Assembly: GCF_030540825.1 (NCBI RefSeq)
Contig: NZ_JAUOEO010000001.1
Span: 4,965,546-5,029,545 of the forward strand
Source of the DNA: Flavivirga spongiicola
GTDB taxonomy: Bacteria > Bacteroidota > Bacteroidia > Flavobacteriales > Flavobacteriaceae
Reading direction: 5' to 3'
Length of the DNA: 64,000 nt
The translations under genes and the position numbers were made by a program. Positions 1 to 64,000 of the stretch are shown here, piece by piece (within the stretch, counting starts at the first letter, position 1; the number at the start of each line of letters is the position of its first letter). The notes beneath the pieces are model-generated. The model was given only the letters and a program-made list of their open reading frames with translations. It searched no databases and was not told the DNA's origin.

Positions 1-1
1 A

Positions 2-70
2 ACAATTGAGAAATCTGCACAGGTAGCTATTGTAAATCAGAATAATAAGTTATACATTAACAAAAATTAG
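2..70 (+). CDS. 3' end of an unidentified gene (partial)
   Basis: An open frame enters from the left edge and stops with TAG 17 bases before the STN-type TonB receptor. Only 22 residues are visible, ending in KLYINKN. The next receptor carries an STN signalling domain, and such receptors often follow an anti-sigma factor (FecR) gene, so this could be the FecR C-terminus. That is inference from position only; too little sequence is present to recognise a family. Confidence 0.4.
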   Translation, partial: TIEKSAQVAIVNQNNKLYINKN

Positions 71-87
71 ATTCTAATTTACGTAAA

Positions 88-3054
88 ATGTATTCTCGTA
101 GACTTTTAAAAGTAATCTTGATTTTCATTTTGATTATAAATTATAGTCTTGGGTTAAATGCACAGAATACTGAAAATCAAAAAATAAAATTAACTCACTT
201 TTTATCTAAATTAAGTGAAGAACATCAGGTATTTTTCACTTATGATGTTGATTTGCTTAATAATATTAATATAGATGCAAATCAATTAAATAACACAGAT
301 TTACAACTAATAATTGATTCTTTAAGAGCAAAAACCAATCTTCATTTCGATAATTTGGGCAATAATTACTACGTAATTTATAATGACAGCGAAAAAGGGA
401 AAGCCTCTTTAGAAAATGCAAAGAAGCGATTAAATGAGACTATTGCTACACTTTCTAATTCTAATGGTTTTACAAACTTTACAATGAAAGGCAAAGTTGT
501 TAATATATTTAATGAGCCCCTAGCCGAAGCTAACATTATTGAAAATGGATCTATTAACGGAACAACAACGGACATACATGGAAATTTCACACTACAAACA
601 AATTCAATAAACAACCTATTTATTACCGTTAGCTATGTTGGTTATGCTTCGAAAGTCATTGCTGTTCAAAATGAAAATGATATAACGATTGTATTAGAGC
701 CTGAGGAATCTTTAAAAGAAGTTCAGATAGTTGGTTCAAGAAATGCAAATAGATCGGTATTAGACACCCCTTCAGTAATAGATGTTGTCCAGCTAGAAGA
801 GGCAATCAAAAGAACCGGGCAAATAGAAATAAACCAAATACTTCAGTTTGTTATTCCTTCTTTTAATGCTTCAAAACAATCTGGTGCAGATGGTTCAGAT
901 CATATTGTTCCAGCCACATTGAGAGGCTTGGGTCCCGATCAAACATTAATTCTAATCAATGGAAAAAGGAGACATCAATCGTCCTTAATTAATTTATATG
1001 GAACGCGAGGACGAGGCAATTCGGGAACAGATCTAAATGCTATACCAGCATCAGCCATAGAAAAAATCGAGGTTCTCCGTGATGGTGCTTCCGCTCAATA
1101 TGGATCCGATGCCATTGCAGGCGTGATAAATATTGTTCTGAAAGATGATATAGACACCTTTAACGGAAATATAACCTATGGCTTTAATAATGCCAATGTA
1201 AAAGGAGATTTTAGAAACTCTACATCTGGAATCGATGGCAATACCATGAAACTATCCGGTAATTATGGCATGAAAATTTTAGACGACGGATTTGTAAATA
1301 TCACTACCGAATATCTGTCAAAAGATAAAACCCTAAGACCGGGAGCAGATTTTAGAGAAAAATATGGTGAAGCAGGGTTAAATGAGTATAGTATTTTTAT
1401 AAATACTGAAATCCCCATAAACGATCATTCCAATTTCTATGCTTTTGGTGGTTATAGTTGCAGAAATTCAGAATCTTATGCTTTTACCAGATTTGCAGAT
1501 AGCCCCAGAAATGTTCTTGAAATTTATCCAAACGGATTCAATCCTTTAATAACCGCAAAAATAAAGGACAACTCTATTTCTGCTGGTTTTAAAACCAAAT
1601 TTAATGGCTGGAATATTGATATCAACAACACCTTTGGTAGAAATAACTTTCAGTATTTCATTAAAGAAACATTAAATGCCACCTTATTATTTAATTCGCC
1701 AACAAGTTTTAATGCCGGCGGCCACATCTTAAATCAAAATACTACAGATGCTGACTTTACAAGGTTTTATAAAACCATTTTTAACGGTGTAAATATCGCT
1801 TTTGGCACGGAATATAGAATAGAGAATTTCAAAATATTTGCGGGAGAGCCGGGCTCCTATGCAGCCTTTGATATTAATAAAAACATGGTCGACCAAAACA
1901 CAGCACCAGAGGATTTGGTCATGTTAAATGGTTCTCTACGCCCAAGGGGGTCTCAAGGATTTCCTGGATATGCTCCTGAAAATAAAGTAGATCAAACCAG
2001 GTCTAACTTAGCTTTATATATTGATACAGAATTTGATTTTACCAATAAGTTTATGTTTGGCATTGCGGGGCGCTATGAAAAATATAGCGACTTTGGTAAT
2101 ACATTCAATATTAAACTCTCCTCAAGATATAAAGCTAGCGACAACTTTAATATGCGAAGTGCTTTTAGCTCAGGATTTAGAGCGCCTTCTTTAGCACAAT
2201 TTTATTACAACTTAAAATTTACAAATTTTATAGGTGGTGAACCATCAGAATCCTTATTAGAGTTAAATGATAGCCCCGTAACCCGAAGCTTTGGTATTAG
2301 CAATTTAATTGAAGAAAAGGCTCTTAATGGTAGCCTTGGTTTTACAGCAAAAATGAAGAATTTTAAAGTAAGTTTGGATGCCTATTATGTAAATATTAAA
2401 GATAGAATTATTTTAACAGGAAACTTTGATGCCTCAAATCTTAATTTGAATGTAAACGATGTTCAATTTTTCGCTAATGGTGTGGATACAAGTACAATGG
2501 GTTTAGATGTTATACTAACTTGGAAAAAAAGCATTGCAAACAATTTTTTTTCAATGTCTTTTGCTGGTAATATCAATAACATGACTATTGACAAAATAAA
2601 AAACAGAGCGCTACATGAAGAAACCTTCTTTAGTAAACGCGACCAACATTTTTTATTAGCATCCGCTCCAAAAAGCAAATTTAATTTAAACCTTAATTAC
2701 TCAAATAAAAAATTTAATACCAACTTAACACTTACCAGTTTTAACAAAGTAACCCTTATAGATTGGCAAATCGATATGCCTCTCATTACAGAAGATCCCA
2801 ATTCAGAATATATTGATGAAGCTGACAGATTACAAAAAGCCACAGATACCTATACCCCCAAATTAACTACAGACATAAATATTGGTTATGCTTTAACCAA
2901 GAAAATGGCACTTAGGCTTGGTGCAAATAATCTATTTAACATATACCCTAGCGTACAACAAAACAACTGGACCGATAGTGGTGGCTACTGGGATTCTGTA
3001 CAAATGGGAACTAGTGGCTCTTTTTTATATTCAAATATTTCTTACAAATTCTAG
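88..3054 (+). CDS. TonB-dependent outer-membrane receptor with N-terminal STN signalling domain
   Basis: A 988-residue outer-membrane receptor that would import a ligand using TonB energy. Residues 1-26 are a signal peptide ending near LNAQN. Residues about 30-95 look like an STN domain, the part of FecA-like transducers that signals to an anti-sigma factor. Residues about 132-205 are a carboxypeptidase-D regulatory-like repeat, about 225-345 the plug (with VLRDGASAQYGSDAIAGVIN), and the rest a beta-barrel ending in aromatic YSNISYKF. The plug is near-identical over long stretches to that of the next gene, so the pair arose by duplication. No SusD-like partner follows, so this is not a SusC/SusD glycan system. 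Ligand unknown. Confidence 0.9.
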   Translation: MYSRRLLKVILIFILIINYSLGLNAQNTENQKIKLTHFLSKLSEEHQVFFTYDVDLLNNINIDANQLNNTDLQLIIDSLRAKTNLHFDNLGNNYYVIYNDSEKGKASLENAKKRLNETIATLSNSNGFTNFTMKGKVVNIFNEPLAEANIIENGSINGTTTDIHGNFTLQTNSINNLFITVSYVGYASKVIAVQNENDITIVLEPEESLKEVQIVGSRNANRSVLDTPSVIDVVQLEEAIKRTGQIEINQILQFVIPSFNASKQSGADGSDHIVPATLRGLGPDQTLILINGKRRHQSSLINLYGTRGRGNSGTDLNAIPASAIEKIEVLRDGASAQYGSDAIAGVINIVLKDDIDTFNGNITYGFNNANVKGDFRNSTSGIDGNTMKLSGNYGMKILDDGFVNITTEYLSKDKTLRPGADFREKYGEAGLNEYSIFINTEIPINDHSNFYAFGGYSCRNSESYAFTRFADSPRNVLEIYPNGFNPLITAKIKDNSISAGFKTKFNGWNIDINNTFGRNNFQYFIKETLNATLLFNSPTSFNAGGHILNQNTTDADFTRFYKTIFNGVNIAFGTEYRIENFKIFAGEPGSYAAFDINKNMVDQNTAPEDLVMLNGSLRPRGSQGFPGYAPENKVDQTRSNLALYIDTEFDFTNKFMFGIAGRYEKYSDFGNTFNIKLSSRYKASDNFNMRSAFSSGFRAPSLAQFYYNLKFTNFIGGEPSESLLELNDSPVTRSFGISNLIEEKALNGSLGFTAKMKNFKVSLDAYYVNIKDRIILTGNFDASNLNLNVNDVQFFANGVDTSTMGLDVILTWKKSIANNFFSMSFAGNINNMTIDKIKNRALHEETFFSKRDQHFLLASAPKSKFNLNLNYSNKKFNTNLTLTSFNKVTLIDWQIDMPLITEDPNSEYIDEADRLQKATDTYTPKLTTDINIGYALTKKMALRLGANNLFNIYPSVQQNNWTDSGGYWDSVQMGTSGSFLYSNISYKF

Positions 3055-3203
3055 AAAGATAACTAATTGATTTACAGATTTTTAACATCAAAAATATTGT
3101 TAAGTTAAAAAATAGTTAATCCTCAACGAGTATATTATAAAGTTTATGTGCTTATAAGTTATAAGTGACTAATTCTTTATAATAATAACTTAATAAATCA
3201 TTT

Positions 3204-5903
3204 ATGAAAAAAACAACCCTTTTATTTTTATTAATTTTTAGTGTCTCATTTACTTTTGCACAGCAAAATGTCTCAGGTCTTATCTCTGATTCTTCCGGAA
3301 TACCAATTGCAGGTGTGAATGTCGTAGAAAAAGGAACAACTAACGGTGTTGTTTCAAATTTCGATGGGAAATTCACCATCTCCGTCGATGGAAATTCAAC
3401 CTTGGTTTTTAGCTACATAGGTTACAATTCGTTAGAAGTTCCTGTTAATAATCGACCCATAATTAATGTTACTTTAGAAGACGGTGTTAATCTTGATGAA
3501 GTCATTTTAGTCGGTTCTCGTAGCCCTAGAAGAACAGCTACAGACACTCCAGTTCCCGTAGATGTCTTAGATGTTGCAGATATTGCATCAACCACAGGTA
3601 AGGTTGAAGTGAATGAAATATTGCAATATGCTGCCCCCTCATTTAATGCCAGTAAGCAATCAGGTTCAGATGGAGCTGACCATATTGTACCTGCTTCTTT
3701 ACGTGGTCTGGGACCAGACCAAACCCTTGTTTTAATAAATGGTAAACGAAGACACCAATCCTCTTTAGTAAACGTTTTTGGAACTAGAGGTCGTGGAAAT
3801 TCAGGAACTGACCTTAATGCCATTCCTGCAAACGCTATTAAAAGAATAGAAGTACTAAGAGATGGCGCTTCTGCTCAGTATGGTTCTGATGCTATTGCTG
3901 GCGTTATTAATATTGTTTTAAAAGATAATACCGATGGTTTTTCTGGGGGTATTACCTATGGTGCTTACAGTACAGCTATCGGTGATGGTTGGGAAGATGC
4001 AACTGGTGAAACACTTAGTAACGTGGAAGGTAAAAACCGATTAGACGGTGATGATAAAAGTTGGGATGGTGAGACTGTTAAAATAGATGCCAACTATGGT
4101 GTTTCATTAAATGATAAAGGCGGTTTTATAAATTTCACAACAGAATTCTTATCAAGACAAAATACCTTAAGACCTGGTTTTTCATGGAGAAAAGGTTATG
4201 GTAGTGCAGGAATTGATGGTTTTAACTTTATGATTAACGCTGCTTTACCCATAAATGATAACACTGAAGTGTATGCCTTTGGTGGCAGAAACTTTAGAGA
4301 TACAAATGCGTATGCATTTTCTCGTGGAGCGTTCGATGATGCTCCTAATGGAGAACTTCGTACAGTTTCAAGTTTATACCCAAATGGTTTTACACCAAGA
4401 ATTACATCGTTAATTACAGATGTATCTATCTCAGCTGGTATAAAGCATAAAATGGATAATGGTTGGAATTTAGATTTTAATAATACTTTTGGAAAAAATA
4501 ACTTTCATTATTACATAAAAGGAAGTAATAATGCTTCTATGAAAGACGCATCTCCTACCGATTTTGATGCTGGCGGTCATTTTTTATCACAAAACACTAC
4601 AGGGATAGACTTTAGTAAATATTTTGAAGATATTGCTTCTGGGATGAATATTGCTTTTGGTATGGAATATAGGACAGAGAATTTTGGGATTTTTGCTGGC
4701 GAAGTTTCTTCTTATGGGCTTTATGATGAGAATGGAGCCGTAATCACCAACCCTGCTGCCCAGAGTGTTGCTACATCTCCGTTAGGGAATGATTTACCTG
4801 GAGGTTCTCAAGGCTTTCCTGGATATAGCCCTGACAATGAGGTTGACAGAAGCAGATCTAATTATGGTATTTACTTCGATTCAGAACTTAATGTAAGCGA
4901 AACTTTTATGCTAGCTGCTGCTGTTAGATATGAAAATTATAGTGATTTTGGGAGCACCATTAACGGAAAACTAGCCAGTAGATTAAAAATTAGTGATGAC
5001 TTTACACTAAGAGGTTCTATCTCTACAGGATTTAGAGCACCTTCCCTTGCACAATTATACTATAACTTGATCTTTAATAATATTGTTGCCGGTGCGTCAG
5101 TGCCTTCTTTATTATCTGCAAACAACAGTACCGTTACTAAAGCTTTTGGTATCGGACAATTAAATGAGGAAAAGGCCTTTAATGCTAGTATTGGATTTAC
5201 TTATAAAAATGGTGGATTTACGGCAACTGTTGATGCCTATTCTATTACCGTAGATGATAGAATTATTTTAACTGACAACTTTACAGATCAAACCATTTTA
5301 GGTCCCTTGAATGTGGATGCTGCACAATTTTTTGCTAATGGTGTAGACACTAAAACCAGTGGTCTTGATATTGTTTTAGGTTATGAAACTAATGTTGGCG
5401 AGCATGGTAAGGCAAGAATTGGATTGATTGGTAATTTTAATGATCTGGAGATTAAGAGTATTAATAATGGTAACTTAAACGAATTTACCTTTTTTGGTCC
5501 ATTCTCTCAAGCCTATCTTGAAGCTGCCGCTCCCGATTATAAATTTGGACTTAATCTGGGATACTCATGCAAAAAGTTTGATACTACAGTGTCATTAACA
5601 CAATTTAGTGAAGTAACTCTTCAGGATTTTCAGTGGGTGGACTCCCCTGCTACAACTCAAGCAGAAGCAGATGCCCTTTTCCCCGTAGCAACAGATATTT
5701 ATGAAGCCGCTTTAGTTGTAGATCTTAGCATAGGGTATCAATTATCTGAAAAGGTTAAATTTAGCTTGGGAGCTAACAACCTGTTTAATAAATATCCGAC
5801 ACCTCAATTTGATGGATGGACGGATCAAGGTGGTTTAGCCGATTCTGTTCAGATGGGGTCTGATGGCACCTATGTTTTTGGAAGACTTAATTTTAAATTA
5901 TAA
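3204..5903 (+). CDS. TonB-dependent outer-membrane receptor (paralogue, no STN domain)
   Basis: An 899-residue receptor with a signal peptide (residues 1-19, cleaved near TFAQQ), a carboxypeptidase-regulatory-like domain (about 22-95), a plug (about 110-235) and a C-terminal beta-barrel ending in FGRLNFKL. It shares long plug segments with the gene before it, including LRGLGPDQTL and GRGNSGTDLNAIPA, but lacks the STN domain. The pair may be a signalling receptor and a transport receptor for related ligands. The 149-base gap between them allows separate promoters. A strong terminator follows. The plug resembles the GKRRHxS type widespread in proteobacterial receptors; substrate not deducible. 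Confidence 0.9.
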   Translation: MKKTTLLFLLIFSVSFTFAQQNVSGLISDSSGIPIAGVNVVEKGTTNGVVSNFDGKFTISVDGNSTLVFSYIGYNSLEVPVNNRPIINVTLEDGVNLDEVILVGSRSPRRTATDTPVPVDVLDVADIASTTGKVEVNEILQYAAPSFNASKQSGSDGADHIVPASLRGLGPDQTLVLINGKRRHQSSLVNVFGTRGRGNSGTDLNAIPANAIKRIEVLRDGASAQYGSDAIAGVINIVLKDNTDGFSGGITYGAYSTAIGDGWEDATGETLSNVEGKNRLDGDDKSWDGETVKIDANYGVSLNDKGGFINFTTEFLSRQNTLRPGFSWRKGYGSAGIDGFNFMINAALPINDNTEVYAFGGRNFRDTNAYAFSRGAFDDAPNGELRTVSSLYPNGFTPRITSLITDVSISAGIKHKMDNGWNLDFNNTFGKNNFHYYIKGSNNASMKDASPTDFDAGGHFLSQNTTGIDFSKYFEDIASGMNIAFGMEYRTENFGIFAGEVSSYGLYDENGAVITNPAAQSVATSPLGNDLPGGSQGFPGYSPDNEVDRSRSNYGIYFDSELNVSETFMLAAAVRYENYSDFGSTINGKLASRLKISDDFTLRGSISTGFRAPSLAQLYYNLIFNNIVAGASVPSLLSANNSTVTKAFGIGQLNEEKAFNASIGFTYKNGGFTATVDAYSITVDDRIILTDNFTDQTILGPLNVDAAQFFANGVDTKTSGLDIVLGYETNVGEHGKARIGLIGNFNDLEIKSINNGNLNEFTFFGPFSQAYLEAAAPDYKFGLNLGYSCKKFDTTVSLTQFSEVTLQDFQWVDSPATTQAEADALFPVATDIYEAALVVDLSIGYQLSEKVKFSLGANNLFNKYPTPQFDGWTDQGGLADSVQMGSDGTYVFGRLNFKL

Positions 5904-5925
5904 TAATTACTGAGTGACTAATTCT

Positions 5926-5965
5926 AAAAGAGGTTATCTGAATCAGATAGCCTCTTTTTCTTTCT
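5926..5965 (+). terminator. Rho-independent terminator after second TonB receptor
   Basis: A 15-bp stem (5926-5940 with 5944-5958, one G-T pair, loop AAT) is followed by a T-rich tract. It sits 22 bases after the receptor stop and would end its transcript. Confidence 0.85.
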
Positions 5966-6040
5966 TAATTATAAGGTTTCAATAGCTCTCTACGTAACAT
6001 TTTTCTAATTGATTCGTCAATATTTATGAAACCATCGATT

Positions 6041-7516
6041 ATGAAAAAATTAGCCTTACTTACCGTCCTTTTACTTATTGGAATAAACATCCATTCTCAA
6101 AATATCACAGCCAAACTAGTAGACAAAAGTAATGATGCTCCCATACCCTATGCCACTATTAAAACAGGTGAATTTAGTGGTGTTATTTCTAACGAAGAAG
6201 GTTATTTTAGTTTGAGTTTAGAAGATCTTCAAACTAAAACCATTACTATTTCTTGTATGGGGTATCAAAACAAAACACTTAGTATCAAAGCTATCAAGGG
6301 GTTTAACTTTGTGGTTCCTCTGGAAGCAGCTATTAATCAACTTAATGAGGTTTATATTAGTAATAAAAGACCAAATGCAGATTCCATTATTGCTAGAACA
6401 AAAGCAAAACTTGGCGAGAATTATGATATTAATCTTAACAAATACAACATATTTTATAGAGGTACAGAATATGCCAATTTTAAAAGTTTAGATTTTGAAA
6501 TTGAAAAAGCGTCGCATGTTAAGTCAAAAAATTTAGAGAAGGCGAATAAAAGTTTAGACTCTCTATCAAAACATATTATATCCAGTAACATTATCCATTT
6601 TTCAGATTTTAAGGGTGAATTGTCAAGTCTAAATAAAGATAGTACCAAACTGGTTGTTAATAAAGCTACCAAACTTATTGACCATAAGAATGACTTCTCT
6701 ATTGACGCTGTACAAGAAAAAGCACAAACATTGGTATTAAAATACCTGGATACTACGAAAACCTATAAAGTAAAAACGGGATTATTTAAAGTTGAAGATT
6801 CACTGTCTTTAAAAGATGAAGATTTTAAAGACGATGAAAAAAATGAATATGAAGTGTCTCATTTAAAAAGTACGACAGGTTCGTTATTACGCAAATCTAT
6901 GTTTGTAGATAATTCTTTTTTAAAAACCATTTTAGACTCTAAATTATACGATTACACTTTTGAAGATGTAGGCTATAACAATGGTGACCTCACCTATATT
7001 ATAAGTTTTAAACCAAGAAAAGGAAAAGCAAAATTTACAGGTAAATTATTTATATCGGACGAAAATTATGCCATTACTAAAGTTGATTATAAATATTACG
7101 GATCACGCCACGGAAAAAAGGTAAATTTAAAATTTCTTCTTGGCATCAAGTTTATAGAAAATGTTAGTGAGGGCACTTATATCTATGAAAAAAACAGTGC
7201 CAATAAATACCAACCAAAATATATTAAAAGAATAAAAGGAGCTTATTTTTATGTGAATAGAGATTTAAAACTTATTGAAAATAGCCACGAAAAAAACAAA
7301 GTTGGCTTTAGCTTTAAAATTGAAGGTGATAACCGTAATAAAGAAGAAATACTTTTTACAGATATTAATCATATTACTTTAGAAGATTTCGCTTCAATAA
7401 AACAAGAAAAAGTAGCACCGTTCACCATGTTAAAAGCTTTTGAAAAAACGATGTGGCAAAATGAAGAAACCTTAGAGCCTTTGGAAGAAATGAAACGGTT
7501 TGGGAGTGGGGAATAG
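6041..7516 (+). CDS. Exported carboxypeptidase-like regulatory domain protein
   Basis: About 491 residues. The start at 6041 is preferred over the upstream ATG at 6026 because it gives a clean signal peptide (MKKLALLTVLLLIG, cleaved near HSQ). Residues about 20-95 form a carboxypeptidase-D regulatory-like beta-sandwich of the kind found at the N-terminus of TonB receptors (PYATIKT..GVISNEEGYFSL), but no plug or barrel follows. The remainder is beta-rich and lysine-rich, with no catalytic motif I recognise. Such proteins are common envelope proteins in Flavobacteriaceae with unknown roles. It follows the receptor pair but is separated by a terminator, so it is probably transcribed on its own. 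Confidence 0.8.
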   Translation: MKKLALLTVLLLIGINIHSQNITAKLVDKSNDAPIPYATIKTGEFSGVISNEEGYFSLSLEDLQTKTITISCMGYQNKTLSIKAIKGFNFVVPLEAAINQLNEVYISNKRPNADSIIARTKAKLGENYDINLNKYNIFYRGTEYANFKSLDFEIEKASHVKSKNLEKANKSLDSLSKHIISSNIIHFSDFKGELSSLNKDSTKLVVNKATKLIDHKNDFSIDAVQEKAQTLVLKYLDTTKTYKVKTGLFKVEDSLSLKDEDFKDDEKNEYEVSHLKSTTGSLLRKSMFVDNSFLKTILDSKLYDYTFEDVGYNNGDLTYIISFKPRKGKAKFTGKLFISDENYAITKVDYKYYGSRHGKKVNLKFLLGIKFIENVSEGTYIYEKNSANKYQPKYIKRIKGAYFYVNRDLKLIENSHEKNKVGFSFKIEGDNRNKEEILFTDINHITLEDFASIKQEKVAPFTMLKAFEKTMWQNEETLEPLEEMKRFGSGE

Positions 7517-7735
7517 TTTGGATTACGCTTATCGGTTCGGCTATGAACAGTACGGGAGCAAACTAGCGTTTACTTTCCGCCACGCACATAGCAAAATCTT
7601 TTTGTTTTGTTTTTTCTTTTCTTGTTTAAAGCAAAATCCCAAAGATTTTGCGGACTTCATAAAAATACATAAACCTTTCGATTAAGCCCAAAGCCTGTAT
7701 TGTTTATAGCCTTTGTTATGCATAGTTAATTGTAT
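7517..7735. repeat. Structured non-coding repeat bordering the Ntn-hydrolase gene
   Basis: No credible gene. The stretch contains a perfect 11-bp inverted repeat, GCAAAATCTTT at 7591-7601 and its complement at 7641-7651. It ends in TTGTTATGCATAG. From memory, similar sequence (cataaaaatac... attaag...TTGTTRTGCRTAG) recurs next to single genes in Flavobacteriaceae genomes. A 61-residue open frame across it (7500-7685) looks spurious. Confidence 0.5.
7715..7731 (+). repeat. Left arm of inverted repeat enclosing the Ntn-hydrolase gene
   Basis: GTTATGCATAGTTAATT. Its complement recurs at 8597-8613 with 15 of 17 positions matching. The arms lie 20 bases beyond the stop and 3 bases before the start of the enclosed gene. 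Confidence 0.7.
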
Positions 7736-7750
7736 TCTATTCATTTTCCC

Positions 7751-8593
7751 TTAAATTTTTATTGGGCATTTTTCACTTCTTTTAATCCATTCAATTTTTC
7801 CGTTCTTATAAATTTTAACTATGTTCAATGGTAAACCTGTCTTGTCAGGATTAGCTTTGACCTCAGTCATTAATAAATCTTTAATTACCTGATCAGGGTG
7901 TTTGGAAAAAACGGTCGGATCTTTTACATACTCATCAATAGCAGAATGAGAACCTATATAAAAAGCTTTCGCATCAGTTTTTTTTGAACTCGGTAAAGGG
8001 AAAACCTTTTCTACAGTTTCAAGCTGATAAGTTTTAGAATCAGTTAATGAAAATCGACACATATAAGCAAAAGGTATTCCTTCTTCAAGTCCAATAATAA
8101 CATAGGTGAAAACAGGGTTATGTTTAAGATAAACACTATTGTAATAATCAGGCATTCCTTTTCTTATATCCTCCGCTTGTATAAGTAAAGATTCTTTGAG
8201 TTTTGTATTTGCCATTGCAATAGCCGAATTAAAATTGTCACCATCTTTAATTTGATTTCCTATGATATATGGTAATACGTTTAGATTTGACATTTTTCCG
8301 ATGACTCCCGAAGCAGAGAAATAATATTTTCCCACTTCAAATATCTTAACGATTTCTTGGAACTTTAATTCACCTGTAATTCCGTCTTCTATCCCCATTT
8401 TACTATCAACCCCAAGCAACACGTAATCTGAAGTAACAATAATTACAATCGTTGTCGCATGCAATTGATTTGTTGATACTGAAGTAATGAAGAGGGCAAA
8501 AATCAAACTTAACACTAGCCGTTGATACTTATTTATGTTTGAAATGGTTATAAAGCTATTATTTTCCATACTGAAATTATCTTGAGACTTCAT
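7751..8593 (-). CDS. Exported proteasome-beta/HslV-like Ntn-hydrolase family protein
   Basis: 280 residues. An N-terminal hydrophobic signal (about 22-46) ends LHA, directly followed by Thr47-Thr48-Ile-Val. From Thr47 the protein follows the proteasome beta/HslV pattern: Thr1 equivalent Thr47; Asp17 equivalent Asp63 at exact spacing; Lys33 equivalent probably Lys83 in VKIFEV; SGVIG (95-99) for the Gly47 loop; a YVIIGLEEG strand (164-172); GSHS at 214-217 matching GSGS; and D250-K-T-G253 in place of the family's RDxxSG segment. Family members cut amide bonds with an N-terminal Thr. Here signal peptidase could expose the Thr, which would make it a periplasmic or surface enzyme. Activity and target are unproven. 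Flanking inverted repeats suggest the gene is a movable unit. Met9 (8569) is a possible alternative start. Confidence 0.75.
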   Translation of the reverse strand: MKSQDNFSMENNSFITISNINKYQRLVLSLIFALFITSVSTNQLHATTIVIIVTSDYVLLGVDSKMGIEDGITGELKFQEIVKIFEVGKYYFSASGVIGKMSNLNVLPYIIGNQIKDGDNFNSAIAMANTKLKESLLIQAEDIRKGMPDYYNSVYLKHNPVFTYVIIGLEEGIPFAYMCRFSLTDSKTYQLETVEKVFPLPSSKKTDAKAFYIGSHSAIDEYVKDPTVFSKHPDQVIKDLLMTEVKANPDKTGLPLNIVKIYKNGKIEWIKRSEKCPIKI

Positions 8594-8596
8594 TTT

Positions 8597-8613
8597 GATT
8601 AATTATGCATAAC
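8597..8613 (-). repeat. Right arm of inverted repeat enclosing the Ntn-hydrolase gene
   Basis: Read on the minus strand: GTTATGCATAATTAATC, matching the left arm at 7715-7731 in 15 of 17 positions. It sits 3 bases before the ATG of the enclosed gene. Confidence 0.7.
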
Positions 8614-8618
8614 GACTT

Positions 8619-8647
8619 GATATAAAACCATTTTAATGTTTTATATC
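8619..8647. repeat. Perfect 10-bp stem-loop beside the inverted-repeat arm
   Basis: GATATAAAAC at 8619-8628 pairs with GTTTTATATC at 8638-8647 (9-base loop). It lies just outside the right arm of the cassette and may be part of its boundary structure. No T-tract suggests a terminator. Confidence 0.5.
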
Positions 8648-8732
8648 TAATGATAAGCGAAGTTATAATTTTTACGCAAGAAAATAAATACAAATTAAAT
8701 TAGTTTATACAATTTATATTAACAATAAAAAC

Positions 8733-8760
8733 AAAAATCCTAATCCAAAAGCCTAGGATT
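8733..8760 (-). terminator. Rho-independent terminator of the methyltransferase gene
   Basis: Stem AATCCTA (8736-8742) with TAGGATT (8754-8760). On the minus strand it is followed by TTTTTGTTTTT, so it ends the minus-strand transcript from 11116. Confidence 0.75.
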
Positions 8761-8783
8761 CAATATATAAACTAAATAAATTA

Positions 8784-9422
8784 TCATTTAATAGCACTCC
8801 CATGAACTTGAGGAATAATAGGAATAAATGGTGAGTATAAATTATATGTTTCTAACTCCAACTTACTAAATCCAACAGATTCTAATAATTGCTTGGTATT
8901 TCTATTGGTGTGGCATCCTTCAAAAAACCAATGCCATGGCTTATGAATCAAACTTTGAATAAATGACAGCATCGTATTTTCTCTAGCCTCCACATGTTCA
9001 ATGAATATAAAAATGCCAGAAGGCTTTAAGATGCGTTTAATTTGCTGAAGACATTGTAAAGGATCATGAACTGTGCATAAAACTAATGTACAAACCACAA
9101 AATCATAAGACGCATCGGGTAAATCAATAGCTTCCCCCATAAGTGACTTGATCTCTAAATCGATACCATATTTCTCTGCGCTTTTTTTTAAATTATTATG
9201 CATATAAATATTAGGCTCAATAGCTATAAGCCTTGTTCCTTTTTTTAGATAACGCATATTAGCACCAGCACCTGAACCAATTTCAACAACAGTTTCCGGA
9301 TGGTTTTTAAAAAGTTCTCGTTTTGAATTTCCGAAAAGTCTATCCATATACCCAGAAAGCATTTTAAAAATAAACGCATTTATGGGACCACGAATAGCAT
9401 TAGTTTGAAATTTATTAGCCAT
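8784..9422 (-). CDS. Class I SAM-dependent methyltransferase (METTL7/UbiE-like)
   Basis: 212 residues with a Rossmann methyltransferase fold: motif I VVEIGSGAGANMRYL, the acidic motif II in IAIEPN, a DASYDFVVCTLVLCTVHD stretch and LKPSGIFIFIEHVE. The C-terminal part (WHWFFEGCHTNR) resembles methyltransferase-like 7 proteins, which methylate small thiols or lipids. Substrate unknown. It lies 9 bases downstream of the M43 protease gene and is probably co-transcribed with it and the sterol-desaturase gene. Confidence 0.85.
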   Translation of the reverse strand: MANKFQTNAIRGPINAFIFKMLSGYMDRLFGNSKRELFKNHPETVVEIGSGAGANMRYLKKGTRLIAIEPNIYMHNNLKKSAEKYGIDLEIKSLMGEAIDLPDASYDFVVCTLVLCTVHDPLQCLQQIKRILKPSGIFIFIEHVEARENTMLSFIQSLIHKPWHWFFEGCHTNRNTKQLLESVGFSKLELETYNLYSPFIPIIPQVHGSAIK

Positions 9423-9431
9423 ACTTATATA

Positions 9432-10340
9432 TTAGGGTTTAAGCGCATGACTCGATAATAAAGCTTTACGTCCTTCATGATGTTCCAACACATAATGCAT
9501 TCGAGCAATCTGATCGTTGGTAAACATGTTCATTGTCTCATCATGAGACCAAGTCATATAATTGTTAAGCATTACAGGCTCTCCTTCACATCCTATAAAA
9601 GGATTATTATAAACAGGTTTGTCAACTGCAGGAGTATCATCGCAGTAATCATTGTTTTCGCAATCACCCCCTCCCCAAGTATGTAATACTCCTAAATAAT
9701 GCCCCATTTCGTGAGTTAGTGTTCTACCAAATCGTGCATAACATGCAATATCTGATTCTCCAAAATGCATCCAATTAATTAAAATACCTTCCGCGTCACC
9801 TGGTTGTGGTAATGAAAAAAACTCTGTTCCTGGTAAATCTGTTTCTGGTCCTGTCGCTAAACCTAATACAAGGCATTCTGAAGGTTCTGGTAAGGGTGTC
9901 GTCCAAATATTAATATAATCTTTTGGATTCCAATAAGCATATTGAGCATAATGATTTTGATTGTGTCCCAGATCAGGTACGATGACCTTGGTTGAATCTA
10001 TTCTATTGATACCGCTAAAAGGTTTCCCATCAGGGTCTTGTTTTGCTAAAACAAACTCAATTTTAGCATCGCCTCCATCGGGATGATGATTATAACCTCT
10101 AGTTCCTTCTTTTTTACGAAAATCTTCATTTAATATTTCGATTTGCCTTTCAATACGTACATTTGAAAGGTTTGTACCCTCTCCAATGGGTTTACCATTA
10201 TGTATAATATGGACTACCACTGGTAAATAGAATATATCTTCTTTTGGATTAGAGGTTGCTTGATCGTTATCTTTTGAACACGAGCTCAATAATAAGCTTA
10301 TTACGAATATGATATTTTTAATAGTTTTCAAGTCCATCAT
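9432..10340 (-). CDS. M43 (pappalysin/cytophagalysin-like) zinc metalloprotease lipoprotein
   Basis: 302 residues. The N-terminus has a lipoprotein signal (ISLLLSSCSKD). The catalytic zinc site is THEMGHYLGVLHTW at about residues 208-221 (HExxHxxGxxH), followed by a Cys-containing YCDDTPAVDKP region and the downstream YMTWSHDETMNMFT segment that supplies the Met-turn typical of M43. It is predicted to be anchored in the envelope and to cleave extracellular or periplasmic proteins. The ATG overlaps the stop of the upstream desaturase gene by 4 bases (ATGA), implying translational coupling. Confidence 0.9.
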   Translation of the reverse strand: MMDLKTIKNIIFVISLLLSSCSKDNDQATSNPKEDIFYLPVVVHIIHNGKPIGEGTNLSNVRIERQIEILNEDFRKKEGTRGYNHHPDGGDAKIEFVLAKQDPDGKPFSGINRIDSTKVIVPDLGHNQNHYAQYAYWNPKDYINIWTTPLPEPSECLVLGLATGPETDLPGTEFFSLPQPGDAEGILINWMHFGESDIACYARFGRTLTHEMGHYLGVLHTWGGGDCENNDYCDDTPAVDKPVYNNPFIGCEGEPVMLNNYMTWSHDETMNMFTNDQIARMHYVLEHHEGRKALLSSHALKP

Positions 10341-11116
10341 TTTTGTTTGGTGATATCTTTAAACATAAGCATATCCAATATTCTATTAGAAGCCCCTAAA
10401 TAATAACCTGTTTCGCACTCATAGGTCTCGGGATTTTTAAAGGTGCCAAACAACATATCTATAATAGGTAAGTCGGTATAATTATATTTATGAACTCCCT
10501 TAGCATGGTGTAACGTGTGGCTTTCTGGTCGTTGAATAATATACCCAATCCATCTTGGTGTATTAATATTAGCATGTTGAAATACGCCTAAGAAAGTAGT
10601 AAATAGAATAATCGCAGTAATAGCTTGTGGAGATAATCCTATAATAACAGCAAAACTGATAGAACCGACTAATGATAAGCCAATCATATCATTAATACTA
10701 AAGACAAACGTACTGGGAACATCTAAGCGTTCTGAACTATGATGCATTTGATGAGATAGCCTAAACAAAAAGTTAGATTTATGCATACTTATATGCCAAC
10801 CATATTGTACAAGCTCAAATAAAAATATACCTAAAATTATTTGTACCGTCAAACTTAAGTAGCTTAAATCAATTAACTGAAACCTAGCAAAAAAGTCGTC
10901 CCATAATAATGGAATATATGTCGTTACCAACATAAACACCATAAAGAAAAGTAATCCACGAAGCTTCCAAAATTTTATTTTGGGTAACTGTCTCGCTGGA
11001 AATAATGATTCCCAAATAAATAAGCCTCCAAAAATAGCGTAAACGATTAATGAAACGGGATCGATTAAAATTTCTATAGGCGTTGGTAATTGTGAAATGA
11101 TAGTTTCTAAATTCAT
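10337..11116 (-). CDS. Sterol desaturase / fatty-acid hydroxylase family membrane protein
   Basis: 259 residues with about four hydrophobic segments and the histidine boxes of the di-iron membrane hydroxylases: HISMH, HQMHHS and HTLHHAK. Members oxidise lipid, sterol or carotenoid chains in the membrane; the substrate cannot be told. It is the first gene of a three-gene minus-strand unit with the M43 protease and methyltransferase. Confidence 0.85.
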   Translation of the reverse strand: MNLETIISQLPTPIEILIDPVSLIVYAIFGGLFIWESLFPARQLPKIKFWKLRGLLFFMVFMLVTTYIPLLWDDFFARFQLIDLSYLSLTVQIILGIFLFELVQYGWHISMHKSNFLFRLSHQMHHSSERLDVPSTFVFSINDMIGLSLVGSISFAVIIGLSPQAITAIILFTTFLGVFQHANINTPRWIGYIIQRPESHTLHHAKGVHKYNYTDLPIIDMLFGTFKNPETYECETGYYLGASNRILDMLMFKDITKQK

Positions 11117-11299
11117 AGTTTTAAAATTTTTTTACAAAACTATAGACAACTAAAAAAACGAACTAAAAATTGTACTTGATCTATGTTAGGAATTCACTAA
11201 CTATAGCATTATCAAGTCATTTTCAGGGTATATTTATTTTTTTTATAAATTTACAGTTCACCCCCCTCTTTATCTCCCTCTTAATTATAATCTACTATT

Positions 11300-12082
11300 A
11301 TGAAATACTATTCATTATTATTCGTATTATTCATTGCGCTGTCATGTTCTAAAAAAGAGGATGAAACACCACTACAAAATGAAGACAATCAAGACAACAC
11401 AGATATCACTGATAGTTTTGATGGCTCCGGTGCTTTAATTGACTTTGTAACTAATAATGCTTCATCATTACCCGATGTTTCGAGACTATCTGGAAGGTAT
11501 CGTGCAGCTCTAACAGATAACTCAGATAATAAGACCTTGCATTTCAATCAAGAACAAGGCCGATTAGACGCAAAATTAGTAGCTTTTCCTTTCGAATTTA
11601 TAGCAAGAAATATTGGTATTGGCACTATAGAAAATTCGCAAATAGCTCCAACATCAGAAAACAATCCTTATAATTTTGCAGGAGTTCAAGTTCATGTAGA
11701 AGATTTCAACTCTATAAATTCTTCTCATGTCGTTGTAGGACACAGAGGAGCAACTGGTTTTACTATTGAAGGAAAAAACACTTTAAATGGAGATTCTTCT
11801 GTGAACGATATAGGAGAAAATACAGTACCAGAAGGAAGAGCCGATATAAGAATTGTGGGGAATAAAAACAAAACAATTACGGTTTACTGGCAACTCCCTA
11901 ACCTAACAGGTCATAGTGCATCTGATAATTGGACGGCTTATAATGGAACCGGAAACCTACCTGGAACGGCTCCAACTTATGGTGATAATGTCTATGTTGG
12001 ATTGATTACCTATGCTTTCTATACCACAGGTGTTCCTTTTGTAGGCACTTGTGATGCTATCGAAATTAAAAAACCCAATTAA
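11300..12082 (+). CDS. Hypothetical lipoprotein
   Basis: 260 residues. It has a lipoprotein signal (LFIALSCSKKEDE), then an acidic Asn/Asp-rich linker to about residue 45, then a beta-rich domain with a double VVVGHRGATGF / ADIRIVGNKNKTITVYW pattern and a late Cys (VGTCDAIEI). The layout suggests a lectin-like or carbohydrate-binding sandwich, but I do not recognise the family. It stands alone, facing away from the desaturase gene. Confidence 0.7.
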   Translation: MKYYSLLFVLFIALSCSKKEDETPLQNEDNQDNTDITDSFDGSGALIDFVTNNASSLPDVSRLSGRYRAALTDNSDNKTLHFNQEQGRLDAKLVAFPFEFIARNIGIGTIENSQIAPTSENNPYNFAGVQVHVEDFNSINSSHVVVGHRGATGFTIEGKNTLNGDSSVNDIGENTVPEGRADIRIVGNKNKTITVYWQLPNLTGHSASDNWTAYNGTGNLPGTAPTYGDNVYVGLITYAFYTTGVPFVGTCDAIEIKKPN

Positions 12083-12087
12083 TAATT

Positions 12088-12245
12088 GAACTCATCTTGA
12101 CTTTTATTTTTAACCGAAAATGAGATAAAATTTGTTTAGATGAGATACTTTTTGAAAGGCATAGCATCGCTAAGCATAAAAAAAGCAACAAAATATGGGC
12201 AAATTTTAGCCGTTTTTAGGAAATAGAAAAAGTCAATATGAGTTC
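12088..12245. repeat. Palindromic element D (possible divergent family member)
   Basis: Terminal arms GAACTCATCTTGACTTTT (12088-12105) and its complement at 12228-12245 match at 17 of 18 positions. Length 158 bp. The middle holds CATAGCATCGCTAAGC, loosely like the core of elements A-C. The arms lack the ATACC end of A-C, so membership is tentative. Confidence 0.55.
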
Positions 12246-12249
12246 ATTC

Positions 12250-12816
12250 TCAGGAATGTAATTTCTTTCTAATTCTGCTTAAGCTTTCTGGATGAATTCC
12301 TAAATATTTAGCTATTTTATTAACTGGAATGTTAGATATATATTGGGAATGCGTATGAAACATTTCAGCATAACGTTCTTCAGCTGTTTTTGTTAAAAGA
12401 TCCTTTTCTCTATTAGATTTTCTTATATAACCATATTCAGTCATAATTCTTCCAAACTTATTTACATCTAATGAAAAATCATAAGCTTGCATCAAAACCT
12501 CACGCTCGATCACTTCCATTTCGCAATCTATTAATGCTACAATTTGCACATCAGTAGGTTGCTGATCTAAAAAAGAAGTAAATCCGCAAAACATTTCTTT
12601 TTTGAAAAAGAAATCTACTATTTTTTCAGACATGTAACTTTTAATGGTCATTTCAACAATACCACTGTTCATAAAATATAAAGAATCCTCAATCTGCCCA
12701 TACACAGTAACGACCTCTCCTTTTTTAAAATGACTTTTTTTTACAGGAAAAGGGAAATCTTCGTATGATGCAACCGAAGTATTTAAAATCTCGTTATAAA
12801 ACTCTAAAAAAGTCAT
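12250..12816 (-). CDS. Crp/Fnr-family transcriptional regulator
   Basis: 188 residues: a cyclic-nucleotide-binding-type beta-roll (about 20-115, FKKGEVVTVYGQIEDSLYF) and a C-terminal winged helix with the recognition segment KIAKYLGIHPESLSRIRKKL. No Fe-S cysteine cluster is present, so it is not a true Fnr oxygen sensor. Such regulators are common and mostly uncharacterised in Flavobacteriaceae. It stands alone; element D lies directly at its 3' end. Confidence 0.85.
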   Translation of the reverse strand: MTFLEFYNEILNTSVASYEDFPFPVKKSHFKKGEVVTVYGQIEDSLYFMNSGIVEMTIKSYMSEKIVDFFFKKEMFCGFTSFLDQQPTDVQIVALIDCEMEVIEREVLMQAYDFSLDVNKFGRIMTEYGYIRKSNREKDLLTKTAEERYAEMFHTHSQYISNIPVNKIAKYLGIHPESLSRIRKKLHS

Positions 12817-12999
12817 GTGTTGATATGTGTCAAAATTTGAAGTTAGAAGTTCGATTATACCATAAATAAGTATCCTGTAAATTTAACGAAATACTATTAT
12901 CTTATACAAAATATAGGGTTTTGTTCTCTATATAGATACTATTTCTAGTTAATGGTTGCGTACATTCATATTAGCTTAAGGTATATTTAAATATTTTAA

Positions 13000-13030
13000 T
13001 AAAAAAATCCCAAGCCAAAAGCTCAGGATT
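13000..13030 (-). terminator. Rho-independent terminator of the ferredoxin gene
   Basis: Ten-bp stem (13006-13015 with 13021-13030, two G-T pairs) followed on the minus strand by seven T. It lies 30 bases after the ferredoxin stop. Confidence 0.8.
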
Positions 13031-13059
13031 CATTTTATAAATTAATATAGTCTATAGAC

Positions 13060-13413
13060 TTATCCTTCAGGATGCATAAATTTCTGCTTAGCTAACAATT
13101 CTTCTTCTGTTTCTACCACATCCTCATCAGGAACACAACAATCTACAGGACAAACTGCAGCACATTGTGGTTCATCATGAAATCCTTTACATTCTGTACA
13201 CTTGTCCGGAACTATGTAATAAATCTCGTCACTTACAGGTTCTTGTGCTTCATCGGCATCTACTTCACTTCCATTAGTTAATACAACGGTACCTTCCAGA
13301 CTAGTACCATCTTTATAGCGCCAATCATCGGCACCTTCATATATTGCTGTATTTGGGCACTCAGGTTCGCAAGCACCGCAATTTATACATTCATCTGTTA
13401 TTATAATAGCCAT
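13060..13413 (-). CDS. 4Fe-4S dicluster ferredoxin
   Basis: 117 residues from the ATG at 13413, which begins [20 protein letters not shown]; a longer frame to 13482 adds an untypical leader. Cluster I ligands are [12 protein letters not shown]; cluster II is [18 protein letters not shown]. The C-terminus has CC plus an acidic tail, as in flavobacterial ferredoxins next to acyl-CoA reductase genes. It is a small cytoplasmic electron carrier, divergent from the LuxC-like gene and probably sharing its promoter region. Confidence 0.9.
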
Positions 13414-13437
13414 AGCGTTTTTTCTCTTGAGTTTGCT

Positions 13438-13445
13438 TAAATTTG
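13438..13445 (+). promoter_or_regulatory. -7 box for the acyl-CoA reductase gene
   Basis: TAAATTTG fits the Bacteroidota -7 consensus TAnnTTTG, 45 bases before the chosen ATG. No clear -33 box at the usual distance. Confidence 0.45.
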
Positions 13446-13489
13446 CAGACGCAAAAATAACGCCAAAACCATTCATAACCAAATACAGA

Positions 13490-14548
13490 ATGAATTTACA
13501 ACAAAGAATTAACGCTTTTGTAAAATTAGGAGATTTTTTAGGTCAATTTTCTAATGAAGTTATTCTAAAAAAAGATAATGTTGAACATAACGATATATTC
13601 TTCGATGGTTTTAAACATCAATTAAAATTAGCTGAAGAAAACAATGGTTGGTTTACACAGGAAAATATTCGATTTTCACTTAATGGCTGGGCGGAATCTT
13701 TAACAGCTGATCATCTAAATAAATGGCTAGCATCGTATCAAATTAACATTACTCAACCTAAACAAGTTGCCATTATTATGGCCGGAAATATCCCGTTGGT
13801 AGGTTTTCATGATTTTTTGTCAGTACTTATTTCCGGACATCATGTTTTAGTAAAACAATCATCAAACGATAAACATCTATTACCTTATTTGGCAAAATAC
13901 TTAGAATTTGTTCAACCAGAGTTTAAAGGAACTATATCTTTTACCGAAGACAAAATAGAAGGTTTTGATGCCGTAATAGCAACAGGAAGTAATAATACAG
14001 CACGTTATTTTGAGTATTATTTTAAAGACAAACCATCTATTATAAGAAATAACAGAAATTCGGTGGCTGTTTTAAACGGCAAAGAAACTAAAGAAGATCT
14101 CGAAGCGCTTTCTGAAGATATTTTTAGATATTATGGTTTAGGCTGTAGAAATGTATCTAAATTATTTGTTCCAAAAGATTATAATTTTGATACATTTTTT
14201 GAAGCTATGTATCATTGGCATTCTATTATAGACAAAGCAAAATATGCTAACAATTATGACTATAATAAGGCGGTGTACTTAATGAGTGAATTTGATATGT
14301 TGGAGAATGGTTTCTTAATGATAAAGGAAGATAACAATTATGCGTCCCCTATCGCCACTATTTTTTATGAATATTATGATTCCTCTAAAAAATTAAAAGA
14401 AAAATTAAATATAGATAAGCAACAAATTCAATGTATTGTCGCTAATGGATTTACAGAAAATGAAATCGCTTTCGGAGAGACTCAAAAACCTCAACTTTGG
14501 GATTATGCAGATAGCATTGATTCTATTGAATTTTTGTTAGCAATTTAA
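13490..14548 (+). CDS. LuxC-like acyl-CoA reductase
   Basis: 352 residues from the ATG at 13490 ([16 protein letters not shown]); the longer frame from 13427 overlaps the divergent promoter. The fold is aldehyde-dehydrogenase-like of the LuxC family: NAD-binding [41 protein letters not shown], and a [13 protein letters not shown] segment with the likely nucleophile Cys. Members reduce acyl-CoA to aldehydes. The physiological role in flavobacteria, where the gene sits beside a ferredoxin and serC/serA, is unclear. Confidence 0.85.
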
Positions 14549-14628
14549 TCAAAAAATTATTAAATTTTTAATACTAAATACCCAATTAATTAGGAACTTT
14601 GCATCTTAAATTTTATCCCATCCTCAAT

Positions 14629-14714
14629 CCTTCCCAAAAGGGAAGGAAGGTTGGAGTTAAAAATAAATATTAACTAAAAATTCGCCCATAAAATCCCCTT
14701 TCTTTTGGAAAGGG
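14629..14714. repeat. Two C/G-rich hairpins upstream of serC
   Basis: Hairpin 1: CCTTCCC-AAAA-GGGAAGG (14629-14646). Hairpin 2: CCCTTTC-TTTTG-GAAAGGG (14696-14714), ending 14 bases before the serC ATG. They resemble dispersed repeats seen between Bacteroidota genes and stand out from the AT-rich surroundings. Confidence 0.6.
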
Positions 14715-14728
14715 TTAGGGATAGGAAA

Positions 14729-15793
14729 ATGAAGAAACATAACTTTAGTGCAGGCCCATGTATTTTACCTCAAGAAGTATTACTTAAAGCTTCAGAGGCA
14801 GTCATTGACTTAGATAACAGCGGTTTATCTTTAATTGAAATCTCACACAGAAGTAAAGCTTTTGTAGACATTATGGAAAAAGCTAGAGCATTAGCTTTAG
14901 AATTACTGGGATTAGAGGGTAAAGGTTATAAAGCTTTGTTTTTACAAGGAGGAGCTAGTACACAATTTTTAATGGTCGCTTTAAACCTTTTGGAAAAAAG
15001 AGCTGGTTATTTAAATTCTGGTACTTGGGCAGATAAAGCCCTTAAAGAAGCAAAAATTTATGATGACATTTACGAACTAGGTTCTTCAAAAGATGCCAAT
15101 TATAATTACGTTCCTAAAGGTTACGAAATCCCTTCAGATTACGATTATTTTCACTGTACTTCAAACAATACTATTTTTGGAACACAAATGAAAGCATTTC
15201 CAAAATGTGATATTCCGTTAGTTTGCGATATGAGTAGTGATATTTTTTCTCGCACACTGGATTTTTCTAAATTCGATTTAATCTATGCCGGTGCACAGAA
15301 AAATATGGGGCCAGCAGGAACAACTCTTGTGGTCATTAAAGAAGATATTCTTGGAAAAGTATCACGTAAAATTCCATCAATGATGGATTACAAAACACAT
15401 ATAAGCAAAGGCAGTATGTTTAATACACCTCCTGTATTTGCAGTATATACATCCATGTTAAATTTAGAATGGTTGAAAAACCTTGGTGGTATTGCAGCCA
15501 TTGAAAAAGAAAACGAAAAGAAAGCACGATTAATGTATTCAGAAATTGACCTAAATCCATTATTTAAAGGATTTGCTGCTAAAGAAGATCGTTCTGACAT
15601 GAATGCTACTTTTACTTTAGAAAACGAGAACTTAAAGGAAACTTTTGAAACCATGCTTAAAGAAGGCGGAATTAATGGTTTAAACGGTCATAGAAGCGTT
15701 GGTGGTTATAGAGCATCTATGTACAATGCATTACCTCTAGATAGTGTAAAAGCATTGGTTGAAATCATGAGTGAATTAGAAAGTAAAGCTTAA
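14729..15793 (+). CDS. serC: Phosphoserine aminotransferase
   Basis: 354 residues from ATG 14729, giving the family start MKKHNFSAGPCILP; an upstream in-frame ATG at 14705 lies within the hairpin region. Fold-type I PLP enzyme: the lysine binding PLP is Lys191 in GAQKNMGPAG, with phosphate-binding GGASTQF and C-terminal GHRSVGGYRAS. It converts 3-phosphohydroxypyruvate and glutamate to phosphoserine in serine synthesis, and often also acts in pyridoxal-phosphate synthesis. serA follows, so the two consecutive pathway steps are linked. Confidence 0.95.
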   Translation: MKKHNFSAGPCILPQEVLLKASEAVIDLDNSGLSLIEISHRSKAFVDIMEKARALALELLGLEGKGYKALFLQGGASTQFLMVALNLLEKRAGYLNSGTWADKALKEAKIYDDIYELGSSKDANYNYVPKGYEIPSDYDYFHCTSNNTIFGTQMKAFPKCDIPLVCDMSSDIFSRTLDFSKFDLIYAGAQKNMGPAGTTLVVIKEDILGKVSRKIPSMMDYKTHISKGSMFNTPPVFAVYTSMLNLEWLKNLGGIAAIEKENEKKARLMYSEIDLNPLFKGFAAKEDRSDMNATFTLENENLKETFETMLKEGGINGLNGHRSVGGYRASMYNALPLDSVKALVEIMSELESKA

Positions 15794-15805
15794 ATAGAAA
15801 ATTTT

Positions 15806-15925
15806 GTCATTCCCTCTTAGGAGGGAATCTCATAAATTAAAACTTAATTATAAAAAGATTTCCGTCTTCACGGAAATGAAAAAATAAAATAAATTATTAA
15901 AAGATTCCCACCTTCGTGGGAATGA
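15806..15925. repeat. Three short palindromic repeats between serC and serA
   Basis: Copies at 15806-15830 (inverted), 15856-15879 and 15902-15925 share the form AGATTyCC..GGrAATGA with a hairpin-forming centre, e.g. AGATTCCCACCTTCGTGGGA. They are REP-like units; the first faces the other two. Confidence 0.75.
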
Positions 15926-15940
15926 TAAAAATAAAGTTCA

Positions 15941-16891
15941 ATGAAAGTATTAGCAAACGATGGTATTTCGCAAAGCGGAATTGCCGCACTAGAGAAAGGT
16001 GGTTTTGAAGTCATCACAACAACTGTAGCTCAAGAGCAACTAATTAATTACATTAATGAAAAAGACATTACTGTTTTATTGGTACGTAGTGCTACTACAG
16101 TACGTAAAGACTTAATCGATGCTTGTCCAAACTTAAAAATTATTGGTCGTGGTGGCGTTGGTATGGATAATATTGATGTTGAATATGCGAGAGAACAAGG
16201 ACGCAGTGTTATTAACACACCTGCTGCCTCTTCTCACTCGGTTGCAGAGTTAGTATTTGGTCACTTATTTGGACTGGCTCGTTTTTTACATAACTCGAAT
16301 AGAGAGATGCCTTTAGAAGGCGATTCTAACTTTAAAGGTTTAAAGAAAGCTTACGCAAAAGGCACTGAGTTAAAAGGAAAAACCTTAGGCGTTTTAGGAT
16401 TTGGTCGTATTGGTCAAGCTACTGCAAAGGTTGCTATCGGGGCAGGTATGAAAGTTGTTGCTTTTGACCCATTTATCGATGAAGCAAATTTAGAACTGGA
16501 CTTTTTTGATGGTCAAAAATTGAACTTTAATATTAAAACCATTTCTAAAGAAGACGTTTTAAAGCAAGCAGATTTCTTAACGCTTCATGTTCCTGCACAA
16601 AACGATTACGTTATCGGAAAATCGGAATTAGAAATCATGAAAGATGGTGCTATTCTTGTTAATGCTGCACGTGGTGGCGTGGTTGATGAAGTTGCACTAG
16701 TTGAAGCACTTACCAGCGGAAAAATTGCAAGAGCTGCTTTAGATGTCTTTGAAAAAGAACCAAAACCAGAAGTTCAATTGTTAATGAACCCTGCTTTGTC
16801 GTTGACACCTCATACTGGTGCTGCAACAAATGAAGCCCAAGATAGAATTGGTACAGAATTAGCAGAACAAATTATCAGTATCTTAAAATAA
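15941..16891 (+). CDS. serA: D-3-phosphoglycerate dehydrogenase (short form)
   Basis: 316 residues. NAD-dependent 2-hydroxyacid dehydrogenase: GVLGFGRIGQ dinucleotide motif, RGGVVDEVALVEAL with the catalytic Arg region, and HTGAATNEAQ with the catalytic His. The length means there is no C-terminal ACT domain, so feedback inhibition by serine through ACT is absent. It catalyses the first step of serine synthesis and follows serC. Confidence 0.92.
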   Translation: MKVLANDGISQSGIAALEKGGFEVITTTVAQEQLINYINEKDITVLLVRSATTVRKDLIDACPNLKIIGRGGVGMDNIDVEYAREQGRSVINTPAASSHSVAELVFGHLFGLARFLHNSNREMPLEGDSNFKGLKKAYAKGTELKGKTLGVLGFGRIGQATAKVAIGAGMKVVAFDPFIDEANLELDFFDGQKLNFNIKTISKEDVLKQADFLTLHVPAQNDYVIGKSELEIMKDGAILVNAARGGVVDEVALVEALTSGKIARAALDVFEKEPKPEVQLLMNPALSLTPHTGAATNEAQDRIGTELAEQIISILK

Positions 16892-16900
16892 TTTTAGGTT

Positions 16901-17062
16901 ATACCGATTGAATTTCAAAATGATTGATTATAAATTTGAATTATATTTTCTTTATATGAAATAGAAAATATAATCATAGCCTTAGTTACGGTTCTATTTT
17001 ATATTGAAATATAAGGGAAATAGAAACAGATTTAATTAATTATTTTGGAGTTCATTTGGTAT
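16901..17062. repeat. Palindromic element A (162 bp)
   Basis: Arms begin ATACCGATTGAATTTC (16901) and, read from the other end, ATACCAAATGAACTCC (from 17062 backwards); 17 of 21 positions match. The core contains ATAGCCTTAGTTACGGTT. Same length as element B. It lies between serA and its terminator. Confidence 0.75.
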
Positions 17063-17088
17063 TACATGTGACCTAAACGTTATAATTG

Positions 17089-17119
17089 AGTCCTAACATA
17101 TATGTTAGGACTTTTTTTG
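17089..17119 (+). terminator. Rho-independent terminator after serA
   Basis: Stem AGTCCTAAC (17089-17097) with GTTAGGACT (17104-17112), followed by seven T. Confidence 0.85.
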
Positions 17120-17171
17120 TACATTGAACAATCAATTTTACTAACCAATTTTCAATTAACAATATAATATT

Positions 17172-17810
17172 ATGGCAGGAATTTTAGACTTATTAAACAG
17201 CGACCTTGGAAAAACAATCATTAGTGGTGTAGCAGGTCAAACAGGACAAGACAAGAATAAAACAGGAAGCGTTCTAACGATGGCGCTACCGGTGTTAATG
17301 CAGGCCATGAAACGTAATACAGCAACTCCACAAGGAGCTGAAGGTTTACTTAGTGCATTGAATGGTAAACACGACGGAAGCATTTTAGATAACCTGGGCG
17401 GTTTATTTAATGGTGGTGTGGATTCTAATGTTATAGATGATGGCGGAAAAATACTAGGTCATGTTTTAGGAGGCAAACAACAACATGTTGAAAATGCTTT
17501 AAGTCAGAAGTCTGGTATGGACGCAGGGTCTGTAGCTCAAATATTAAAAGTGGCAGCTCCCATATTAATGGGCGTTTTAGGTAAACAAAGCAGACAACAA
17601 AACGTAAACAATTCTAGTGGCATTGAAGGGTTATTAGGCGGTTTACTTGGTGGTAATTCTCCTCAGCAAGAACAAAGCTTTTTAGAGTCTATTCTTGATG
17701 CTGATGGTGATGGAAGTGTTATTGATGATGTAGCGGGCATGGTACTAGGAGGTGGCAAAAAGAAAAGTGGCCTTGGAGGACTACTTGGTGGCCTTTTTGG
17801 GGGGAAATAA
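17172..17810 (+). CDS. DUF937 domain protein
   Basis: 212 residues, Gly- and Asn-rich, with repeated helical segments (VLTMALPVLMQAMKRNTATP; VAQILKVAAPILMGVLGKQS) typical of DUF937, and glycine-rich tails GLLGGLLGG and GLGGLLGGLFGGK. Two DxDGDGS / DDGGK loops resemble calcium-binding loops. No signal peptide. DUF937 proteins are widespread in flavobacteria and of unknown function. It is flanked by terminators on both sides, so it forms a single-gene unit. Confidence 0.8.
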   Translation: MAGILDLLNSDLGKTIISGVAGQTGQDKNKTGSVLTMALPVLMQAMKRNTATPQGAEGLLSALNGKHDGSILDNLGGLFNGGVDSNVIDDGGKILGHVLGGKQQHVENALSQKSGMDAGSVAQILKVAAPILMGVLGKQSRQQNVNNSSGIEGLLGGLLGGNSPQQEQSFLESILDADGDGSVIDDVAGMVLGGGKKKSGLGGLLGGLFGGK

Positions 17811-17830
17811 GACATTAATTGATACAAAAC

Positions 17831-17870
17831 AATAAACGCCAAACAGTCATGTTTGGCGTTTATTTGTTAA
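17831..17870 (+). terminator. Rho-independent terminator after DUF937 gene
   Basis: Perfect 14-bp stem, AATAAACGCCAAAC (17831-17844) with its complement at 17851-17864 and loop AGTCAT. A weak T-tract follows. Confidence 0.8.
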
Positions 17871-18069
17871 AATCATTCAAAAACAACCATTTAAGGTATG
17901 ATTTTTGTAAATTTATTTAGAAATAATACCATTTTAAGGTAGAAAAGGTATAATAAAGATCTTTAAAAGTACAGGTTCCTCAATGAGACTATTAGTTAAC
18001 TCATTCTTGTTTTTATAACATAATATTATAGAACACTTTTGAAGAATAAATCGAAATCCATTAAAAGCT

Positions 18070-18513
18070 ATGAAAAAAGTTATTTATATTTTACTATTGT
18101 GTGCATTTGTTTTTAATTGTAATACGTCTAAAACTATAGCATCCGATAAAAGCAAATCTGAAAAAGAACTTGCGCAAGTTGTCAATGATACCGTAACGAT
18201 TGCGAATGACGAGTTAGAGTACGAAATAATCATTATAGAACCTGGTTTTAATACTTGGCTATTAACCACAGCCAGACCTGAAGGTTTTTATTCGCAACAA
18301 TATCTAGAAAACAGAAACAATATTTACGTCATAGAATGGAATCAAAGAGTACTTCAGCCACAGCGTTTCAATCCTAATTTATACGAAATGCAAATCGATT
18401 ACCAACCTGGTATAGATTATGGTTATGAGGTTAATTACAAGCTCTTTAATTACTTTATCTATTTTCAATTGAATTATAAACAACGATTAGCTGGATTTGT
18501 CCCTAGAATTTAA
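18070..18513 (+). CDS. Lipoprotein, DUF6146-like
   Basis: 147 residues with a lipoprotein signal (LLLCAFVFNCNTSK). The mature part has the strand EYEIIIIEPGFNTWL, then a conserved YFQLNYKQRLAGFVPR C-terminus. It resembles DUF6146 from memory; function unknown. A DUF6787-like gene follows 35 bases on, a pairing I recall in Flavobacteriaceae. Confidence 0.7.
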   Translation: MKKVIYILLLCAFVFNCNTSKTIASDKSKSEKELAQVVNDTVTIANDELEYEIIIIEPGFNTWLLTTARPEGFYSQQYLENRNNIYVIEWNQRVLQPQRFNPNLYEMQIDYQPGIDYGYEVNYKLFNYFIYFQLNYKQRLAGFVPRI

Positions 18514-18524
18514 AGTCTTTTATT

Positions 18525-18532
18525 TATTTTTG
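18525..18532 (+). promoter_or_regulatory. -7 box for the DUF6787-like gene
   Basis: TATTTTTG fits TAnnTTTG, 16 bases before the GTG start at 18549. A TTTG at 18496-18499 is a possible -33 box, though 25 bases away. Confidence 0.35.
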
Positions 18533-18548
18533 CAATTAAATTGTATTC

Positions 18549-18851
18549 GTGAAAAAATTAAAAGAGCGTTGGGGTATTGAACACAATTGGCAAATTATCA
18601 TCATTTTATGTGTATTTGCTATTACGGGATCTACAGCTTCCTACATAGGTAAACCTATTTTAAACTATTTAAATATTACAACTGAAATATTTGGAAGTTT
18701 TGGATATTGGACCATCCGAATTGTTTTATTATTTATCATGTACCAATTTATGCTTGTTTTCTTCGGATGGCTTTTTGGGCAATACAAGTTTTTTTGGAAT
18801 TTTGAAAAGAAAATGTTGCGTAGGATAGGTTTTAAACGTCTTTTAGATTAG
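18549..18851 (+). CDS. Small inner-membrane protein, DUF6787-like
   Basis: 100 residues beginning at GTG (VKKLKERWGIEHNWQIIII). Two membrane segments (about 17-36 and 55-80) and a basic C-terminus. The start and charge pattern match DUF6787 proteins as I recall them. Function unknown. The next gene starts on its stop codon. Confidence 0.7.
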   Translation: MKKLKERWGIEHNWQIIIILCVFAITGSTASYIGKPILNYLNITTEIFGSFGYWTIRIVLLFIMYQFMLVFFGWLFGQYKFFWNFEKKMLRRIGFKRLLD

Positions 18852-19183
18852 TGAATCAAATTAAACAACATATTATATTTAAGATAATAACCCTATTGCT
18901 GGTTGTTACTTTGCTAATACCTACTGTTGTTAAATTTGCTCATATTTTCTCCCACCATGAACATGAAGTTTGTTTAGGAGAAAAAAAGACACACTTACAC
19001 GAAATAGATTTAGATTGTAGCTTTTATAAATTCAAATTAAATAACAACGTTACTTTTTCTTTTTTTAATGTTGACCTTTTTTCATCTCAGGAAGAACAAC
19101 TAGAAATTCTATCTCAATATAGTTTCTTAAGTAAATTTCAACGTTTACATGTCTCGCTTCGAGGTCCACCGGCTTTAGTTTAG
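18851..19183 (+). CDS. Small membrane-anchored His-rich protein
   Basis: 110 residues, GTG start overlapping the previous TAG by one base. One N-terminal membrane segment or signal (ITLLLVVTLLIPTVV), then FAHIFSHHEHEVC and KKTHLHEIDLDC, giving several His and two Cys that could bind metal. It sits 63 bases before a TonB receptor with a His/acidic loop, so the two may form a metal-handling pair. That is inference from composition and context; no family recognised. Confidence 0.65.
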   Translation: MNQIKQHIIFKIITLLLVVTLLIPTVVKFAHIFSHHEHEVCLGEKKTHLHEIDLDCSFYKFKLNNNVTFSFFNVDLFSSQEEQLEILSQYSFLSKFQRLHVSLRGPPALV

Positions 19184-19246
19184 TAATACACACACTGCCA
19201 AGCTGAAACTTTTCAGCTTTAATTATTATTAAACTAAAATATACAT

Positions 19247-21487
19247 ATGAAATTATTTATAAGTTCATTGTGCTTTTTGGCATTTACTAGTATATATGCT
19301 CAAAACACAATACAAGGTATCGTTACAGATGCAAATACAAATGAAAATTTAGCCTTTGTAAATATCTATTTAGCAGATCTTGAAAAAGGCACCAGCTCCA
19401 ACGAGGATGGTTATTTTATAATAGATCATTTACCCACAGGTAACTATAAAGTACTTTTCTCAAGCATAGGGTATGAAACCCAATTACTAAACCTAAGCAT
19501 TCCAACAACCAATACCATTAACATTCGTTTAATACCGTCTGCTATAGAAATGGAAAGTATCATTATCTCTACGCCTTTTCATAAATTACAAAGTGATAAT
19601 GTGATGAAGGTAGAACAAAAAAGTGTCAAAGATTTAAAAGTAAATGGCGCTGTTACCTTAGCAGATGGGATCACAAACATTGCAGGCGTAGAAAGTGTTA
19701 CAACAGGTTTAAGTATAGGTAAACCCGTTATTAGAGGGCTAAGTTCTAATAGGGTCTTAGTATATACTCAAGGTATTCGCTTAGAAAATCAACAGTTTGG
19801 TGACGAACACGGTTTAGGTATTAATAGTGCGGGCATTGAAAGTGTAGAAGTTATAAAAGGGCCTGCTTCCCTACTCTATGGTAGCGATGCGCTTGGAGGG
19901 GTATTGTACTTAAACCCTGAACGATTCGCTAATAGTAATCGCGCTTCGGGGGATTTTAGCGGCACTTATTATAGCAATACCCAAGGCTTCAATACGAATG
20001 CCGGATTTAAATCTTCTACAAGCAACTTTAAATTTTTATTTAGAGGAAGTCTTACTGAGCATTCAGATTATAAGACTAAAAATTACCGTGCAACAAACAC
20101 TCGTTTTCGAGAACAAGATTTTAAAGCTGGAGTTGGATATCAACAAAATAAGTTTAAAACAGAGTTTCGTTACAATGTCAACAATTCCAAACTTGGCATT
20201 CCTGAGGAAATAGGAGAACAGTCTACAAACAGAACACCACTACTTCCTTACCAGAATATAACGAATCACATTTTCAGTTCTAAATCTACTATATTTTTCA
20301 ATAAGTCTAGATTAGATATCAACTTAGGATTCACTTATAACGACAGAAAGGAATTTGAAGAGCATCATCATGATGAAGAGGAAGAAGAGCATGAAGAGGA
20401 AGAGGAACACGAAGATGAACATGAAGATGATGAGGATTTAGAAGCTGCACTCCATATGAAGCTAAAGACGGCAAACTATGATCTTAAATACCACTTACCG
20501 GAATTGGGTAAATTTGAAACCATCGTCGGCATTCAAGGCATGAATCAGGTAAATACCAATTATGGTGAAGAAACATTAATTCCTGATGCTACGACCAACG
20601 ATTTTGGTGTTTTAGCAATGTCTCATATCCATTTTGAAAAAGCTGATGTACAGCTTGGAGCTCGTTACGATATTAGACATATTGATGTGAACTCAGGAAT
20701 AAAAAAGGATTTTAATAGCTTTAATGGTGCTTTAGGCATTAAAACAGATATTGCAAAAAATATAACGGTTAGGGTAAATTTAGCTACAGGGTTTAGAGCT
20801 CCTAATTTATCTGAGTTAACATCCGATGGCACACATGAAGGAACCAACCGTTACGAAATTGGAAATAGTAACTTAAAAAGCGAGCAGAACTTTCAGACCG
20901 ATGTTGCTTTAGAGTTTAAAAATGAACATTTAGAATTATTTGCCAACGGGTTTTATAATAAAATCAATAATTACATTTTTCTATCTCCAAATGGCGCATT
21001 TATAGATGAAGACCCTGTGTTTCTTTATTTACAAGATGATGCAAAATTATACGGTGGTGAATTTGGATTTCATTTACACCCTCACCCCTTAGATTGGTTA
21101 CATTTTGAATCAAGCTTTGAAATGGTTACAGGAAAACAGGATAATGATAGTTATCTACCATTAATTCCAGCAAATACCTTAAACAATATAATACGTGTTG
21201 AGTTTGAAAAGCCCTGGTTAAAAAAAGGGTATACCTTTATTAAACTAAGAACCACTTTTAGCCAAAGTAATATTAGCACATTTGAAACCAACACAAATGG
21301 TTATAATCTATTAAGTGCTGGGTTTGGTGGTCATTTTAGATTGTTTAATAATGATTTAGAGGTTTCCGTATCCGGCACCAATCTTACTAACAAAACCTAT
21401 ATTAATCACTTGTCACGTTTAAAACCTGATGGGATCTTTAATATGGGTAGAAATATTAGTTTAGGCCTTACTTACTCTATGAAGTAG
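19247..21487 (+). CDS. TonB-dependent receptor, probably for metal (ZnuD-like)
   Basis: 746 residues: signal peptide (to about 18, YAQ), carboxypeptidase-regulatory-like domain (about 20-105), plug (about 115-225, with RGLSSNRVLVY and IKGPASLLYGSDALGG) and a beta-barrel. Residues about 371-402 form a His/Glu/Asp-rich loop (EEHHHDEEEEEHEEEEEHE). Zinc receptors such as Neisseria ZnuD carry His/Asp-rich external loops, so a divalent-metal ligand is likely but not shown. The preceding small His-rich protein supports this. No terminator follows; palindromic element B begins 30 bases downstream. Confidence 0.85.
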   Translation: MKLFISSLCFLAFTSIYAQNTIQGIVTDANTNENLAFVNIYLADLEKGTSSNEDGYFIIDHLPTGNYKVLFSSIGYETQLLNLSIPTTNTINIRLIPSAIEMESIIISTPFHKLQSDNVMKVEQKSVKDLKVNGAVTLADGITNIAGVESVTTGLSIGKPVIRGLSSNRVLVYTQGIRLENQQFGDEHGLGINSAGIESVEVIKGPASLLYGSDALGGVLYLNPERFANSNRASGDFSGTYYSNTQGFNTNAGFKSSTSNFKFLFRGSLTEHSDYKTKNYRATNTRFREQDFKAGVGYQQNKFKTEFRYNVNNSKLGIPEEIGEQSTNRTPLLPYQNITNHIFSSKSTIFFNKSRLDINLGFTYNDRKEFEEHHHDEEEEEHEEEEEHEDEHEDDEDLEAALHMKLKTANYDLKYHLPELGKFETIVGIQGMNQVNTNYGEETLIPDATTNDFGVLAMSHIHFEKADVQLGARYDIRHIDVNSGIKKDFNSFNGALGIKTDIAKNITVRVNLATGFRAPNLSELTSDGTHEGTNRYEIGNSNLKSEQNFQTDVALEFKNEHLELFANGFYNKINNYIFLSPNGAFIDEDPVFLYLQDDAKLYGGEFGFHLHPHPLDWLHFESSFEMVTGKQDNDSYLPLIPANTLNNIIRVEFEKPWLKKGYTFIKLRTTFSQSNISTFETNTNGYNLLSAGFGGHFRLFNNDLEVSVSGTNLTNKTYINHLSRLKPDGIFNMGRNISLGLTYSMK

Positions 21488-21517
21488 AAAAAACTTATCT
21501 TGGGTGCTATCTAAATA

Positions 21518-21679
21518 ATACCAGTTCTGTTATAAAATACGATATAAATAATTTGAATTAGTTTTTGTTAGTTCAAAGCATAAAAATTAATCATAGCCAT
21601 AGCTACGGTTCATTTTTATAATGCAGAAATAGCGAAAAATAAACGAATTATATGTTGCATTTTATAACAGAACTGGTAT
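21518..21679. repeat. Palindromic element B (162 bp, perfect arms)
   Basis: The 21-base arms (21518-21538 and 21659-21679, beginning ATACCAGTTCTGTTAT) are perfectly complementary. The core has ATAGCCATAGCTACGGTT, close to element A. It ends 14 bases before the TTG start of the histidine kinase. Confidence 0.85.
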
Positions 21680-21693
21680 AAAGCATATTTCTA

Positions 21694-23751
21694 TTGAATA
21701 AATATTGTTTTTTTATAGCATGTCTTCTTATTACGCTTAACATAAATGCTCAAAACGATAGTTTTGATTTGATGTTAGATAGCATCCAAAGATTAAGAAA
21801 ACTTTACAAAAATGAAGCTATAGACTTAGATACTAGGCTCAAATATGCAAAAACAGCAAGTAAATTATCTCATAAAACTAAGATAGATTCTACCATACTT
21901 TTGTCTAATCTAAGGATCGCTTTCATCCATTTATTGAAAAAGAATTATAGTTTTTCAATTAAGCTAAATCATAAAAATTTAAGACTTGCACATAAAATAA
22001 ATGATTCTTTAAATAAAGCTCATATAAATTCCCAACTTGCATACTGTTATTCGCTCTTGGGTAAACAAAAAGATAGTGCTTTCTATTATTATTATAAATC
22101 ATTTAGTTTTTATAAAAAATTAAACAAAACAAAAAATGCTGTTTGGGAATTAAACAATATAGCATCCCTTCAAAATGATGAACGCAATTATACTGGTAGT
22201 GAAGTAACAGTAATTAAGGCTATTAACTTATTAAAATCACTTCCAAATAACAATGAAAACTATTATCATTTATTTAGTTTATATAATGAAATTGGGCTTA
22301 GTTCAAAACACCTAAAATTATATGATAAAGCTATTGAATATCATCAAAAATCTTTAATAATTAATGATAAAATATCTGATGAACATGAAAATGTGAATGA
22401 CCTAAATAAATCAGAAAATTATTTATATGCTAAAATCAATATAGCTGAAGCTTATAAAGAAAAGGGAGATTATAAAAAAGCCTTGTCTATATATAAGGAA
22501 TTACTTAAAGACAAAGGTTTACTAAAAAAAGACCCTTTATCTTATGCAGCTGTGATAAATAATAAAGCGTATAATTTATTCTTATCTAAGGGTAAGAATA
22601 CAAAATATATTTATTCTCTTTTTAACAAGGCTTATAAAATTAGTGACAGCCTAAATGCTTTATATGAAATAGCTTCTGTTGGAAATGACATGGCTGAGTT
22701 TTACTACGCTATTAACAAAAAGGATTCTGCACTAATACTTTCTAAAAGATCCTATAAAATTGGTAAAAACATTAAAAATTACCAAGAAGTCTCCAGATCT
22801 TTATTAACACTTTCAAAAATAGAGGAAGGCCAAGCAGGTAAACAGTATTTATATGAACATATAAAACTTAATGATAGCCTCCTTGATGTTGAACGGGCCT
22901 CCAGAAACAAATTCGCCAGAATACAATATGAAACAGACACCTATATTGATGAAACCAAACGTTTAGGTACACAAAACATTTTAATTGTTGTTATTGGGCT
23001 TATCCTCTTTTTAATTCTTGCCCTTATTTTTATTATAAGAGCTCAAATTGCTAAAAACAAAATATTACGCTTTGAAAGTGAACAACAAAAAGCCAATGAA
23101 GAGATTTATACGCTAATGCTAAGACAACAGGCTAAAGTTGAGGAAGGACGTCTTTTGGAACGTCATCGTATTTCAGAAGAGTTACACGATGGTATTTTAA
23201 ATAAACTTTTAGGTTCCCGGTTAGGGCTAGAGTTTTTATCTATGGATGAAGATACTGAAAGTAAAGAAAAATACAGTTTCTACATTCATGAAATTCAGTC
23301 CATTGAAAGAGAGATAAGGGATCTTTCCCATGAATTAAAAAACACACAATTAGATGCTGATAAAGATTTCATGACTATCGTGAAAGACTATATAGGGAAT
23401 CAAAGTAGTCTTCACCCTTTTCAATATAAAATTAACCAAAAGGGCACCATCTTTTGGGAAGCTATTACTGATTATATAAAGGTTAATCTATACAGGGTTA
23501 TTCAGGAAGCTATTCAAAATGTCATTAAACATGCAAAAGCGACAACCTTGACTGTTGATTTCTCTTTGAATTCAAATGAATTACATTTAGATATTAGAGA
23601 TAATGGTATCGGGTTTAATTCTAATCAAAAGCATGAAGGCATTGGTTTATTGAACATAGCATCCAGAGTATCGAAACTTAAAGGAACATTTAATATGAAG
23701 TCTGAAATTAAAAAAGGAACCATATTAGCTATAAAAATACCTCTTTCTTAA
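21694..23751 (+). CDS. TPR-containing sensor histidine kinase (orphan)
   Basis: 685 residues from a TTG start (the only credible start giving signal peptide MNKYCFFIACLLITLNINAQ). Periplasmic TPR-type helical repeats fill about 40-400, a membrane segment lies at about 430-450 (ILIVVIGLILFLILALIFII), then a HisKA_3-type helix with phospho-acceptor His498 in ERHRISEELHDG. The ATPase domain has VIQEAIQNVIKHAKA, DIRDNGIGF and GIGLLNIASR. These kinases usually partner NarL/LuxR-type regulators; none is adjacent. Its 5' end abuts element B. It overlaps the convergent next gene by 4 bases. Confidence 0.88.
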   Translation: MNKYCFFIACLLITLNINAQNDSFDLMLDSIQRLRKLYKNEAIDLDTRLKYAKTASKLSHKTKIDSTILLSNLRIAFIHLLKKNYSFSIKLNHKNLRLAHKINDSLNKAHINSQLAYCYSLLGKQKDSAFYYYYKSFSFYKKLNKTKNAVWELNNIASLQNDERNYTGSEVTVIKAINLLKSLPNNNENYYHLFSLYNEIGLSSKHLKLYDKAIEYHQKSLIINDKISDEHENVNDLNKSENYLYAKINIAEAYKEKGDYKKALSIYKELLKDKGLLKKDPLSYAAVINNKAYNLFLSKGKNTKYIYSLFNKAYKISDSLNALYEIASVGNDMAEFYYAINKKDSALILSKRSYKIGKNIKNYQEVSRSLLTLSKIEEGQAGKQYLYEHIKLNDSLLDVERASRNKFARIQYETDTYIDETKRLGTQNILIVVIGLILFLILALIFIIRAQIAKNKILRFESEQQKANEEIYTLMLRQQAKVEEGRLLERHRISEELHDGILNKLLGSRLGLEFLSMDEDTESKEKYSFYIHEIQSIEREIRDLSHELKNTQLDADKDFMTIVKDYIGNQSSLHPFQYKINQKGTIFWEAITDYIKVNLYRVIQEAIQNVIKHAKATTLTVDFSLNSNELHLDIRDNGIGFNSNQKHEGIGLLNIASRVSKLKGTFNMKSEIKKGTILAIKIPLS

Positions 23752-24026
23752 ATCTCTATAATATCCTCCTTTTTCTTAAAAACATAGGTGTATAACCACA
23801 TAAGCGTAAAAGTTGGTATGACATCCAGACCAGGTAAAGCCTCCTCTACAAATGTGACAACACCCGCTATTTTACCAGGTTTCCCTTTATATAATTTAGT
23901 CATTATATAACCGGATAGAGGCGCCCAAATAATATCTGAAAATTCGCCAATCCCTGGGATTATAAAAGATACATACCCTATAGCATCTAAAATAATACCC
24001 AATACTAATTTTTTGTATTTATTCAT
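23748..24026 (-). CDS. Small membrane protein of unknown function
   Basis: 92 residues with two or three hydrophobic stretches (LVLGIILDAIGYVSFIIPGI; VIPTFTLMWLYTYVF) and a KKKEDIIEI tail. Similar short proteins occur across Bacteroidota as hypotheticals. It probably follows folE in one transcript (58-base gap). Confidence 0.65.
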   Translation of the reverse strand: MNKYKKLVLGIILDAIGYVSFIIPGIGEFSDIIWAPLSGYIMTKLYKGKPGKIAGVVTFVEEALPGLDVIPTFTLMWLYTYVFKKKEDIIEI

Positions 24027-24084
24027 TAAATCATATTAATTACAATGAGATAAGCAAGAAGCATACCAAAGCCCATGATAAAGG

Positions 24085-24672
24085 CTACTTCCCTATCAAC
24101 TTTAAAAACTCGTTTCTAGTTTCAATTTTTTCAAACTGGCCTCTAAATCCTGAAGTTGTTGTAATAGAGTTTTGTTTTTGCACCCCACGCATCATCATGC
24201 ACATATGAGACGCTTCTATAACCACAGCAACGCCTTGTGGTTTTAAAGTATCGTTAATACAATCTAAAATCTGTTCTGTTAAACGTTCTTGTACCTGTAA
24301 GCGTCTAGCAAAAACATCAACAACCCTTGGTATTTTGCTTAAACCAACAATATGCCCGTTAGGGATATAGGCCATGTGTACTTTTCCAAAAAAAGGTAAG
24401 ATGTGGTGTTCACAGAGAGAATACAACTCAATATCTTTTACAATGACCATTTCATTATAAGATTCCTTAAACATAGCACTTTTAAGTATCTCGACAGGGT
24501 CTTGATGGTATCCCTGTGTTAAAAACTGCATAGCTTTCGCTGCACGTTCCGGAGTCTTTAAAAGTCCGTCACGTTTAGTATCTTCTCCTAAATCTTTAAT
24601 AATATTTTCATATCTATTCTTAACATCATCTGTTACTTGTATGTTGTACTCTTCAAACTTCTTATAAGGCAT
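24085..24672 (-). CDS. folE: GTP cyclohydrolase I
   Basis: 195 residues. Zinc and catalytic residues are visible in [20 protein letters not shown] (Cys, His-His) and [15 protein letters not shown] (second Cys), with [20 protein letters not shown] between. It converts GTP to dihydroneopterin triphosphate, the first step of folate/pterin synthesis. It stands first in a minus-strand unit with a small membrane protein. The upstream gap holds element C. Confidence 0.95.
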
Positions 24673-24706
24673 ATCCGTTCTATATAATTCTTGATCTCAA
24701 GTGGTT

Positions 24707-24892
24707 ATACCACTTTAACTTTAAAATAGCACATACAAATCGTTTCTTTTTTGCTTACTCTGCGTTAAAAAACACGTGCTCAGCTTGACTGGGTATAAAA
24801 CCATAGCTAAGGCTATACTTAGATTTTTTGCCTTGATTAAGCAAAAAACAATTCAATTTTACTCATGCACAATTTCAAAGTTAAAGTGGTAT
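24707..24892. repeat. Palindromic element C (186 bp)
   Basis: Arms at 24707-24727 and 24872-24892 begin ATACCACTTTAACTTT from each end and match at 20 of 21 positions. The core, on the minus strand, reads ATAGCCTTAGCTATGGTT, matching elements A and B. It occupies the folE upstream region. Confidence 0.85.
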
Positions 24893-25042
24893 TAATCTTT
24901 TCTTAATTTTTAAAGTTAAGCAAATTTTAACTTTTAATTAGTAAAATTAAAAGTTCTCAAAAGTAATTTTGCTAAACAAAAGAGTAACAAATATGTAGTT
25001 TGTTACTCTTTCTTTCGCATCAATCATTAGTATGACTACCCA
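24893..25042. other. Hairpin array without a gene, upstream of DUF5916 gene
   Basis: Two perfect stem-loops lie here: 11 bp (24929-24939 with 24945-24955, around AACTTTTAATT) and 13 bp (24979-24991 with 24999-25011, AAAGAGTAACAAA). The second is followed by CTTTCTTT, terminator-like on the plus strand. No open reading frame is evident. It could be a short RNA, a leader attenuator or a spacer barrier. Confidence 0.5.
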
Positions 25043-27559
25043 ATGAGATACTTTTATACCTTAATTATTTTTTTTAGCTTAACTATTGTTCAAGCGAATG
25101 CACAAAGTAAAAAAAGTTTAAATATTTCAAAAACAGTCAAAGCTCCAAAAATAGATGGTATATTAAACGACTTAGTATGGAAAAACACACTTGAAGCGGC
25201 TACCGATTTCACTCAATTTAGACCAGAAATGGGAATCGCTGAAAAAAGTCATCAAAAAACTATTGTAAAAATGGCATATGATGATCATGCCATTTACGTG
25301 GGAGCTTATCTTAAAGATACGCCTAAAGACATTCAAAAACAGTTTACAAGTCGCGATAATTTTGGACAATCAGACTTTTTCGGAATCGTGCTAAACCCAA
25401 ATAATGATTCCCAAAATGACACAGAATTTTTTGTTTTTAGTTCTGGAACACAAGCAGACGCTTTAGCATCTCCAAGTATTCCTGATGGTGAAGATTTTGG
25501 ATGGAACGCTGTATGGGAGAGTGCTGTAAAAATAGTTGACGATGGTTGGATTGTAGAAATGAGAATTCCATACAGAGCACTACGATTCTCTAATGATGAC
25601 ATACAAACTTGGGGGATACAATTTCATAGACGATTTAGAGTAGATAATTCACAATATTCTTGGAATCCTATAGACAGAACGAAAGGCTCTTTTGGAATTT
25701 ATCATGGTGAACTTATAGGTATTCAAAATATTAAACCGCCTACTCGATTAAGTTTTTATCCTTTTATTTCAGGAATATCTGCAACTTCAGATGGTGAAAC
25801 AGAAAAAGATTTTAATATCGGACTTGATGTAAAATATGGATTAACGGAAAATTTTACTTTAGATGCAACACTTATACCTGATTTTAGTCAAGCCGCATTT
25901 GATAATAGAAGCTTAAACCTTGGTCCTTTTGAACAAACATTTTCAGAACAACGTCAATTTTTTAAAGAAGGGGTCGATCTATTTAATAAAGGGGAGCTAT
26001 TTTTTTCGAGACGCATTGGTAATGCTCCAATTGAACATGAGGATGTAGAAGATCAACTAGTAAATAATGACAGCACGGTAGAAGAAATCATTGATAATCC
26101 AGATCATGTAAAAACACTAAACGCTCTTAAAGTCTCTGGGCGCACTAAAAAAGGATTAGGGATTGGTTTTTTCAATGCTATTACCGAAAAAACGCAAGCG
26201 AACATTAAAAGAACTGAATATATACGAAATGAATCTTCTCAAGAGATAACAGATAGTATTATTACATATAGAAATAGAATAACTGAATCTTTAACTAATT
26301 ATAATATTTTAATCGTAGACCAACAATTTGGAACAAATTCTTCAGTAAGTTTAATTAACACCAATGTAACTAGAGATGGTCATTTCAGGGATGCTAATGT
26401 AACAGGCGCTTTATTTGATATCACTAACAAGGCTAATAAATATAATTATAGTGGTGAAATTAAAATGAGTAATCTAAACTTAGGAAGCGGTATTGAAACT
26501 GGGTATAGTACCAAAATTGAATTTGCAAAAGTTAGTGGCAATTATCGCTATAATTTTGGACACGAATTGGCAGATAGGAAATATGACATTAACGATTTAG
26601 GATTACTATTAAGAAATAATTATAATAACTTTTATACTGAAGTATCATATCGCATTTTTGAACCAACAGAAAAGTTAAACGACTTTAAAGTATTCCTATC
26701 AACTGAATATAATAGGCTTTTTAATCCAGAAAAATATACTGGGAACAGAATACGTCTCAGGGTAAATGCGCAAACTAAAAAATTAATGTGGTTTGGTGCC
26801 AATGTTAATGCACGTATAGGTAAACAACATGATTACTTTGGACCAAGAGATATTGAAAACAATCGATTTTTCACTTATAAAAACTTTTTTGACAGCACAA
26901 TATGGGTTGAAACCAACAGGAACAAAACATTTTCTATACAAGCTGAATTAGGAGCAGGCACTTTGTTTGATAAAGAGCGTGATCTTTTTAGTCATTGGTT
27001 TGAACTAGAACCTATCTGGCGTCTTAGTAACAAATTCAGAATAAATTATGAGTATGAATATTCAAACAGAAAAGGCTCAAGAGGCTGGGTAGAAACTAAT
27101 GACTTCGATATTATTTATGGCGAACGTAATCAATTAGAAGTTGAAAACAGTATATCAGCCAGCTACAATTTTAATCCGCTTAATGCACTTACTTTAACTT
27201 TTAGAAATTATTGGACAACAGTGACTTATGACTATGATTTATTTTCTTTGTTAGAGAATGGAAAACTCACTACAGATTCCGGTTATAATCTAGATAATAT
27301 TAGTTTTAATCCAAACATTAACTTTAGCACTTGGAATTTAGACCTTCGTTACTCATGGCAGTTTGCTCCTGGAAGTCAGATTATTGCACTTTATCGAAAT
27401 CAATTATTTAATGAGGATACAGCTTCAAAAGATTCTTACCTTAAAAGCCTTAATACGTTATTTAATCAGCATATTGAACATACTTTTTCGCTTCGTTTTA
27501 TTTATTTTATAGACTATAATAACCTAAAAAACATTTTTAATAATAAAAGTAATAGCTAA
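25043..27559 (+). CDS. DUF5916 outer-membrane protein with CBM9-like N-terminal domain
   Basis: 838 residues. Signal peptide to about 20 (VQANA), then a carbohydrate-binding family-9-like beta-sandwich (about 28-215; PKIDGILNDLVWKN start, DDGWIVEMRIPYRALRF), then a long beta-rich DUF5916 region (about 230-830; FDNRSLNLGPFEQTFSEQR) that looks like an outer-membrane barrel. Members are common in Bacteroidota; no confirmed function. The hairpin array precedes it. It stands alone. Confidence 0.85.
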   Translation: MRYFYTLIIFFSLTIVQANAQSKKSLNISKTVKAPKIDGILNDLVWKNTLEAATDFTQFRPEMGIAEKSHQKTIVKMAYDDHAIYVGAYLKDTPKDIQKQFTSRDNFGQSDFFGIVLNPNNDSQNDTEFFVFSSGTQADALASPSIPDGEDFGWNAVWESAVKIVDDGWIVEMRIPYRALRFSNDDIQTWGIQFHRRFRVDNSQYSWNPIDRTKGSFGIYHGELIGIQNIKPPTRLSFYPFISGISATSDGETEKDFNIGLDVKYGLTENFTLDATLIPDFSQAAFDNRSLNLGPFEQTFSEQRQFFKEGVDLFNKGELFFSRRIGNAPIEHEDVEDQLVNNDSTVEEIIDNPDHVKTLNALKVSGRTKKGLGIGFFNAITEKTQANIKRTEYIRNESSQEITDSIITYRNRITESLTNYNILIVDQQFGTNSSVSLINTNVTRDGHFRDANVTGALFDITNKANKYNYSGEIKMSNLNLGSGIETGYSTKIEFAKVSGNYRYNFGHELADRKYDINDLGLLLRNNYNNFYTEVSYRIFEPTEKLNDFKVFLSTEYNRLFNPEKYTGNRIRLRVNAQTKKLMWFGANVNARIGKQHDYFGPRDIENNRFFTYKNFFDSTIWVETNRNKTFSIQAELGAGTLFDKERDLFSHWFELEPIWRLSNKFRINYEYEYSNRKGSRGWVETNDFDIIYGERNQLEVENSISASYNFNPLNALTLTFRNYWTTVTYDYDLFSLLENGKLTTDSGYNLDNISFNPNINFSTWNLDLRYSWQFAPGSQIIALYRNQLFNEDTASKDSYLKSLNTLFNQHIEHTFSLRFIYFIDYNNLKNIFNNKSNS

Positions 27560-27612
27560 ATCGTTGCTAATAAATCTTTAAAGTAGTATTTTCAGCGTTC
27601 CAATTATTAAAA

Positions 27613-28275
27613 ATGATTCAAGCAAAAAATATTCATAAATATTACAATGATTTACACGTATTAAAAGGTGTGGACATTAACATTAAAAAAGGAGAAGTTG
27701 TTTCTATTGTTGGGGCATCTGGAGCTGGAAAAACGACTTTATTACAAATTTTAGGTACTTTAGACACTGCCTCTTCAAATGGTAAGTTTGAGCTAAACAT
27801 CAACAATACCAGTATTAGTGGTCTTAATGACAAGAAATTGGCTAAGTTTAGAAATGAACATATCGGTTTTATTTTTCAGTTTCATCAATTACTTCCGGAA
27901 TTTACAGCTGTAGAAAACGTATGCTTACCTGCTTTTATAAAAGGCACTAAAAAAGCTGATGCTGAAAAGCGAGCCATCGAGCTTTTAGATTTTTTAGGTT
28001 TATCAGATAGACATGATCATAAACCAAATGAATTATCTGGTGGAGAACAACAACGTGTTGCTGTTGCGAGAGCATTAATAAATAATCCTGATCTAATTTT
28101 TGCTGACGAACCCTCAGGTAACTTAGATAGCGAATCTGCTGAAATGCTACACAGTCTATTTTTTAAATTACGCGATGAATTCGGCCAAACCTTTGTGATT
28201 GTTACTCATAATAAAGAATTAGCTAATCTAGCCGATAGAAAATTAACTATGGTAGACGGAAAGATTGTTGATTAA
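27613..28275 (+). CDS. lolD: Lipoprotein-release ABC transporter ATP-binding protein (LolD-like)
   Basis: 220 residues, one ABC ATPase domain: Walker [11 protein letters not shown]-loop [18 protein letters not shown], signature [15 protein letters not shown], Walker [14 protein letters not shown]-loop VTHN. Length and QLLPEFTA match LolD, which powers extraction of lipoproteins from the inner membrane with LolC/E. No permease gene adjoins, as is common in this phylum. MacB-type ATPases are the main alternative. Confidence 0.85.
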
Positions 28276-28294
28276 TTACCTTCATTCTTTTTTT

Positions 28295-28506
28295 GTCCTT
28301 GCGAGGAAGTATGACGTGGCAATTTTTTGATGAAATTCCTTGTAAACTTTATTTAATACCTTCAAATAAAATATATTTTATTTTCGATAGTCTTCAAAAT
28401 AACGATTAATCAATTTTGTCCTCAGCATTCGAGTAAACAACTGCAAACTACCAGAATACTGCCAACTATGTTTAAAAGTTTGAGTAAAAACTGTAAACTG
28501 CTAACT
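28295..28506. repeat. Degenerate dispersed-repeat fragments
   Basis: TCCTTGCGAGGAAGTATGAC (from 28296) resembles the dispersed GTCATTGCGAGGA-type repeat of Bacteroidota, and 28439-28506 has repeated ACTGCAAACTACC / TGTAAACTGCTAACT-like units. Both look like decayed copies. No gene is seen in this 270-base gap. Confidence 0.35.
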
Positions 28507-28545
28507 ATTTTTTAAGAATTCTTACTTTTACATTAAAAAGTAAAC

Positions 28546-29310
28546 TTGAATACAACCGATCTCAAAGACTTTCTTGATGCTAAAGTCATCCAATATAATA
28601 ACCCTAAGTTTATTGAAAGTGACCCCATTCAAATTCCGCATCAATTCAATAAAAAAGAAGACATTGAAATTTCTGGATTTTTAACGGCTACTATTGCTTG
28701 GGGAAATAGAAAAAGTATTATTAATAATGCAAAACGTTTGATGGGCTTGTTAGACAATTCACCATTTGACTTTGTTGTAAATCATTCAGAAACCGATTTA
28801 GAAAAACTAATTCCCTTTGTTCATAGAACTTTTAATGGCCATGATAGTATACAATTTATAAAATCACTTAGACATGTTTATAAAAATCATGGCGGGTTAG
28901 AGGCTATTTTTTCAAAGTATAGCGACACTGAATCACTCCAAGTATCTATCTCTAAATTGAAATCAATATTCTTTGAAATTGATCATTTGCAAAGAACACA
29001 AAAACACATAAGTGATCCTCTAAAGAATTCTGCAGCAAAACGAATTAACATGTTTTTACGTTGGATGGTTCGAAATGACAATGCAGGAGTTGATTTTGGT
29101 ATTTGGAAAAGCCTCTCCCCTTCTAAATTGTCTTGCCCTTTAGATGTACATTCAGGTAATGTTGCTAGAAAATTAGGGCTATTACTACGTAAACAAAATG
29201 ACGCGAAAGCTTTATTAGAATTAGATACCTCTTTAAGAAAATTAGATATAAATGACCCCGTTAAATATGATTTTGCATTATTTGGATTAGGTGTTTTTGA
29301 AGGGTTTTAA
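28546..29310 (+). CDS. TIGR02757 (DUF2400) family protein
   Basis: 254 residues from a TTG start. Conserved segments include FLTATIAWGNRKSIINNA, FVHRTFNGHD, NMFLRWMVRND and LDVHSGNVARKLGLL, which mark TIGR02757. The helical layout resembles HhH-type DNA glycosylases, but no activity is known. It stands alone, after a gap with degenerate repeats. Confidence 0.85.
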   Translation: MNTTDLKDFLDAKVIQYNNPKFIESDPIQIPHQFNKKEDIEISGFLTATIAWGNRKSIINNAKRLMGLLDNSPFDFVVNHSETDLEKLIPFVHRTFNGHDSIQFIKSLRHVYKNHGGLEAIFSKYSDTESLQVSISKLKSIFFEIDHLQRTQKHISDPLKNSAAKRINMFLRWMVRNDNAGVDFGIWKSLSPSKLSCPLDVHSGNVARKLGLLLRKQNDAKALLELDTSLRKLDINDPVKYDFALFGLGVFEGF

Positions 29311-29369
29311 CATTTGTTTTCTGTATCTTTAAACGATGAATTCGCCAATCACTATTTAATACCATTTCA

Positions 29370-30857
29370 ATGAAAAATCATGTCCTTCTTTTATTTTCAA
29401 TTTCTACATTAATAGCTTTTTCTCAAAACAGAAAGATTCCAGTAGATACTATGGTTGTAACGTCACATAACACAACCATTAAAGGACTTAGTTTTTCATA
29501 TACGGCAACCACAGGTACGCAGCCTGTTTGGAATAAAAAGGAAGAACCTATTGCGACACTTTATTACACTTACTATGAGCGTAACAACGTTAAAAACAGA
29601 GCCCATAGACCATTAGTTATATCTTTTAATGGAGGGCCAGGGTCTGCCTCGGTATGGATGCATATTGCTTATACAGGTCCTAAAGTATTAAATATTGATG
29701 ACGAAGGTCACCCTGTGCAACCCTATGGTATAAAAAATAATCCCAATTCCATTTTAGATATTGCAGATATTGTATACGTAAATCCTGTTAATACAGGTTA
29801 CTCAAGAATGATAGAGAATAAAGAAGGGGTACTACCGGAAAAAGATATTTTTTTTGGTATTAATGCCGATATAAAATATTTAGCAGAATGGGTAAATACA
29901 TTTGTTACTAGAAAAAACCGTTGGAAATCGCCTAAATATATTATTGGCGAAAGTTATGGAGGTACACGTGTTATGGGCTTAGCAAACGAGTTACAAAACA
30001 AACAATGGATGTATTTAAACGGTGTTATTTTAGTATCGCCAGCAGATTATAAGCTTTATAATACATCGCAACCTATATATTCTGCTTTAAACTTGCCATA
30101 TTTTACTGCTGCTGCATGGTATCATAAAGTATTGCCTCCAACCTTGCAACAAAAAGACTTATTAGATATTTTACCAGAATCTGAAACCTATGCTATTCAA
30201 ACTTTAATGCCTGCATTGGCCAAAGGTGGTTTTCTTTCTGAAAATGAAAAACTGAAAGTTGCAAAAAAAATGGCATACTATTCAGGGTTGAGTGAAACTG
30301 TCATTTTACAAAATAACTTAGACATCCCAACTCCTTTTTTCTGGAAAGAACTATTGAGAGGGAAAACTGGGCAAACCATAGGAAGATTGGATTCCAGATA
30401 TTTAGGAATTGATAAAACTGAGGCAGGAGATAGTCCCGATTTTAATCCTGAAATAGCATCGTGGTTACATTCGTTTACACCGGCAATAAACTATTATATA
30501 AAAGAGCATCTTAACTTTAAAACTGATGTTAAATACAATATGTTTGGTGATGTTCACCCTTGGGATAGAAGAAATAATAAGACACGTGATGGATTAAGAC
30601 AAGCTATGGCTCAAAACCCTTATTTAAAAGTACTAATTCAATCTGGATATTATGATGGTGCTACAACTTATTTTGGAGCTAAATACACCATGTGGCAGAT
30701 AGACCCAAGTGGTAAAATGAAAGACCGCTTTACCTTTAAGGGTTACAGAAGTGGACATATGATGTACTTACGTCATGACGACTTAATTTCTGCCAATGAC
30801 GATCTGCGAACGTTTATAAACAACTCCCTATCTAAAGGGAAATCGGCAAAGTATTAA
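29370..30857 (+). CDS. S10 serine carboxypeptidase family protein
   Basis: 495 residues with signal peptide (to about 18, IAFSQ). Alpha/beta-hydrolase fold: oxyanion segment NGGPGSASVW, nucleophile Ser195 in GESYGG, a C-terminal acidic region QSGYYDGATTYFG and the late His in SGHMMY. S10 enzymes remove C-terminal residues from peptides; here it would be exported. It is convergent with the M61 peptidase gene. Confidence 0.88.
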   Translation: MKNHVLLLFSISTLIAFSQNRKIPVDTMVVTSHNTTIKGLSFSYTATTGTQPVWNKKEEPIATLYYTYYERNNVKNRAHRPLVISFNGGPGSASVWMHIAYTGPKVLNIDDEGHPVQPYGIKNNPNSILDIADIVYVNPVNTGYSRMIENKEGVLPEKDIFFGINADIKYLAEWVNTFVTRKNRWKSPKYIIGESYGGTRVMGLANELQNKQWMYLNGVILVSPADYKLYNTSQPIYSALNLPYFTAAAWYHKVLPPTLQQKDLLDILPESETYAIQTLMPALAKGGFLSENEKLKVAKKMAYYSGLSETVILQNNLDIPTPFFWKELLRGKTGQTIGRLDSRYLGIDKTEAGDSPDFNPEIASWLHSFTPAINYYIKEHLNFKTDVKYNMFGDVHPWDRRNNKTRDGLRQAMAQNPYLKVLIQSGYYDGATTYFGAKYTMWQIDPSGKMKDRFTFKGYRSGHMMYLRHDDLISANDDLRTFINNSLSKGKSAKY

Positions 30858-30883
30858 GCGTCTTAAGATTGTAATCCTTCAAC

Positions 30884-30922
30884 ATAAAAAACGATTGACA
30901 AACTACAAGTTCATCAATCGTT
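30884..30922 (-). terminator. Rho-independent terminator of the M61 peptidase gene
   Basis: Stem AACGATTGA (30890-30898) with its complement at 30914-30922, followed by six T on the minus strand. Confidence 0.7.
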
Positions 30923-30950
30923 AATCTAAAATCGTAAATCCTAAATCAAT

Positions 30951-32843
30951 TTACCCTTTTAACCAAGCTTTTCGCAATGCCTTTTGAGCATCTGTAGCAT
31001 CTGCTTTTTCTCTAATAGCCTCACCGCTAGTATATCCTTGTGTAGTTGTTGTTTTTATAACGACTTCTTCTCCACTTCTATCTAATTTTACTTCGATATC
31101 CTTTCCTGGTTTCCACATAAAAACCTGCTGTAACACTTGGTTGGCATTTTGCAGTGTTAAAGTTTCTCCATCAACAGATTTAATAACATCATTCACCTGA
31201 ACACCTTGTTCCTTCCAAAAACTATTTTTTAATGCCTTATCTGTAAAAAATATAGTGCCTTTTTGCGGGTCTCCACTCACTATAGGCACGCCATCCATTA
31301 ATATGTAACCGACTTCTACCTTGCCTTCTCCAACTTCTAAACCAACTTTTTTGAAAAACTCATTATAATTTATTGGTATATCTCCAATAACGTGAGTATC
31401 AAAAAACGTTCGTAATGAAGGATATGTCATGGCTACAATCTCATCTATAAGTTTATCATCTTCAAATGGTTTATTTTTTCCATATTTATTTGATAGCTCT
31501 TTCATTAAAGATAAAATACCTCTATTTCCATTGCTTGCTTCACGCATTAAAATATCAACGCACATACCTATTAACGCGCCTTTTTGATATACGTTTAAAT
31601 ATTGATCCTTGTAAGGAGCCTTTAAAACGTTCTCACTCATGATAGTAAAACTCATAGCATCATTCAATTGCTTCGATTGTTGAATTTTACTCATAACTTT
31701 ATTATAAAACTCAGTTTTATCAACAAGCCCTTGATTTACCTGGAATAAAGTTGCAAAATACTCGGTGACCCCTTCATACATCCATAAGTGTTTAGAGAAC
31801 GTTGGATTGTTATAATCAAAATAATGCACATCTTCAGAATGCACACTTAAAGGGGTTACAATATGAAAAAACTCATGAGACACCACATCTATCATACTTT
31901 CTTCCAGTGCTTCCTTTGGCATGGATTCAGGCATCACAACGACTGTTGATGTATGGTGCTCTAATGCACCAAAACCTTTTGGAGAATCTTCTTTACCTTC
32001 AGATAAATACAAATAAATGTCATAGCGCGGTGTCGTATTTACATCTCCTAAATACGCTTTTTGAGCCTGCATCATTTTAAATATAGTCTCCTTTAAAGAT
32101 TTAGCAGAGTGCACTTTATTAGGTGAATAAACACTTAATACAATTTTTATATCACCTACTTGAAATTCTTCAACGTCCAAATTACCATACATCATAGGGT
32201 TATCTGTAATATCAAAATACCTTGAAGCAAAATAACTAGTCGTTATATTTTTTCCATCTTCACTAGTTTTAGAGCCTACATTTTGTAATGCAGAAGTACG
32301 TATAAAATCTGCCGAAGCAGTAACATCTAATTTATATTGATTGTTTTTTAAGGAATCGAAATACCCTATAAAGCCATGTAAGTTTAACACATAATTATTG
32401 GCCTCTATATTAGTCCCAGAAGGTGAAAAAGGTGTATCCTTCCCTATACCTCCATTAGCTTCAATGTCATAAGTGTCATTAACTAAATAAGTAATTTTAT
32501 CCAATTTTTTTGCATTACTAATAGACCATGTGTTAGTATCTACCTTATTTATCTGCATCACATTTCCTGCATAATCAATCGCCTTAAAATCATCAATATA
32601 CTTACCAAAATCACTTACCGAATAGGTACCTTGTACTACTTTTGGTAAACGATATGTTACAGTTTCCACTGTAAAACGTCCCGGATTAATAGTTACTGGC
32701 GCTTTATCATTATCGATACCTGCTAAGTTTATCGATATTGCTATTGGCAAACTGGTTGCTAAATCATTTTTTGTATTCTTTGTAGCGCTACAACTTGCTA
32801 GTAAAATGCCTGCAAATAATGCAGCAAATGTTTTGGTATTCAT
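30951..32843 (-). CDS. M61 family glycyl-aminopeptidase-type lipoprotein
   Basis: 630 residues with lipoprotein signal (AGILLASCSATKN). An N-terminal beta domain (about 30-200) precedes the zinc site HEFFH at about residues 323-327, with the third ligand in LWMYEGVTEYFA. A PDZ domain lies near 500-610 (KGTIFFTDKAL..VNDVIKSVDGETL). M61 enzymes cleave N-terminal Gly/Ala. It is envelope-attached. A terminator lies just downstream. Confidence 0.9.
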   Translation of the reverse strand: MNTKTFAALFAGILLASCSATKNTKNDLATSLPIAISINLAGIDNDKAPVTINPGRFTVETVTYRLPKVVQGTYSVSDFGKYIDDFKAIDYAGNVMQINKVDTNTWSISNAKKLDKITYLVNDTYDIEANGGIGKDTPFSPSGTNIEANNYVLNLHGFIGYFDSLKNNQYKLDVTASADFIRTSALQNVGSKTSEDGKNITTSYFASRYFDITDNPMMYGNLDVEEFQVGDIKIVLSVYSPNKVHSAKSLKETIFKMMQAQKAYLGDVNTTPRYDIYLYLSEGKEDSPKGFGALEHHTSTVVVMPESMPKEALEESMIDVVSHEFFHIVTPLSVHSEDVHYFDYNNPTFSKHLWMYEGVTEYFATLFQVNQGLVDKTEFYNKVMSKIQQSKQLNDAMSFTIMSENVLKAPYKDQYLNVYQKGALIGMCVDILMREASNGNRGILSLMKELSNKYGKNKPFEDDKLIDEIVAMTYPSLRTFFDTHVIGDIPINYNEFFKKVGLEVGEGKVEVGYILMDGVPIVSGDPQKGTIFFTDKALKNSFWKEQGVQVNDVIKSVDGETLTLQNANQVLQQVFMWKPGKDIEVKLDRSGEEVVIKTTTTQGYTSGEAIREKADATDAQKALRKAWLKG

Positions 32844-32941
32844 TTAATTAACGTTTAGTTTTTAAATTGACGCGCAAAATACCAATATGTTACGGTCTCT
32901 TTTCTTAAGGTTATGTTAAAAAGATAAATTATATTCGCTCC

Positions 32942-33949
32942 ATGCAAACCCCATTAGTTAGTATACTCATACCTTTTAAAAATACCGAAGCCTATATAGA
33001 GGCTTGCCTGGTATCTATATTAAATCAAACTTATACCAATTGGGAATTGATTATAGTTGATGATAGGTCATCGGATTCTAGTTTCAATATCGTTAAAAAA
33101 TTCGCCAAAAATGATGAGAGAATCATTCTTCTAAAAAATCAAGGAGTGGGTATTATTGATGCTTTACAATTAGCTTTTAAACATAGTAAAGGTATATTTA
33201 TTACAAGAATGGATAGTGATGATATTATGCATACTAACAAATTAGAAGTATTAATAAATAATTTGTTGAAACACGGAAAACAACATATAGCCATTGGGTT
33301 AGTTAATTATTTTTCTAAAGATGGTATTAAAGAAGGTTATAAAAACTATGAAATTTGGTTGAATAATTTAACCAAAACCGGACATAATTATTCTGAGATT
33401 TATAAAGAATGTGTGATTCCTTCTCCTAGTTGGATGATTCACAGAAACGATTTAATAACATGCGATGCCTTTAATCCTAATAGATATCCTGAAGATTACG
33501 ATTTAGCATTTAGGTTTTATAAGCACCATTTCAAATGTATTCCCTGTGACACTATTATCCATGATTGGAGAGATTATAGTTCACGAACGTCAAGAACACA
33601 TGAACACTATGCCGAGAATCATTTTATTGATATAAAACTACACTACTTTTTAGAATTGGATCGTAATCCTAATAAATCACTTGTTATTTGGGGTGCTGGA
33701 AACAAAGGAAAAATAATTGCCAAAACACTTATTAAAAAAGATATTCCTTTTGAGTGGATTTGTGATAACCCAAAAAAAATTGGAAGGGATATTTATGGCA
33801 AAATATTAAAGCCTTTTAATTTTTTAAAAGACATTAAGAACCCTCAAAGTATTATTACCGTTGCTAATAAAGAAGCGCAAATAGAGATTAAAAATTATAT
33901 GAATACATTAAATATGAAAAACATTTACGATTTTGTTTTCTTTTGTTAA
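32942..33949 (+). CDS. Family 2 glycosyltransferase with C-terminal Rossmann-like domain
   Basis: 335 residues. GT-A fold: VSILIPFKNTEAYIEACL, DDRSSDSS and metal-binding DSDD, with a FNPNRYPEDYDLAFRFYKH acceptor segment. Residues about 245-335 add a separate nucleotide-binding-like segment (LVIWGAGNKGKIIAKTLIKK). It probably adds sugars to a cell-surface glycan. It stands alone, so the pathway is unknown. Confidence 0.85.
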   Translation: MQTPLVSILIPFKNTEAYIEACLVSILNQTYTNWELIIVDDRSSDSSFNIVKKFAKNDERIILLKNQGVGIIDALQLAFKHSKGIFITRMDSDDIMHTNKLEVLINNLLKHGKQHIAIGLVNYFSKDGIKEGYKNYEIWLNNLTKTGHNYSEIYKECVIPSPSWMIHRNDLITCDAFNPNRYPEDYDLAFRFYKHHFKCIPCDTIIHDWRDYSSRTSRTHEHYAENHFIDIKLHYFLELDRNPNKSLVIWGAGNKGKIIAKTLIKKDIPFEWICDNPKKIGRDIYGKILKPFNFLKDIKNPQSIITVANKEAQIEIKNYMNTLNMKNIYDFVFFC

Positions 33950-34060
33950 GATTAATAAAATCAACTAATAGGCAAAAATGTCGTAAAAATGTCGCAAATA
34001 AACCGTTATCAAAAGGTAAGTTTCATAAGTAATTTTGGCAACAAATAAACTAAATTAATT

Positions 34061-34636
34061 ATGAACGAAATAGGAATAAAAATTAAAGAGGTTAGAAAAA
34101 GAAAAGGGCTGTCTCAAGAAGAGTTAGCAGATCTCGCAAAAGTAAATCTGAGAACTATTCAGCGTATTGAAAATAATGACAATGAACCAAGAGGAAAAAC
34201 ACTTCTCTTAATTTGTGAAGTCTTAGACATAAATGCAGAAGGTATTTTAGATTATGGAAAAAAAAGTGACAAACATTATATGATGTATTTTCAATTATCA
34301 GTTTTATCATTTCTAATTATACCTACTGGAAATATAATCATCCCATTTATTTTATGGATGACTAAAAAAGATAAAATAATTGGATTAAAAAATGCAGGTG
34401 CTAACCTCTTAAACTTTCAAATTATTTGGACTTTTATAGCTTTTACAATATTAATTATTGCCGCATTTCTTAAAGTCATACATTTAGAAATTGGACCAGG
34501 AAATTTTATACTTTCTATATATATATTTGCTGTTCTTTACCCCTTAAATATTATTTTACCTATAATATTTGCTATTAAAATAAAAAAAGGAAAAACAGGA
34601 AAGTTTTATCCTAATATAATTAGACTAATAAAATAA
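34061..34636 (+). CDS. XRE-type HTH regulator fused to a DUF4870-like membrane domain
   Basis: 191 residues. Residues 1-60 are a Cro/C1-type helix-turn-helix (GLSQEELADLAKVNLRTIQR). After a linker, about 75-185 contain three or four membrane segments of DUF4870 type (FQLSVLSFLIIPTGNIIIPF). This would be a membrane-bound DNA-binding protein; its signal and target are unknown. TAATTTTG at 34030-34037 fits a -7 box. Confidence 0.8.
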   Translation: MNEIGIKIKEVRKRKGLSQEELADLAKVNLRTIQRIENNDNEPRGKTLLLICEVLDINAEGILDYGKKSDKHYMMYFQLSVLSFLIIPTGNIIIPFILWMTKKDKIIGLKNAGANLLNFQIIWTFIAFTILIIAAFLKVIHLEIGPGNFILSIYIFAVLYPLNIILPIIFAIKIKKGKTGKFYPNIIRLIK

Positions 34637-34701
34637 TGGTAAACCTAGAGCATAAAAAAGGATTTCACTTTAATCTTTTATAAATAATGAAAAAAAAAAT
34701 G

Positions 34702-34709
34702 TAGCTTTG
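34702..34709 (+). promoter_or_regulatory. -7 box for the BatA-like gene
   Basis: TAGCTTTG fits TAnnTTTG, 15 bases before the ATG at 34725. Confidence 0.45.
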
Positions 34710-34724
34710 ACAAATCTAAAATGA

Positions 34725-36647
34725 ATGCAGTTTAAACACCCAGAACTTCTTTACGCTTTATTTTTACTGCTTATCCCCATAATTGTTCACCTATTTCAAT
34801 TACGCAAATTCCAAAAAGTGGCATTTACTAATGTGGCATTTTTAAAAGAAGCGACGCTACAAACCCGTAAAAGTTCACAAATAAAAAAATGGTTGGTTCT
34901 TTGTACAAGGTTATTACTTCTTGCTGCCATTGTTTTTGCATTTTCGCAACCTTTTACGTCCAAATCTGATGTATTTAAAGCTAAAAAAGAAACGGTTATT
35001 TATTTAGATAACTCGTTTAGTTTACAAGCAAAAGGAAATCAAGGAGTCCTTTTAAAGCGTGCTGTTCAGGATATTATTAGCAACGTACCTGAAAGTGAGA
35101 ACATTTCATTAATTACTAATGATAATACTTATAAAAATACTTCTATAAAAGCTATTAAAAACGATTTATTACAATTAGGCTATTCATCTAACAAACTAAC
35201 ATCCGAGGCTGCTTTATTAAAAAGCAACACCATGTTCAGTAAACAAAATAGTACTTCAAAAAATCTGGTTTTTATTTCAGACTTTCAGCAAGACACCTCT
35301 CCTTTTAATCCAAAAATAGACTCGCTTACTAACCTTCATTTAGTAAAGCTACAGCCTATAAATACGAGTAATATTACTATTGATAGTGTTTATATTTCTA
35401 AAAGAACAGCATCGGCTATAGAATTAAAAGTACTTATAAAAAATAGCGGAAACACTATTGAAAATCTACCAGTTTCACTATTCAGTGATGACAACCTAAT
35501 TGCTAAAACTTCGGTAGCTATTGAAAATGATGCCGAAACCACATTTTCGCTTTCTGTGAATGAAGTCATTAATGGAAAAGTATCGATTGACGACAGTAAT
35601 TTACAGTTTGATAATAGTTTATTTTTCAATATTAACAATGGATCAAAAGCCAATATACTTTCCATAAATGCCGTAAATGATTCTTTTTTAAAGCGTATTT
35701 ATACTGATTACGAATTCAATTATACAGCCACTTTAGAAAATCAATTAGATTATAATATTGTAGATCAACAGCATCTCATCATTTTAAATGAGTTAGATGT
35801 TATCCCTAATGCTTTAATAGCAACGTTAAAACAATTCACCAAACAAGGAGGGACATTAATTGTAATTCCTTCAAAAAAAATAAATAAACAATCTTATAAT
35901 CAGTTGTTAGCCAATTACGGTTCTAATTTTAACGACTTACTTTCAGCCGAAAAACGTATCACGACCATTAATTATGCACATCCTTTGTATAATAATGGCG
36001 TATTTGAAAAACAAGTAAGTAATTTTCAATATCCAAAAGTGAAAAGCTTTTACAGTGTTTCATTAAATAATACTGCCGTTTTACAATTTGAAGACAGCAA
36101 ACCATTTTTATATCAAAAAAATAATGCCTTTATATTTACAGCTGCTTTGAACGGCGAGAATTCAAATTTTATAAATTCACCGTTAATCGTCCCTACACTT
36201 TATAACATAGGAAAACAGAGTCTTAAAACGCCTAATCTGTATTATACTATTGGACAAGAAAATACTTTTGATGTTGATACACAATTGCAACAAGATGACA
36301 TTTTATCGCTAGTTAATGACAATATTAATATCATCCCAAGGCAGCAATACTTTAACAATAAAGTGGTTATAAATACTGCTAAAAACCCGTCAATAGCTAA
36401 CATTTATACGATAAAGAATAAAAATGAAAGCATTAAAAATATAAGCTATAATTATAATAGAAATGAAAGTAATTTAACTTATAGAGACCTTTCACCATCA
36501 AAAAACATAACGATTAGCGATTCAATTACCGAAATTTTCAACACCCTAAAAAGTGATACAAAAGTTAATGCCTTATGGAAATGGTTTGTTATTTTTGCAC
36601 TAGCATTATTGATTATTGAAATGGGCATCTTAAAATACTTTAAATGA
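34725..36647 (+). CDS. BatA-domain (double transmembrane) protein
   Basis: 640 residues. The N-terminus MQFKHPELLYALFLLLIPII with VHLFQLRKFQKVAFTNVAFL is the BatA/TIGR02226 hallmark; a second membrane helix follows near 60-78, then a periplasmic or cytoplasmic body with a VWA-like strand TVIYLDNSFSL, and a C-terminal helix (WFVIFALALLIIEMGILKYF). Bat proteins are linked to aerotolerance in Bacteroides. The dihydroorotase-like gene starts inside its stop (4-base overlap). Confidence 0.85.
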   Translation: MQFKHPELLYALFLLLIPIIVHLFQLRKFQKVAFTNVAFLKEATLQTRKSSQIKKWLVLCTRLLLLAAIVFAFSQPFTSKSDVFKAKKETVIYLDNSFSLQAKGNQGVLLKRAVQDIISNVPESENISLITNDNTYKNTSIKAIKNDLLQLGYSSNKLTSEAALLKSNTMFSKQNSTSKNLVFISDFQQDTSPFNPKIDSLTNLHLVKLQPINTSNITIDSVYISKRTASAIELKVLIKNSGNTIENLPVSLFSDDNLIAKTSVAIENDAETTFSLSVNEVINGKVSIDDSNLQFDNSLFFNINNGSKANILSINAVNDSFLKRIYTDYEFNYTATLENQLDYNIVDQQHLIILNELDVIPNALIATLKQFTKQGGTLIVIPSKKINKQSYNQLLANYGSNFNDLLSAEKRITTINYAHPLYNNGVFEKQVSNFQYPKVKSFYSVSLNNTAVLQFEDSKPFLYQKNNAFIFTAALNGENSNFINSPLIVPTLYNIGKQSLKTPNLYYTIGQENTFDVDTQLQQDDILSLVNDNINIIPRQQYFNNKVVINTAKNPSIANIYTIKNKNESIKNISYNYNRNESNLTYRDLSPSKNITISDSITEIFNTLKSDTKVNALWKWFVIFALALLIIEMGILKYFK

Positions 36648-37900
36648 ACATACTTATAAAATCTGCCACCATAATAGATCCTAAAAGTGAGTTTCATAAC
36701 ACAACTCAAGATATATTAATAGAAAATGGTACGATTTCAAAGATTGCTAATAGCATTAAAAACAAGAATAATTATCAAGAAATCAAGTTAGACAATCTGT
36801 ATATTTCTCAAGGTTGGTTTGATAGTAGTGTATGTTTTGGAGAGCCTGGATTTGAAGAACGTGAAACCATAAAAAATGGGCTTAAAACTGCTGCTGCTGC
36901 TGGTTTTACTGCGGTAGCGTTAAATGCAAATACCAATCCTGTTTTAGATTCTAATTCTGATATTACTTTTGTTAATGCGAAATCACACAATAATGCCGTT
37001 ACACTATTACCTATTGGATCACTCACTATAGGTAGCAAAGGTGAAGATTTAGCAGAACTTTACGATATGAACTCTGCAGGAGCTGTAGCTTTTTACGATT
37101 ATAAAAAACCTATTTCCAACCCTAATCTTATGAAAATTGCTTTGCAATATGCGAGTAATTTTGGTGGATTAGTATGTTCTTTTCCACAAGAAAATAAAAT
37201 TTCCGGACATGGTGTTATGAATGAAAACATTACGAGCACCACACTTGGTCTAAAGGGCAACCCCGCTTTAGCAGAAGATCTACAAGTAGCGCGCGACTTA
37301 TTTTTATTAGAATATACAGGCGGAAAATTGCATATCCCGACTATTTCTACAGCAACTTCCGTAGCACTTATAAGAGAAGCAAAGAAAAAAAAGTTAGATG
37401 TTACCTGTAGTGTGACCATACATAATTTATATTTCACGGATGCGGCATTAACAGATTTTAATACGCATTTTAAAGTGTTACCGCCACTGCGTACCCAAGA
37501 GGATGTAGAGGCTTTAATTGAAGGGGTTAAAGATGGTACCATAGATATGGTAACAAGCGATCATAATCCTATTGATATTGAACAAAAAAAGGTAGAATTT
37601 GATCATGCCGAATATGGAACTATAGGGCTAGAAAGTACCTTTGGAGCTTTGCAAACTATTTTCACAACTAAGAAAACCATAGATATTTTAACCAAAGGGA
37701 AAGCTCGTTTTGCTTTAGAACAAACACCAATTAATATTGGTAATAGAGTTAATATGACACTTTTTAATCCAGACACTAAATATTCCTTTTCTAAAAGTGA
37801 TATTATTTCAAAATCAAAAAACACCATTTTTGAAGGTGAAACTTTAAAAGGAAGTGTGTATGGTATTATCTCAAATAACAAAATTTCATTAAATCAATAA
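36644..37900 (+). CDS. Dihydroorotase-like protein lacking the HxH metal site
   Basis: 418 residues of the amidohydrolase family, clearly dihydroorotase-like (GEPGFEERETI, FKVLPPLRT, MVTSDHNPID). The usual DxHVHxREPG motif reads D60-S-S-V-C-F-G-E-P-G here: the two metal-binding His (positions 62 and 64) are Ser and Cys, and the substrate-binding Arg (66) is Gly. It may be a non-catalytic paralogue, like the inactive dihydroorotase that supports aspartate transcarbamoylase in some bacteria. I recall the same change in related flavobacteria, so it is not a local mutation. It overlaps the batA-like gene by 4 bases. Confidence 0.85.
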   Translation: MNILIKSATIIDPKSEFHNTTQDILIENGTISKIANSIKNKNNYQEIKLDNLYISQGWFDSSVCFGEPGFEERETIKNGLKTAAAAGFTAVALNANTNPVLDSNSDITFVNAKSHNNAVTLLPIGSLTIGSKGEDLAELYDMNSAGAVAFYDYKKPISNPNLMKIALQYASNFGGLVCSFPQENKISGHGVMNENITSTTLGLKGNPALAEDLQVARDLFLLEYTGGKLHIPTISTATSVALIREAKKKKLDVTCSVTIHNLYFTDAALTDFNTHFKVLPPLRTQEDVEALIEGVKDGTIDMVTSDHNPIDIEQKKVEFDHAEYGTIGLESTFGALQTIFTTKKTIDILTKGKARFALEQTPINIGNRVNMTLFNPDTKYSFSKSDIISKSKNTIFEGETLKGSVYGIISNNKISLNQ

Positions 37901-37903
37901 ATA

Positions 37904-38236
37904 ATGACAGAGAAAGATATTGAAGCAGGAAGAAATAATGCTATAATTAGTTACCTAACTATATTTGGAACCATAATTGCCTTTTATTTAAATAATGAAA
38001 ACAAAAATAAATTTGCTAGTTTTCACATAAGGCAAGCCTTAGGTTTATGGCTTACATTTTTCGCTCTTGGATATATTATTGGAAGCTTTGATAGTTGGAC
38101 TATATCCTTAGGTTTTTATCTGTTTTTTGCAGTACTCTTTATTTATGGTTTTACAAATGCTTTAGGGCGAAAAGCACAAGCGGTTCCACTTCTTGGGAAC
38201 TTATACCAAAAAATATTTGCAAATCTTGGGAAATAA
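37904..38236 (+). CDS. Small DUF4870-like membrane protein
   Basis: 110 residues with three hydrophobic segments. N-terminal NNAIISYLTIFGTIIAFYLN and FASFHIRQALGLWL match the DUF4870-type pattern (cytoplasmic HxRQA segment). Function unknown. Its start is 3 bases after the previous stop, and the esterase gene follows directly, so it is in the same operon. Confidence 0.75.
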   Translation: MTEKDIEAGRNNAIISYLTIFGTIIAFYLNNENKNKFASFHIRQALGLWLTFFALGYIIGSFDSWTISLGFYLFFAVLFIYGFTNALGRKAQAVPLLGNLYQKIFANLGK

Positions 38237-38890
38237 ATGATTAACAATACACTCTCATTACACCACATAATTCGTGAATCTACATTAACCGAAAATGCAC
38301 CATTATTAATCATGATGCATGGTTATGGTAGTGATGAAAACGATTTGTTTTCATTTGCCAGCGAATTACCAGAAGAACTCTTTATTATTTCGGTAAAAGC
38401 ACCTTATCCTATGCAACCCTATGGAAATGCCTGGTATACCATTAACTTCGATGCTGATAAAGGCAAATGGAATGATAATGAACAAGCCATAGAATCGCGA
38501 GATTTAATTTCAAAGTTTATTGATGAAGTCATCAAAACGTACCCTGTAAATAAAAACAATGTATCTCTTTTAGGGTTTAGCCAAGGGAGTATTTTAAGCT
38601 ATGCTGTCGCTTTAACCTATCCTGAGAAAGTTAAAAATATCATTGCCTTAAGTGGTTATGTTAATAAAGATATCTTGCCTAAAGATGAAATTAAGGACTA
38701 CTCGCACCTTAATTTTTATTGTTCCCATGGAAGTGTAGATCAAGTGATTCCTGTTGATTGGGCACGGCAAACCGCACCATTTTTAAACAGCCTTAATATT
38801 AAACACCAATATTCCGAATTTCCTGTTGGACATGGGGTAGCTCCTCAAAATTTTTACGAATTTAAAAGCTGGTTAATAGACAATATTTAA
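38237..38890 (+). CDS. Phospholipase/carboxylesterase-type alpha/beta hydrolase
   Basis: 217 residues. MHGYGSDENDLFSFA oxyanion region, nucleophile Ser in GFSQGS, acid Asp in GSVDQVIPVDW and His in FPVGHGVAP: a complete triad in the order typical of carboxylesterase/thioesterase family YpfH. No signal peptide, so cytoplasmic. Substrate unknown. It begins on the base after the preceding stop. Confidence 0.87.
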   Translation: MINNTLSLHHIIRESTLTENAPLLIMMHGYGSDENDLFSFASELPEELFIISVKAPYPMQPYGNAWYTINFDADKGKWNDNEQAIESRDLISKFIDEVIKTYPVNKNNVSLLGFSQGSILSYAVALTYPEKVKNIIALSGYVNKDILPKDEIKDYSHLNFYCSHGSVDQVIPVDWARQTAPFLNSLNIKHQYSEFPVGHGVAPQNFYEFKSWLIDNI

Positions 38891-38927
38891 TAGTTTTTGT
38901 ATCTTTTAACTATCAAAAAAGGCAAAA

Positions 38928-39443
38928 ATGAAACTATTAACAACCTATATTATAAGCTTATTCTTGCTTTTAGGCAGCAAGACTATTGCTCAAAATATTA
39001 ATGATTTAGAAGCTATTAATTCCCAGGTTTGGAGCAATTTTACCAAATCTTTTGAATCCTTAGATTATCAATTATTTGAAAGTTTACACAGTAACGATCT
39101 AATTCGGGTTAATAAAGACATTAAATCTATTAAAACTAAAGAAGCTTATTTAAACGGTTACAAAAATCGTTGGGAAAATACTTCCTTAAAACAAACCATC
39201 TCTTTTAGATTTTTAGAACGATTTTCTAAAGACGGTATGTCCTCAGAACGAGGTATTTATAAGTTTACTAGAGATCTGAATACTGAAAACGAAAAATCAT
39301 ATTACGGAAAATTCCATGTCATTCTAAAAAAGGAAGAAAACCTTTGGAAAATATTGATTGATTATGACTCTACAGAAAATGAATCAATTAATGAAACACA
39401 CTACAATAATGCGTTTGCATTAGACGACTTTGAAAAATATTAA
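38928..39443 (+). CDS. Exported NTF2/SnoaL-like (DUF4440-type) protein
   Basis: 171 residues with a signal peptide (to about 21, KTIAQ). The mature part fits the NTF2-like cone fold: FTKSFESLDYQLFESLHSND then a curved sheet ending LWKILIDYDSTE. Such proteins bind small ligands or act as unassigned enzymes. It is the last gene of the plus-strand run beginning at 34725. Confidence 0.65.
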   Translation: MKLLTTYIISLFLLLGSKTIAQNINDLEAINSQVWSNFTKSFESLDYQLFESLHSNDLIRVNKDIKSIKTKEAYLNGYKNRWENTSLKQTISFRFLERFSKDGMSSERGIYKFTRDLNTENEKSYYGKFHVILKKEENLWKILIDYDSTENESINETHYNNAFALDDFEKY

Positions 39444-39675
39444 ATAAAAAACCGGCTTAAAATGAGTTTAATTATAATATTAAGGCCATTTTTCACTATG
39501 ATTTATGACTCTCTGAAATAGGAACAGTAGATTACAAACTTAAGGCATGTATATATAACTTATTTACTATCTATCTATTCGGAAAACGCTGTGGATTCCT
39601 CTCTGGTTTGTTTTCTTTTATATAGTTGTTGACGTTATAAGAGGAACACGTCATCTGAAATTTAAATCCAAAAAT

Positions 39676-40284
39676 ATGCAAAAATTATTTTTCTTGTTTT
39701 TCGCTTTAATAATTACTTTTTCTAGCTTATATAGTCAACAAGAAACCCATAATAATAATATTTTATTTATTGGTAACAGTCTTACTTATACTAATAATTT
39801 GCCCCTACTTGTTAAGAAATATGCCAAGCAAAAAGGAATAGAAATTAATACTAAAATGATTGCATTTCCTAACTATGCCATTCAAGACCATTGGAATGAT
39901 GGACAAGTACAAAAACTAATTTCAAGTAAAAAATATGATTTTGTAATTCTCCAACAAGGACCCTCATCTCAAAGTGATGGTAGAAAAATGCTGATTGAAT
40001 ACGGGGGGAAATATAGCAGTTTATGTAAATTAAATGAAGCCAAATTATGCTACTTTATGGTTTGGCCTTCTTTAAATTACTATCATACGTTTGACGATGT
40101 TATAAAAAACCATAAAGACGCAGCATCAATCTACAGCTCAATATTGCTACCTGTAGGTAAGGTATGGAAAAATTATATTGATTCCTCTAGAGATAATGAA
40201 TATTACAGTTCTGATGGATTTCATCCTTCTATAAAAGGTAGTCAAATTGCCGCGAAAATAATAGTTGAACATTTATTTCAATAA
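39676..40284 (+). CDS. Exported SGNH/GDSL-type hydrolase
   Basis: 202 residues, signal peptide to about 20 (SLYSQ). Block I FIGNSLTYTNNLP carries the nucleophile Ser; FVILQQGPSSQS is block III-like, and DGFHPSIKGSQIAA the Asp-His of block V. The complete set suggests an active esterase on acylated glycans or lipids. The preceding 232-base gap shows no gene. Confidence 0.8.
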   Translation: MQKLFFLFFALIITFSSLYSQQETHNNNILFIGNSLTYTNNLPLLVKKYAKQKGIEINTKMIAFPNYAIQDHWNDGQVQKLISSKKYDFVILQQGPSSQSDGRKMLIEYGGKYSSLCKLNEAKLCYFMVWPSLNYYHTFDDVIKNHKDAASIYSSILLPVGKVWKNYIDSSRDNEYYSSDGFHPSIKGSQIAAKIIVEHLFQ

Positions 40285-40361
40285 TAAAAAACTATTTTCA
40301 ACAAAGACACATACTTAAATAATATAACAGTAACCAGATTAAGGTTAGTTATATAAGTATT

Positions 40362-40390
40362 AAACAAAAAATCCAGCATTGAGCTGGATT
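40362..40390 (-). terminator. Rho-independent terminator of the two-component operon
   Basis: Stem AATCCAGC (40370-40377) with GCTGGATT (40383-40390), then a T-tract on the minus strand, 25 bases after the response-regulator stop. Confidence 0.8.
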
Positions 40391-40415
40391 TAATATCATG
40401 ATAAAGCGTATTTTA

Positions 40416-41120
40416 CTAAGTATTAATTACTAACCTAAAACCTTCTCCATGTATGTTTAATATTTCTACTTTTTCATCTAGTTTTAGATATTTACGCAAC
40501 TTTGCTATATAAACATCCATACTACGAGATGTAAAATAATTGTCGTCACGCCAGATTTTAGTAAGTGCCAATTCTCGTGGCATTAAATCGTTTTCATGTA
40601 ATGCTAATAAGCGTAGTAATTCATTTTCTTTAGGTGATAATTTTACAGGTTCGCCACCATTAAAACGTAAGAAACGCAACTTGGAATTCAAATCAAAACT
40701 ACCAATTTTAAATTCAAATTGTTTACTATCAGAAATGGTTTCGGTTGCTTTACGTTGTATTATAGCCTTAATTTTCATTAATAGCACTTCACTATCAAAA
40801 GGCTTGTTTAAGTAATCGTCAGCTCCAACTTTATAACCTCTTAAGACATCCTCCTTCATTGTTTTTGCTGTTAAGAAAATAATTGGAACATCCGTATTTT
40901 TCTCCCTTATTTCTTTAGCTAATGTAAATCCATCTTTATAAGGCATCATAACATCCAGAATGCATAAATCGAAATCATCTTTTTTGAATTTTTCAAACCC
41001 TTCCATGCCGTTTTTAGCATGAGTTACCTCGTAATCATTCATCATTAAATAATCTTTAAGAACGGTTCCGAAATTAGGATCGTCTTCTACTAATAAAATT
41101 CTCTTTTTTTGCTCTTCCAT
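40416..41120 (-). CDS. rprY: OmpR-family response regulator (RprY-like)
   Basis: 234 residues. Receiver domain: VEDDPNF acidic pair, phospho-acceptor Asp56 in CILDVMMPYKDGF, Thr in IIFLTAKT and Lys in NKPFD. C-terminal winged helix (about 130-232, PVKLSPKENELLRLL). It follows its kinase gene after 3 bases. It matches RprY of Bacteroidota in layout; the regulon is unknown. Confidence 0.88.
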   Translation of the reverse strand: MEEQKKRILLVEDDPNFGTVLKDYLMMNDYEVTHAKNGMEGFEKFKKDDFDLCILDVMMPYKDGFTLAKEIREKNTDVPIIFLTAKTMKEDVLRGYKVGADDYLNKPFDSEVLLMKIKAIIQRKATETISDSKQFEFKIGSFDLNSKLRFLRFNGGEPVKLSPKENELLRLLALHENDLMPRELALTKIWRDDNYFTSRSMDVYIAKLRKYLKLDEKVEILNIHGEGFRLVINT

Positions 41121-41123
41121 AAT

Positions 41124-42701
41124 TTATGATATTAGTGGAAGCTTTATAGTGAATGTGCTTCCTTTTCCTTTTTCACTTTCTACAGATACATAACCTTGAT
41201 GATCTTCTACAATACGTTTAACATAAGCTAAACCTAAACCGTGACCTTTAACATTATGAATATTTCCTGTGTGTTCTCTGTAAAATTTTTCGAATACTCT
41301 TTTAGCGGCAGCTTTACTCATACCACTACCATAATCTTTTATCTTTACTAAAATATTTGTACCTACATTTTCAGTATATACTTCAATCTTTGGTGCTTCT
41401 GGAGAATATTTCATCGCATTATCCAGAATATTAACAATAACATTTGTAAAATGAGTTTCGTTAGCTAAAATAGAAGATTTATCTGCTTCAAAAAATGTTT
41501 TAATATAACCTTGCCTATCTTCAACTAAAAGTTTTACATGGGTAATTGCATCATCAATCAACTCATGTAAATTGACCCTATCTTTACTAATATTGAGTTC
41601 GTTTTTTTCTAATTTAGATATTCTTAATACATTTTCAACTTGCGCATGCATACGTTTATTTTCTTCCTTGATCATTGAAAGATAACGTATTACCCTGTCT
41701 TTATCATCTATAACCTTTGGGTTTTTAATAGCATCTAAAGCTAGATTTATAGTTGCTATTGGTGTTTTAAACTCATGAGTCATATTATTAATGAAATCCG
41801 TCTTTATTTCAGATATCTTTCGCTGTTTTAAAAGTTGATACAATGCACTGGAATATGCTATTATTATAATAGATGTAAAAACTATTGACAACAATATCAT
41901 TCCTATTATTGATGATAAAATATACTTTTTATCATCAGGAAAATTGACTAAAAGCTTATAGAGACTTTGATTGTTCTCATCATAAAAAATGGGCACTTTA
42001 TAAGTAGACATGATATCATTTTCAAAACCATCACTGCGTACTTTTGTTGCTAAATCATTATCATAAATGGCAAATTCAAAGTCTATTTCAACACCTTCTT
42101 TTCCAAGCTTATTAGATAATAACTCTCGAATCTCTTCTTCAGAAACCCTTTTATGCACTGGAGTTCTTTTTGAAATTTCCTTAAAGCTCTTTTCAAAACT
42201 TAATCTTTGTGCTTCATCCATACTCCCGCTTCTAACAATTTTAGAAATAGGACTTTGTAAAATGTCTTTTTCAGATAAATCTATATTACTATAAATTTCT
42301 GTACTCGAACTGCTTATTATATTCTTAGCACTAATACTATCCAAATTTAAGCCAATGTCAAGGAGCGAAGAAGATAATTTATAATTTTCTTCAAAAATAT
42401 TACTACTATAAATGAGCATTTCTTTTGTGCTGTTATTTTTCTGATAAATTAACAACTGAGAAACAGCATCTTCATCAACTTTTTTCTCTTTATCTAAGCT
42501 TAAATATTTCGAAAAATATTTTTCCGATTCATTGTCTTCTATAGTATTAGAAACGTAACTAAGCGCGCCTTTAACAATAAACTTAAATCTTTCTTTTTCG
42601 TTTTCTACAGAATTATTAATATAATAAGCTTGAATAGATATAATACCAATAAGAGATAAACTCATTAGTATTGTTAGTAGGATGAATATTCTTTTGCTCA
42701 C
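41124..42701 (-). CDS. rprX: Membrane sensor histidine kinase (RprX-like)
   Basis: 525 residues. Membrane segments at about 6-26 and 268-292 bracket a periplasmic sensor domain. HisKA has His309 in NNMTHEFKTPIATINLALD; the ATPase domain has NILDNAMKYS, KDYGSGM and GHGLGLAYV. The kinase precedes the regulator gene. Family and order fit RprXY of Bacteroides. Confidence 0.88.
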   Translation of the reverse strand: MSKRIFILLTILMSLSLIGIISIQAYYINNSVENEKERFKFIVKGALSYVSNTIEDNESEKYFSKYLSLDKEKKVDEDAVSQLLIYQKNNSTKEMLIYSSNIFEENYKLSSSLLDIGLNLDSISAKNIISSSSTEIYSNIDLSEKDILQSPISKIVRSGSMDEAQRLSFEKSFKEISKRTPVHKRVSEEEIRELLSNKLGKEGVEIDFEFAIYDNDLATKVRSDGFENDIMSTYKVPIFYDENNQSLYKLLVNFPDDKKYILSSIIGMILLSIVFTSIIIIAYSSALYQLLKQRKISEIKTDFINNMTHEFKTPIATINLALDAIKNPKVIDDKDRVIRYLSMIKEENKRMHAQVENVLRISKLEKNELNISKDRVNLHELIDDAITHVKLLVEDRQGYIKTFFEADKSSILANETHFTNVIVNILDNAMKYSPEAPKIEVYTENVGTNILVKIKDYGSGMSKAAAKRVFEKFYREHTGNIHNVKGHGLGLAYVKRIVEDHQGYVSVESEKGKGSTFTIKLPLIS

Positions 42702-42781
42702 TGTTCAAAATTAACATTTTAACATTTATGACACTCCCCTTTTAACCTTACATTAACAAAAATGTTAAAATGGCTTCTTTT

Positions 42782-43366
42782 TTAAGCTCTTTTAAGAATG
42801 TCTTTATGAATATCAGCAACCAGATTTTTAGTAATTTTAAGATCTATATTATCGATAACATAATCTGAATGTTTTACTTTTTCTTCATCCGTCCATTGAT
42901 TTTTCATGATGGCCTGAATTTTGTCTTTAGTTGTATTATCACGGATTAGAAGGCGCTTTATTCGTAAGTCCTTAGGTGCAATAACTGTAATAACATAATC
43001 ACAGGCTTTATGCCCATTATTTTCAAATAAAATAGCAACTTCTTTTATAACATATGGGGTATCTTGTTTTAACACCCATTTTTCAAAGTGCCTCGCTACT
43101 CTAGGATGAATAATGTCATTCATTTTTTGCAAATATGCTTTATTAGTAAAGATAATATCTGCAATATAACGTTTGTTTAATGCACCATTAATATAAGCTT
43201 TATTTCCAAATAATTGAGTAAGTTTCCTTTTAATAATTTTGGACTTATGCATAAGGTTTTTAGCTTCGACATCTGCTATATAAACAGGTATCCCCAACGC
43301 CTCAAACTCCTTAGCAACTGTTGTTTTTCCGCTTCCTATACCCCCTGTAAGTCCTACAATAATCAT
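42782..43366 (-). CDS. coaE: Dephospho-CoA kinase
   Basis: 194 residues. P-loop GLTGGIGSGKTTVAKEFEALG, then VYIADVEAKNLMHK and a DYVITVIAPKDLRIKRLLIRD lid region. It phosphorylates dephospho-CoA to CoA, the last CoA step. Its start overlaps the YbbR gene by 4 bases. coaBC lies further along in the same strand block. Confidence 0.93.
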   Translation of the reverse strand: MIIVGLTGGIGSGKTTVAKEFEALGIPVYIADVEAKNLMHKSKIIKRKLTQLFGNKAYINGALNKRYIADIIFTNKAYLQKMNDIIHPRVARHFEKWVLKQDTPYVIKEVAILFENNGHKACDYVITVIAPKDLRIKRLLIRDNTTKDKIQAIMKNQWTDEEKVKHSDYVIDNIDLKITKNLVADIHKDILKRA

Positions 43367-44322
43367 TTTGTAATTATAAATTCTATACGCTGTTGATTAA
43401 TTTTAATGTTTTTAGCCGTCTTCGGAAATTTCATGAATTCCGGGACTAAAAGAGATTGATTCTCTATAGCTTTAGTATAATCACAAACGACTTTAAAATC
43501 TTTGTTGGTGACCGAATTAAAATTACTCAAACTAATATAATAAGAGACATTCACTTCTTTTGGAAAGTATTTTAACCTCACGCCCTTAGGAACATTAATA
43601 ATGCTTACTGGTATTTTTAATGTTCCCTCAGTAAATTTTTCTACATGAGCTTTTATAACAACGTTATCATCAGAAAACTTTAAATCAGAAACATTTTCGG
43701 GGAACTTTAGATTAGTCCTTTCTTTTAGATTAGATTTTACATCATTAAAAATAGTTTCTTCAGTTTCTAAAAGGTTGATTTTAGATACCAAAATATCTGG
43801 ACCAATAACTACAATAGAATCAGGGTCTGAAACTAATTTATCTGAGATATCATAACCTGGTTCAAAATTAATAGTAGCATTTAATTTAACTGGTACTTTT
43901 TTCACCAAATTGACACCATATCTAAAAGTTAATCTGTCTGGAGAAATATTAAGTAATTCTACCTGCTCATCAAACTGCGTATTATTTAAATACGCTTTAG
44001 ATTTATTCCACAAAAAGCCCCCTTCTTTTTTATCAACATCATTCCTGAAATCTATCTTAATCTTTGGTTTAGAAATATAATACCTAAGCCATTTAAATCC
44101 ATGCGTTTTCAAAGTAATATTTAGCATTACAGAATCATTTAAAATCACATTCTCTTCAGGTATATTTATTTTTTCAATATCAAAAGCCATAGTATTTGTA
44201 TACTCTTTTGACAGCTTAGTAAATATTAAAATTATAAATGCAAACAATAAAAATAAAACAAACACATTTATTCTTTTGTTTTTTATTGAAGTTAGTATTT
44301 CAGATTTTATCTTTTTTATCAT
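43363..44322 (-). CDS. YbbR-like domain protein
   Basis: 319 residues: one N-terminal membrane helix (NVFVLFLLFAFIILIFT) and repeated YbbR-type beta segments (VKKVPVKLNATINFEPGYDI; PVSIINVPKGVRLKYFPKEV). YbbR domains elsewhere sit with the c-di-AMP cyclase, but no cyclase is here. It is overlapped by 4 bases by genes on both sides (glycosyltransferase and coaE), which indicates tight coupling. Confidence 0.8.
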   Translation of the reverse strand: MIKKIKSEILTSIKNKRINVFVLFLLFAFIILIFTKLSKEYTNTMAFDIEKINIPEENVILNDSVMLNITLKTHGFKWLRYYISKPKIKIDFRNDVDKKEGGFLWNKSKAYLNNTQFDEQVELLNISPDRLTFRYGVNLVKKVPVKLNATINFEPGYDISDKLVSDPDSIVVIGPDILVSKINLLETEETIFNDVKSNLKERTNLKFPENVSDLKFSDDNVVIKAHVEKFTEGTLKIPVSIINVPKGVRLKYFPKEVNVSYYISLSNFNSVTNKDFKVVCDYTKAIENQSLLVPEFMKFPKTAKNIKINQQRIEFIITK

Positions 44323-45326
44323 TTCGATTTAAAAAATAATTTGGGAAAATAAATTTCTGGTTTTTTATTAAGTATTGAAACAGCAAACGTTGACTTTAAA
44401 AACCCGTAACCATATCCAAAAAACTGAATCATAATGGCCATTAAAGAAAGCATTGAGACCCCTATGCTTTTTGTGTTTAGTAAGGCAAATATAAATGCTA
44501 CTACAAAATACAACATATAGCCTACTAAGCCCCACTTAAAATTAAAAAAAGTAAGTATTAGTGACATTATAAACCCCATACAAAAAATTGTAGGAAACCA
44601 ATAAGTGATTTTTTTTGTAGATGGATGCCACTTATTTAGAATGGGACGTACCAGTCCAAATTTATGTACTTGTTTATAAAACTTACTCCAAGAAATACGG
44701 CGCTTATGATAAACAAAAGCTTCAGGAATCAGCTTGGTTTTATAGCCTAAATTCCAAAGTCTGATAGATAAATCAGGATCTTCTCCCGGGTGTATACGTC
44801 CAAATCCCTTTGAAGCTATAAAGGCTTCTTTTGAAAGCCCCATATTAAAGCTACGTGGTTGAAATGTATCAACACTATTTTTATGCCCTCTAATACCACC
44901 AGTAGTAATAAACGATGTCATTGAAAAATTAATGGCTTTTTGAAGATTTGTAAACGAGTTATGTGCAGCATCTGGTCCCCCAAAACAATCTACATAGTTC
45001 TTTTCTAAACTTTTTTCAACTTCTAATAAATAGTTTTTTGGTAAAATACAATCGGAATCTAAAATGATAAAATAGTTTCCTTTTGCCTTTTGCATTCCAA
45101 AATTTCTAGAGTCTCCCGGACCCGAATTTTCCTTAAAAAAATAAGATATCTCTAGTTTATCCCTAAAAGCATCAACGACCTTTTTAGACGATATTGTTGA
45201 GCCATCTTCTACTATAACAATTTCGAAAGGCGTATTTCCTTGTAAAACCTCAAAACTCTGTAAAAGCTCTTGAGTTTCGTCTGGACGATTATAAACGGGA
45301 ATGATAAAAGAAAACTGTAATTGCAT
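44319..45326 (-). CDS. Family 2 glycosyltransferase with C-terminal membrane helices
   Basis: 335 residues. FSFIIPVYNRPDETQELLQS, EDGS and the metal-binding DSDC mark the GT-A domain; the C-terminal third has four or so hydrophobic segments, so it is membrane-bound. It may build a lipid-linked or capsule glycan. Start of the glycosyltransferase-YbbR-coaE operon. Confidence 0.87.
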   Translation of the reverse strand: MQLQFSFIIPVYNRPDETQELLQSFEVLQGNTPFEIVIVEDGSTISSKKVVDAFRDKLEISYFFKENSGPGDSRNFGMQKAKGNYFIILDSDCILPKNYLLEVEKSLEKNYVDCFGGPDAAHNSFTNLQKAINFSMTSFITTGGIRGHKNSVDTFQPRSFNMGLSKEAFIASKGFGRIHPGEDPDLSIRLWNLGYKTKLIPEAFVYHKRRISWSKFYKQVHKFGLVRPILNKWHPSTKKITYWFPTIFCMGFIMSLILTFFNFKWGLVGYMLYFVVAFIFALLNTKSIGVSMLSLMAIMIQFFGYGYGFLKSTFAVSILNKKPEIYFPKLFFKSK

Positions 45327-45340
45327 AAAACAAATGTAAC

Positions 45341-45368
45341 AAAAAAGCCACCGTTTTATGGGTGGCTT
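45341..45368 (-). terminator. Rho-independent terminator after fabI
   Basis: Stem AAGCCACC (45345-45352) with its complement at 45361-45368, followed on the minus strand by T-rich sequence. Confidence 0.8.
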
Positions 45369-45389
45369 GTTTTCAATATTTAAATATTT

Positions 45390-46208
45390 TTAGTCTTCTT
45401 TCATAAATGTGTCCATGACTGCATCACTAACTCCCATATTACTAAAACCGCCATCATGGAATAGGTTTTGTAGCGTAACACGTTTCGTTAAATCGCTGAA
45501 TAAAGAAACCGTATAATTTGCACAATCTAATGCTGTCGCATTACCCAAAGGAGACATTTTATCGGCATAGGCTATAAACCCATCAAAACCTTTAACGCCA
45601 CTTCCTGCTGTGGTTGGTGTAGGTGATTGAGAAATTGTATTGACACGTACATTTTTATCACGTCCAAAGAAATACCCAAAACTACGAGCAATACTTTCTA
45701 AATAGGCTTTATTATCAGCCATATCATTATAATCTGGAAAAACACGTTGTGCTGCCATATAAGTTAAAGCCACTATACTTCCCCATTCGTTCATAGCATC
45801 TGCTTTATAAAGTGTTTGCATGACTTTATGAAAAGACATCGCAGAAACATCCGTTCCTTTTTGCGTCCATGCATAGTTCTGATCTGTATAATGTTTTCCT
45901 TTTCTAACATTAATAGACATACCAATTGAATGCAATACAAAATCTATTTTACCGCCTAGAATCTCCATTGATTTTTCAACCAAGTTTTGTAAATCTTCTT
46001 CAGAAGTCGCATCGGCAGGAATAATTTGAGAACCCGTTTTTTCTGCTAATTCATTTATTTGTCCCATACGCATAGCAACTGGTGCATTTGTTAGTACAAA
46101 TGTTCCACCTTCTTCATGTACACGCTCAGCAGTTTTCCAAGCAATTGAATTAGAATCCAGTGCTCCAAAAATGATTCCTCTTTTTCCTTTTAATAAATTA
46201 TATGACAT
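45390..46208 (-). CDS. fabI: Enoyl-ACP reductase (NADH)
   Basis: 272 residues from ATG 46208 (MSYNLLKGKRGIIFGALDSN); the frame is open to 46259, but that would overlap the upstream TPR gene. Cofactor site RGIIFGALDSNSIAW; catalytic Tyr-Tyr-Lys pattern in YMAAQRVFPDYNDMADNKAY. It reduces enoyl-ACP in the last step of fatty-acid elongation. It follows the TPR gene and ends at a terminator. Confidence 0.93.
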   Translation of the reverse strand: MSYNLLKGKRGIIFGALDSNSIAWKTAERVHEEGGTFVLTNAPVAMRMGQINELAEKTGSQIIPADATSEEDLQNLVEKSMEILGGKIDFVLHSIGMSINVRKGKHYTDQNYAWTQKGTDVSAMSFHKVMQTLYKADAMNEWGSIVALTYMAAQRVFPDYNDMADNKAYLESIARSFGYFFGRDKNVRVNTISQSPTPTTAGSGVKGFDGFIAYADKMSPLGNATALDCANYTVSLFSDLTKRVTLQNLFHDGGFSNMGVSDAVMDTFMKED

Positions 46209-46245
46209 AGTTTTTGGTTTATATTTTTGTTGATTATTTAATATT

Positions 46246-46761
46246 TTATTTAAAAACAAATTTAATTTTCTGAAATATATTCATCTTTTCTTTTACTCTA
46301 TGCAATGATGCATTCATTTCTTGAATATAATTCGCAGCTGTTGAACTCATTTTTGCTTTTTTATAATAAGTATAAGCTAACTCCAACCTTGAGGTCAATT
46401 CATAAGCCTTAGCTAATTGGTTATAAATGATCCCTTTATCTACTATGTCTACTTTTAACGCCTTAAATCCAAACTCAATCATTCCTTGGAAATCTGACTT
46501 ATCTATTAAAAAATAAGAATAATTGCCATAAGGGGCATGGTAGTTTTTTGCGTATTTTAATGCCAATTTATAATGCATTTCTGCTTTAGCATAATCAGAC
46601 ATTTTATAATGATAAATCCACCCTAAATGATTATGAGCTTTAGCATAATCAGGATGATCCTCTAGAATTTCATTTAATAAATGCTTTGCCTCTACAATCT
46701 TTTGCTCATCAATTAATCTATCAGCTTCAAAGAATAAGTCTTCGGCATTATTATAACTCAT
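46246..46761 (-). CDS. TPR-repeat protein
   Basis: 171 residues, cytoplasmic, with about three TPR units (AKHLLNEILEDHPDYAKAHN; AEMHYKLALKYAKNYHAPYG; ELAYTYYKKAK). It probably acts as a scaffold; partner unknown. It shares a transcript with fabI, starting from a promoter within the gap after recN. Confidence 0.8.
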   Translation of the reverse strand: MSYNNAEDLFFEADRLIDEQKIVEAKHLLNEILEDHPDYAKAHNHLGWIYHYKMSDYAKAEMHYKLALKYAKNYHAPYGNYSYFLIDKSDFQGMIEFGFKALKVDIVDKGIIYNQLAKAYELTSRLELAYTYYKKAKMSSTAANYIQEMNASLHRVKEKMNIFQKIKFVFK

Positions 46762-46783
46762 ACTTTACTTTAATTTATGGCGT

Positions 46784-46791
46784 CAAAGATA
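46784..46791 (-). promoter_or_regulatory. -7 box for the TPR-fabI unit
   Basis: On the minus strand TATCTTTG fits TAnnTTTG, 22 bases upstream of the TPR-gene ATG and just past the recN stop. Confidence 0.5.
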
Positions 46792-46795
46792 CTAA

Positions 46796-48448
46796 TTAAT
46801 TCAGCAATTCTTTAGCATGTGCAATAGCAGATGAAGACATCTCTAATCCTCCTAACATTTGAGCTATTTCTACAATTCGCTCATCGTGGTTGAGTTTTAC
46901 AAGATTCGTTTGCGTGGTATCATTAACATCTTCTTTATAGACTTTAAAATGAGAATGTCCTTTTGCTGCAACTTGAGGTAAATGAGTAATAGAAAATACT
47001 TGCATTGTTTTACTCATCTGTAACATGATATCCCCCATCTTGTTTGATATTTCACCAGAAACTCCGGTATCAATTTCATCAAACATAATAGTAGGTAGCT
47101 TTATATATTTTGATAAAACTGATTTTATTGCCAGCATAATTCTTGACAATTCACCACCTGAAGCTGCTTTTTTAAGGGCGTTAAAATCGCCTCCCTTATT
47201 TGCCGAAAACAAAAATGACAATTCATCTTTTCCGTTAGTAAAAAAAGTATCACTATAAAAAGCTTCTATTTTAAATTGAGCATTTGGCATCCCCAAACTA
47301 ACTAAAACACTTTCCAATTGTTTTTTTAATTGAGGGATTACTTCTGTTCGTTTTTTATGGAGTGTTTTAGAAATAGTATTTAATTCAGTTGTTTTAGAGT
47401 CAATTTCTAGTTGTTTTCTCTGAATGGTATCATCTAAATTTTCTGTTATTGATACTTTTTCTTCAAGCTCATTCTTTATATTAATTAATTCTGAAATATT
47501 AGCAGCTACATGCTTTTGCATCAAATTATGAAGCATTTTCAACTTTAAATCAACCGTTTCTAACCTACTGGGATCTACTTCTAAAGTATCTTGTAAAGCA
47601 TTAACTTCGCTAAACACATCATCCATTTCTATTAAACTACTATTAATTCTATTAAATAAATCTTCATATTTAGATGAAAACCCTGATAGTTTTTGAAATG
47701 TATTCTTTAATGCTGTTAGCGTAGACAGGGCTCCTACCTCTTCTTCGCTTAATAAATGATGTGCTTCATCCAGTTTTTCTTTTATCCCTTCAATGTTATT
47801 AAGAGTTTCGTATTCTTCTTCTAAAGTTTCTAATTCACCATCTACTAATTTAGCTTCAACTAATTCATTTAACAAAAACGAATTATAATCATGTTCTTTA
47901 ATCGCTTCTGCTTGAAAAACTAAAAGTTCTTTTAGTTCTTTTTGAAGCATTTTATAGGTCTTTAATAGGTCTTTATAATTCTGTAATACGCCATCATGAT
48001 TTGCAATCGCATCGATGACTTGAAACTGAAATTCATTACTCGTAAGTTCTAATGTTTGATGCTGTGAATGGATATCTATTAAACGCTCTCCTAATAATTG
48101 CAAACTGCTTAAGTTAACAGGAGAATCATTCACAAATGCTCTTGATTTTCCTGAAGGCAGTATCTCTCTACGAATAATAGTTTGTGATTCGTAATCAAAA
48201 TCTTCAGTCTTAAAAAGTGATTTTAAATTATAAGCAGAAATATCAAAAACGGCTTCAATAACACATTTCTGATTGGTATGCTTTAAACTATTTAAATCGG
48301 CGCGTTTTCCCAGGATTAATGATAACCCTCCAAGAAGTATAGATTTACCTGCTCCAGTTTCTCCCGTAATTATGGATAAACCATCATTGAAATCAACATG
48401 AAGCGTATCTATTAAAGCGTAATTTTTTATTGAAAGTGATGTTAACAA
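46796..48448 (-). CDS. recN: DNA repair protein RecN
   Basis: 550 residues, SMC-like: N-terminal Walker A GETGAGKSILLGG, long coiled coil (about 150-370), signature SGGELSRIMLAI and Walker B MFDEIDTGVSG. It acts in recombinational repair of double-strand breaks. It follows the PorD gene on the same strand. Confidence 0.93.
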   Translation of the reverse strand: MLTSLSIKNYALIDTLHVDFNDGLSIITGETGAGKSILLGGLSLILGKRADLNSLKHTNQKCVIEAVFDISAYNLKSLFKTEDFDYESQTIIRREILPSGKSRAFVNDSPVNLSSLQLLGERLIDIHSQHQTLELTSNEFQFQVIDAIANHDGVLQNYKDLLKTYKMLQKELKELLVFQAEAIKEHDYNSFLLNELVEAKLVDGELETLEEEYETLNNIEGIKEKLDEAHHLLSEEEVGALSTLTALKNTFQKLSGFSSKYEDLFNRINSSLIEMDDVFSEVNALQDTLEVDPSRLETVDLKLKMLHNLMQKHVAANISELINIKNELEEKVSITENLDDTIQRKQLEIDSKTTELNTISKTLHKKRTEVIPQLKKQLESVLVSLGMPNAQFKIEAFYSDTFFTNGKDELSFLFSANKGGDFNALKKAASGGELSRIMLAIKSVLSKYIKLPTIMFDEIDTGVSGEISNKMGDIMLQMSKTMQVFSITHLPQVAAKGHSHFKVYKEDVNDTTQTNLVKLNHDERIVEIAQMLGGLEMSSSAIAHAKELLN

Positions 48449-48513
48449 TGCCGTATTTTTGTGTTTAATTTCTGAAAATAAATATAATGAAAGCGTTTTA
48501 AATATAGAGTCAC

Positions 48514-49401
48514 TTAAAACTTAATATTTTGCCATTTACTATTATGCATAGGTGCTACTTTTTGAAGCACTTCCTTTATACTGGCTATATTTACATTGGG
48601 GCCACCGCTAAAGATCTGTCCAATCTCATCAGCTTTAGCATCGAAAAAAGTACGTAGTACAAAAGAGTTTGGTCTACGGCTATTCATAGCCTGAAATAGT
48701 TTCAAAGAAGCAGCAACCTTTTCTTTTCCTTCTTTCGCATTCTCACTCATAACATCTAGACCATCTCTGTGATACGTATATAAAACCTCTCTGTATTCTT
48801 TAAAAGTCGGAGACAGAACATTATCTATAAGCGCAAATCTACTTTGTAAACCATCTTCTAATTTCCAGCCTTTAAAATTACCTTGTTGTGAATAATTTGT
48901 GATCATCCGTGCTTGGGTATAATAAGGGTCTCCCCCTTTTCTAGAAAAAGAATCTGCATCTAGAGCTAAAATCATATAAACATGGTATGCTAATACGGAT
49001 ACTAAATTAGATTCAAATTGATTGGGGTTGAAAATTAGATTTTGAAATTCTAAATATCTAAAATTAAAATCTTTATCATTAAAATTATAGATTGGTGTGC
49101 TAAACGACGAACCAAAAATTGGACGTGATGATTGTGCCTGAATAGTCGCTTGAAATGATTCACCGCTATAATTAGTAATATTAATAATCAAGCTACAGTC
49201 TATACGCTCTTGAGCTTTAAATGTTTTTTTAGTCCATTTAGTATTGTTTATAAACTCATTTAGTTGTTTTTCCAGAGTTTTAAAAATTGGAAAATTTTCG
49301 TTTCCCGTTTGTTGTGCATTAACAACAACACTACAATTTAGTTCTTGCGAAAATCCTTTAATTCCCAGACAAAATATTAAAACAACGAAAATATTACGCA
49401 T
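48514..49401 (-). CDS. porD: DUF4835 family protein (PorD, type IX secretion)
   Basis: 295 residues with signal peptide (cleaved near GFSQ) and the DUF4835 pattern: LNCSVVVNAQQTGN at the start, FNFRYLEFQNLIFNP and a long helical C-terminal part. Porphyromonas PorD, needed for type IX secretion, belongs to this family. It overlaps coaBC by 8 bases and precedes recN, the family's usual location. Confidence 0.88.
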   Translation of the reverse strand: MRNIFVVLIFCLGIKGFSQELNCSVVVNAQQTGNENFPIFKTLEKQLNEFINNTKWTKKTFKAQERIDCSLIINITNYSGESFQATIQAQSSRPIFGSSFSTPIYNFNDKDFNFRYLEFQNLIFNPNQFESNLVSVLAYHVYMILALDADSFSRKGGDPYYTQARMITNYSQQGNFKGWKLEDGLQSRFALIDNVLSPTFKEYREVLYTYHRDGLDVMSENAKEGKEKVAASLKLFQAMNSRRPNSFVLRTFFDAKADEIGQIFSGGPNVNIASIKEVLQKVAPMHNSKWQNIKF

Positions 49402-50605
49402 GTATCTGTTCTATAATTTTACTTAATAAGTCTTTAGCGACGGCTGCTTTAGGTTTTAACTTAAACTCAGTAACAGCTTCTTTATCATCAATAAAAGTAA
49501 CTTTATTGGTATCATTTTTAAAACCAGCGCCTTTATCTTTTAACGAATTTAAGACAATTAAATTTAAATTCTTTCTTTTTAATTTTCCTTTTGCATTTTC
49601 AAGTTCATTATTCGTTTCCAATGCAAATCCAACTAAATATTGATTATTTTTAATGGCACCCAAAGATGCTAAAATATCTTTAGTTTTCTCTAATTCTAAA
49701 GTTAACGTCGGTTCTTTCTTTTTTATTTTTTGAGAAGCAACTTCTTTTGGTTTAAAATCGGCTACAGCCGCAGAAAGTATAGCGACATCTACATCTTTAA
49801 AATACATATGCACCGATTCATACATATCTTGTGCGCTAGTAACAGGAATTGTCTGTATCAAAGTATGTATAACCTCTTGATGCGTTGGCCCTGTAACTAA
49901 AATAACTTCAGCTCCGAGGTTTGCTGCTGCTTTAGCTATTTCAAACCCCATTTTTCCACTTGAATGATTTCCTATGAAACGAACTGGGTCAATAGCTTCG
50001 TGAGTTGGTCCAGCAGTTATCAGGATTTTTTTTCCTTTTAAAGGGAGTTTATCTAAAATATCATTTTCAATAAAAGCAACAATATCTTCAGGTTCTGCCA
50101 TTCTACCTTCACCTACTAAACCACTCGCTAATTCCCCACTTGTAGCTGGTATCATGATATTTCCAAAATCTTTTAAAGTATTGAAAGAGCTAACGGTACT
50201 TGGGTGCTTATACATATCTAAGTCCATAGCCGGTGCAAAATACACAGCGCATTTTGCCGACAAATATGTTGCTAGCAACAAGTTATCACTTGTGCCATTT
50301 ACCATTTTAGAAAGTGTATTAGCTGTTGCCGGGGCAATTACAAAAACATCTGCCCATAATCCTAAGTCTACATGGTTATTCCACACAGCATTATCATCTT
50401 CTTCATTTGTAAAAGATGAGTATACAGGATGTTTTGAAAGTGTTGATAAGGTTAAAGGTGTTATAAAATCTTTAGAAGCTGGTGTCATAACTACTTTTAC
50501 GTTAGCACCTGCCTTTATAAATAACCTTACTAATGAAGCTGTTTTATAAGCGGCAATACCAGCACTGATGCCTAATAGTATATTTTTGCCGCTTAGTATT
50601 GACAT
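49394..50605 (-). CDS. coaBC: Bifunctional phosphopantothenoylcysteine decarboxylase/synthetase
   Basis: 403 residues. CoaC half (1-180): NILLGISAGIAAYKTASL flavin segment, catalytic His in NNHVDLGLWAD, and PAMDLDMYKHPS. CoaB half: KKILITAGPTHEAIDPVRFI and SSGKMGFEIAKAAANLGA. It makes 4'-phosphopantetheine for CoA. It follows rpoZ with 16 bases between and overlaps porD. Confidence 0.93.
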   Translation of the reverse strand: MSILSGKNILLGISAGIAAYKTASLVRLFIKAGANVKVVMTPASKDFITPLTLSTLSKHPVYSSFTNEEDDNAVWNNHVDLGLWADVFVIAPATANTLSKMVNGTSDNLLLATYLSAKCAVYFAPAMDLDMYKHPSTVSSFNTLKDFGNIMIPATSGELASGLVGEGRMAEPEDIVAFIENDILDKLPLKGKKILITAGPTHEAIDPVRFIGNHSSGKMGFEIAKAAANLGAEVILVTGPTHQEVIHTLIQTIPVTSAQDMYESVHMYFKDVDVAILSAAVADFKPKEVASQKIKKKEPTLTLELEKTKDILASLGAIKNNQYLVGFALETNNELENAKGKLKRKNLNLIVLNSLKDKGAGFKNDTNKVTFIDDKEAVTEFKLKPKAAVAKDLLSKIIEQIHA

Positions 50606-50621
50606 TACATTTTAAAAATTA

Positions 50622-50954
50622 TTACTGAGAATCTTCCTCAGTATTTCTAAAATAAATTTTATCAGTTAACCATTCTTGAACAGCTAATGCATGAGGTTTT
50701 GGTAGCTTTTCGTAAAATTTAGAAACCTCAATTTGCTCTTTATTTTCAAAGATTTCTTCAAGACTATCATTATAAGTTGCAAATTCTTCCAACTTATCAA
50801 TAAGTTCTTTTTTAATCTCTGTGTTAATTTGTTCTGCACGTCTAGAGATTATAGAAATCGACTCATAGATATTCTCTGTTGGTTCGTCAATTTGATTTCT
50901 GTCGTACGTTACTGTATTAACTGGAGCATTGGTTTTTTTTAAATCCATTGTCAT
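50622..50954 (-). CDS. rpoZ: RNA polymerase omega subunit (Bacteroidota type)
   Basis: 110 residues (MTMDLKKTNAPVNT; the second Met is an alternative start). The NIYESISIISRRAEQIN segment carries the conserved RxxQI-like omega core; the tail is acidic. It stabilises RNA polymerase. It is located between bamD and coaBC, the usual flavobacterial place. Confidence 0.85.
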   Translation of the reverse strand: MTMDLKKTNAPVNTVTYDRNQIDEPTENIYESISIISRRAEQINTEIKKELIDKLEEFATYNDSLEEIFENKEQIEVSKFYEKLPKPHALAVQEWLTDKIYFRNTEEDSQ

Positions 50955-50960
50955 TGTTAT

Positions 50961-51791
50961 TTAACTTTTAGTGCTATAATTTTTTAATTCTTCATCTAAA
51001 GCCGTTGCCATAACATTAGCTTCTTCTATATGTTTAGAGTTAACATATAGTTTTTTAAATGAAATATAATATTCTTTTGCTGTATTAAGACGATTCTTTT
51101 TTAAAGGGACTATTATTCCCTCAATGGTCTTTTTGTATTCTCTACTATTAATAGCCAACCTGTAAGCAGAATCTAATCTATAAAATAATGCCTCCTCACG
51201 AAGTGTAGATCCCGGGAAATCAAAAATAAAATTATCAAAGGATTTTATAGATGCCGGATAATCAGATATACGATTATATTGTTTTGCTATACTGTATGCT
51301 TTCTTTTCTAGTTTAAAATCTAGTTCTTTAACTAATTTATTAGCTTCAGGAAGATATTCAGACTCTGTGAATAAATTTATAAACTCTTGAAGTTTCTCAA
51401 TAGCTTCTTTTGTTTCTGTTTGGTCTTTACTATAAACAGGGGACAACATATAATAACTTTTTGCACTTAAAAAAGAGGCCTCTTCTAACTTCTCACTTTT
51501 TGGGTAGCTAGATGCAAAACGCTCAAATTGATAACCAGCAACGTAGTAATCTTTCATTTTGTAAAATGAATTAGAATACAAATACATTAGTTTTTCAGCT
51601 TGCGGTTTTCCTCTATAACTTGGGACTATTTGTGCAAAAAGCCTATTGGCCTTTGAAAACTTACCTTCATTATAAAGTGCTTCACCTACTTTAAATTTAT
51701 CAGCAATACTTTCAGATTTTAGTGTCTTTTGATATTCACTACAACTGCTAAAAACAGTAACTATTATTAATATGTAAAAAAGCTTTTTCAT
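50961..51791 (-). CDS. bamD: Outer-membrane assembly lipoprotein BamD
   Basis: 276 residues with a lipoprotein signal (LIIVTVFSSCSEYQ) and five TPR-like repeats (FSKANRLFAQIVPSYRGKPQ; AGYQFERFASSYPKSEKLEE). BamD works with BamA to fold outer-membrane proteins. It is first in the bamD-rpoZ-coaBC-porD-recN run. Confidence 0.9.
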   Translation of the reverse strand: MKKLFYILIIVTVFSSCSEYQKTLKSESIADKFKVGEALYNEGKFSKANRLFAQIVPSYRGKPQAEKLMYLYSNSFYKMKDYYVAGYQFERFASSYPKSEKLEEASFLSAKSYYMLSPVYSKDQTETKEAIEKLQEFINLFTESEYLPEANKLVKELDFKLEKKAYSIAKQYNRISDYPASIKSFDNFIFDFPGSTLREEALFYRLDSAYRLAINSREYKKTIEGIIVPLKKNRLNTAKEYYISFKKLYVNSKHIEEANVMATALDEELKNYSTKS

Positions 51792-52022
51792 TTGTTATTT
51801 TTCTCTGTTTAAAAAGATCGAATGTTATTAGCATTGTTTGTATCTCGAACAATATCAAAATTTTAGTTATGCTTTTTTCAAAAAAATTTTTAAACAGAAT
51901 GCAAAATTAAGTTATTAATATGGATTTAAAAAATATTATTTCAAAGCTAAAATAACTGCTTAAAGTCAGTAATCATAAGGTTTAAGTATTATTTAACAAT
52001 CATATACCTTTCCTCATTGATA

Positions 52023-52901
52023 TTAAAACTTATTTACAAAAGCTTTTATCTTTTCTTTTAACTCATTAGATGCCATAACTAGAGGTAATCTTACGCTATC
52101 TTGACATAAATTTAATGCTTCAAAAACGGCTTTAATTCCAGCTGGATTATTCTCCTCAAAAATATAACCAACAACATCCATTAATTTATAATGAATTTTA
52201 TATGCTTCTTTTCCTTCGTCTTTTAACCCCAAGCGTATCATCTCTGAAAACTCTTTAGGAAATGCCTGCCCAATAACGGAAACCACTCCTGCTCCACCTG
52301 CCAAAACAATTCCTAAGGCCAAATCATCATCACCCGAAATAATTAAAAAATCTTCCGGCTTGTTCTTTAATAACTCTAAATATTGAGATACATTGTTTCC
52401 TGCTTCTTTAATACCTACAATATTTTCGAAATCGTTAGCTAGTCTTATAGTCGTCTCTGGCTCCATGTTTTTTGAAGTTCTGCCAGGAACATTATACAAA
52501 ATGATATCTACTGGTGATGCTTCCGAAATGGCTTTAAAATGCTGATATACACCTTCTTGAGTTGGTTTACTATAATAAGGAGACACAGACAAAACGGCAT
52601 CCATCTGACTTAAGTCTGTTGTTTTTATTTCTTCAATAACTGCTGCAGTATTACTTCCACCTATTCCCAAAACCATTGGCACACGACCATTATTAGTATC
52701 GGAAATGGTTTTTATTACTTCCTTTTTTTCTTGCTTGGTAAGTGTTACACTCTCTCCTGTTGTACCACAAATCACAAGGTAATCGGTGCCATTATCAATA
52801 TTAAAGTTAACAATATTTGCCAGGGCATTATGGTCTACACTTAAATCTGATTTAAAAGGTGTAACCAAAGCAACTCCAGTTCCTAAAAACTTACTATTCA
52901 T
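52023..52901 (-). CDS. dapA: 4-Hydroxy-tetrahydrodipicolinate synthase
   Basis: 292 residues, TIM barrel: [11 protein letters not shown], Tyr136 in LYNVPGRT and Schiff-base Lys165 in GIKEAG. It condenses pyruvate and aspartate semialdehyde for lysine/peptidoglycan synthesis. It starts 1 base from the end of the DUF6913-like gene, so the two are co-transcribed. Confidence 0.94.
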
Positions 52902-52902
52902 T

Positions 52903-53421
52903 CTAAATTTTATTTAATATGGTTAGGTATTTAATAGTCTCTTCTTTAAATACGTCGAATTCTTTCATCTTAGTTTTAATAATTAAATCGTTTAAGCGCT
53001 CATCACTTTGCACGATACCGATTTTAAATTGTGCTTTAGATTTTGCAGTCATCATCTTTAGTTCTAAAACATCTTTTGTATAATAACTAACTAAAGCATC
53101 ATATTTAGTATCTAAAAATGTCTGCAATTCTACATTCTTAATGATGCCTTTCCAACCAAAATCTTTAGGGTTAAAACAAACATCCCATGTTGTTAAAGTA
53201 TCTTTATCATTTTCAGAAAAAGCAATGATCTTTAATTTATTATCGCGAATTTTTAAAAAATCGGCAAATACTCTAAATAGTTTAAAGTCATCAATTTCAT
53301 CAATATTTAAGATAACCCCTAAGCTCTCAATCTTCTTATCAGTAATGTTTACTTCTCTTTCTGATAACAATTTGTTCAAGTGCTTTTTGTTAGATTTTTC
53401 TTTAAAACCTTTTAAAATCAT
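52903..53421 (-). CDS. DUF6913-like protein
   Basis: 172 residues, basic N-terminus ([19 protein letters not shown]) and an alpha/beta body ([37 protein letters not shown]). I recall this as DUF6913, commonly beside dapA in Flavobacteriaceae. No known role. TACCTTTG (minus strand, 53440-53447) fits a -7 box for it. Confidence 0.7.
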
Positions 53422-53439
53422 TTATCTTTATGCTTTGCG

Positions 53440-53447
53440 CAAAGGTA
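53440..53447 (-). promoter_or_regulatory. -7 box for the DUF6913-dapA unit
   Basis: Minus strand TACCTTTG fits TAnnTTTG, 18 bases before the ATG. Confidence 0.5.
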
Positions 53448-53478
53448 GCAAAAGTACATTCAAAATATTCGTTTATAC

Positions 53479-54237
53479 ATGAGGTTAACACATTTAATTT
53501 TTTTGTTATATTTTTTTAATCTTTTGGGTTGCAAACACCCCAAATTAGAGTTAACAAAAATTGAAGGAAAGCAAATTCAAATTACTGACACACTGCCGGT
53601 TGATTCTAAAATTGAATCCTACATAAAACCCTATAGAGATCATATTCAAAAAGATTTAGATAGTATTTTAGCTTATTCCGCTAACACCTTTTCTAAATCT
53701 GACGGAAAACTTAATACGGCTATTGGGAATTTTATGGCTGATGCAATTTATAGTGAAGCCAATCCTATTTTTAAGAAAAGAACGGGTAAAAATATTGATA
53801 TGGTACTCCTTAACTATGGAGGCATCCGGTCTGTTTTATCTAAAGGAAATGTAACAAAAAGAACCGCTTATCAGTTGATGCCTTTTGAAAATAGCATTGT
53901 AGTAGTCGCTTTAAAAAGCAACCAGGTAGACCGTTTAGTGAATTATTTAATTAAAAAAAAAAGAGCCCATCCTATATCTAAACTCAAATTAGTAATAAAT
54001 GAAAATGATGAAATAGTTGAAGCTAAAATAAAAGATAAAGACATTAAATCTAACAAAATATATTATGTTGCCACTAATGACTATTTATATAATGGAGGAG
54101 ACAGCATGACATTTTTTAAAACAAATGACAGTCTTTATGTTTTAAATTATAAAATTAGAAATGCTTTAATTGATAATTTTAGAAAGGTTGATACCATCAA
54201 CCCTGTAATTGATGACAGATTTATTCAAATAAAATAA
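53479..54237 (+). CDS. 5'-nucleotidase C-terminal-domain lipoprotein
   Basis: 252 residues with lipoprotein signal (YFFNLLGCKH). It contains the substrate-binding domain of UDP-sugar hydrolase/5'-nucleotidase enzymes: NYGGIRSVL, PFENSIV and TNDYLYNGGDS. The catalytic metallophosphatase half is absent and is encoded by the next gene 7 bases downstream. The two products probably join to form one periplasmic enzyme that releases nucleosides. Confidence 0.85.
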   Translation: MRLTHLIFLLYFFNLLGCKHPKLELTKIEGKQIQITDTLPVDSKIESYIKPYRDHIQKDLDSILAYSANTFSKSDGKLNTAIGNFMADAIYSEANPIFKKRTGKNIDMVLLNYGGIRSVLSKGNVTKRTAYQLMPFENSIVVVALKSNQVDRLVNYLIKKKRAHPISKLKLVINENDEIVEAKIKDKDIKSNKIYYVATNDYLYNGGDSMTFFKTNDSLYVLNYKIRNALIDNFRKVDTINPVIDDRFIQIK

Positions 54238-54244
54238 GAAGTAA

Positions 54245-55162
54245 ATGAAGCGTAGAGATTTTATACAACAAGCATCAGCAGGAACCGCATTAGCAGCACT
54301 CGGTAGTTTAGGCTTACAATCTTTTACAACTAATACTACGACTAAAAAAATAACGATTGTACATACTAACGATGTACATAGTCACATTGATGCTTTTGGG
54401 CCTGAAGATGGCAGGAATGCAAATAAAGGAGGTGTTGCCAGAAGAGCCAGTCTCATTGAATCCATTAGAAATGAAAATCCGAATACGCTTTTATTAGATG
54501 CTGGGGATATTTTTCAAGGCACACCCTATTTTAATTATTATGGAGGTGAATTGGAATTTAAATTAATGAGCAAATTAAAATACGATGCTGCCACTATAGG
54601 TAATCATGATTTTGATAATGGCATTGATGGTTTGTATGCACAACTAGAACATGCTGAATTCCAATTTGTTTCTGCCAACTACGACTTCTCTAATACCATA
54701 ATGAATACACATACCAAGCCTTACAAAGTATTTAAAAAGGATGGCCTCAAAATAGGCGTTTTTGGACTTGGAATAGAATTAAATGGTTTGGTTGATCCGT
54801 CCATGTTTAAAGAGACCAAATATTTAGACCCGATTGAGATTTCTCAAGATATGTCCAGAATTTTGAGAACAGAAGAACATTGCGATTTAATAATTTGCTT
54901 ATCACATTTAGGATATGATTACGGAAAGAACTCTAATAAAATAAGTGATTTAAAATTGGCAGCTGCTACAAAAGATATTGATTTAATTATTGGCGGACAT
55001 ACGCATACTTTTTTATCAAAACCTACCATTGTTAAAAATATTGAAGGAAAAAATATGCTCGTAAACCAAGTTGGTTGTTACGGTATCAATCTTGGAAAAA
55101 TTGATTTTTACTTTGATTCTGATAAAAACATTTCAGCAAATGGAACTTCAATAATTGTTTAA
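54245..55162 (+). CDS. 5'-nucleotidase catalytic (metallophosphatase) subunit, Tat-type signal
   Basis: 305 residues. The N-terminus MKRRDFIQQASAGTALAALG is a twin-arginine-type export signal. Metal ligands are HTNDVHSH, LDAGDIFQG, GNHDFDNG and GGHTHTFL. The nucleotide-binding domain is missing and is carried by the preceding gene, so catalytic and binding halves are separate proteins in reversed order. One partner uses Tat and the other the lipoprotein route. Confidence 0.87.
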   Translation: MKRRDFIQQASAGTALAALGSLGLQSFTTNTTTKKITIVHTNDVHSHIDAFGPEDGRNANKGGVARRASLIESIRNENPNTLLLDAGDIFQGTPYFNYYGGELEFKLMSKLKYDAATIGNHDFDNGIDGLYAQLEHAEFQFVSANYDFSNTIMNTHTKPYKVFKKDGLKIGVFGLGIELNGLVDPSMFKETKYLDPIEISQDMSRILRTEEHCDLIICLSHLGYDYGKNSNKISDLKLAAATKDIDLIIGGHTHTFLSKPTIVKNIEGKNMLVNQVGCYGINLGKIDFYFDSDKNISANGTSIIV

Positions 55163-55908
55163 GCCAAAATATTCTCTGAGGATAGTCTTTCTCTTAACTC
55201 ATAAATAGTTTTTTTGTATTTATTATCGGCTATAATGTATCTGAAAATAAAATAAAGCCCAACTCCATAAAGAGTTCTGTACATCATTTCAAAACTCCAA
55301 TGATATAAATAATAAAGATTAACATAGTTTAAAATTGTAGAAAAAGCCATAAAAACTACGGCAACTAAAAATAATATAGATTGCTTTGTTTGCGTATTTA
55401 GATAAACACCAAAAGATATAAAAGCTAATACAATTAAAGATAAACTTTTTAAACCAAACAAAAGCACCTCGGTATGATCTGGAATAACAACTTTTAATAT
55501 ACTATACAAAGTATATAAAAAGAATATATTTATCACAAAAACACCGAGTAAATAGGCGCCTATTAATTTGCCAACTTTTAATAACTTAAACTTAGGTATA
55601 ACCATAGTAATTAAATACAAATAACTTAAAAAGTAAAGAATGCTAGAGACTTTAACAAAAGTTTCATTTGAAAAAAAAGTTAAAGACATATCTCCAAGAA
55701 ACGAAAACAGTAAAAAAGAAATAAAGACGACTCTTAAAGATTTATACTTAACAAGATAAAATATTAAAAAAACGGGGATAAACAAAGCCATTGTAGACTT
55801 TAACATTAATGAATCCTGAGTAAAAGTAACAAAAAAATTTATTGCTATTAATCCTAATAAAGCACCAAAAAATACTTTATTAAAAGTAAGGTTAAACCAA
55901 TTTTTCAT
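55159..55908 (-). CDS. YhhN/TMEM86-like membrane protein
   Basis: 249 residues, about eight membrane segments. The SFLGDMSL segment and overall layout match the YhhN (lysoplasmalogenase-like) family; catalysis is not shown. It overlaps the convergent nucleotidase gene by 4 bases. Its promoter has a perfect flavobacterial form with an adjoining palindrome, also found before the 56477 gene. Confidence 0.7.
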   Translation of the reverse strand: MKNWFNLTFNKVFFGALLGLIAINFFVTFTQDSLMLKSTMALFIPVFLIFYLVKYKSLRVVFISFLLFSFLGDMSLTFFSNETFVKVSSILYFLSYLYLITMVIPKFKLLKVGKLIGAYLLGVFVINIFFLYTLYSILKVVIPDHTEVLLFGLKSLSLIVLAFISFGVYLNTQTKQSILFLVAVVFMAFSTILNYVNLYYLYHWSFEMMYRTLYGVGLYFIFRYIIADNKYKKTIYELRERLSSENILA

Positions 55909-55933
55909 GATTTTTAAGGTTAGTAGGTTATTC

Positions 55934-55961
55934 CAAATATAAAAATATAATTTTATTTCAA
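55934..55961 (-). promoter_or_regulatory. Promoter of the YhhN-like gene
   Basis: On the minus strand TTG (-33) is followed after 17 bases by TATATTTG (-7, 55934-55941), 26 bases before the ATG. This fits the Bacteroidota consensus well. Confidence 0.75.
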
Positions 55962-55984
55962 CGATAAAAACGTGCTTTTTATCG
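55962..55984. promoter_or_regulatory. Operator-like palindrome, copy 1
   Basis: CGATAAAAA-CGTGC-TTTTTATCG, perfect 9-base arms, directly upstream of the -33 TTG of the YhhN-like gene. Matches copy 2 at 57265-57287 in arm sequence and spacing. Confidence 0.7.
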
Positions 55985-56088
55985 ATTTTTAATTAAAAAG
56001 CAACCGTTTGTCTATAAAATTGAATTAACAATTGGTAAGTAACAATAATAATTACGTCTAAATTTTAAATTTCTAAATTCCATACAAA

Positions 56089-56472
56089 ATGAAAAGATAT
56101 TTTCCTCTAGTCTTAAGATTAATTGTTGCTGCTATTTTAATACAAACATTGCGTTTCAAATTTACAGCACATCCAGACAGTGTGTTCATTTTTAGTCATG
56201 TTGGTTTAGAGCCATATGGCAGAATTGGTATTGGAATTTTAGAGCTTATTGCCGGTATACTATTACTTATTCCTAAAACAATATGGATGGGAGCTACGCT
56301 TACTTTAGGTGTTATTGGTGGAGCTATTTTCATGCATTTAACACAACTTGGAATTGTAGTAAATAACGATGGAGGTATTTTATTCATTACCGCCATTGTT
56401 ACATTTATTCTTTCTGCAGTAATTCTTTATGTTTATAAAAACGATATCCCTTTTATCAAAAAGACAGTATAG
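56089..56472 (+). CDS. DoxX-like small membrane protein
   Basis: 127 residues with four hydrophobic segments. RLIVAAILIQTLRFKF and GRIGIGILELIAGILLL match the DoxX/DoxD-like family. These are thought to be redox-related membrane proteins. It lies between two multi-pass membrane genes and diverges from the YhhN-like gene. Confidence 0.7.
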   Translation: MKRYFPLVLRLIVAAILIQTLRFKFTAHPDSVFIFSHVGLEPYGRIGIGILELIAGILLLIPKTIWMGATLTLGVIGGAIFMHLTQLGIVVNNDGGILFITAIVTFILSAVILYVYKNDIPFIKKTV

Positions 56473-56476
56473 GACT

Positions 56477-57214
56477 TTACTCCATTACCATATACTTTTC
56501 TTCTTCATTCAACTCATTTAATAATTTTGATTGTTGGTAGAAAAAGTAAAAAGCAATTAAAGTGAGCGTAGTAGAAATGAAATTAAGCAAACTCCTTTCC
56601 GCAATATAGAAATACGCAACCTGCATAACCTCAGAAAACACAATACACAGTGCCCCTATAAATAAATACAAAGATTTTTTATTATCCCTATAAAAATAAT
56701 TTAATAATGCCACAGACAATAATAGTAGCATGACAATATTATATATCATCTCTAGATAATATTCATTTAGCATACTTATGCTAGGACTCAATATGACCTG
56801 TAAAACATATACCAAGTATACATTCAAAATTGTCAAAACAACCAAATGGATTTTAAAATTCCTAAATACATATATTAGACTGAGTGATTTACCAATTTTT
56901 ACAACTAAAAAGACATATGCTAGTATAAACAATATATTACCAACAAAATAATCAATTTGATTTAAATCAATCTCTTTGCTACTTGGTACATAAGGAATTA
57001 TGACCCCCATCAAGTCTGAGACTGAATAACATATAATAAACAACAAAAAGAATGTATTTTTTCTTTCGGCGAAAATCACATAAATTAAAGCTATTAATGG
57101 AACAATCATACAATCCAAACAAAGCGCAATTGCTTCATTACCATTAAATTCATAAATAGCAAATAATATATACACTAATAAAACAAAACCCACCAAGACT
57201 TTCGACTTGTACAT
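56477..57214 (-). CDS. Multi-pass membrane protein, distant YhhN-like
   Basis: 245 residues, about eight membrane segments (ICYSVSDLMGVIIPYV; LFIGALCIVFSEVMQVAYFY). Layout and the SxSD element resemble the 55159 product, so it may be a distant paralogue; family assignment is weak. Its promoter has the same operator-like palindrome as that gene. Convergent with the DoxX-like gene, 4 bases apart. Confidence 0.6.
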   Translation of the reverse strand: MYKSKVLVGFVLLVYILFAIYEFNGNEAIALCLDCMIVPLIALIYVIFAERKNTFFLLFIICYSVSDLMGVIIPYVPSSKEIDLNQIDYFVGNILFILAYVFLVVKIGKSLSLIYVFRNFKIHLVVLTILNVYLVYVLQVILSPSISMLNEYYLEMIYNIVMLLLLSVALLNYFYRDNKKSLYLFIGALCIVFSEVMQVAYFYIAERSLLNFISTTLTLIAFYFFYQQSKLLNELNEEEKYMVME

Positions 57215-57237
57215 AATAGCGATTTTTAGTTATTGCA

Positions 57238-57245
57238 CAAATATA
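57238..57245 (-). promoter_or_regulatory. -7 box of the 56477-57214 gene
   Basis: Minus-strand TATATTTG, 23 bases before the ATG. No good -33 TTG at the usual spacing. Confidence 0.6.
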
Positions 57246-57259
57246 GATAAATTTTACAA

Positions 57260-57292
57260 TTAATCGATAAAAAAACACTTTTTATCGATTAA
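57260..57292. promoter_or_regulatory. Operator-like palindrome, copy 2 (14-bp arms)
   Basis: The core CGATAAAAA-AACAC-TTTTTATCG (57265-57287) is extended by TTAAT and ATTAA to a perfect 14-base inverted repeat. It begins 19 bases upstream of the -7 box, against 20 for copy 1. A degenerate third half-site, TTTTCGTCGATTA, lies at 57299-57311. Confidence 0.75.
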
Positions 57293-57321
57293 AAATACTT
57301 TTCGTCGATTATTTATATAGA

Positions 57322-60186
<2,865 letters not shown>

Positions 60187-60190
<4 letters not shown>

Positions 60191-60678
60191 AAGTCCTTTA
60201 TCATCCATACACCACAAGAATAGTGCCCTGTACTTCCTAATGCTTCTTTTAAATGTTTAAAACCGTAACTTTCATAAATATGAATAGCCGCTTTAAGTTG
60301 CGGAGCAGATTCTAAATAACATTGTTTATATCCTAACTTTTTAGCAGCTTGTAAACACGTTTCAAACATCAATTTACCATAACCTTTCCCCCTTACTTTT
60401 GGCGAAAAATACATCTTCTGAATTTCACAAATATCAGTTTCAAAATCTACTAAAGGCTTAACTCCTCCTCCTCCTAAAATGGCTCCACTATTATCAATCA
60501 CATAATAAACATCATTACTATTTTGGTAAGATTCAAACATTTTTGGGGTTTCTTTATCAGAATACGCTGTACCCTCTAAAGGTATTTTAAACTCATGAAA
60601 GCAATTTCTAATAACCTGCTCTATTTGTTCATTATCTTCAGGCTGAATTTCTCGAATAACTATAGTATCTTTACTCAC
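60187..60678 (-). CDS. GNAT-family N-acetyltransferase
   Basis: About 163 residues from the GTG at 60678 (VSKDTIVIREIQPEDNEQIE); an ATG at 60747 would add a hydrophobic leader and overlap the divergent lipoprotein gene. VIDNSGAILGGGGV and the acetyl-CoA loop SPKVRGKGYGKLMFE are visible. Substrate unknown. First gene of the GNAT-prmC-ligA operon. Confidence 0.85.
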
Positions 60679-60733
60679 TTTTAAAAGTATGCATTTTATG
60701 CAAGTGAAGATACTTAAATCTAAAAAAAGTAGA

Positions 60734-61189
60734 ATGAGGAATATCATTATTTTATCAACAATGTTATTTGTTTTTATTAGCTGCTCTGTGAACGAAAAAC
60801 CAGAATTTTTATACGTTGAAAATATTAAAGTACAAGAATCTACCGCAAAGCATATAACCTTTACTGCTGATGCCTTTTTTATAAACCCAAATGATATTGG
60901 TGGCGAATTAAAAACTGATGAAATAAAAGTTTATATTAATAATAATGAAATGGCAACCATATCAACCGAAAGCTTTGAAGTGCCTGCAAAAAAAGAATTT
61001 TCAATTCCATTAAAAGCAAATATTCCAACCGATAGTATTTTCAGCAACAAAAACCTTGGCGGATTAATTGGTAGCCTATTTAGCAAAAAAATTAAAGTAC
61101 AATATAAAGGGAATATCGTATATAAAATTTTAGGCTTTTCGTACACCTATTATATTGACAAGACTGAAGATGTAAAAATTAAAACATAA
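60734..61189 (+). CDS. LEA14-like lipoprotein
   Basis: 151 residues from ATG 60734, giving lipoprotein signal MLFVFISCSVNEK. The mature part is a beta-sandwich resembling LEA type 2 (HITFTADAFFINPNDIGGEL; EVPAKKEFSIPLKANIPTDS). Role unknown, possibly in stress. ribD follows 4 bases later. Confidence 0.75.
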   Translation: MRNIIILSTMLFVFISCSVNEKPEFLYVENIKVQESTAKHITFTADAFFINPNDIGGELKTDEIKVYINNNEMATISTESFEVPAKKEFSIPLKANIPTDSIFSNKNLGGLIGSLFSKKIKVQYKGNIVYKILGFSYTYYIDKTEDVKIKT

Positions 61190-61193
61190 GTAA

Positions 61194-62198
61194 TTGGCTA
61201 ACCACGAAACATACATAAAACGTTGTATAGAAATTGCTAAAAATGGTTTAGGTTCTACTAGCCCAAACCCTATGGTTGGTTCTGTTATTGTTTATAAAAA
61301 CAAAATCATAGGAGAAGGTTATACAAGCCCTTATGGTGGTAATCATGCGGAAGTTAACGCTATAAATTCTGTCTCAAACAAATCCTTATTAAAAGAAGCT
61401 ACTATATATGTAACTCTTGAACCTTGTTCGCATTATGGAAAAACACCACCTTGTAGCGACCTCATTATTAGCCACAAAATCCCAAATATAGTTATTGGCT
61501 GCATAGATGACAATATAAAAGTCGCAGGCAAAGGCATTAAAAAACTTATAGATGCCAATCGAAATGTTACGGTTGGGGTTTTAGAGAAAGCATGCAAAGA
61601 ACACCATAAACGTTTTTTTACATTTCATAATAAAAAACGCCCATATATTATTTTAAAATGGGCTGAAACCAATGATGGCTTTATAGCACCAAAAACCAGA
61701 AAAGAACAAAAACCAGTTTGGATTACTAATAAGTACTCAAGACAATTAGTTCATAAATGGCGATCAGAAGAGCAGGCCATTTTAGTTGGCACGAATACTG
61801 TTTTACAGGACAACCCAAGCCTAACAGTTAGAGATTGGAAAGGCAAGCACCCTATTCGAGTTGTTTTAGATAAAAGCCTAAAACTCTCCAAAGAATTCTC
61901 TATTTTTAATAGTGAAGCTAAAACGATTGTAATAAGCGAAAGTAATATAGATTTTAGCAAGAACGTTTCTCAACAAATCTGTGCTGTTTTATATAAAAAT
62001 GATATCACATCTGTGATTGTGGAAGGTGGTAAAAAAACGCTGCAAACCTTTATCGATGAAAATTTATGGGATGAAGCAAGAGTTTTTAAAGGAAATATTG
62101 AATTTAAAGAAGGTATAAATGCTCCTAAACTTTTAGGTAAATTAATTTCTGAAAAAAAAATGATGTCTGATATTCTTAAAATTTACAAAAATGATTAA
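61194..62198 (+). CDS. ribD: Bifunctional riboflavin deaminase/reductase
   Basis: 334 residues from a TTG start. Deaminase zinc motifs HAEVNAI and PCSHYGKTPPCSD (1-145); reductase half with WAETNDGFIAP, GTNTVLQDNPSLTVR and VEGGKKTLQTF. It performs two steps of riboflavin synthesis. It overlaps the HAD gene by 8 bases. Confidence 0.93.
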   Translation: MANHETYIKRCIEIAKNGLGSTSPNPMVGSVIVYKNKIIGEGYTSPYGGNHAEVNAINSVSNKSLLKEATIYVTLEPCSHYGKTPPCSDLIISHKIPNIVIGCIDDNIKVAGKGIKKLIDANRNVTVGVLEKACKEHHKRFFTFHNKKRPYIILKWAETNDGFIAPKTRKEQKPVWITNKYSRQLVHKWRSEEQAILVGTNTVLQDNPSLTVRDWKGKHPIRVVLDKSLKLSKEFSIFNSEAKTIVISESNIDFSKNVSQQICAVLYKNDITSVIVEGGKKTLQTFIDENLWDEARVFKGNIEFKEGINAPKLLGKLISEKKMMSDILKIYKND

Positions 62199-62802
62199 AA
62201 CTATTATTTTCGATTTCGGGAACGTATTTATTAATTTGGATATAGAAGGTGCCACACAGCAAGCTCTTAAAACTTTTGAAATTGAATCATTTTCTGAAGA
62301 AATGATTGCTTTTAATAGTTTTTACGAACAAGGACTTATTTCAACCGATGAGTTTCTTGAGTTCTACACTGAAAATTTCCCAAAACTTTCAAATGATGAA
62401 TTAATTGACGTTTGGAATTTTATATTAAAAGATTTTCCCGAACATCGCTTAGATTTTTTAAAACAACTTAAATCAGATTCAAATTACAAACTCATACTAT
62501 TAAGCAACACAAATAGCCTTCATATTAATTGGATTAAAAAACAGATTCCTATTTATGAAGAATTTAAAAGCTGTTTTGATGCTTTTTATTTATCACACGA
62601 AATACAATTAAGAAAACCAAATCAAGACATTTTTGAATTTGTTTTAAGTGATAATAAATTAAACGCAGAAGAATGCCTTTTTATCGATGATAATACAGAT
62701 AACATTAATACCGCAAAATCTTTAGGTCTCAAAACCTGGAACATTACCCCTGAAACAGAAGATGTAAGCAATATGTTTAAAATTAAAAGCAATTTATTCT
62801 AA
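62191..62802 (+). CDS. HAD-family hydrolase
   Basis: 203 residues. Motif I DFGNVFINLD (the DxD second Asp replaced: D-F-G), motif II LLSNTNS, motif III LRKPNQDIFE and motif IV FIDDNTDNI. This type (YihX-like) often dephosphorylates sugar phosphates; the changed motif I is common in the DxG form. It overlaps ribD and is followed by yigZ. Confidence 0.85.
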   Translation: MIKTIIFDFGNVFINLDIEGATQQALKTFEIESFSEEMIAFNSFYEQGLISTDEFLEFYTENFPKLSNDELIDVWNFILKDFPEHRLDFLKQLKSDSNYKLILLSNTNSLHINWIKKQIPIYEEFKSCFDAFYLSHEIQLRKPNQDIFEFVLSDNKLNAEECLFIDDNTDNINTAKSLGLKTWNITPETEDVSNMFKIKSNLF

Positions 62803-62807
62803 TTTTT

Positions 62808-63422
62808 TTGACTGAAAAAGACACATACAAAACTATAGAAATGGCTTCTGAAGAAGTTTTATTTAAAGATAAAAATAGTAAATTCTTTGGATATGCATTT
62901 CCTGTATTAAATGAAGATGATACAAAATTTTATTTAGAAAAATTAAAAAAGAAACATCATGCAGCAAGACATTGGTGCTATGCCTATCAACTAGGAACAG
63001 AAACTATTTCTTATCGCGCAAATGATGATGGAGAACCTAGCAATTCCGCAGGTATGCCTATTTATGGGCAAATACAATCTTTTGAAGTTACTAATATTTT
63101 AATTGTTGTGGTTCGATATTTTGGCGGCGTTAAATTAGGTGTTGGCGGCTTAATTAATGCCTATAAAACTGCAGCACAAATAGCATTAGAACACTCTAAT
63201 ATATTGGTAAAGACTATAAATATAGATTACCTGATTTCATTTGACTATAAAAACATGAATAAAGTCATGCGCATTATTAAGGAGAAAAACTTAAAGATTA
63301 TCAATCAGGTATTAGAAATGAATTGTAAAATTACTGTTTCAGTGAGAAAAAAAGATGCACAATCTATTTTTGAAACTTTTAACCATCTCTTTGAAATTGA
63401 CATAAAAAAATTAATCAACTAG
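62808..63422 (+). CDS. YigZ/IMPACT (UPF0029) family protein
   Basis: 204 residues from a TTG start. N-terminal UPF0029 domain (HHAARHWCYAYQLG, DDGEPSNSAGMPI, YFGGVKLGVGGLI) and a C-terminal DUF1949-like ferredoxin-type domain. The role is not established. Its 3' end overlaps the convergent thioesterase gene by 12 bases. Confidence 0.88.
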   Translation: MTEKDTYKTIEMASEEVLFKDKNSKFFGYAFPVLNEDDTKFYLEKLKKKHHAARHWCYAYQLGTETISYRANDDGEPSNSAGMPIYGQIQSFEVTNILIVVVRYFGGVKLGVGGLINAYKTAAQIALEHSNILVKTINIDYLISFDYKNMNKVMRIIKEKNLKIINQVLEMNCKITVSVRKKDAQSIFETFNHLFEIDIKKLIN

Positions 63423-63809
63423 AAGATCTAAAAGATATTTTGGAGCCCTTACTGGTCTATTCGTTTTTATATCAATAAACACTAAAGTAGTATGGGCCGT
63501 TGTTAAAACCTCCCCTTTATTATTAGTGATTTCATACTCAAATTCAATCTTAGCCGTAGGTCTTTTTTTTAGTTGAGTTTTTACATTAATTACATCATCA
63601 TAACTCGCTGATTTTTTATAGTTTATACTTAAAGAAACTACAGGTAACATAACACCTTTTTCTTCCATATTTTTATAAGAAACCCCTAATTTTCGCAACC
63701 ATTCTATTCTCCCCATTTCAAGGTATAATGCGTAATTACCATGATAAACGACACCCATTTGATCTGTTTCACCATATCTCACTCTTATTTGTATTTCATC
63801 GATTTTCAT
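63411..63809 (-). CDS. YbgC/FadM-type acyl-CoA thioesterase
   Basis: 132 residues, hotdog fold. RVRYGETDQMGVVYHGNYALYLEMGRIEW is split here only for length: the ETDQMGVVYHGNY motif contains the catalytic Asp and the GRIEWLRKLG helix follows. It hydrolyses acyl-CoA thioesters. In Flavobacteriaceae a similar gene often adjoins dnaA. Confidence 0.88.
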   Translation of the reverse strand: MKIDEIQIRVRYGETDQMGVVYHGNYALYLEMGRIEWLRKLGVSYKNMEEKGVMLPVVSLSINYKKSASYDDVINVKTQLKKRPTAKIEFEYEITNNKGEVLTTAHTTLVFIDIKTNRPVRAPKYLLDLLVD

Positions 63810-64000
63810 AGGGATTATTAAATATTTTTTCGTAGTTTCGACAAGAGCTTAAACATGGGAAAAAAATTCTAGAAATTCAATAGCAAATCATTTTTTTTTT
63901 AAGAATTTTGTTCACATATTTGCCGTAGGTAAATTGGGACAGGGGGAATTCAACCTCTCTTTTATATAAAACTAACTAACAAAATTACTAAACGAATCTA
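63810..64000. other. Non-coding gap at right edge, possibly leader of a dnaA transcript
   Basis: No gene starts here. There is an A/T-rich run (63889-63901) followed by TTCACATATTTGCC, partly like a -7 box, and a plus-strand purine-rich GGGACAGGGGGAATTC stretch. I recall dnaA following such a thioesterase gene. No DnaA-box-like TTATCCACA was seen, so origin activity is not claimed. Confidence 0.35.

Follow-up and report, generated by a model that had tools for sequence, protein, structure and literature searches.

A probable exported, proteasome-like threonine hydrolase of Flavivirga spongiicola and its relatives

Introduction

Hydrolases of the proteasome type are cytoplasmic, and the best studied among them are served by ATPases. 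Anbu is not known to carry a signal peptide. Exposure of the nucleophile by leader removal is familiar from secreted Ntn-hydrolases of the choloylglycine-hydrolase/penicillin V acylase type, which differ from the protein described here, P0001, in their Cys nucleophile and in belonging to another Ntn subfamily. The phrase 'secreted proteasome' occurs in six soil or Acidobacteria papers; in the four of them that we examined for it, it stands in the citation of a single title, by Coluccia and Besaury from 2023. We found no description of exported proteasome relatives in the open-access literature, a word search of a 2026 review included, and the apparently exported members reported below seem to be new, whether or not they have a propeptide.

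Huber et al., 2016 (PMC4792962) proposed that a single triad, Thr1-Lys33-Asp17, carries out self-cleavage as well as proteolysis; in their scheme, Ser129 and Asp166 constitute a second group that serves the Thr1 amine and supports efficient proteolysis, and Gly(-1) is positioned for self-cleavage. The 22 novel homologs that Fuchs, Alva and Lupas described in 2021 (PMC8665760) belong to the same superfamily as P0001 and, like its family, have a patchy spread and some members on phages. The main text of that survey places propeptides in most beta and HslV subunits and in no other homolog, contains no word starting with secret, periplasm or extracellular, and describes no exported member. P0001 is set apart from these homologs by that description, although it may belong to one of their clusters.

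The locus and its product

The window analysed here is a stretch of 64,000 nucleotides from Flavivirga spongiicola (contig NZ_JAUOEO010000001.1). On its minus strand, the open reading frame at 7751..8593 translates into the 280-aa P0001, a predicted exported, proteasome-like Thr hydrolase; the gene is flanked by those for a CarboxypepD_reg-domain protein (6026-7516, plus strand) and a methyltransferase (8784-9422, minus strand). We consider it probable that P0001 is an extracytoplasmic, and most likely periplasmic, Ntn-hydrolase with a Thr nucleophile that is activated by a signal-peptidase cut after LHA46. A periplasmic or surface Thr hydrolase switched on in this manner had been proposed in the first-pass annotation; the fold, the residues and a rule-fitting site support this for P0001, but such activation does not hold as a rule for the family. 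Computation shows the family, its fold, its catalytic set and its leader types.

Family membership and fold

Compared alone with Pfam, P0001 gave no PF00227 match up to E 10 and a single match to DUF2606 at E 0.37, and NCBIfam and PDB searches with P0001 alone returned nothing helpful. PF00227 matches six of the 12 members of our wider alignment, A3, at E<=1 (best 7.9e-5), P0001 not being among them. The profile search suggested at first pass thus gave matches for some relatives but not for P0001 itself, whose kinship is supported instead by the profile of the family and by the predicted fold.

Against nine targets recognised by eye, namely eight HslV proteins and an archaeal beta subunit of the proteasome, the family profile scored 15.8-28.9 bits. 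Of 100 profiles with shuffled columns, the highest-scoring gave 5.4 bits, and reversing the profile brought the score below zero. Rebuilt without P0001 and its closest relative P0002, the profile gave 10.3-27.9 bits on the same nine targets, and a profile of P0001 and P0002 alone only 2.1-11.5 bits; hence, the link of P0001 to HslV and the beta subunits goes via its relatives. Alignment of the family with the eight HslV sequences by hhalign yielded E 7.4e-6 with a probability of 84. When A3 was compared with PDB sequences, 100 matches were obtained at E<=1, and the 60 listed are all proteasome subunits, HslV or BPH. In NCBIfam and PHROGs the 12 members had weak matches only, to unrelated families as well as to HslV (one member, E 0.018), the archaeal proteasome beta subunit (one, 0.025) and a 'peptidase HslV family' phrog (three, best 0.014).

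Two predicted single-chain models have the proteasome-type Ntn fold, as the first reading had anticipated, and P0001 combines this predicted alpha-beta-beta-alpha fold with equivalents of Thr1, Asp17, Lys33 and Gly47. Among the 50 Foldseek matches listed, TM-scores did not exceed 0.52 by query length or 0.64 by target, which is moderate; the structural alignments with Anbu and with many beta subunits open by pairing Thr47 with their residue 1. The P0001 model ends in strands 257-262 and 267-271, and the C-terminal helix H5 that is described for Anbu (PMC8665760) is missing from the predicted models.

HslV (ClpQ) resembles the P0001 family in its Ntn fold, its Thr1-Asp17-Lys33 set and the significant profile-sequence and profile-profile matches, but is cytoplasmic and, in the eight proteins seen, about 183 aa long. 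These eight HslV-like matches (by eye), together with the Flavivirga genome itself and with G114 and G871, which hold members of the P0001 family, make up the 11 of 395 phylum genomes matched by a five-member profile, A1, and an HslU-like ORF, also recognised by eye, lies beside seven of the eight in the fetched stretch, L011 lacking one. P0001 has a hydrophobic leader, a mature part about 60 aa longer (the predicted Ntn-hydrolase domain, residues 47-280; 7754..8455, minus strand) and no hslU alongside: none was seen by eye among ORFs of at least 80 aa at window positions 1-18000, in line with the earlier remark that no ATPase partner is encoded nearby. Its own 5.9-Mb genome has no PF00227 match above the cut-off (best 11.8 bits, at a different place), and P0001 matches only itself there (E<=1). 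The same PF00227 search was positive in 11 of 14 control genomes yet is blind to P0001, so the negative counts against HslV or ordinary proteasome subunits in this genome and not against divergent homologs. The 20S proteasome beta subunit, in turn, is alike in catalytic set, fold, pairing of the Thr with residue 1 and the Gly(-1) leaders of many relatives. P0001 differs from it in its hydrophobic, export-type leader, in a Lys at position 19, where the yeast proteasome has Arg19, and in the lack of conservation of Ser129/Asp166.

Catalytic residues

Ten of the other eleven members of A3 are 18-24% identical to P0001. Four of the 12 (L017, L023, L027 and L028) were picked by a DNA pattern requiring Thr1, Thr2, Asp17 and Lys19, so the fair count for Thr1, Asp17 and Lys19 is that of the remaining eight. 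Thr47, the predicted Thr1 nucleophile (8453..8455), Asp63, equivalent to Asp17 as residue 17 from Thr47 (8405..8407), and Lys65 at position 19 (8399..8401), all on the minus strand, are present in 12/12 members and in 8/8 of those unselected by the pattern. Lys83 (8345..8347, minus strand), found in 12/12, falls outside the search pattern; it is at position 37 by count and is identified as Lys33 through the alignment. Gly96 (8306..8308, minus strand), the oxyanion Gly47 equivalent, is Gly in nine members and Ala in P0003-P0005. The earlier assignments of an Asp at the Thr1/Asp17 spacing, a Lys33 equivalent within VKIF and a matching loop at SGVIG, which contains Gly96, therefore all hold. The retention of Thr1, Asp17, Lys19 and Lys33 in all eight unselected members argues for catalysis.

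The GSHS and DKTG segments were likewise placed correctly, at the Ser129 and Asp166 loops, but their residues are not conserved: at Gly214-Ser215 (7949..7954, minus strand) the Gly occurs in 12/12 and the Ser in 2/12, and at Asp250-Gly253 (7835..7846, minus strand) the Asp occurs in 4/12 and Gly253 in 11/12. A3 members thus retain Thr1-Lys33-Asp17 and not the Ser129/Asp166 set, which suggests that proteolysis by P0001 may be weak or may not be its activity. With the same acyl-enzyme chemistry, P0001 could act instead as a protein or peptide ligase or as a small-molecule amidase, a reading which fits export and either route to a free Thr1 and which we hold to be possible, if rather unlikely. 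It draws on the precedent of Connectase, a proteasome homolog that is a ligase (PMC8665760), as well as on the missing conservation in A3 of the second triad, Ser129/Asp166 (PMC4792962). However, Connectase lacks H1/H2 and has a two-helix insertion between strands 3 and 4; these hallmarks are not found in the predicted model of P0001, which has helices at 106-117 and 121-146 and none between 42 and 96.

The expectation that relatives keep the Thr-Asp-Lys set is borne out throughout A3, but divergent relatives outside it vary. Position 19 is Arg in L032, L033 and L054. In L030 and L032 the distance from the Thr to the Asp exceeds 17 by at least one place, and in L053b the residue that would better give a spacing of 17 is not the Thr but a Ser four residues further along, preceded by a Gly. 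L030 and L032, and also L029 and L033, start with Thr-Cys, where the Cys would be position 1 if there is no insertion. A switch of nucleophile in this subgroup is possible from the spacing. In yeast beta5, replacing Thr1 by Cys abolishes activity (PMC4792962), so the Thr-Cys members may differ. In the Thr-Cys genes at L046:7685-8404 and L048:7408-8133 (both minus strand), the Cys, not the Thr, is 16 residues ahead of the Asp.

Leaders and the proposed liberation of Thr1

The P0001 leader (residues 1-46; 8456..8593, minus strand) consists of an n-region to residue 25, a predicted signal-peptide hydrophobic core at about 26-40 (8474..8518, minus strand) and a c-region ending in LHA, which, as first noted and as the translation bears out, is followed directly by Thr47-Thr48-Ile-Val. 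The core is delimited by hydropathy, with a top 9-residue value of 3.1 at residue 26, and overlaps a helix at 22-36 in the predicted model, where pLDDT is below 50 for residues 1-19 and 35-42. The leader also carries a basic stretch, KYQR. Its n-region is long, at 25 aa, or 17 from a possible alternative start at Met9. This length, and the fact that cleavage is a candidate only, would suit an uncleaved signal anchor, in which Thr47 never becomes N-terminal and the protein is a catalytically dead Ntn fold like the proteasome alpha subunits. We regard this as very improbable, given a hydrophobic core as short as about 15 residues and the catalytic residues kept in the eight members unselected by the pattern.

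Candidate signal-peptidase sites were defined by the -3,-1 rule, under which Leu at -3 is allowed, though not optimal, and Gln at -1 is unexpected. The proposed cut between Ala46 and Thr47 fits this rule, and equivalent flush sites exist in P0002, L023, L028 and L030, but it is one of four rule-compatible sites in the P0001 leader, the others being after IFA33, ITS38 and SVS40. We tabulated the leaders of 17 members with a readable start, excluding L029 and L033, whose starts are uncertain, and L040/L042, which is split between frames. Sixteen are strongly hydrophobic (best 9-residue mean 2.1 to 3.8), the exception being L002, with an eight-residue leader (hydropathy 1.3) and no signal peptide. 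A flush rule-compatible site with Ala or Ser at -1 is present in five (P0001 LHA, P0002 LSA, L023 SFS, L028 ARA and L030 GFS, the last from the Thr-Cys subgroup), in each case as one of one to four such sites. Nine leaders have Gly at -1 (L003, P0004, P0005, L002, L008, L017, L031, L053b and L054), and eight of these, L002 being the other, have a candidate signal-peptidase site 2-12 residues upstream. As the Gly itself satisfies the loose rule in five of the nine, the split between flush and Gly leaders is not absolute. Gln precedes Thr1 in L004 and L027, and these two leaders and that of L032 fit neither type clearly. A tree of 20 sequences was mostly unresolved and gives no order of leader types.

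The Gly(-1) before Thr1 in nine of 17 leaders points to self-cleavage in those members, and signal peptidase alone is not, on this reading of the leaders, the family-wide rule for freeing Thr1. The same might be true of P0001: exported, it could lose part of its leader to signal peptidase or another protease and then free Thr1 by self-cleavage, the route taken by proteasome beta subunits, with LHA as the end of a short propeptide. The nine Gly leaders and the candidate sites upstream in eight of them, the similar ends of HslV precursors and the alternative sites after IFA33, ITS38 and SVS40 are consistent with this; however, the -1 residue of the flush site in P0001, P0002, L023, L028 and L030 is Ala or Ser and not Gly, and we consider such a route unlikely for P0001. 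Two HslV precursors were seen to end in NLHA-TT (L010, 1267-1812, minus strand) and NQIHA-TT (L009, 1414-1962, minus strand), next to NQLHA-TT in P0001. The LHA may be an inherited propeptide end that shares its origin with the HslV leader end. A second acidobacterial copy, in the L055:6665-7615 region (minus strand), has a flush GRA-TT leader and a frame split in two, through a broken gene or an assembly error.

Under the favoured reading, activation by signal peptidase, the precursor would be exported by the Sec machinery, and signal peptidase I would cleave after LHA46, leaving Thr47 N-terminal with a free amino group; the cut would thereby switch the enzyme on by export, making self-cleavage unnecessary. 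Thr47 would then attack an amide carbonyl, with Lys83, held by Asp63, as the general base and Gly96 helping to shape the oxyanion hole, and the acyl-enzyme would be resolved by water or another amine. Without ATP or an unfoldase, the targets would be peptides, unfolded segments or one specific partner rather than ring-fed folded proteins. In the Gly(-1) relatives, the signal peptide would be lost first, followed by self-removal of a short propeptide. An exported branch, if true, would mean that the fold can operate with no unfoldase and that its activation may pass from self-cleavage to signal peptidase, a handover that bears on the evolution of Gly-Thr autolysis. With Thr1-Lys33-Asp17 retained and Ser129/Asp166 not, the family would also offer a test, set up by nature, of the two-triad model for catalysis by the proteasome.

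Relatives and their spread

Searched alone, P0001 found a single relative among 5.8 billion proteins, P0002 (56% identity), which lies on a contig of 1,113 bases; in 395 class genomes it matched three distant proteins. The 5.8-billion-protein search returned four relatives with A1 and two with the wider A3, but it is limited by a word filter, and its counts are no measure of rarity there. Profiles added P0003-P0005 and L008, P0003 being a shorter version of the L003 protein.

The DNA pattern, built on the Thr1-Thr2...Asp17-Ser/Thr-Lys spacing, led to two viral contigs, L017 and L018 (the latter with the same protein as L027), and to six genome stretches, L023-L028. Of these, L023 is from KSB1, L027 from Cnuella takakiae and L028 from Acidobacteria gp4, L025 holds the L003 protein, and L026 was judged by eye to be a genuine beta subunit of an archaeal proteasome. 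L024 was set aside as a short frame and a chance match. L005 (G742) was also rejected, as it matched in the leader region only and reads as an ExbB/MotA-like protein. Profile A3 added L029-L033 from a search of 301 genomes belonging to a single family, six of which matched, the seed G114 among them; further copies were found in L053-L055.

The proteasome-like family is rare in the genomes searched. Members occur in four of 395 class genomes, the Flavivirga genome included, with at most six candidates scored per genome, and in one of 64 genomes of the family of G350; in the family search, two of 397 genomes matched P0001, one being its own and the other a false leader match. Tblastn of P0001 against phage and plasmid records gave no match in either, nor did tblastn of the L027 protein against phage records. 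In scans of viral sequences, the L017 protein matched only itself and a second pattern matched nothing.

Genomic setting and mobility

The gene at 6026 is matched in all 12 genus genomes, its own included (in G1404 in part only), but no P0001 relative was found (E<=1e-5) in about 8 kb after it in nine of 11 genus mates. In the five genus mates from which both flanks were recovered, the 6026 gene and a full-length methyltransferase gene, the spacer ranges from 0.58 to about 5.4 kb and carries other genes or, in the shortest, no ORF of 70 aa. Window positions 7517-8783 thus look like a hotspot. A palindromic intergenic repeat ahead of the P0001 gene (8596..8690) recurs near other cargo, with related copies in genus-mate spacers at the same site and at two other places in its own genome. 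By eye, the repeat is not supported as an integron attC, since the boxes known for attC misfit and the flanks are inverted. An inverted GTTATGCATA(A/G)TTAAT pair was also noted, at 7715-7730 (plus strand) and 8598-8613 (minus strand).

The gene often behaves as mobile cargo. Cnuella takakiae has three proteasome-like genes with hydrophobic leaders (L053:3717-4514 and 7839-8579, plus strand; L054:7340-8134, minus strand), which appear to lie within prophage regions: the L054 neighbours are head, major-head and tape-measure genes, and L053 has a tail-fibre-like match. One Cnuella copy comes after a gene (L053:2665-3663) whose match to a trypsin-like family is weak and falls below the cut-off. 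Another member is on an IMG/VR contig, L052, where three neighbours were compared with PHROGs and had no match; no mobile neighbours were seen by eye at L044, L045 and L050.

A role for the proteasome-like family in conflict is possible. It remains doubtful, in our judgement, that the family is an undescribed, sparse and exported clade, ATP-free, with two Thr1-freeing routes, that travels as mobile or prophage cargo and acts in conflict at the envelope by cutting or ligating surface or phage proteins. At L043:7781-8626 and 8678-9355 (plus strand), a TIR-domain gene (PF13676, 1.2e-15) lies directly upstream of L002, the member without a signal peptide, with phage-integrase, ArdC-like and AAA_13 genes around. 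This arrangement was found once only, and the TIR gene and L002 are possibly a defence or mobile-element pair.
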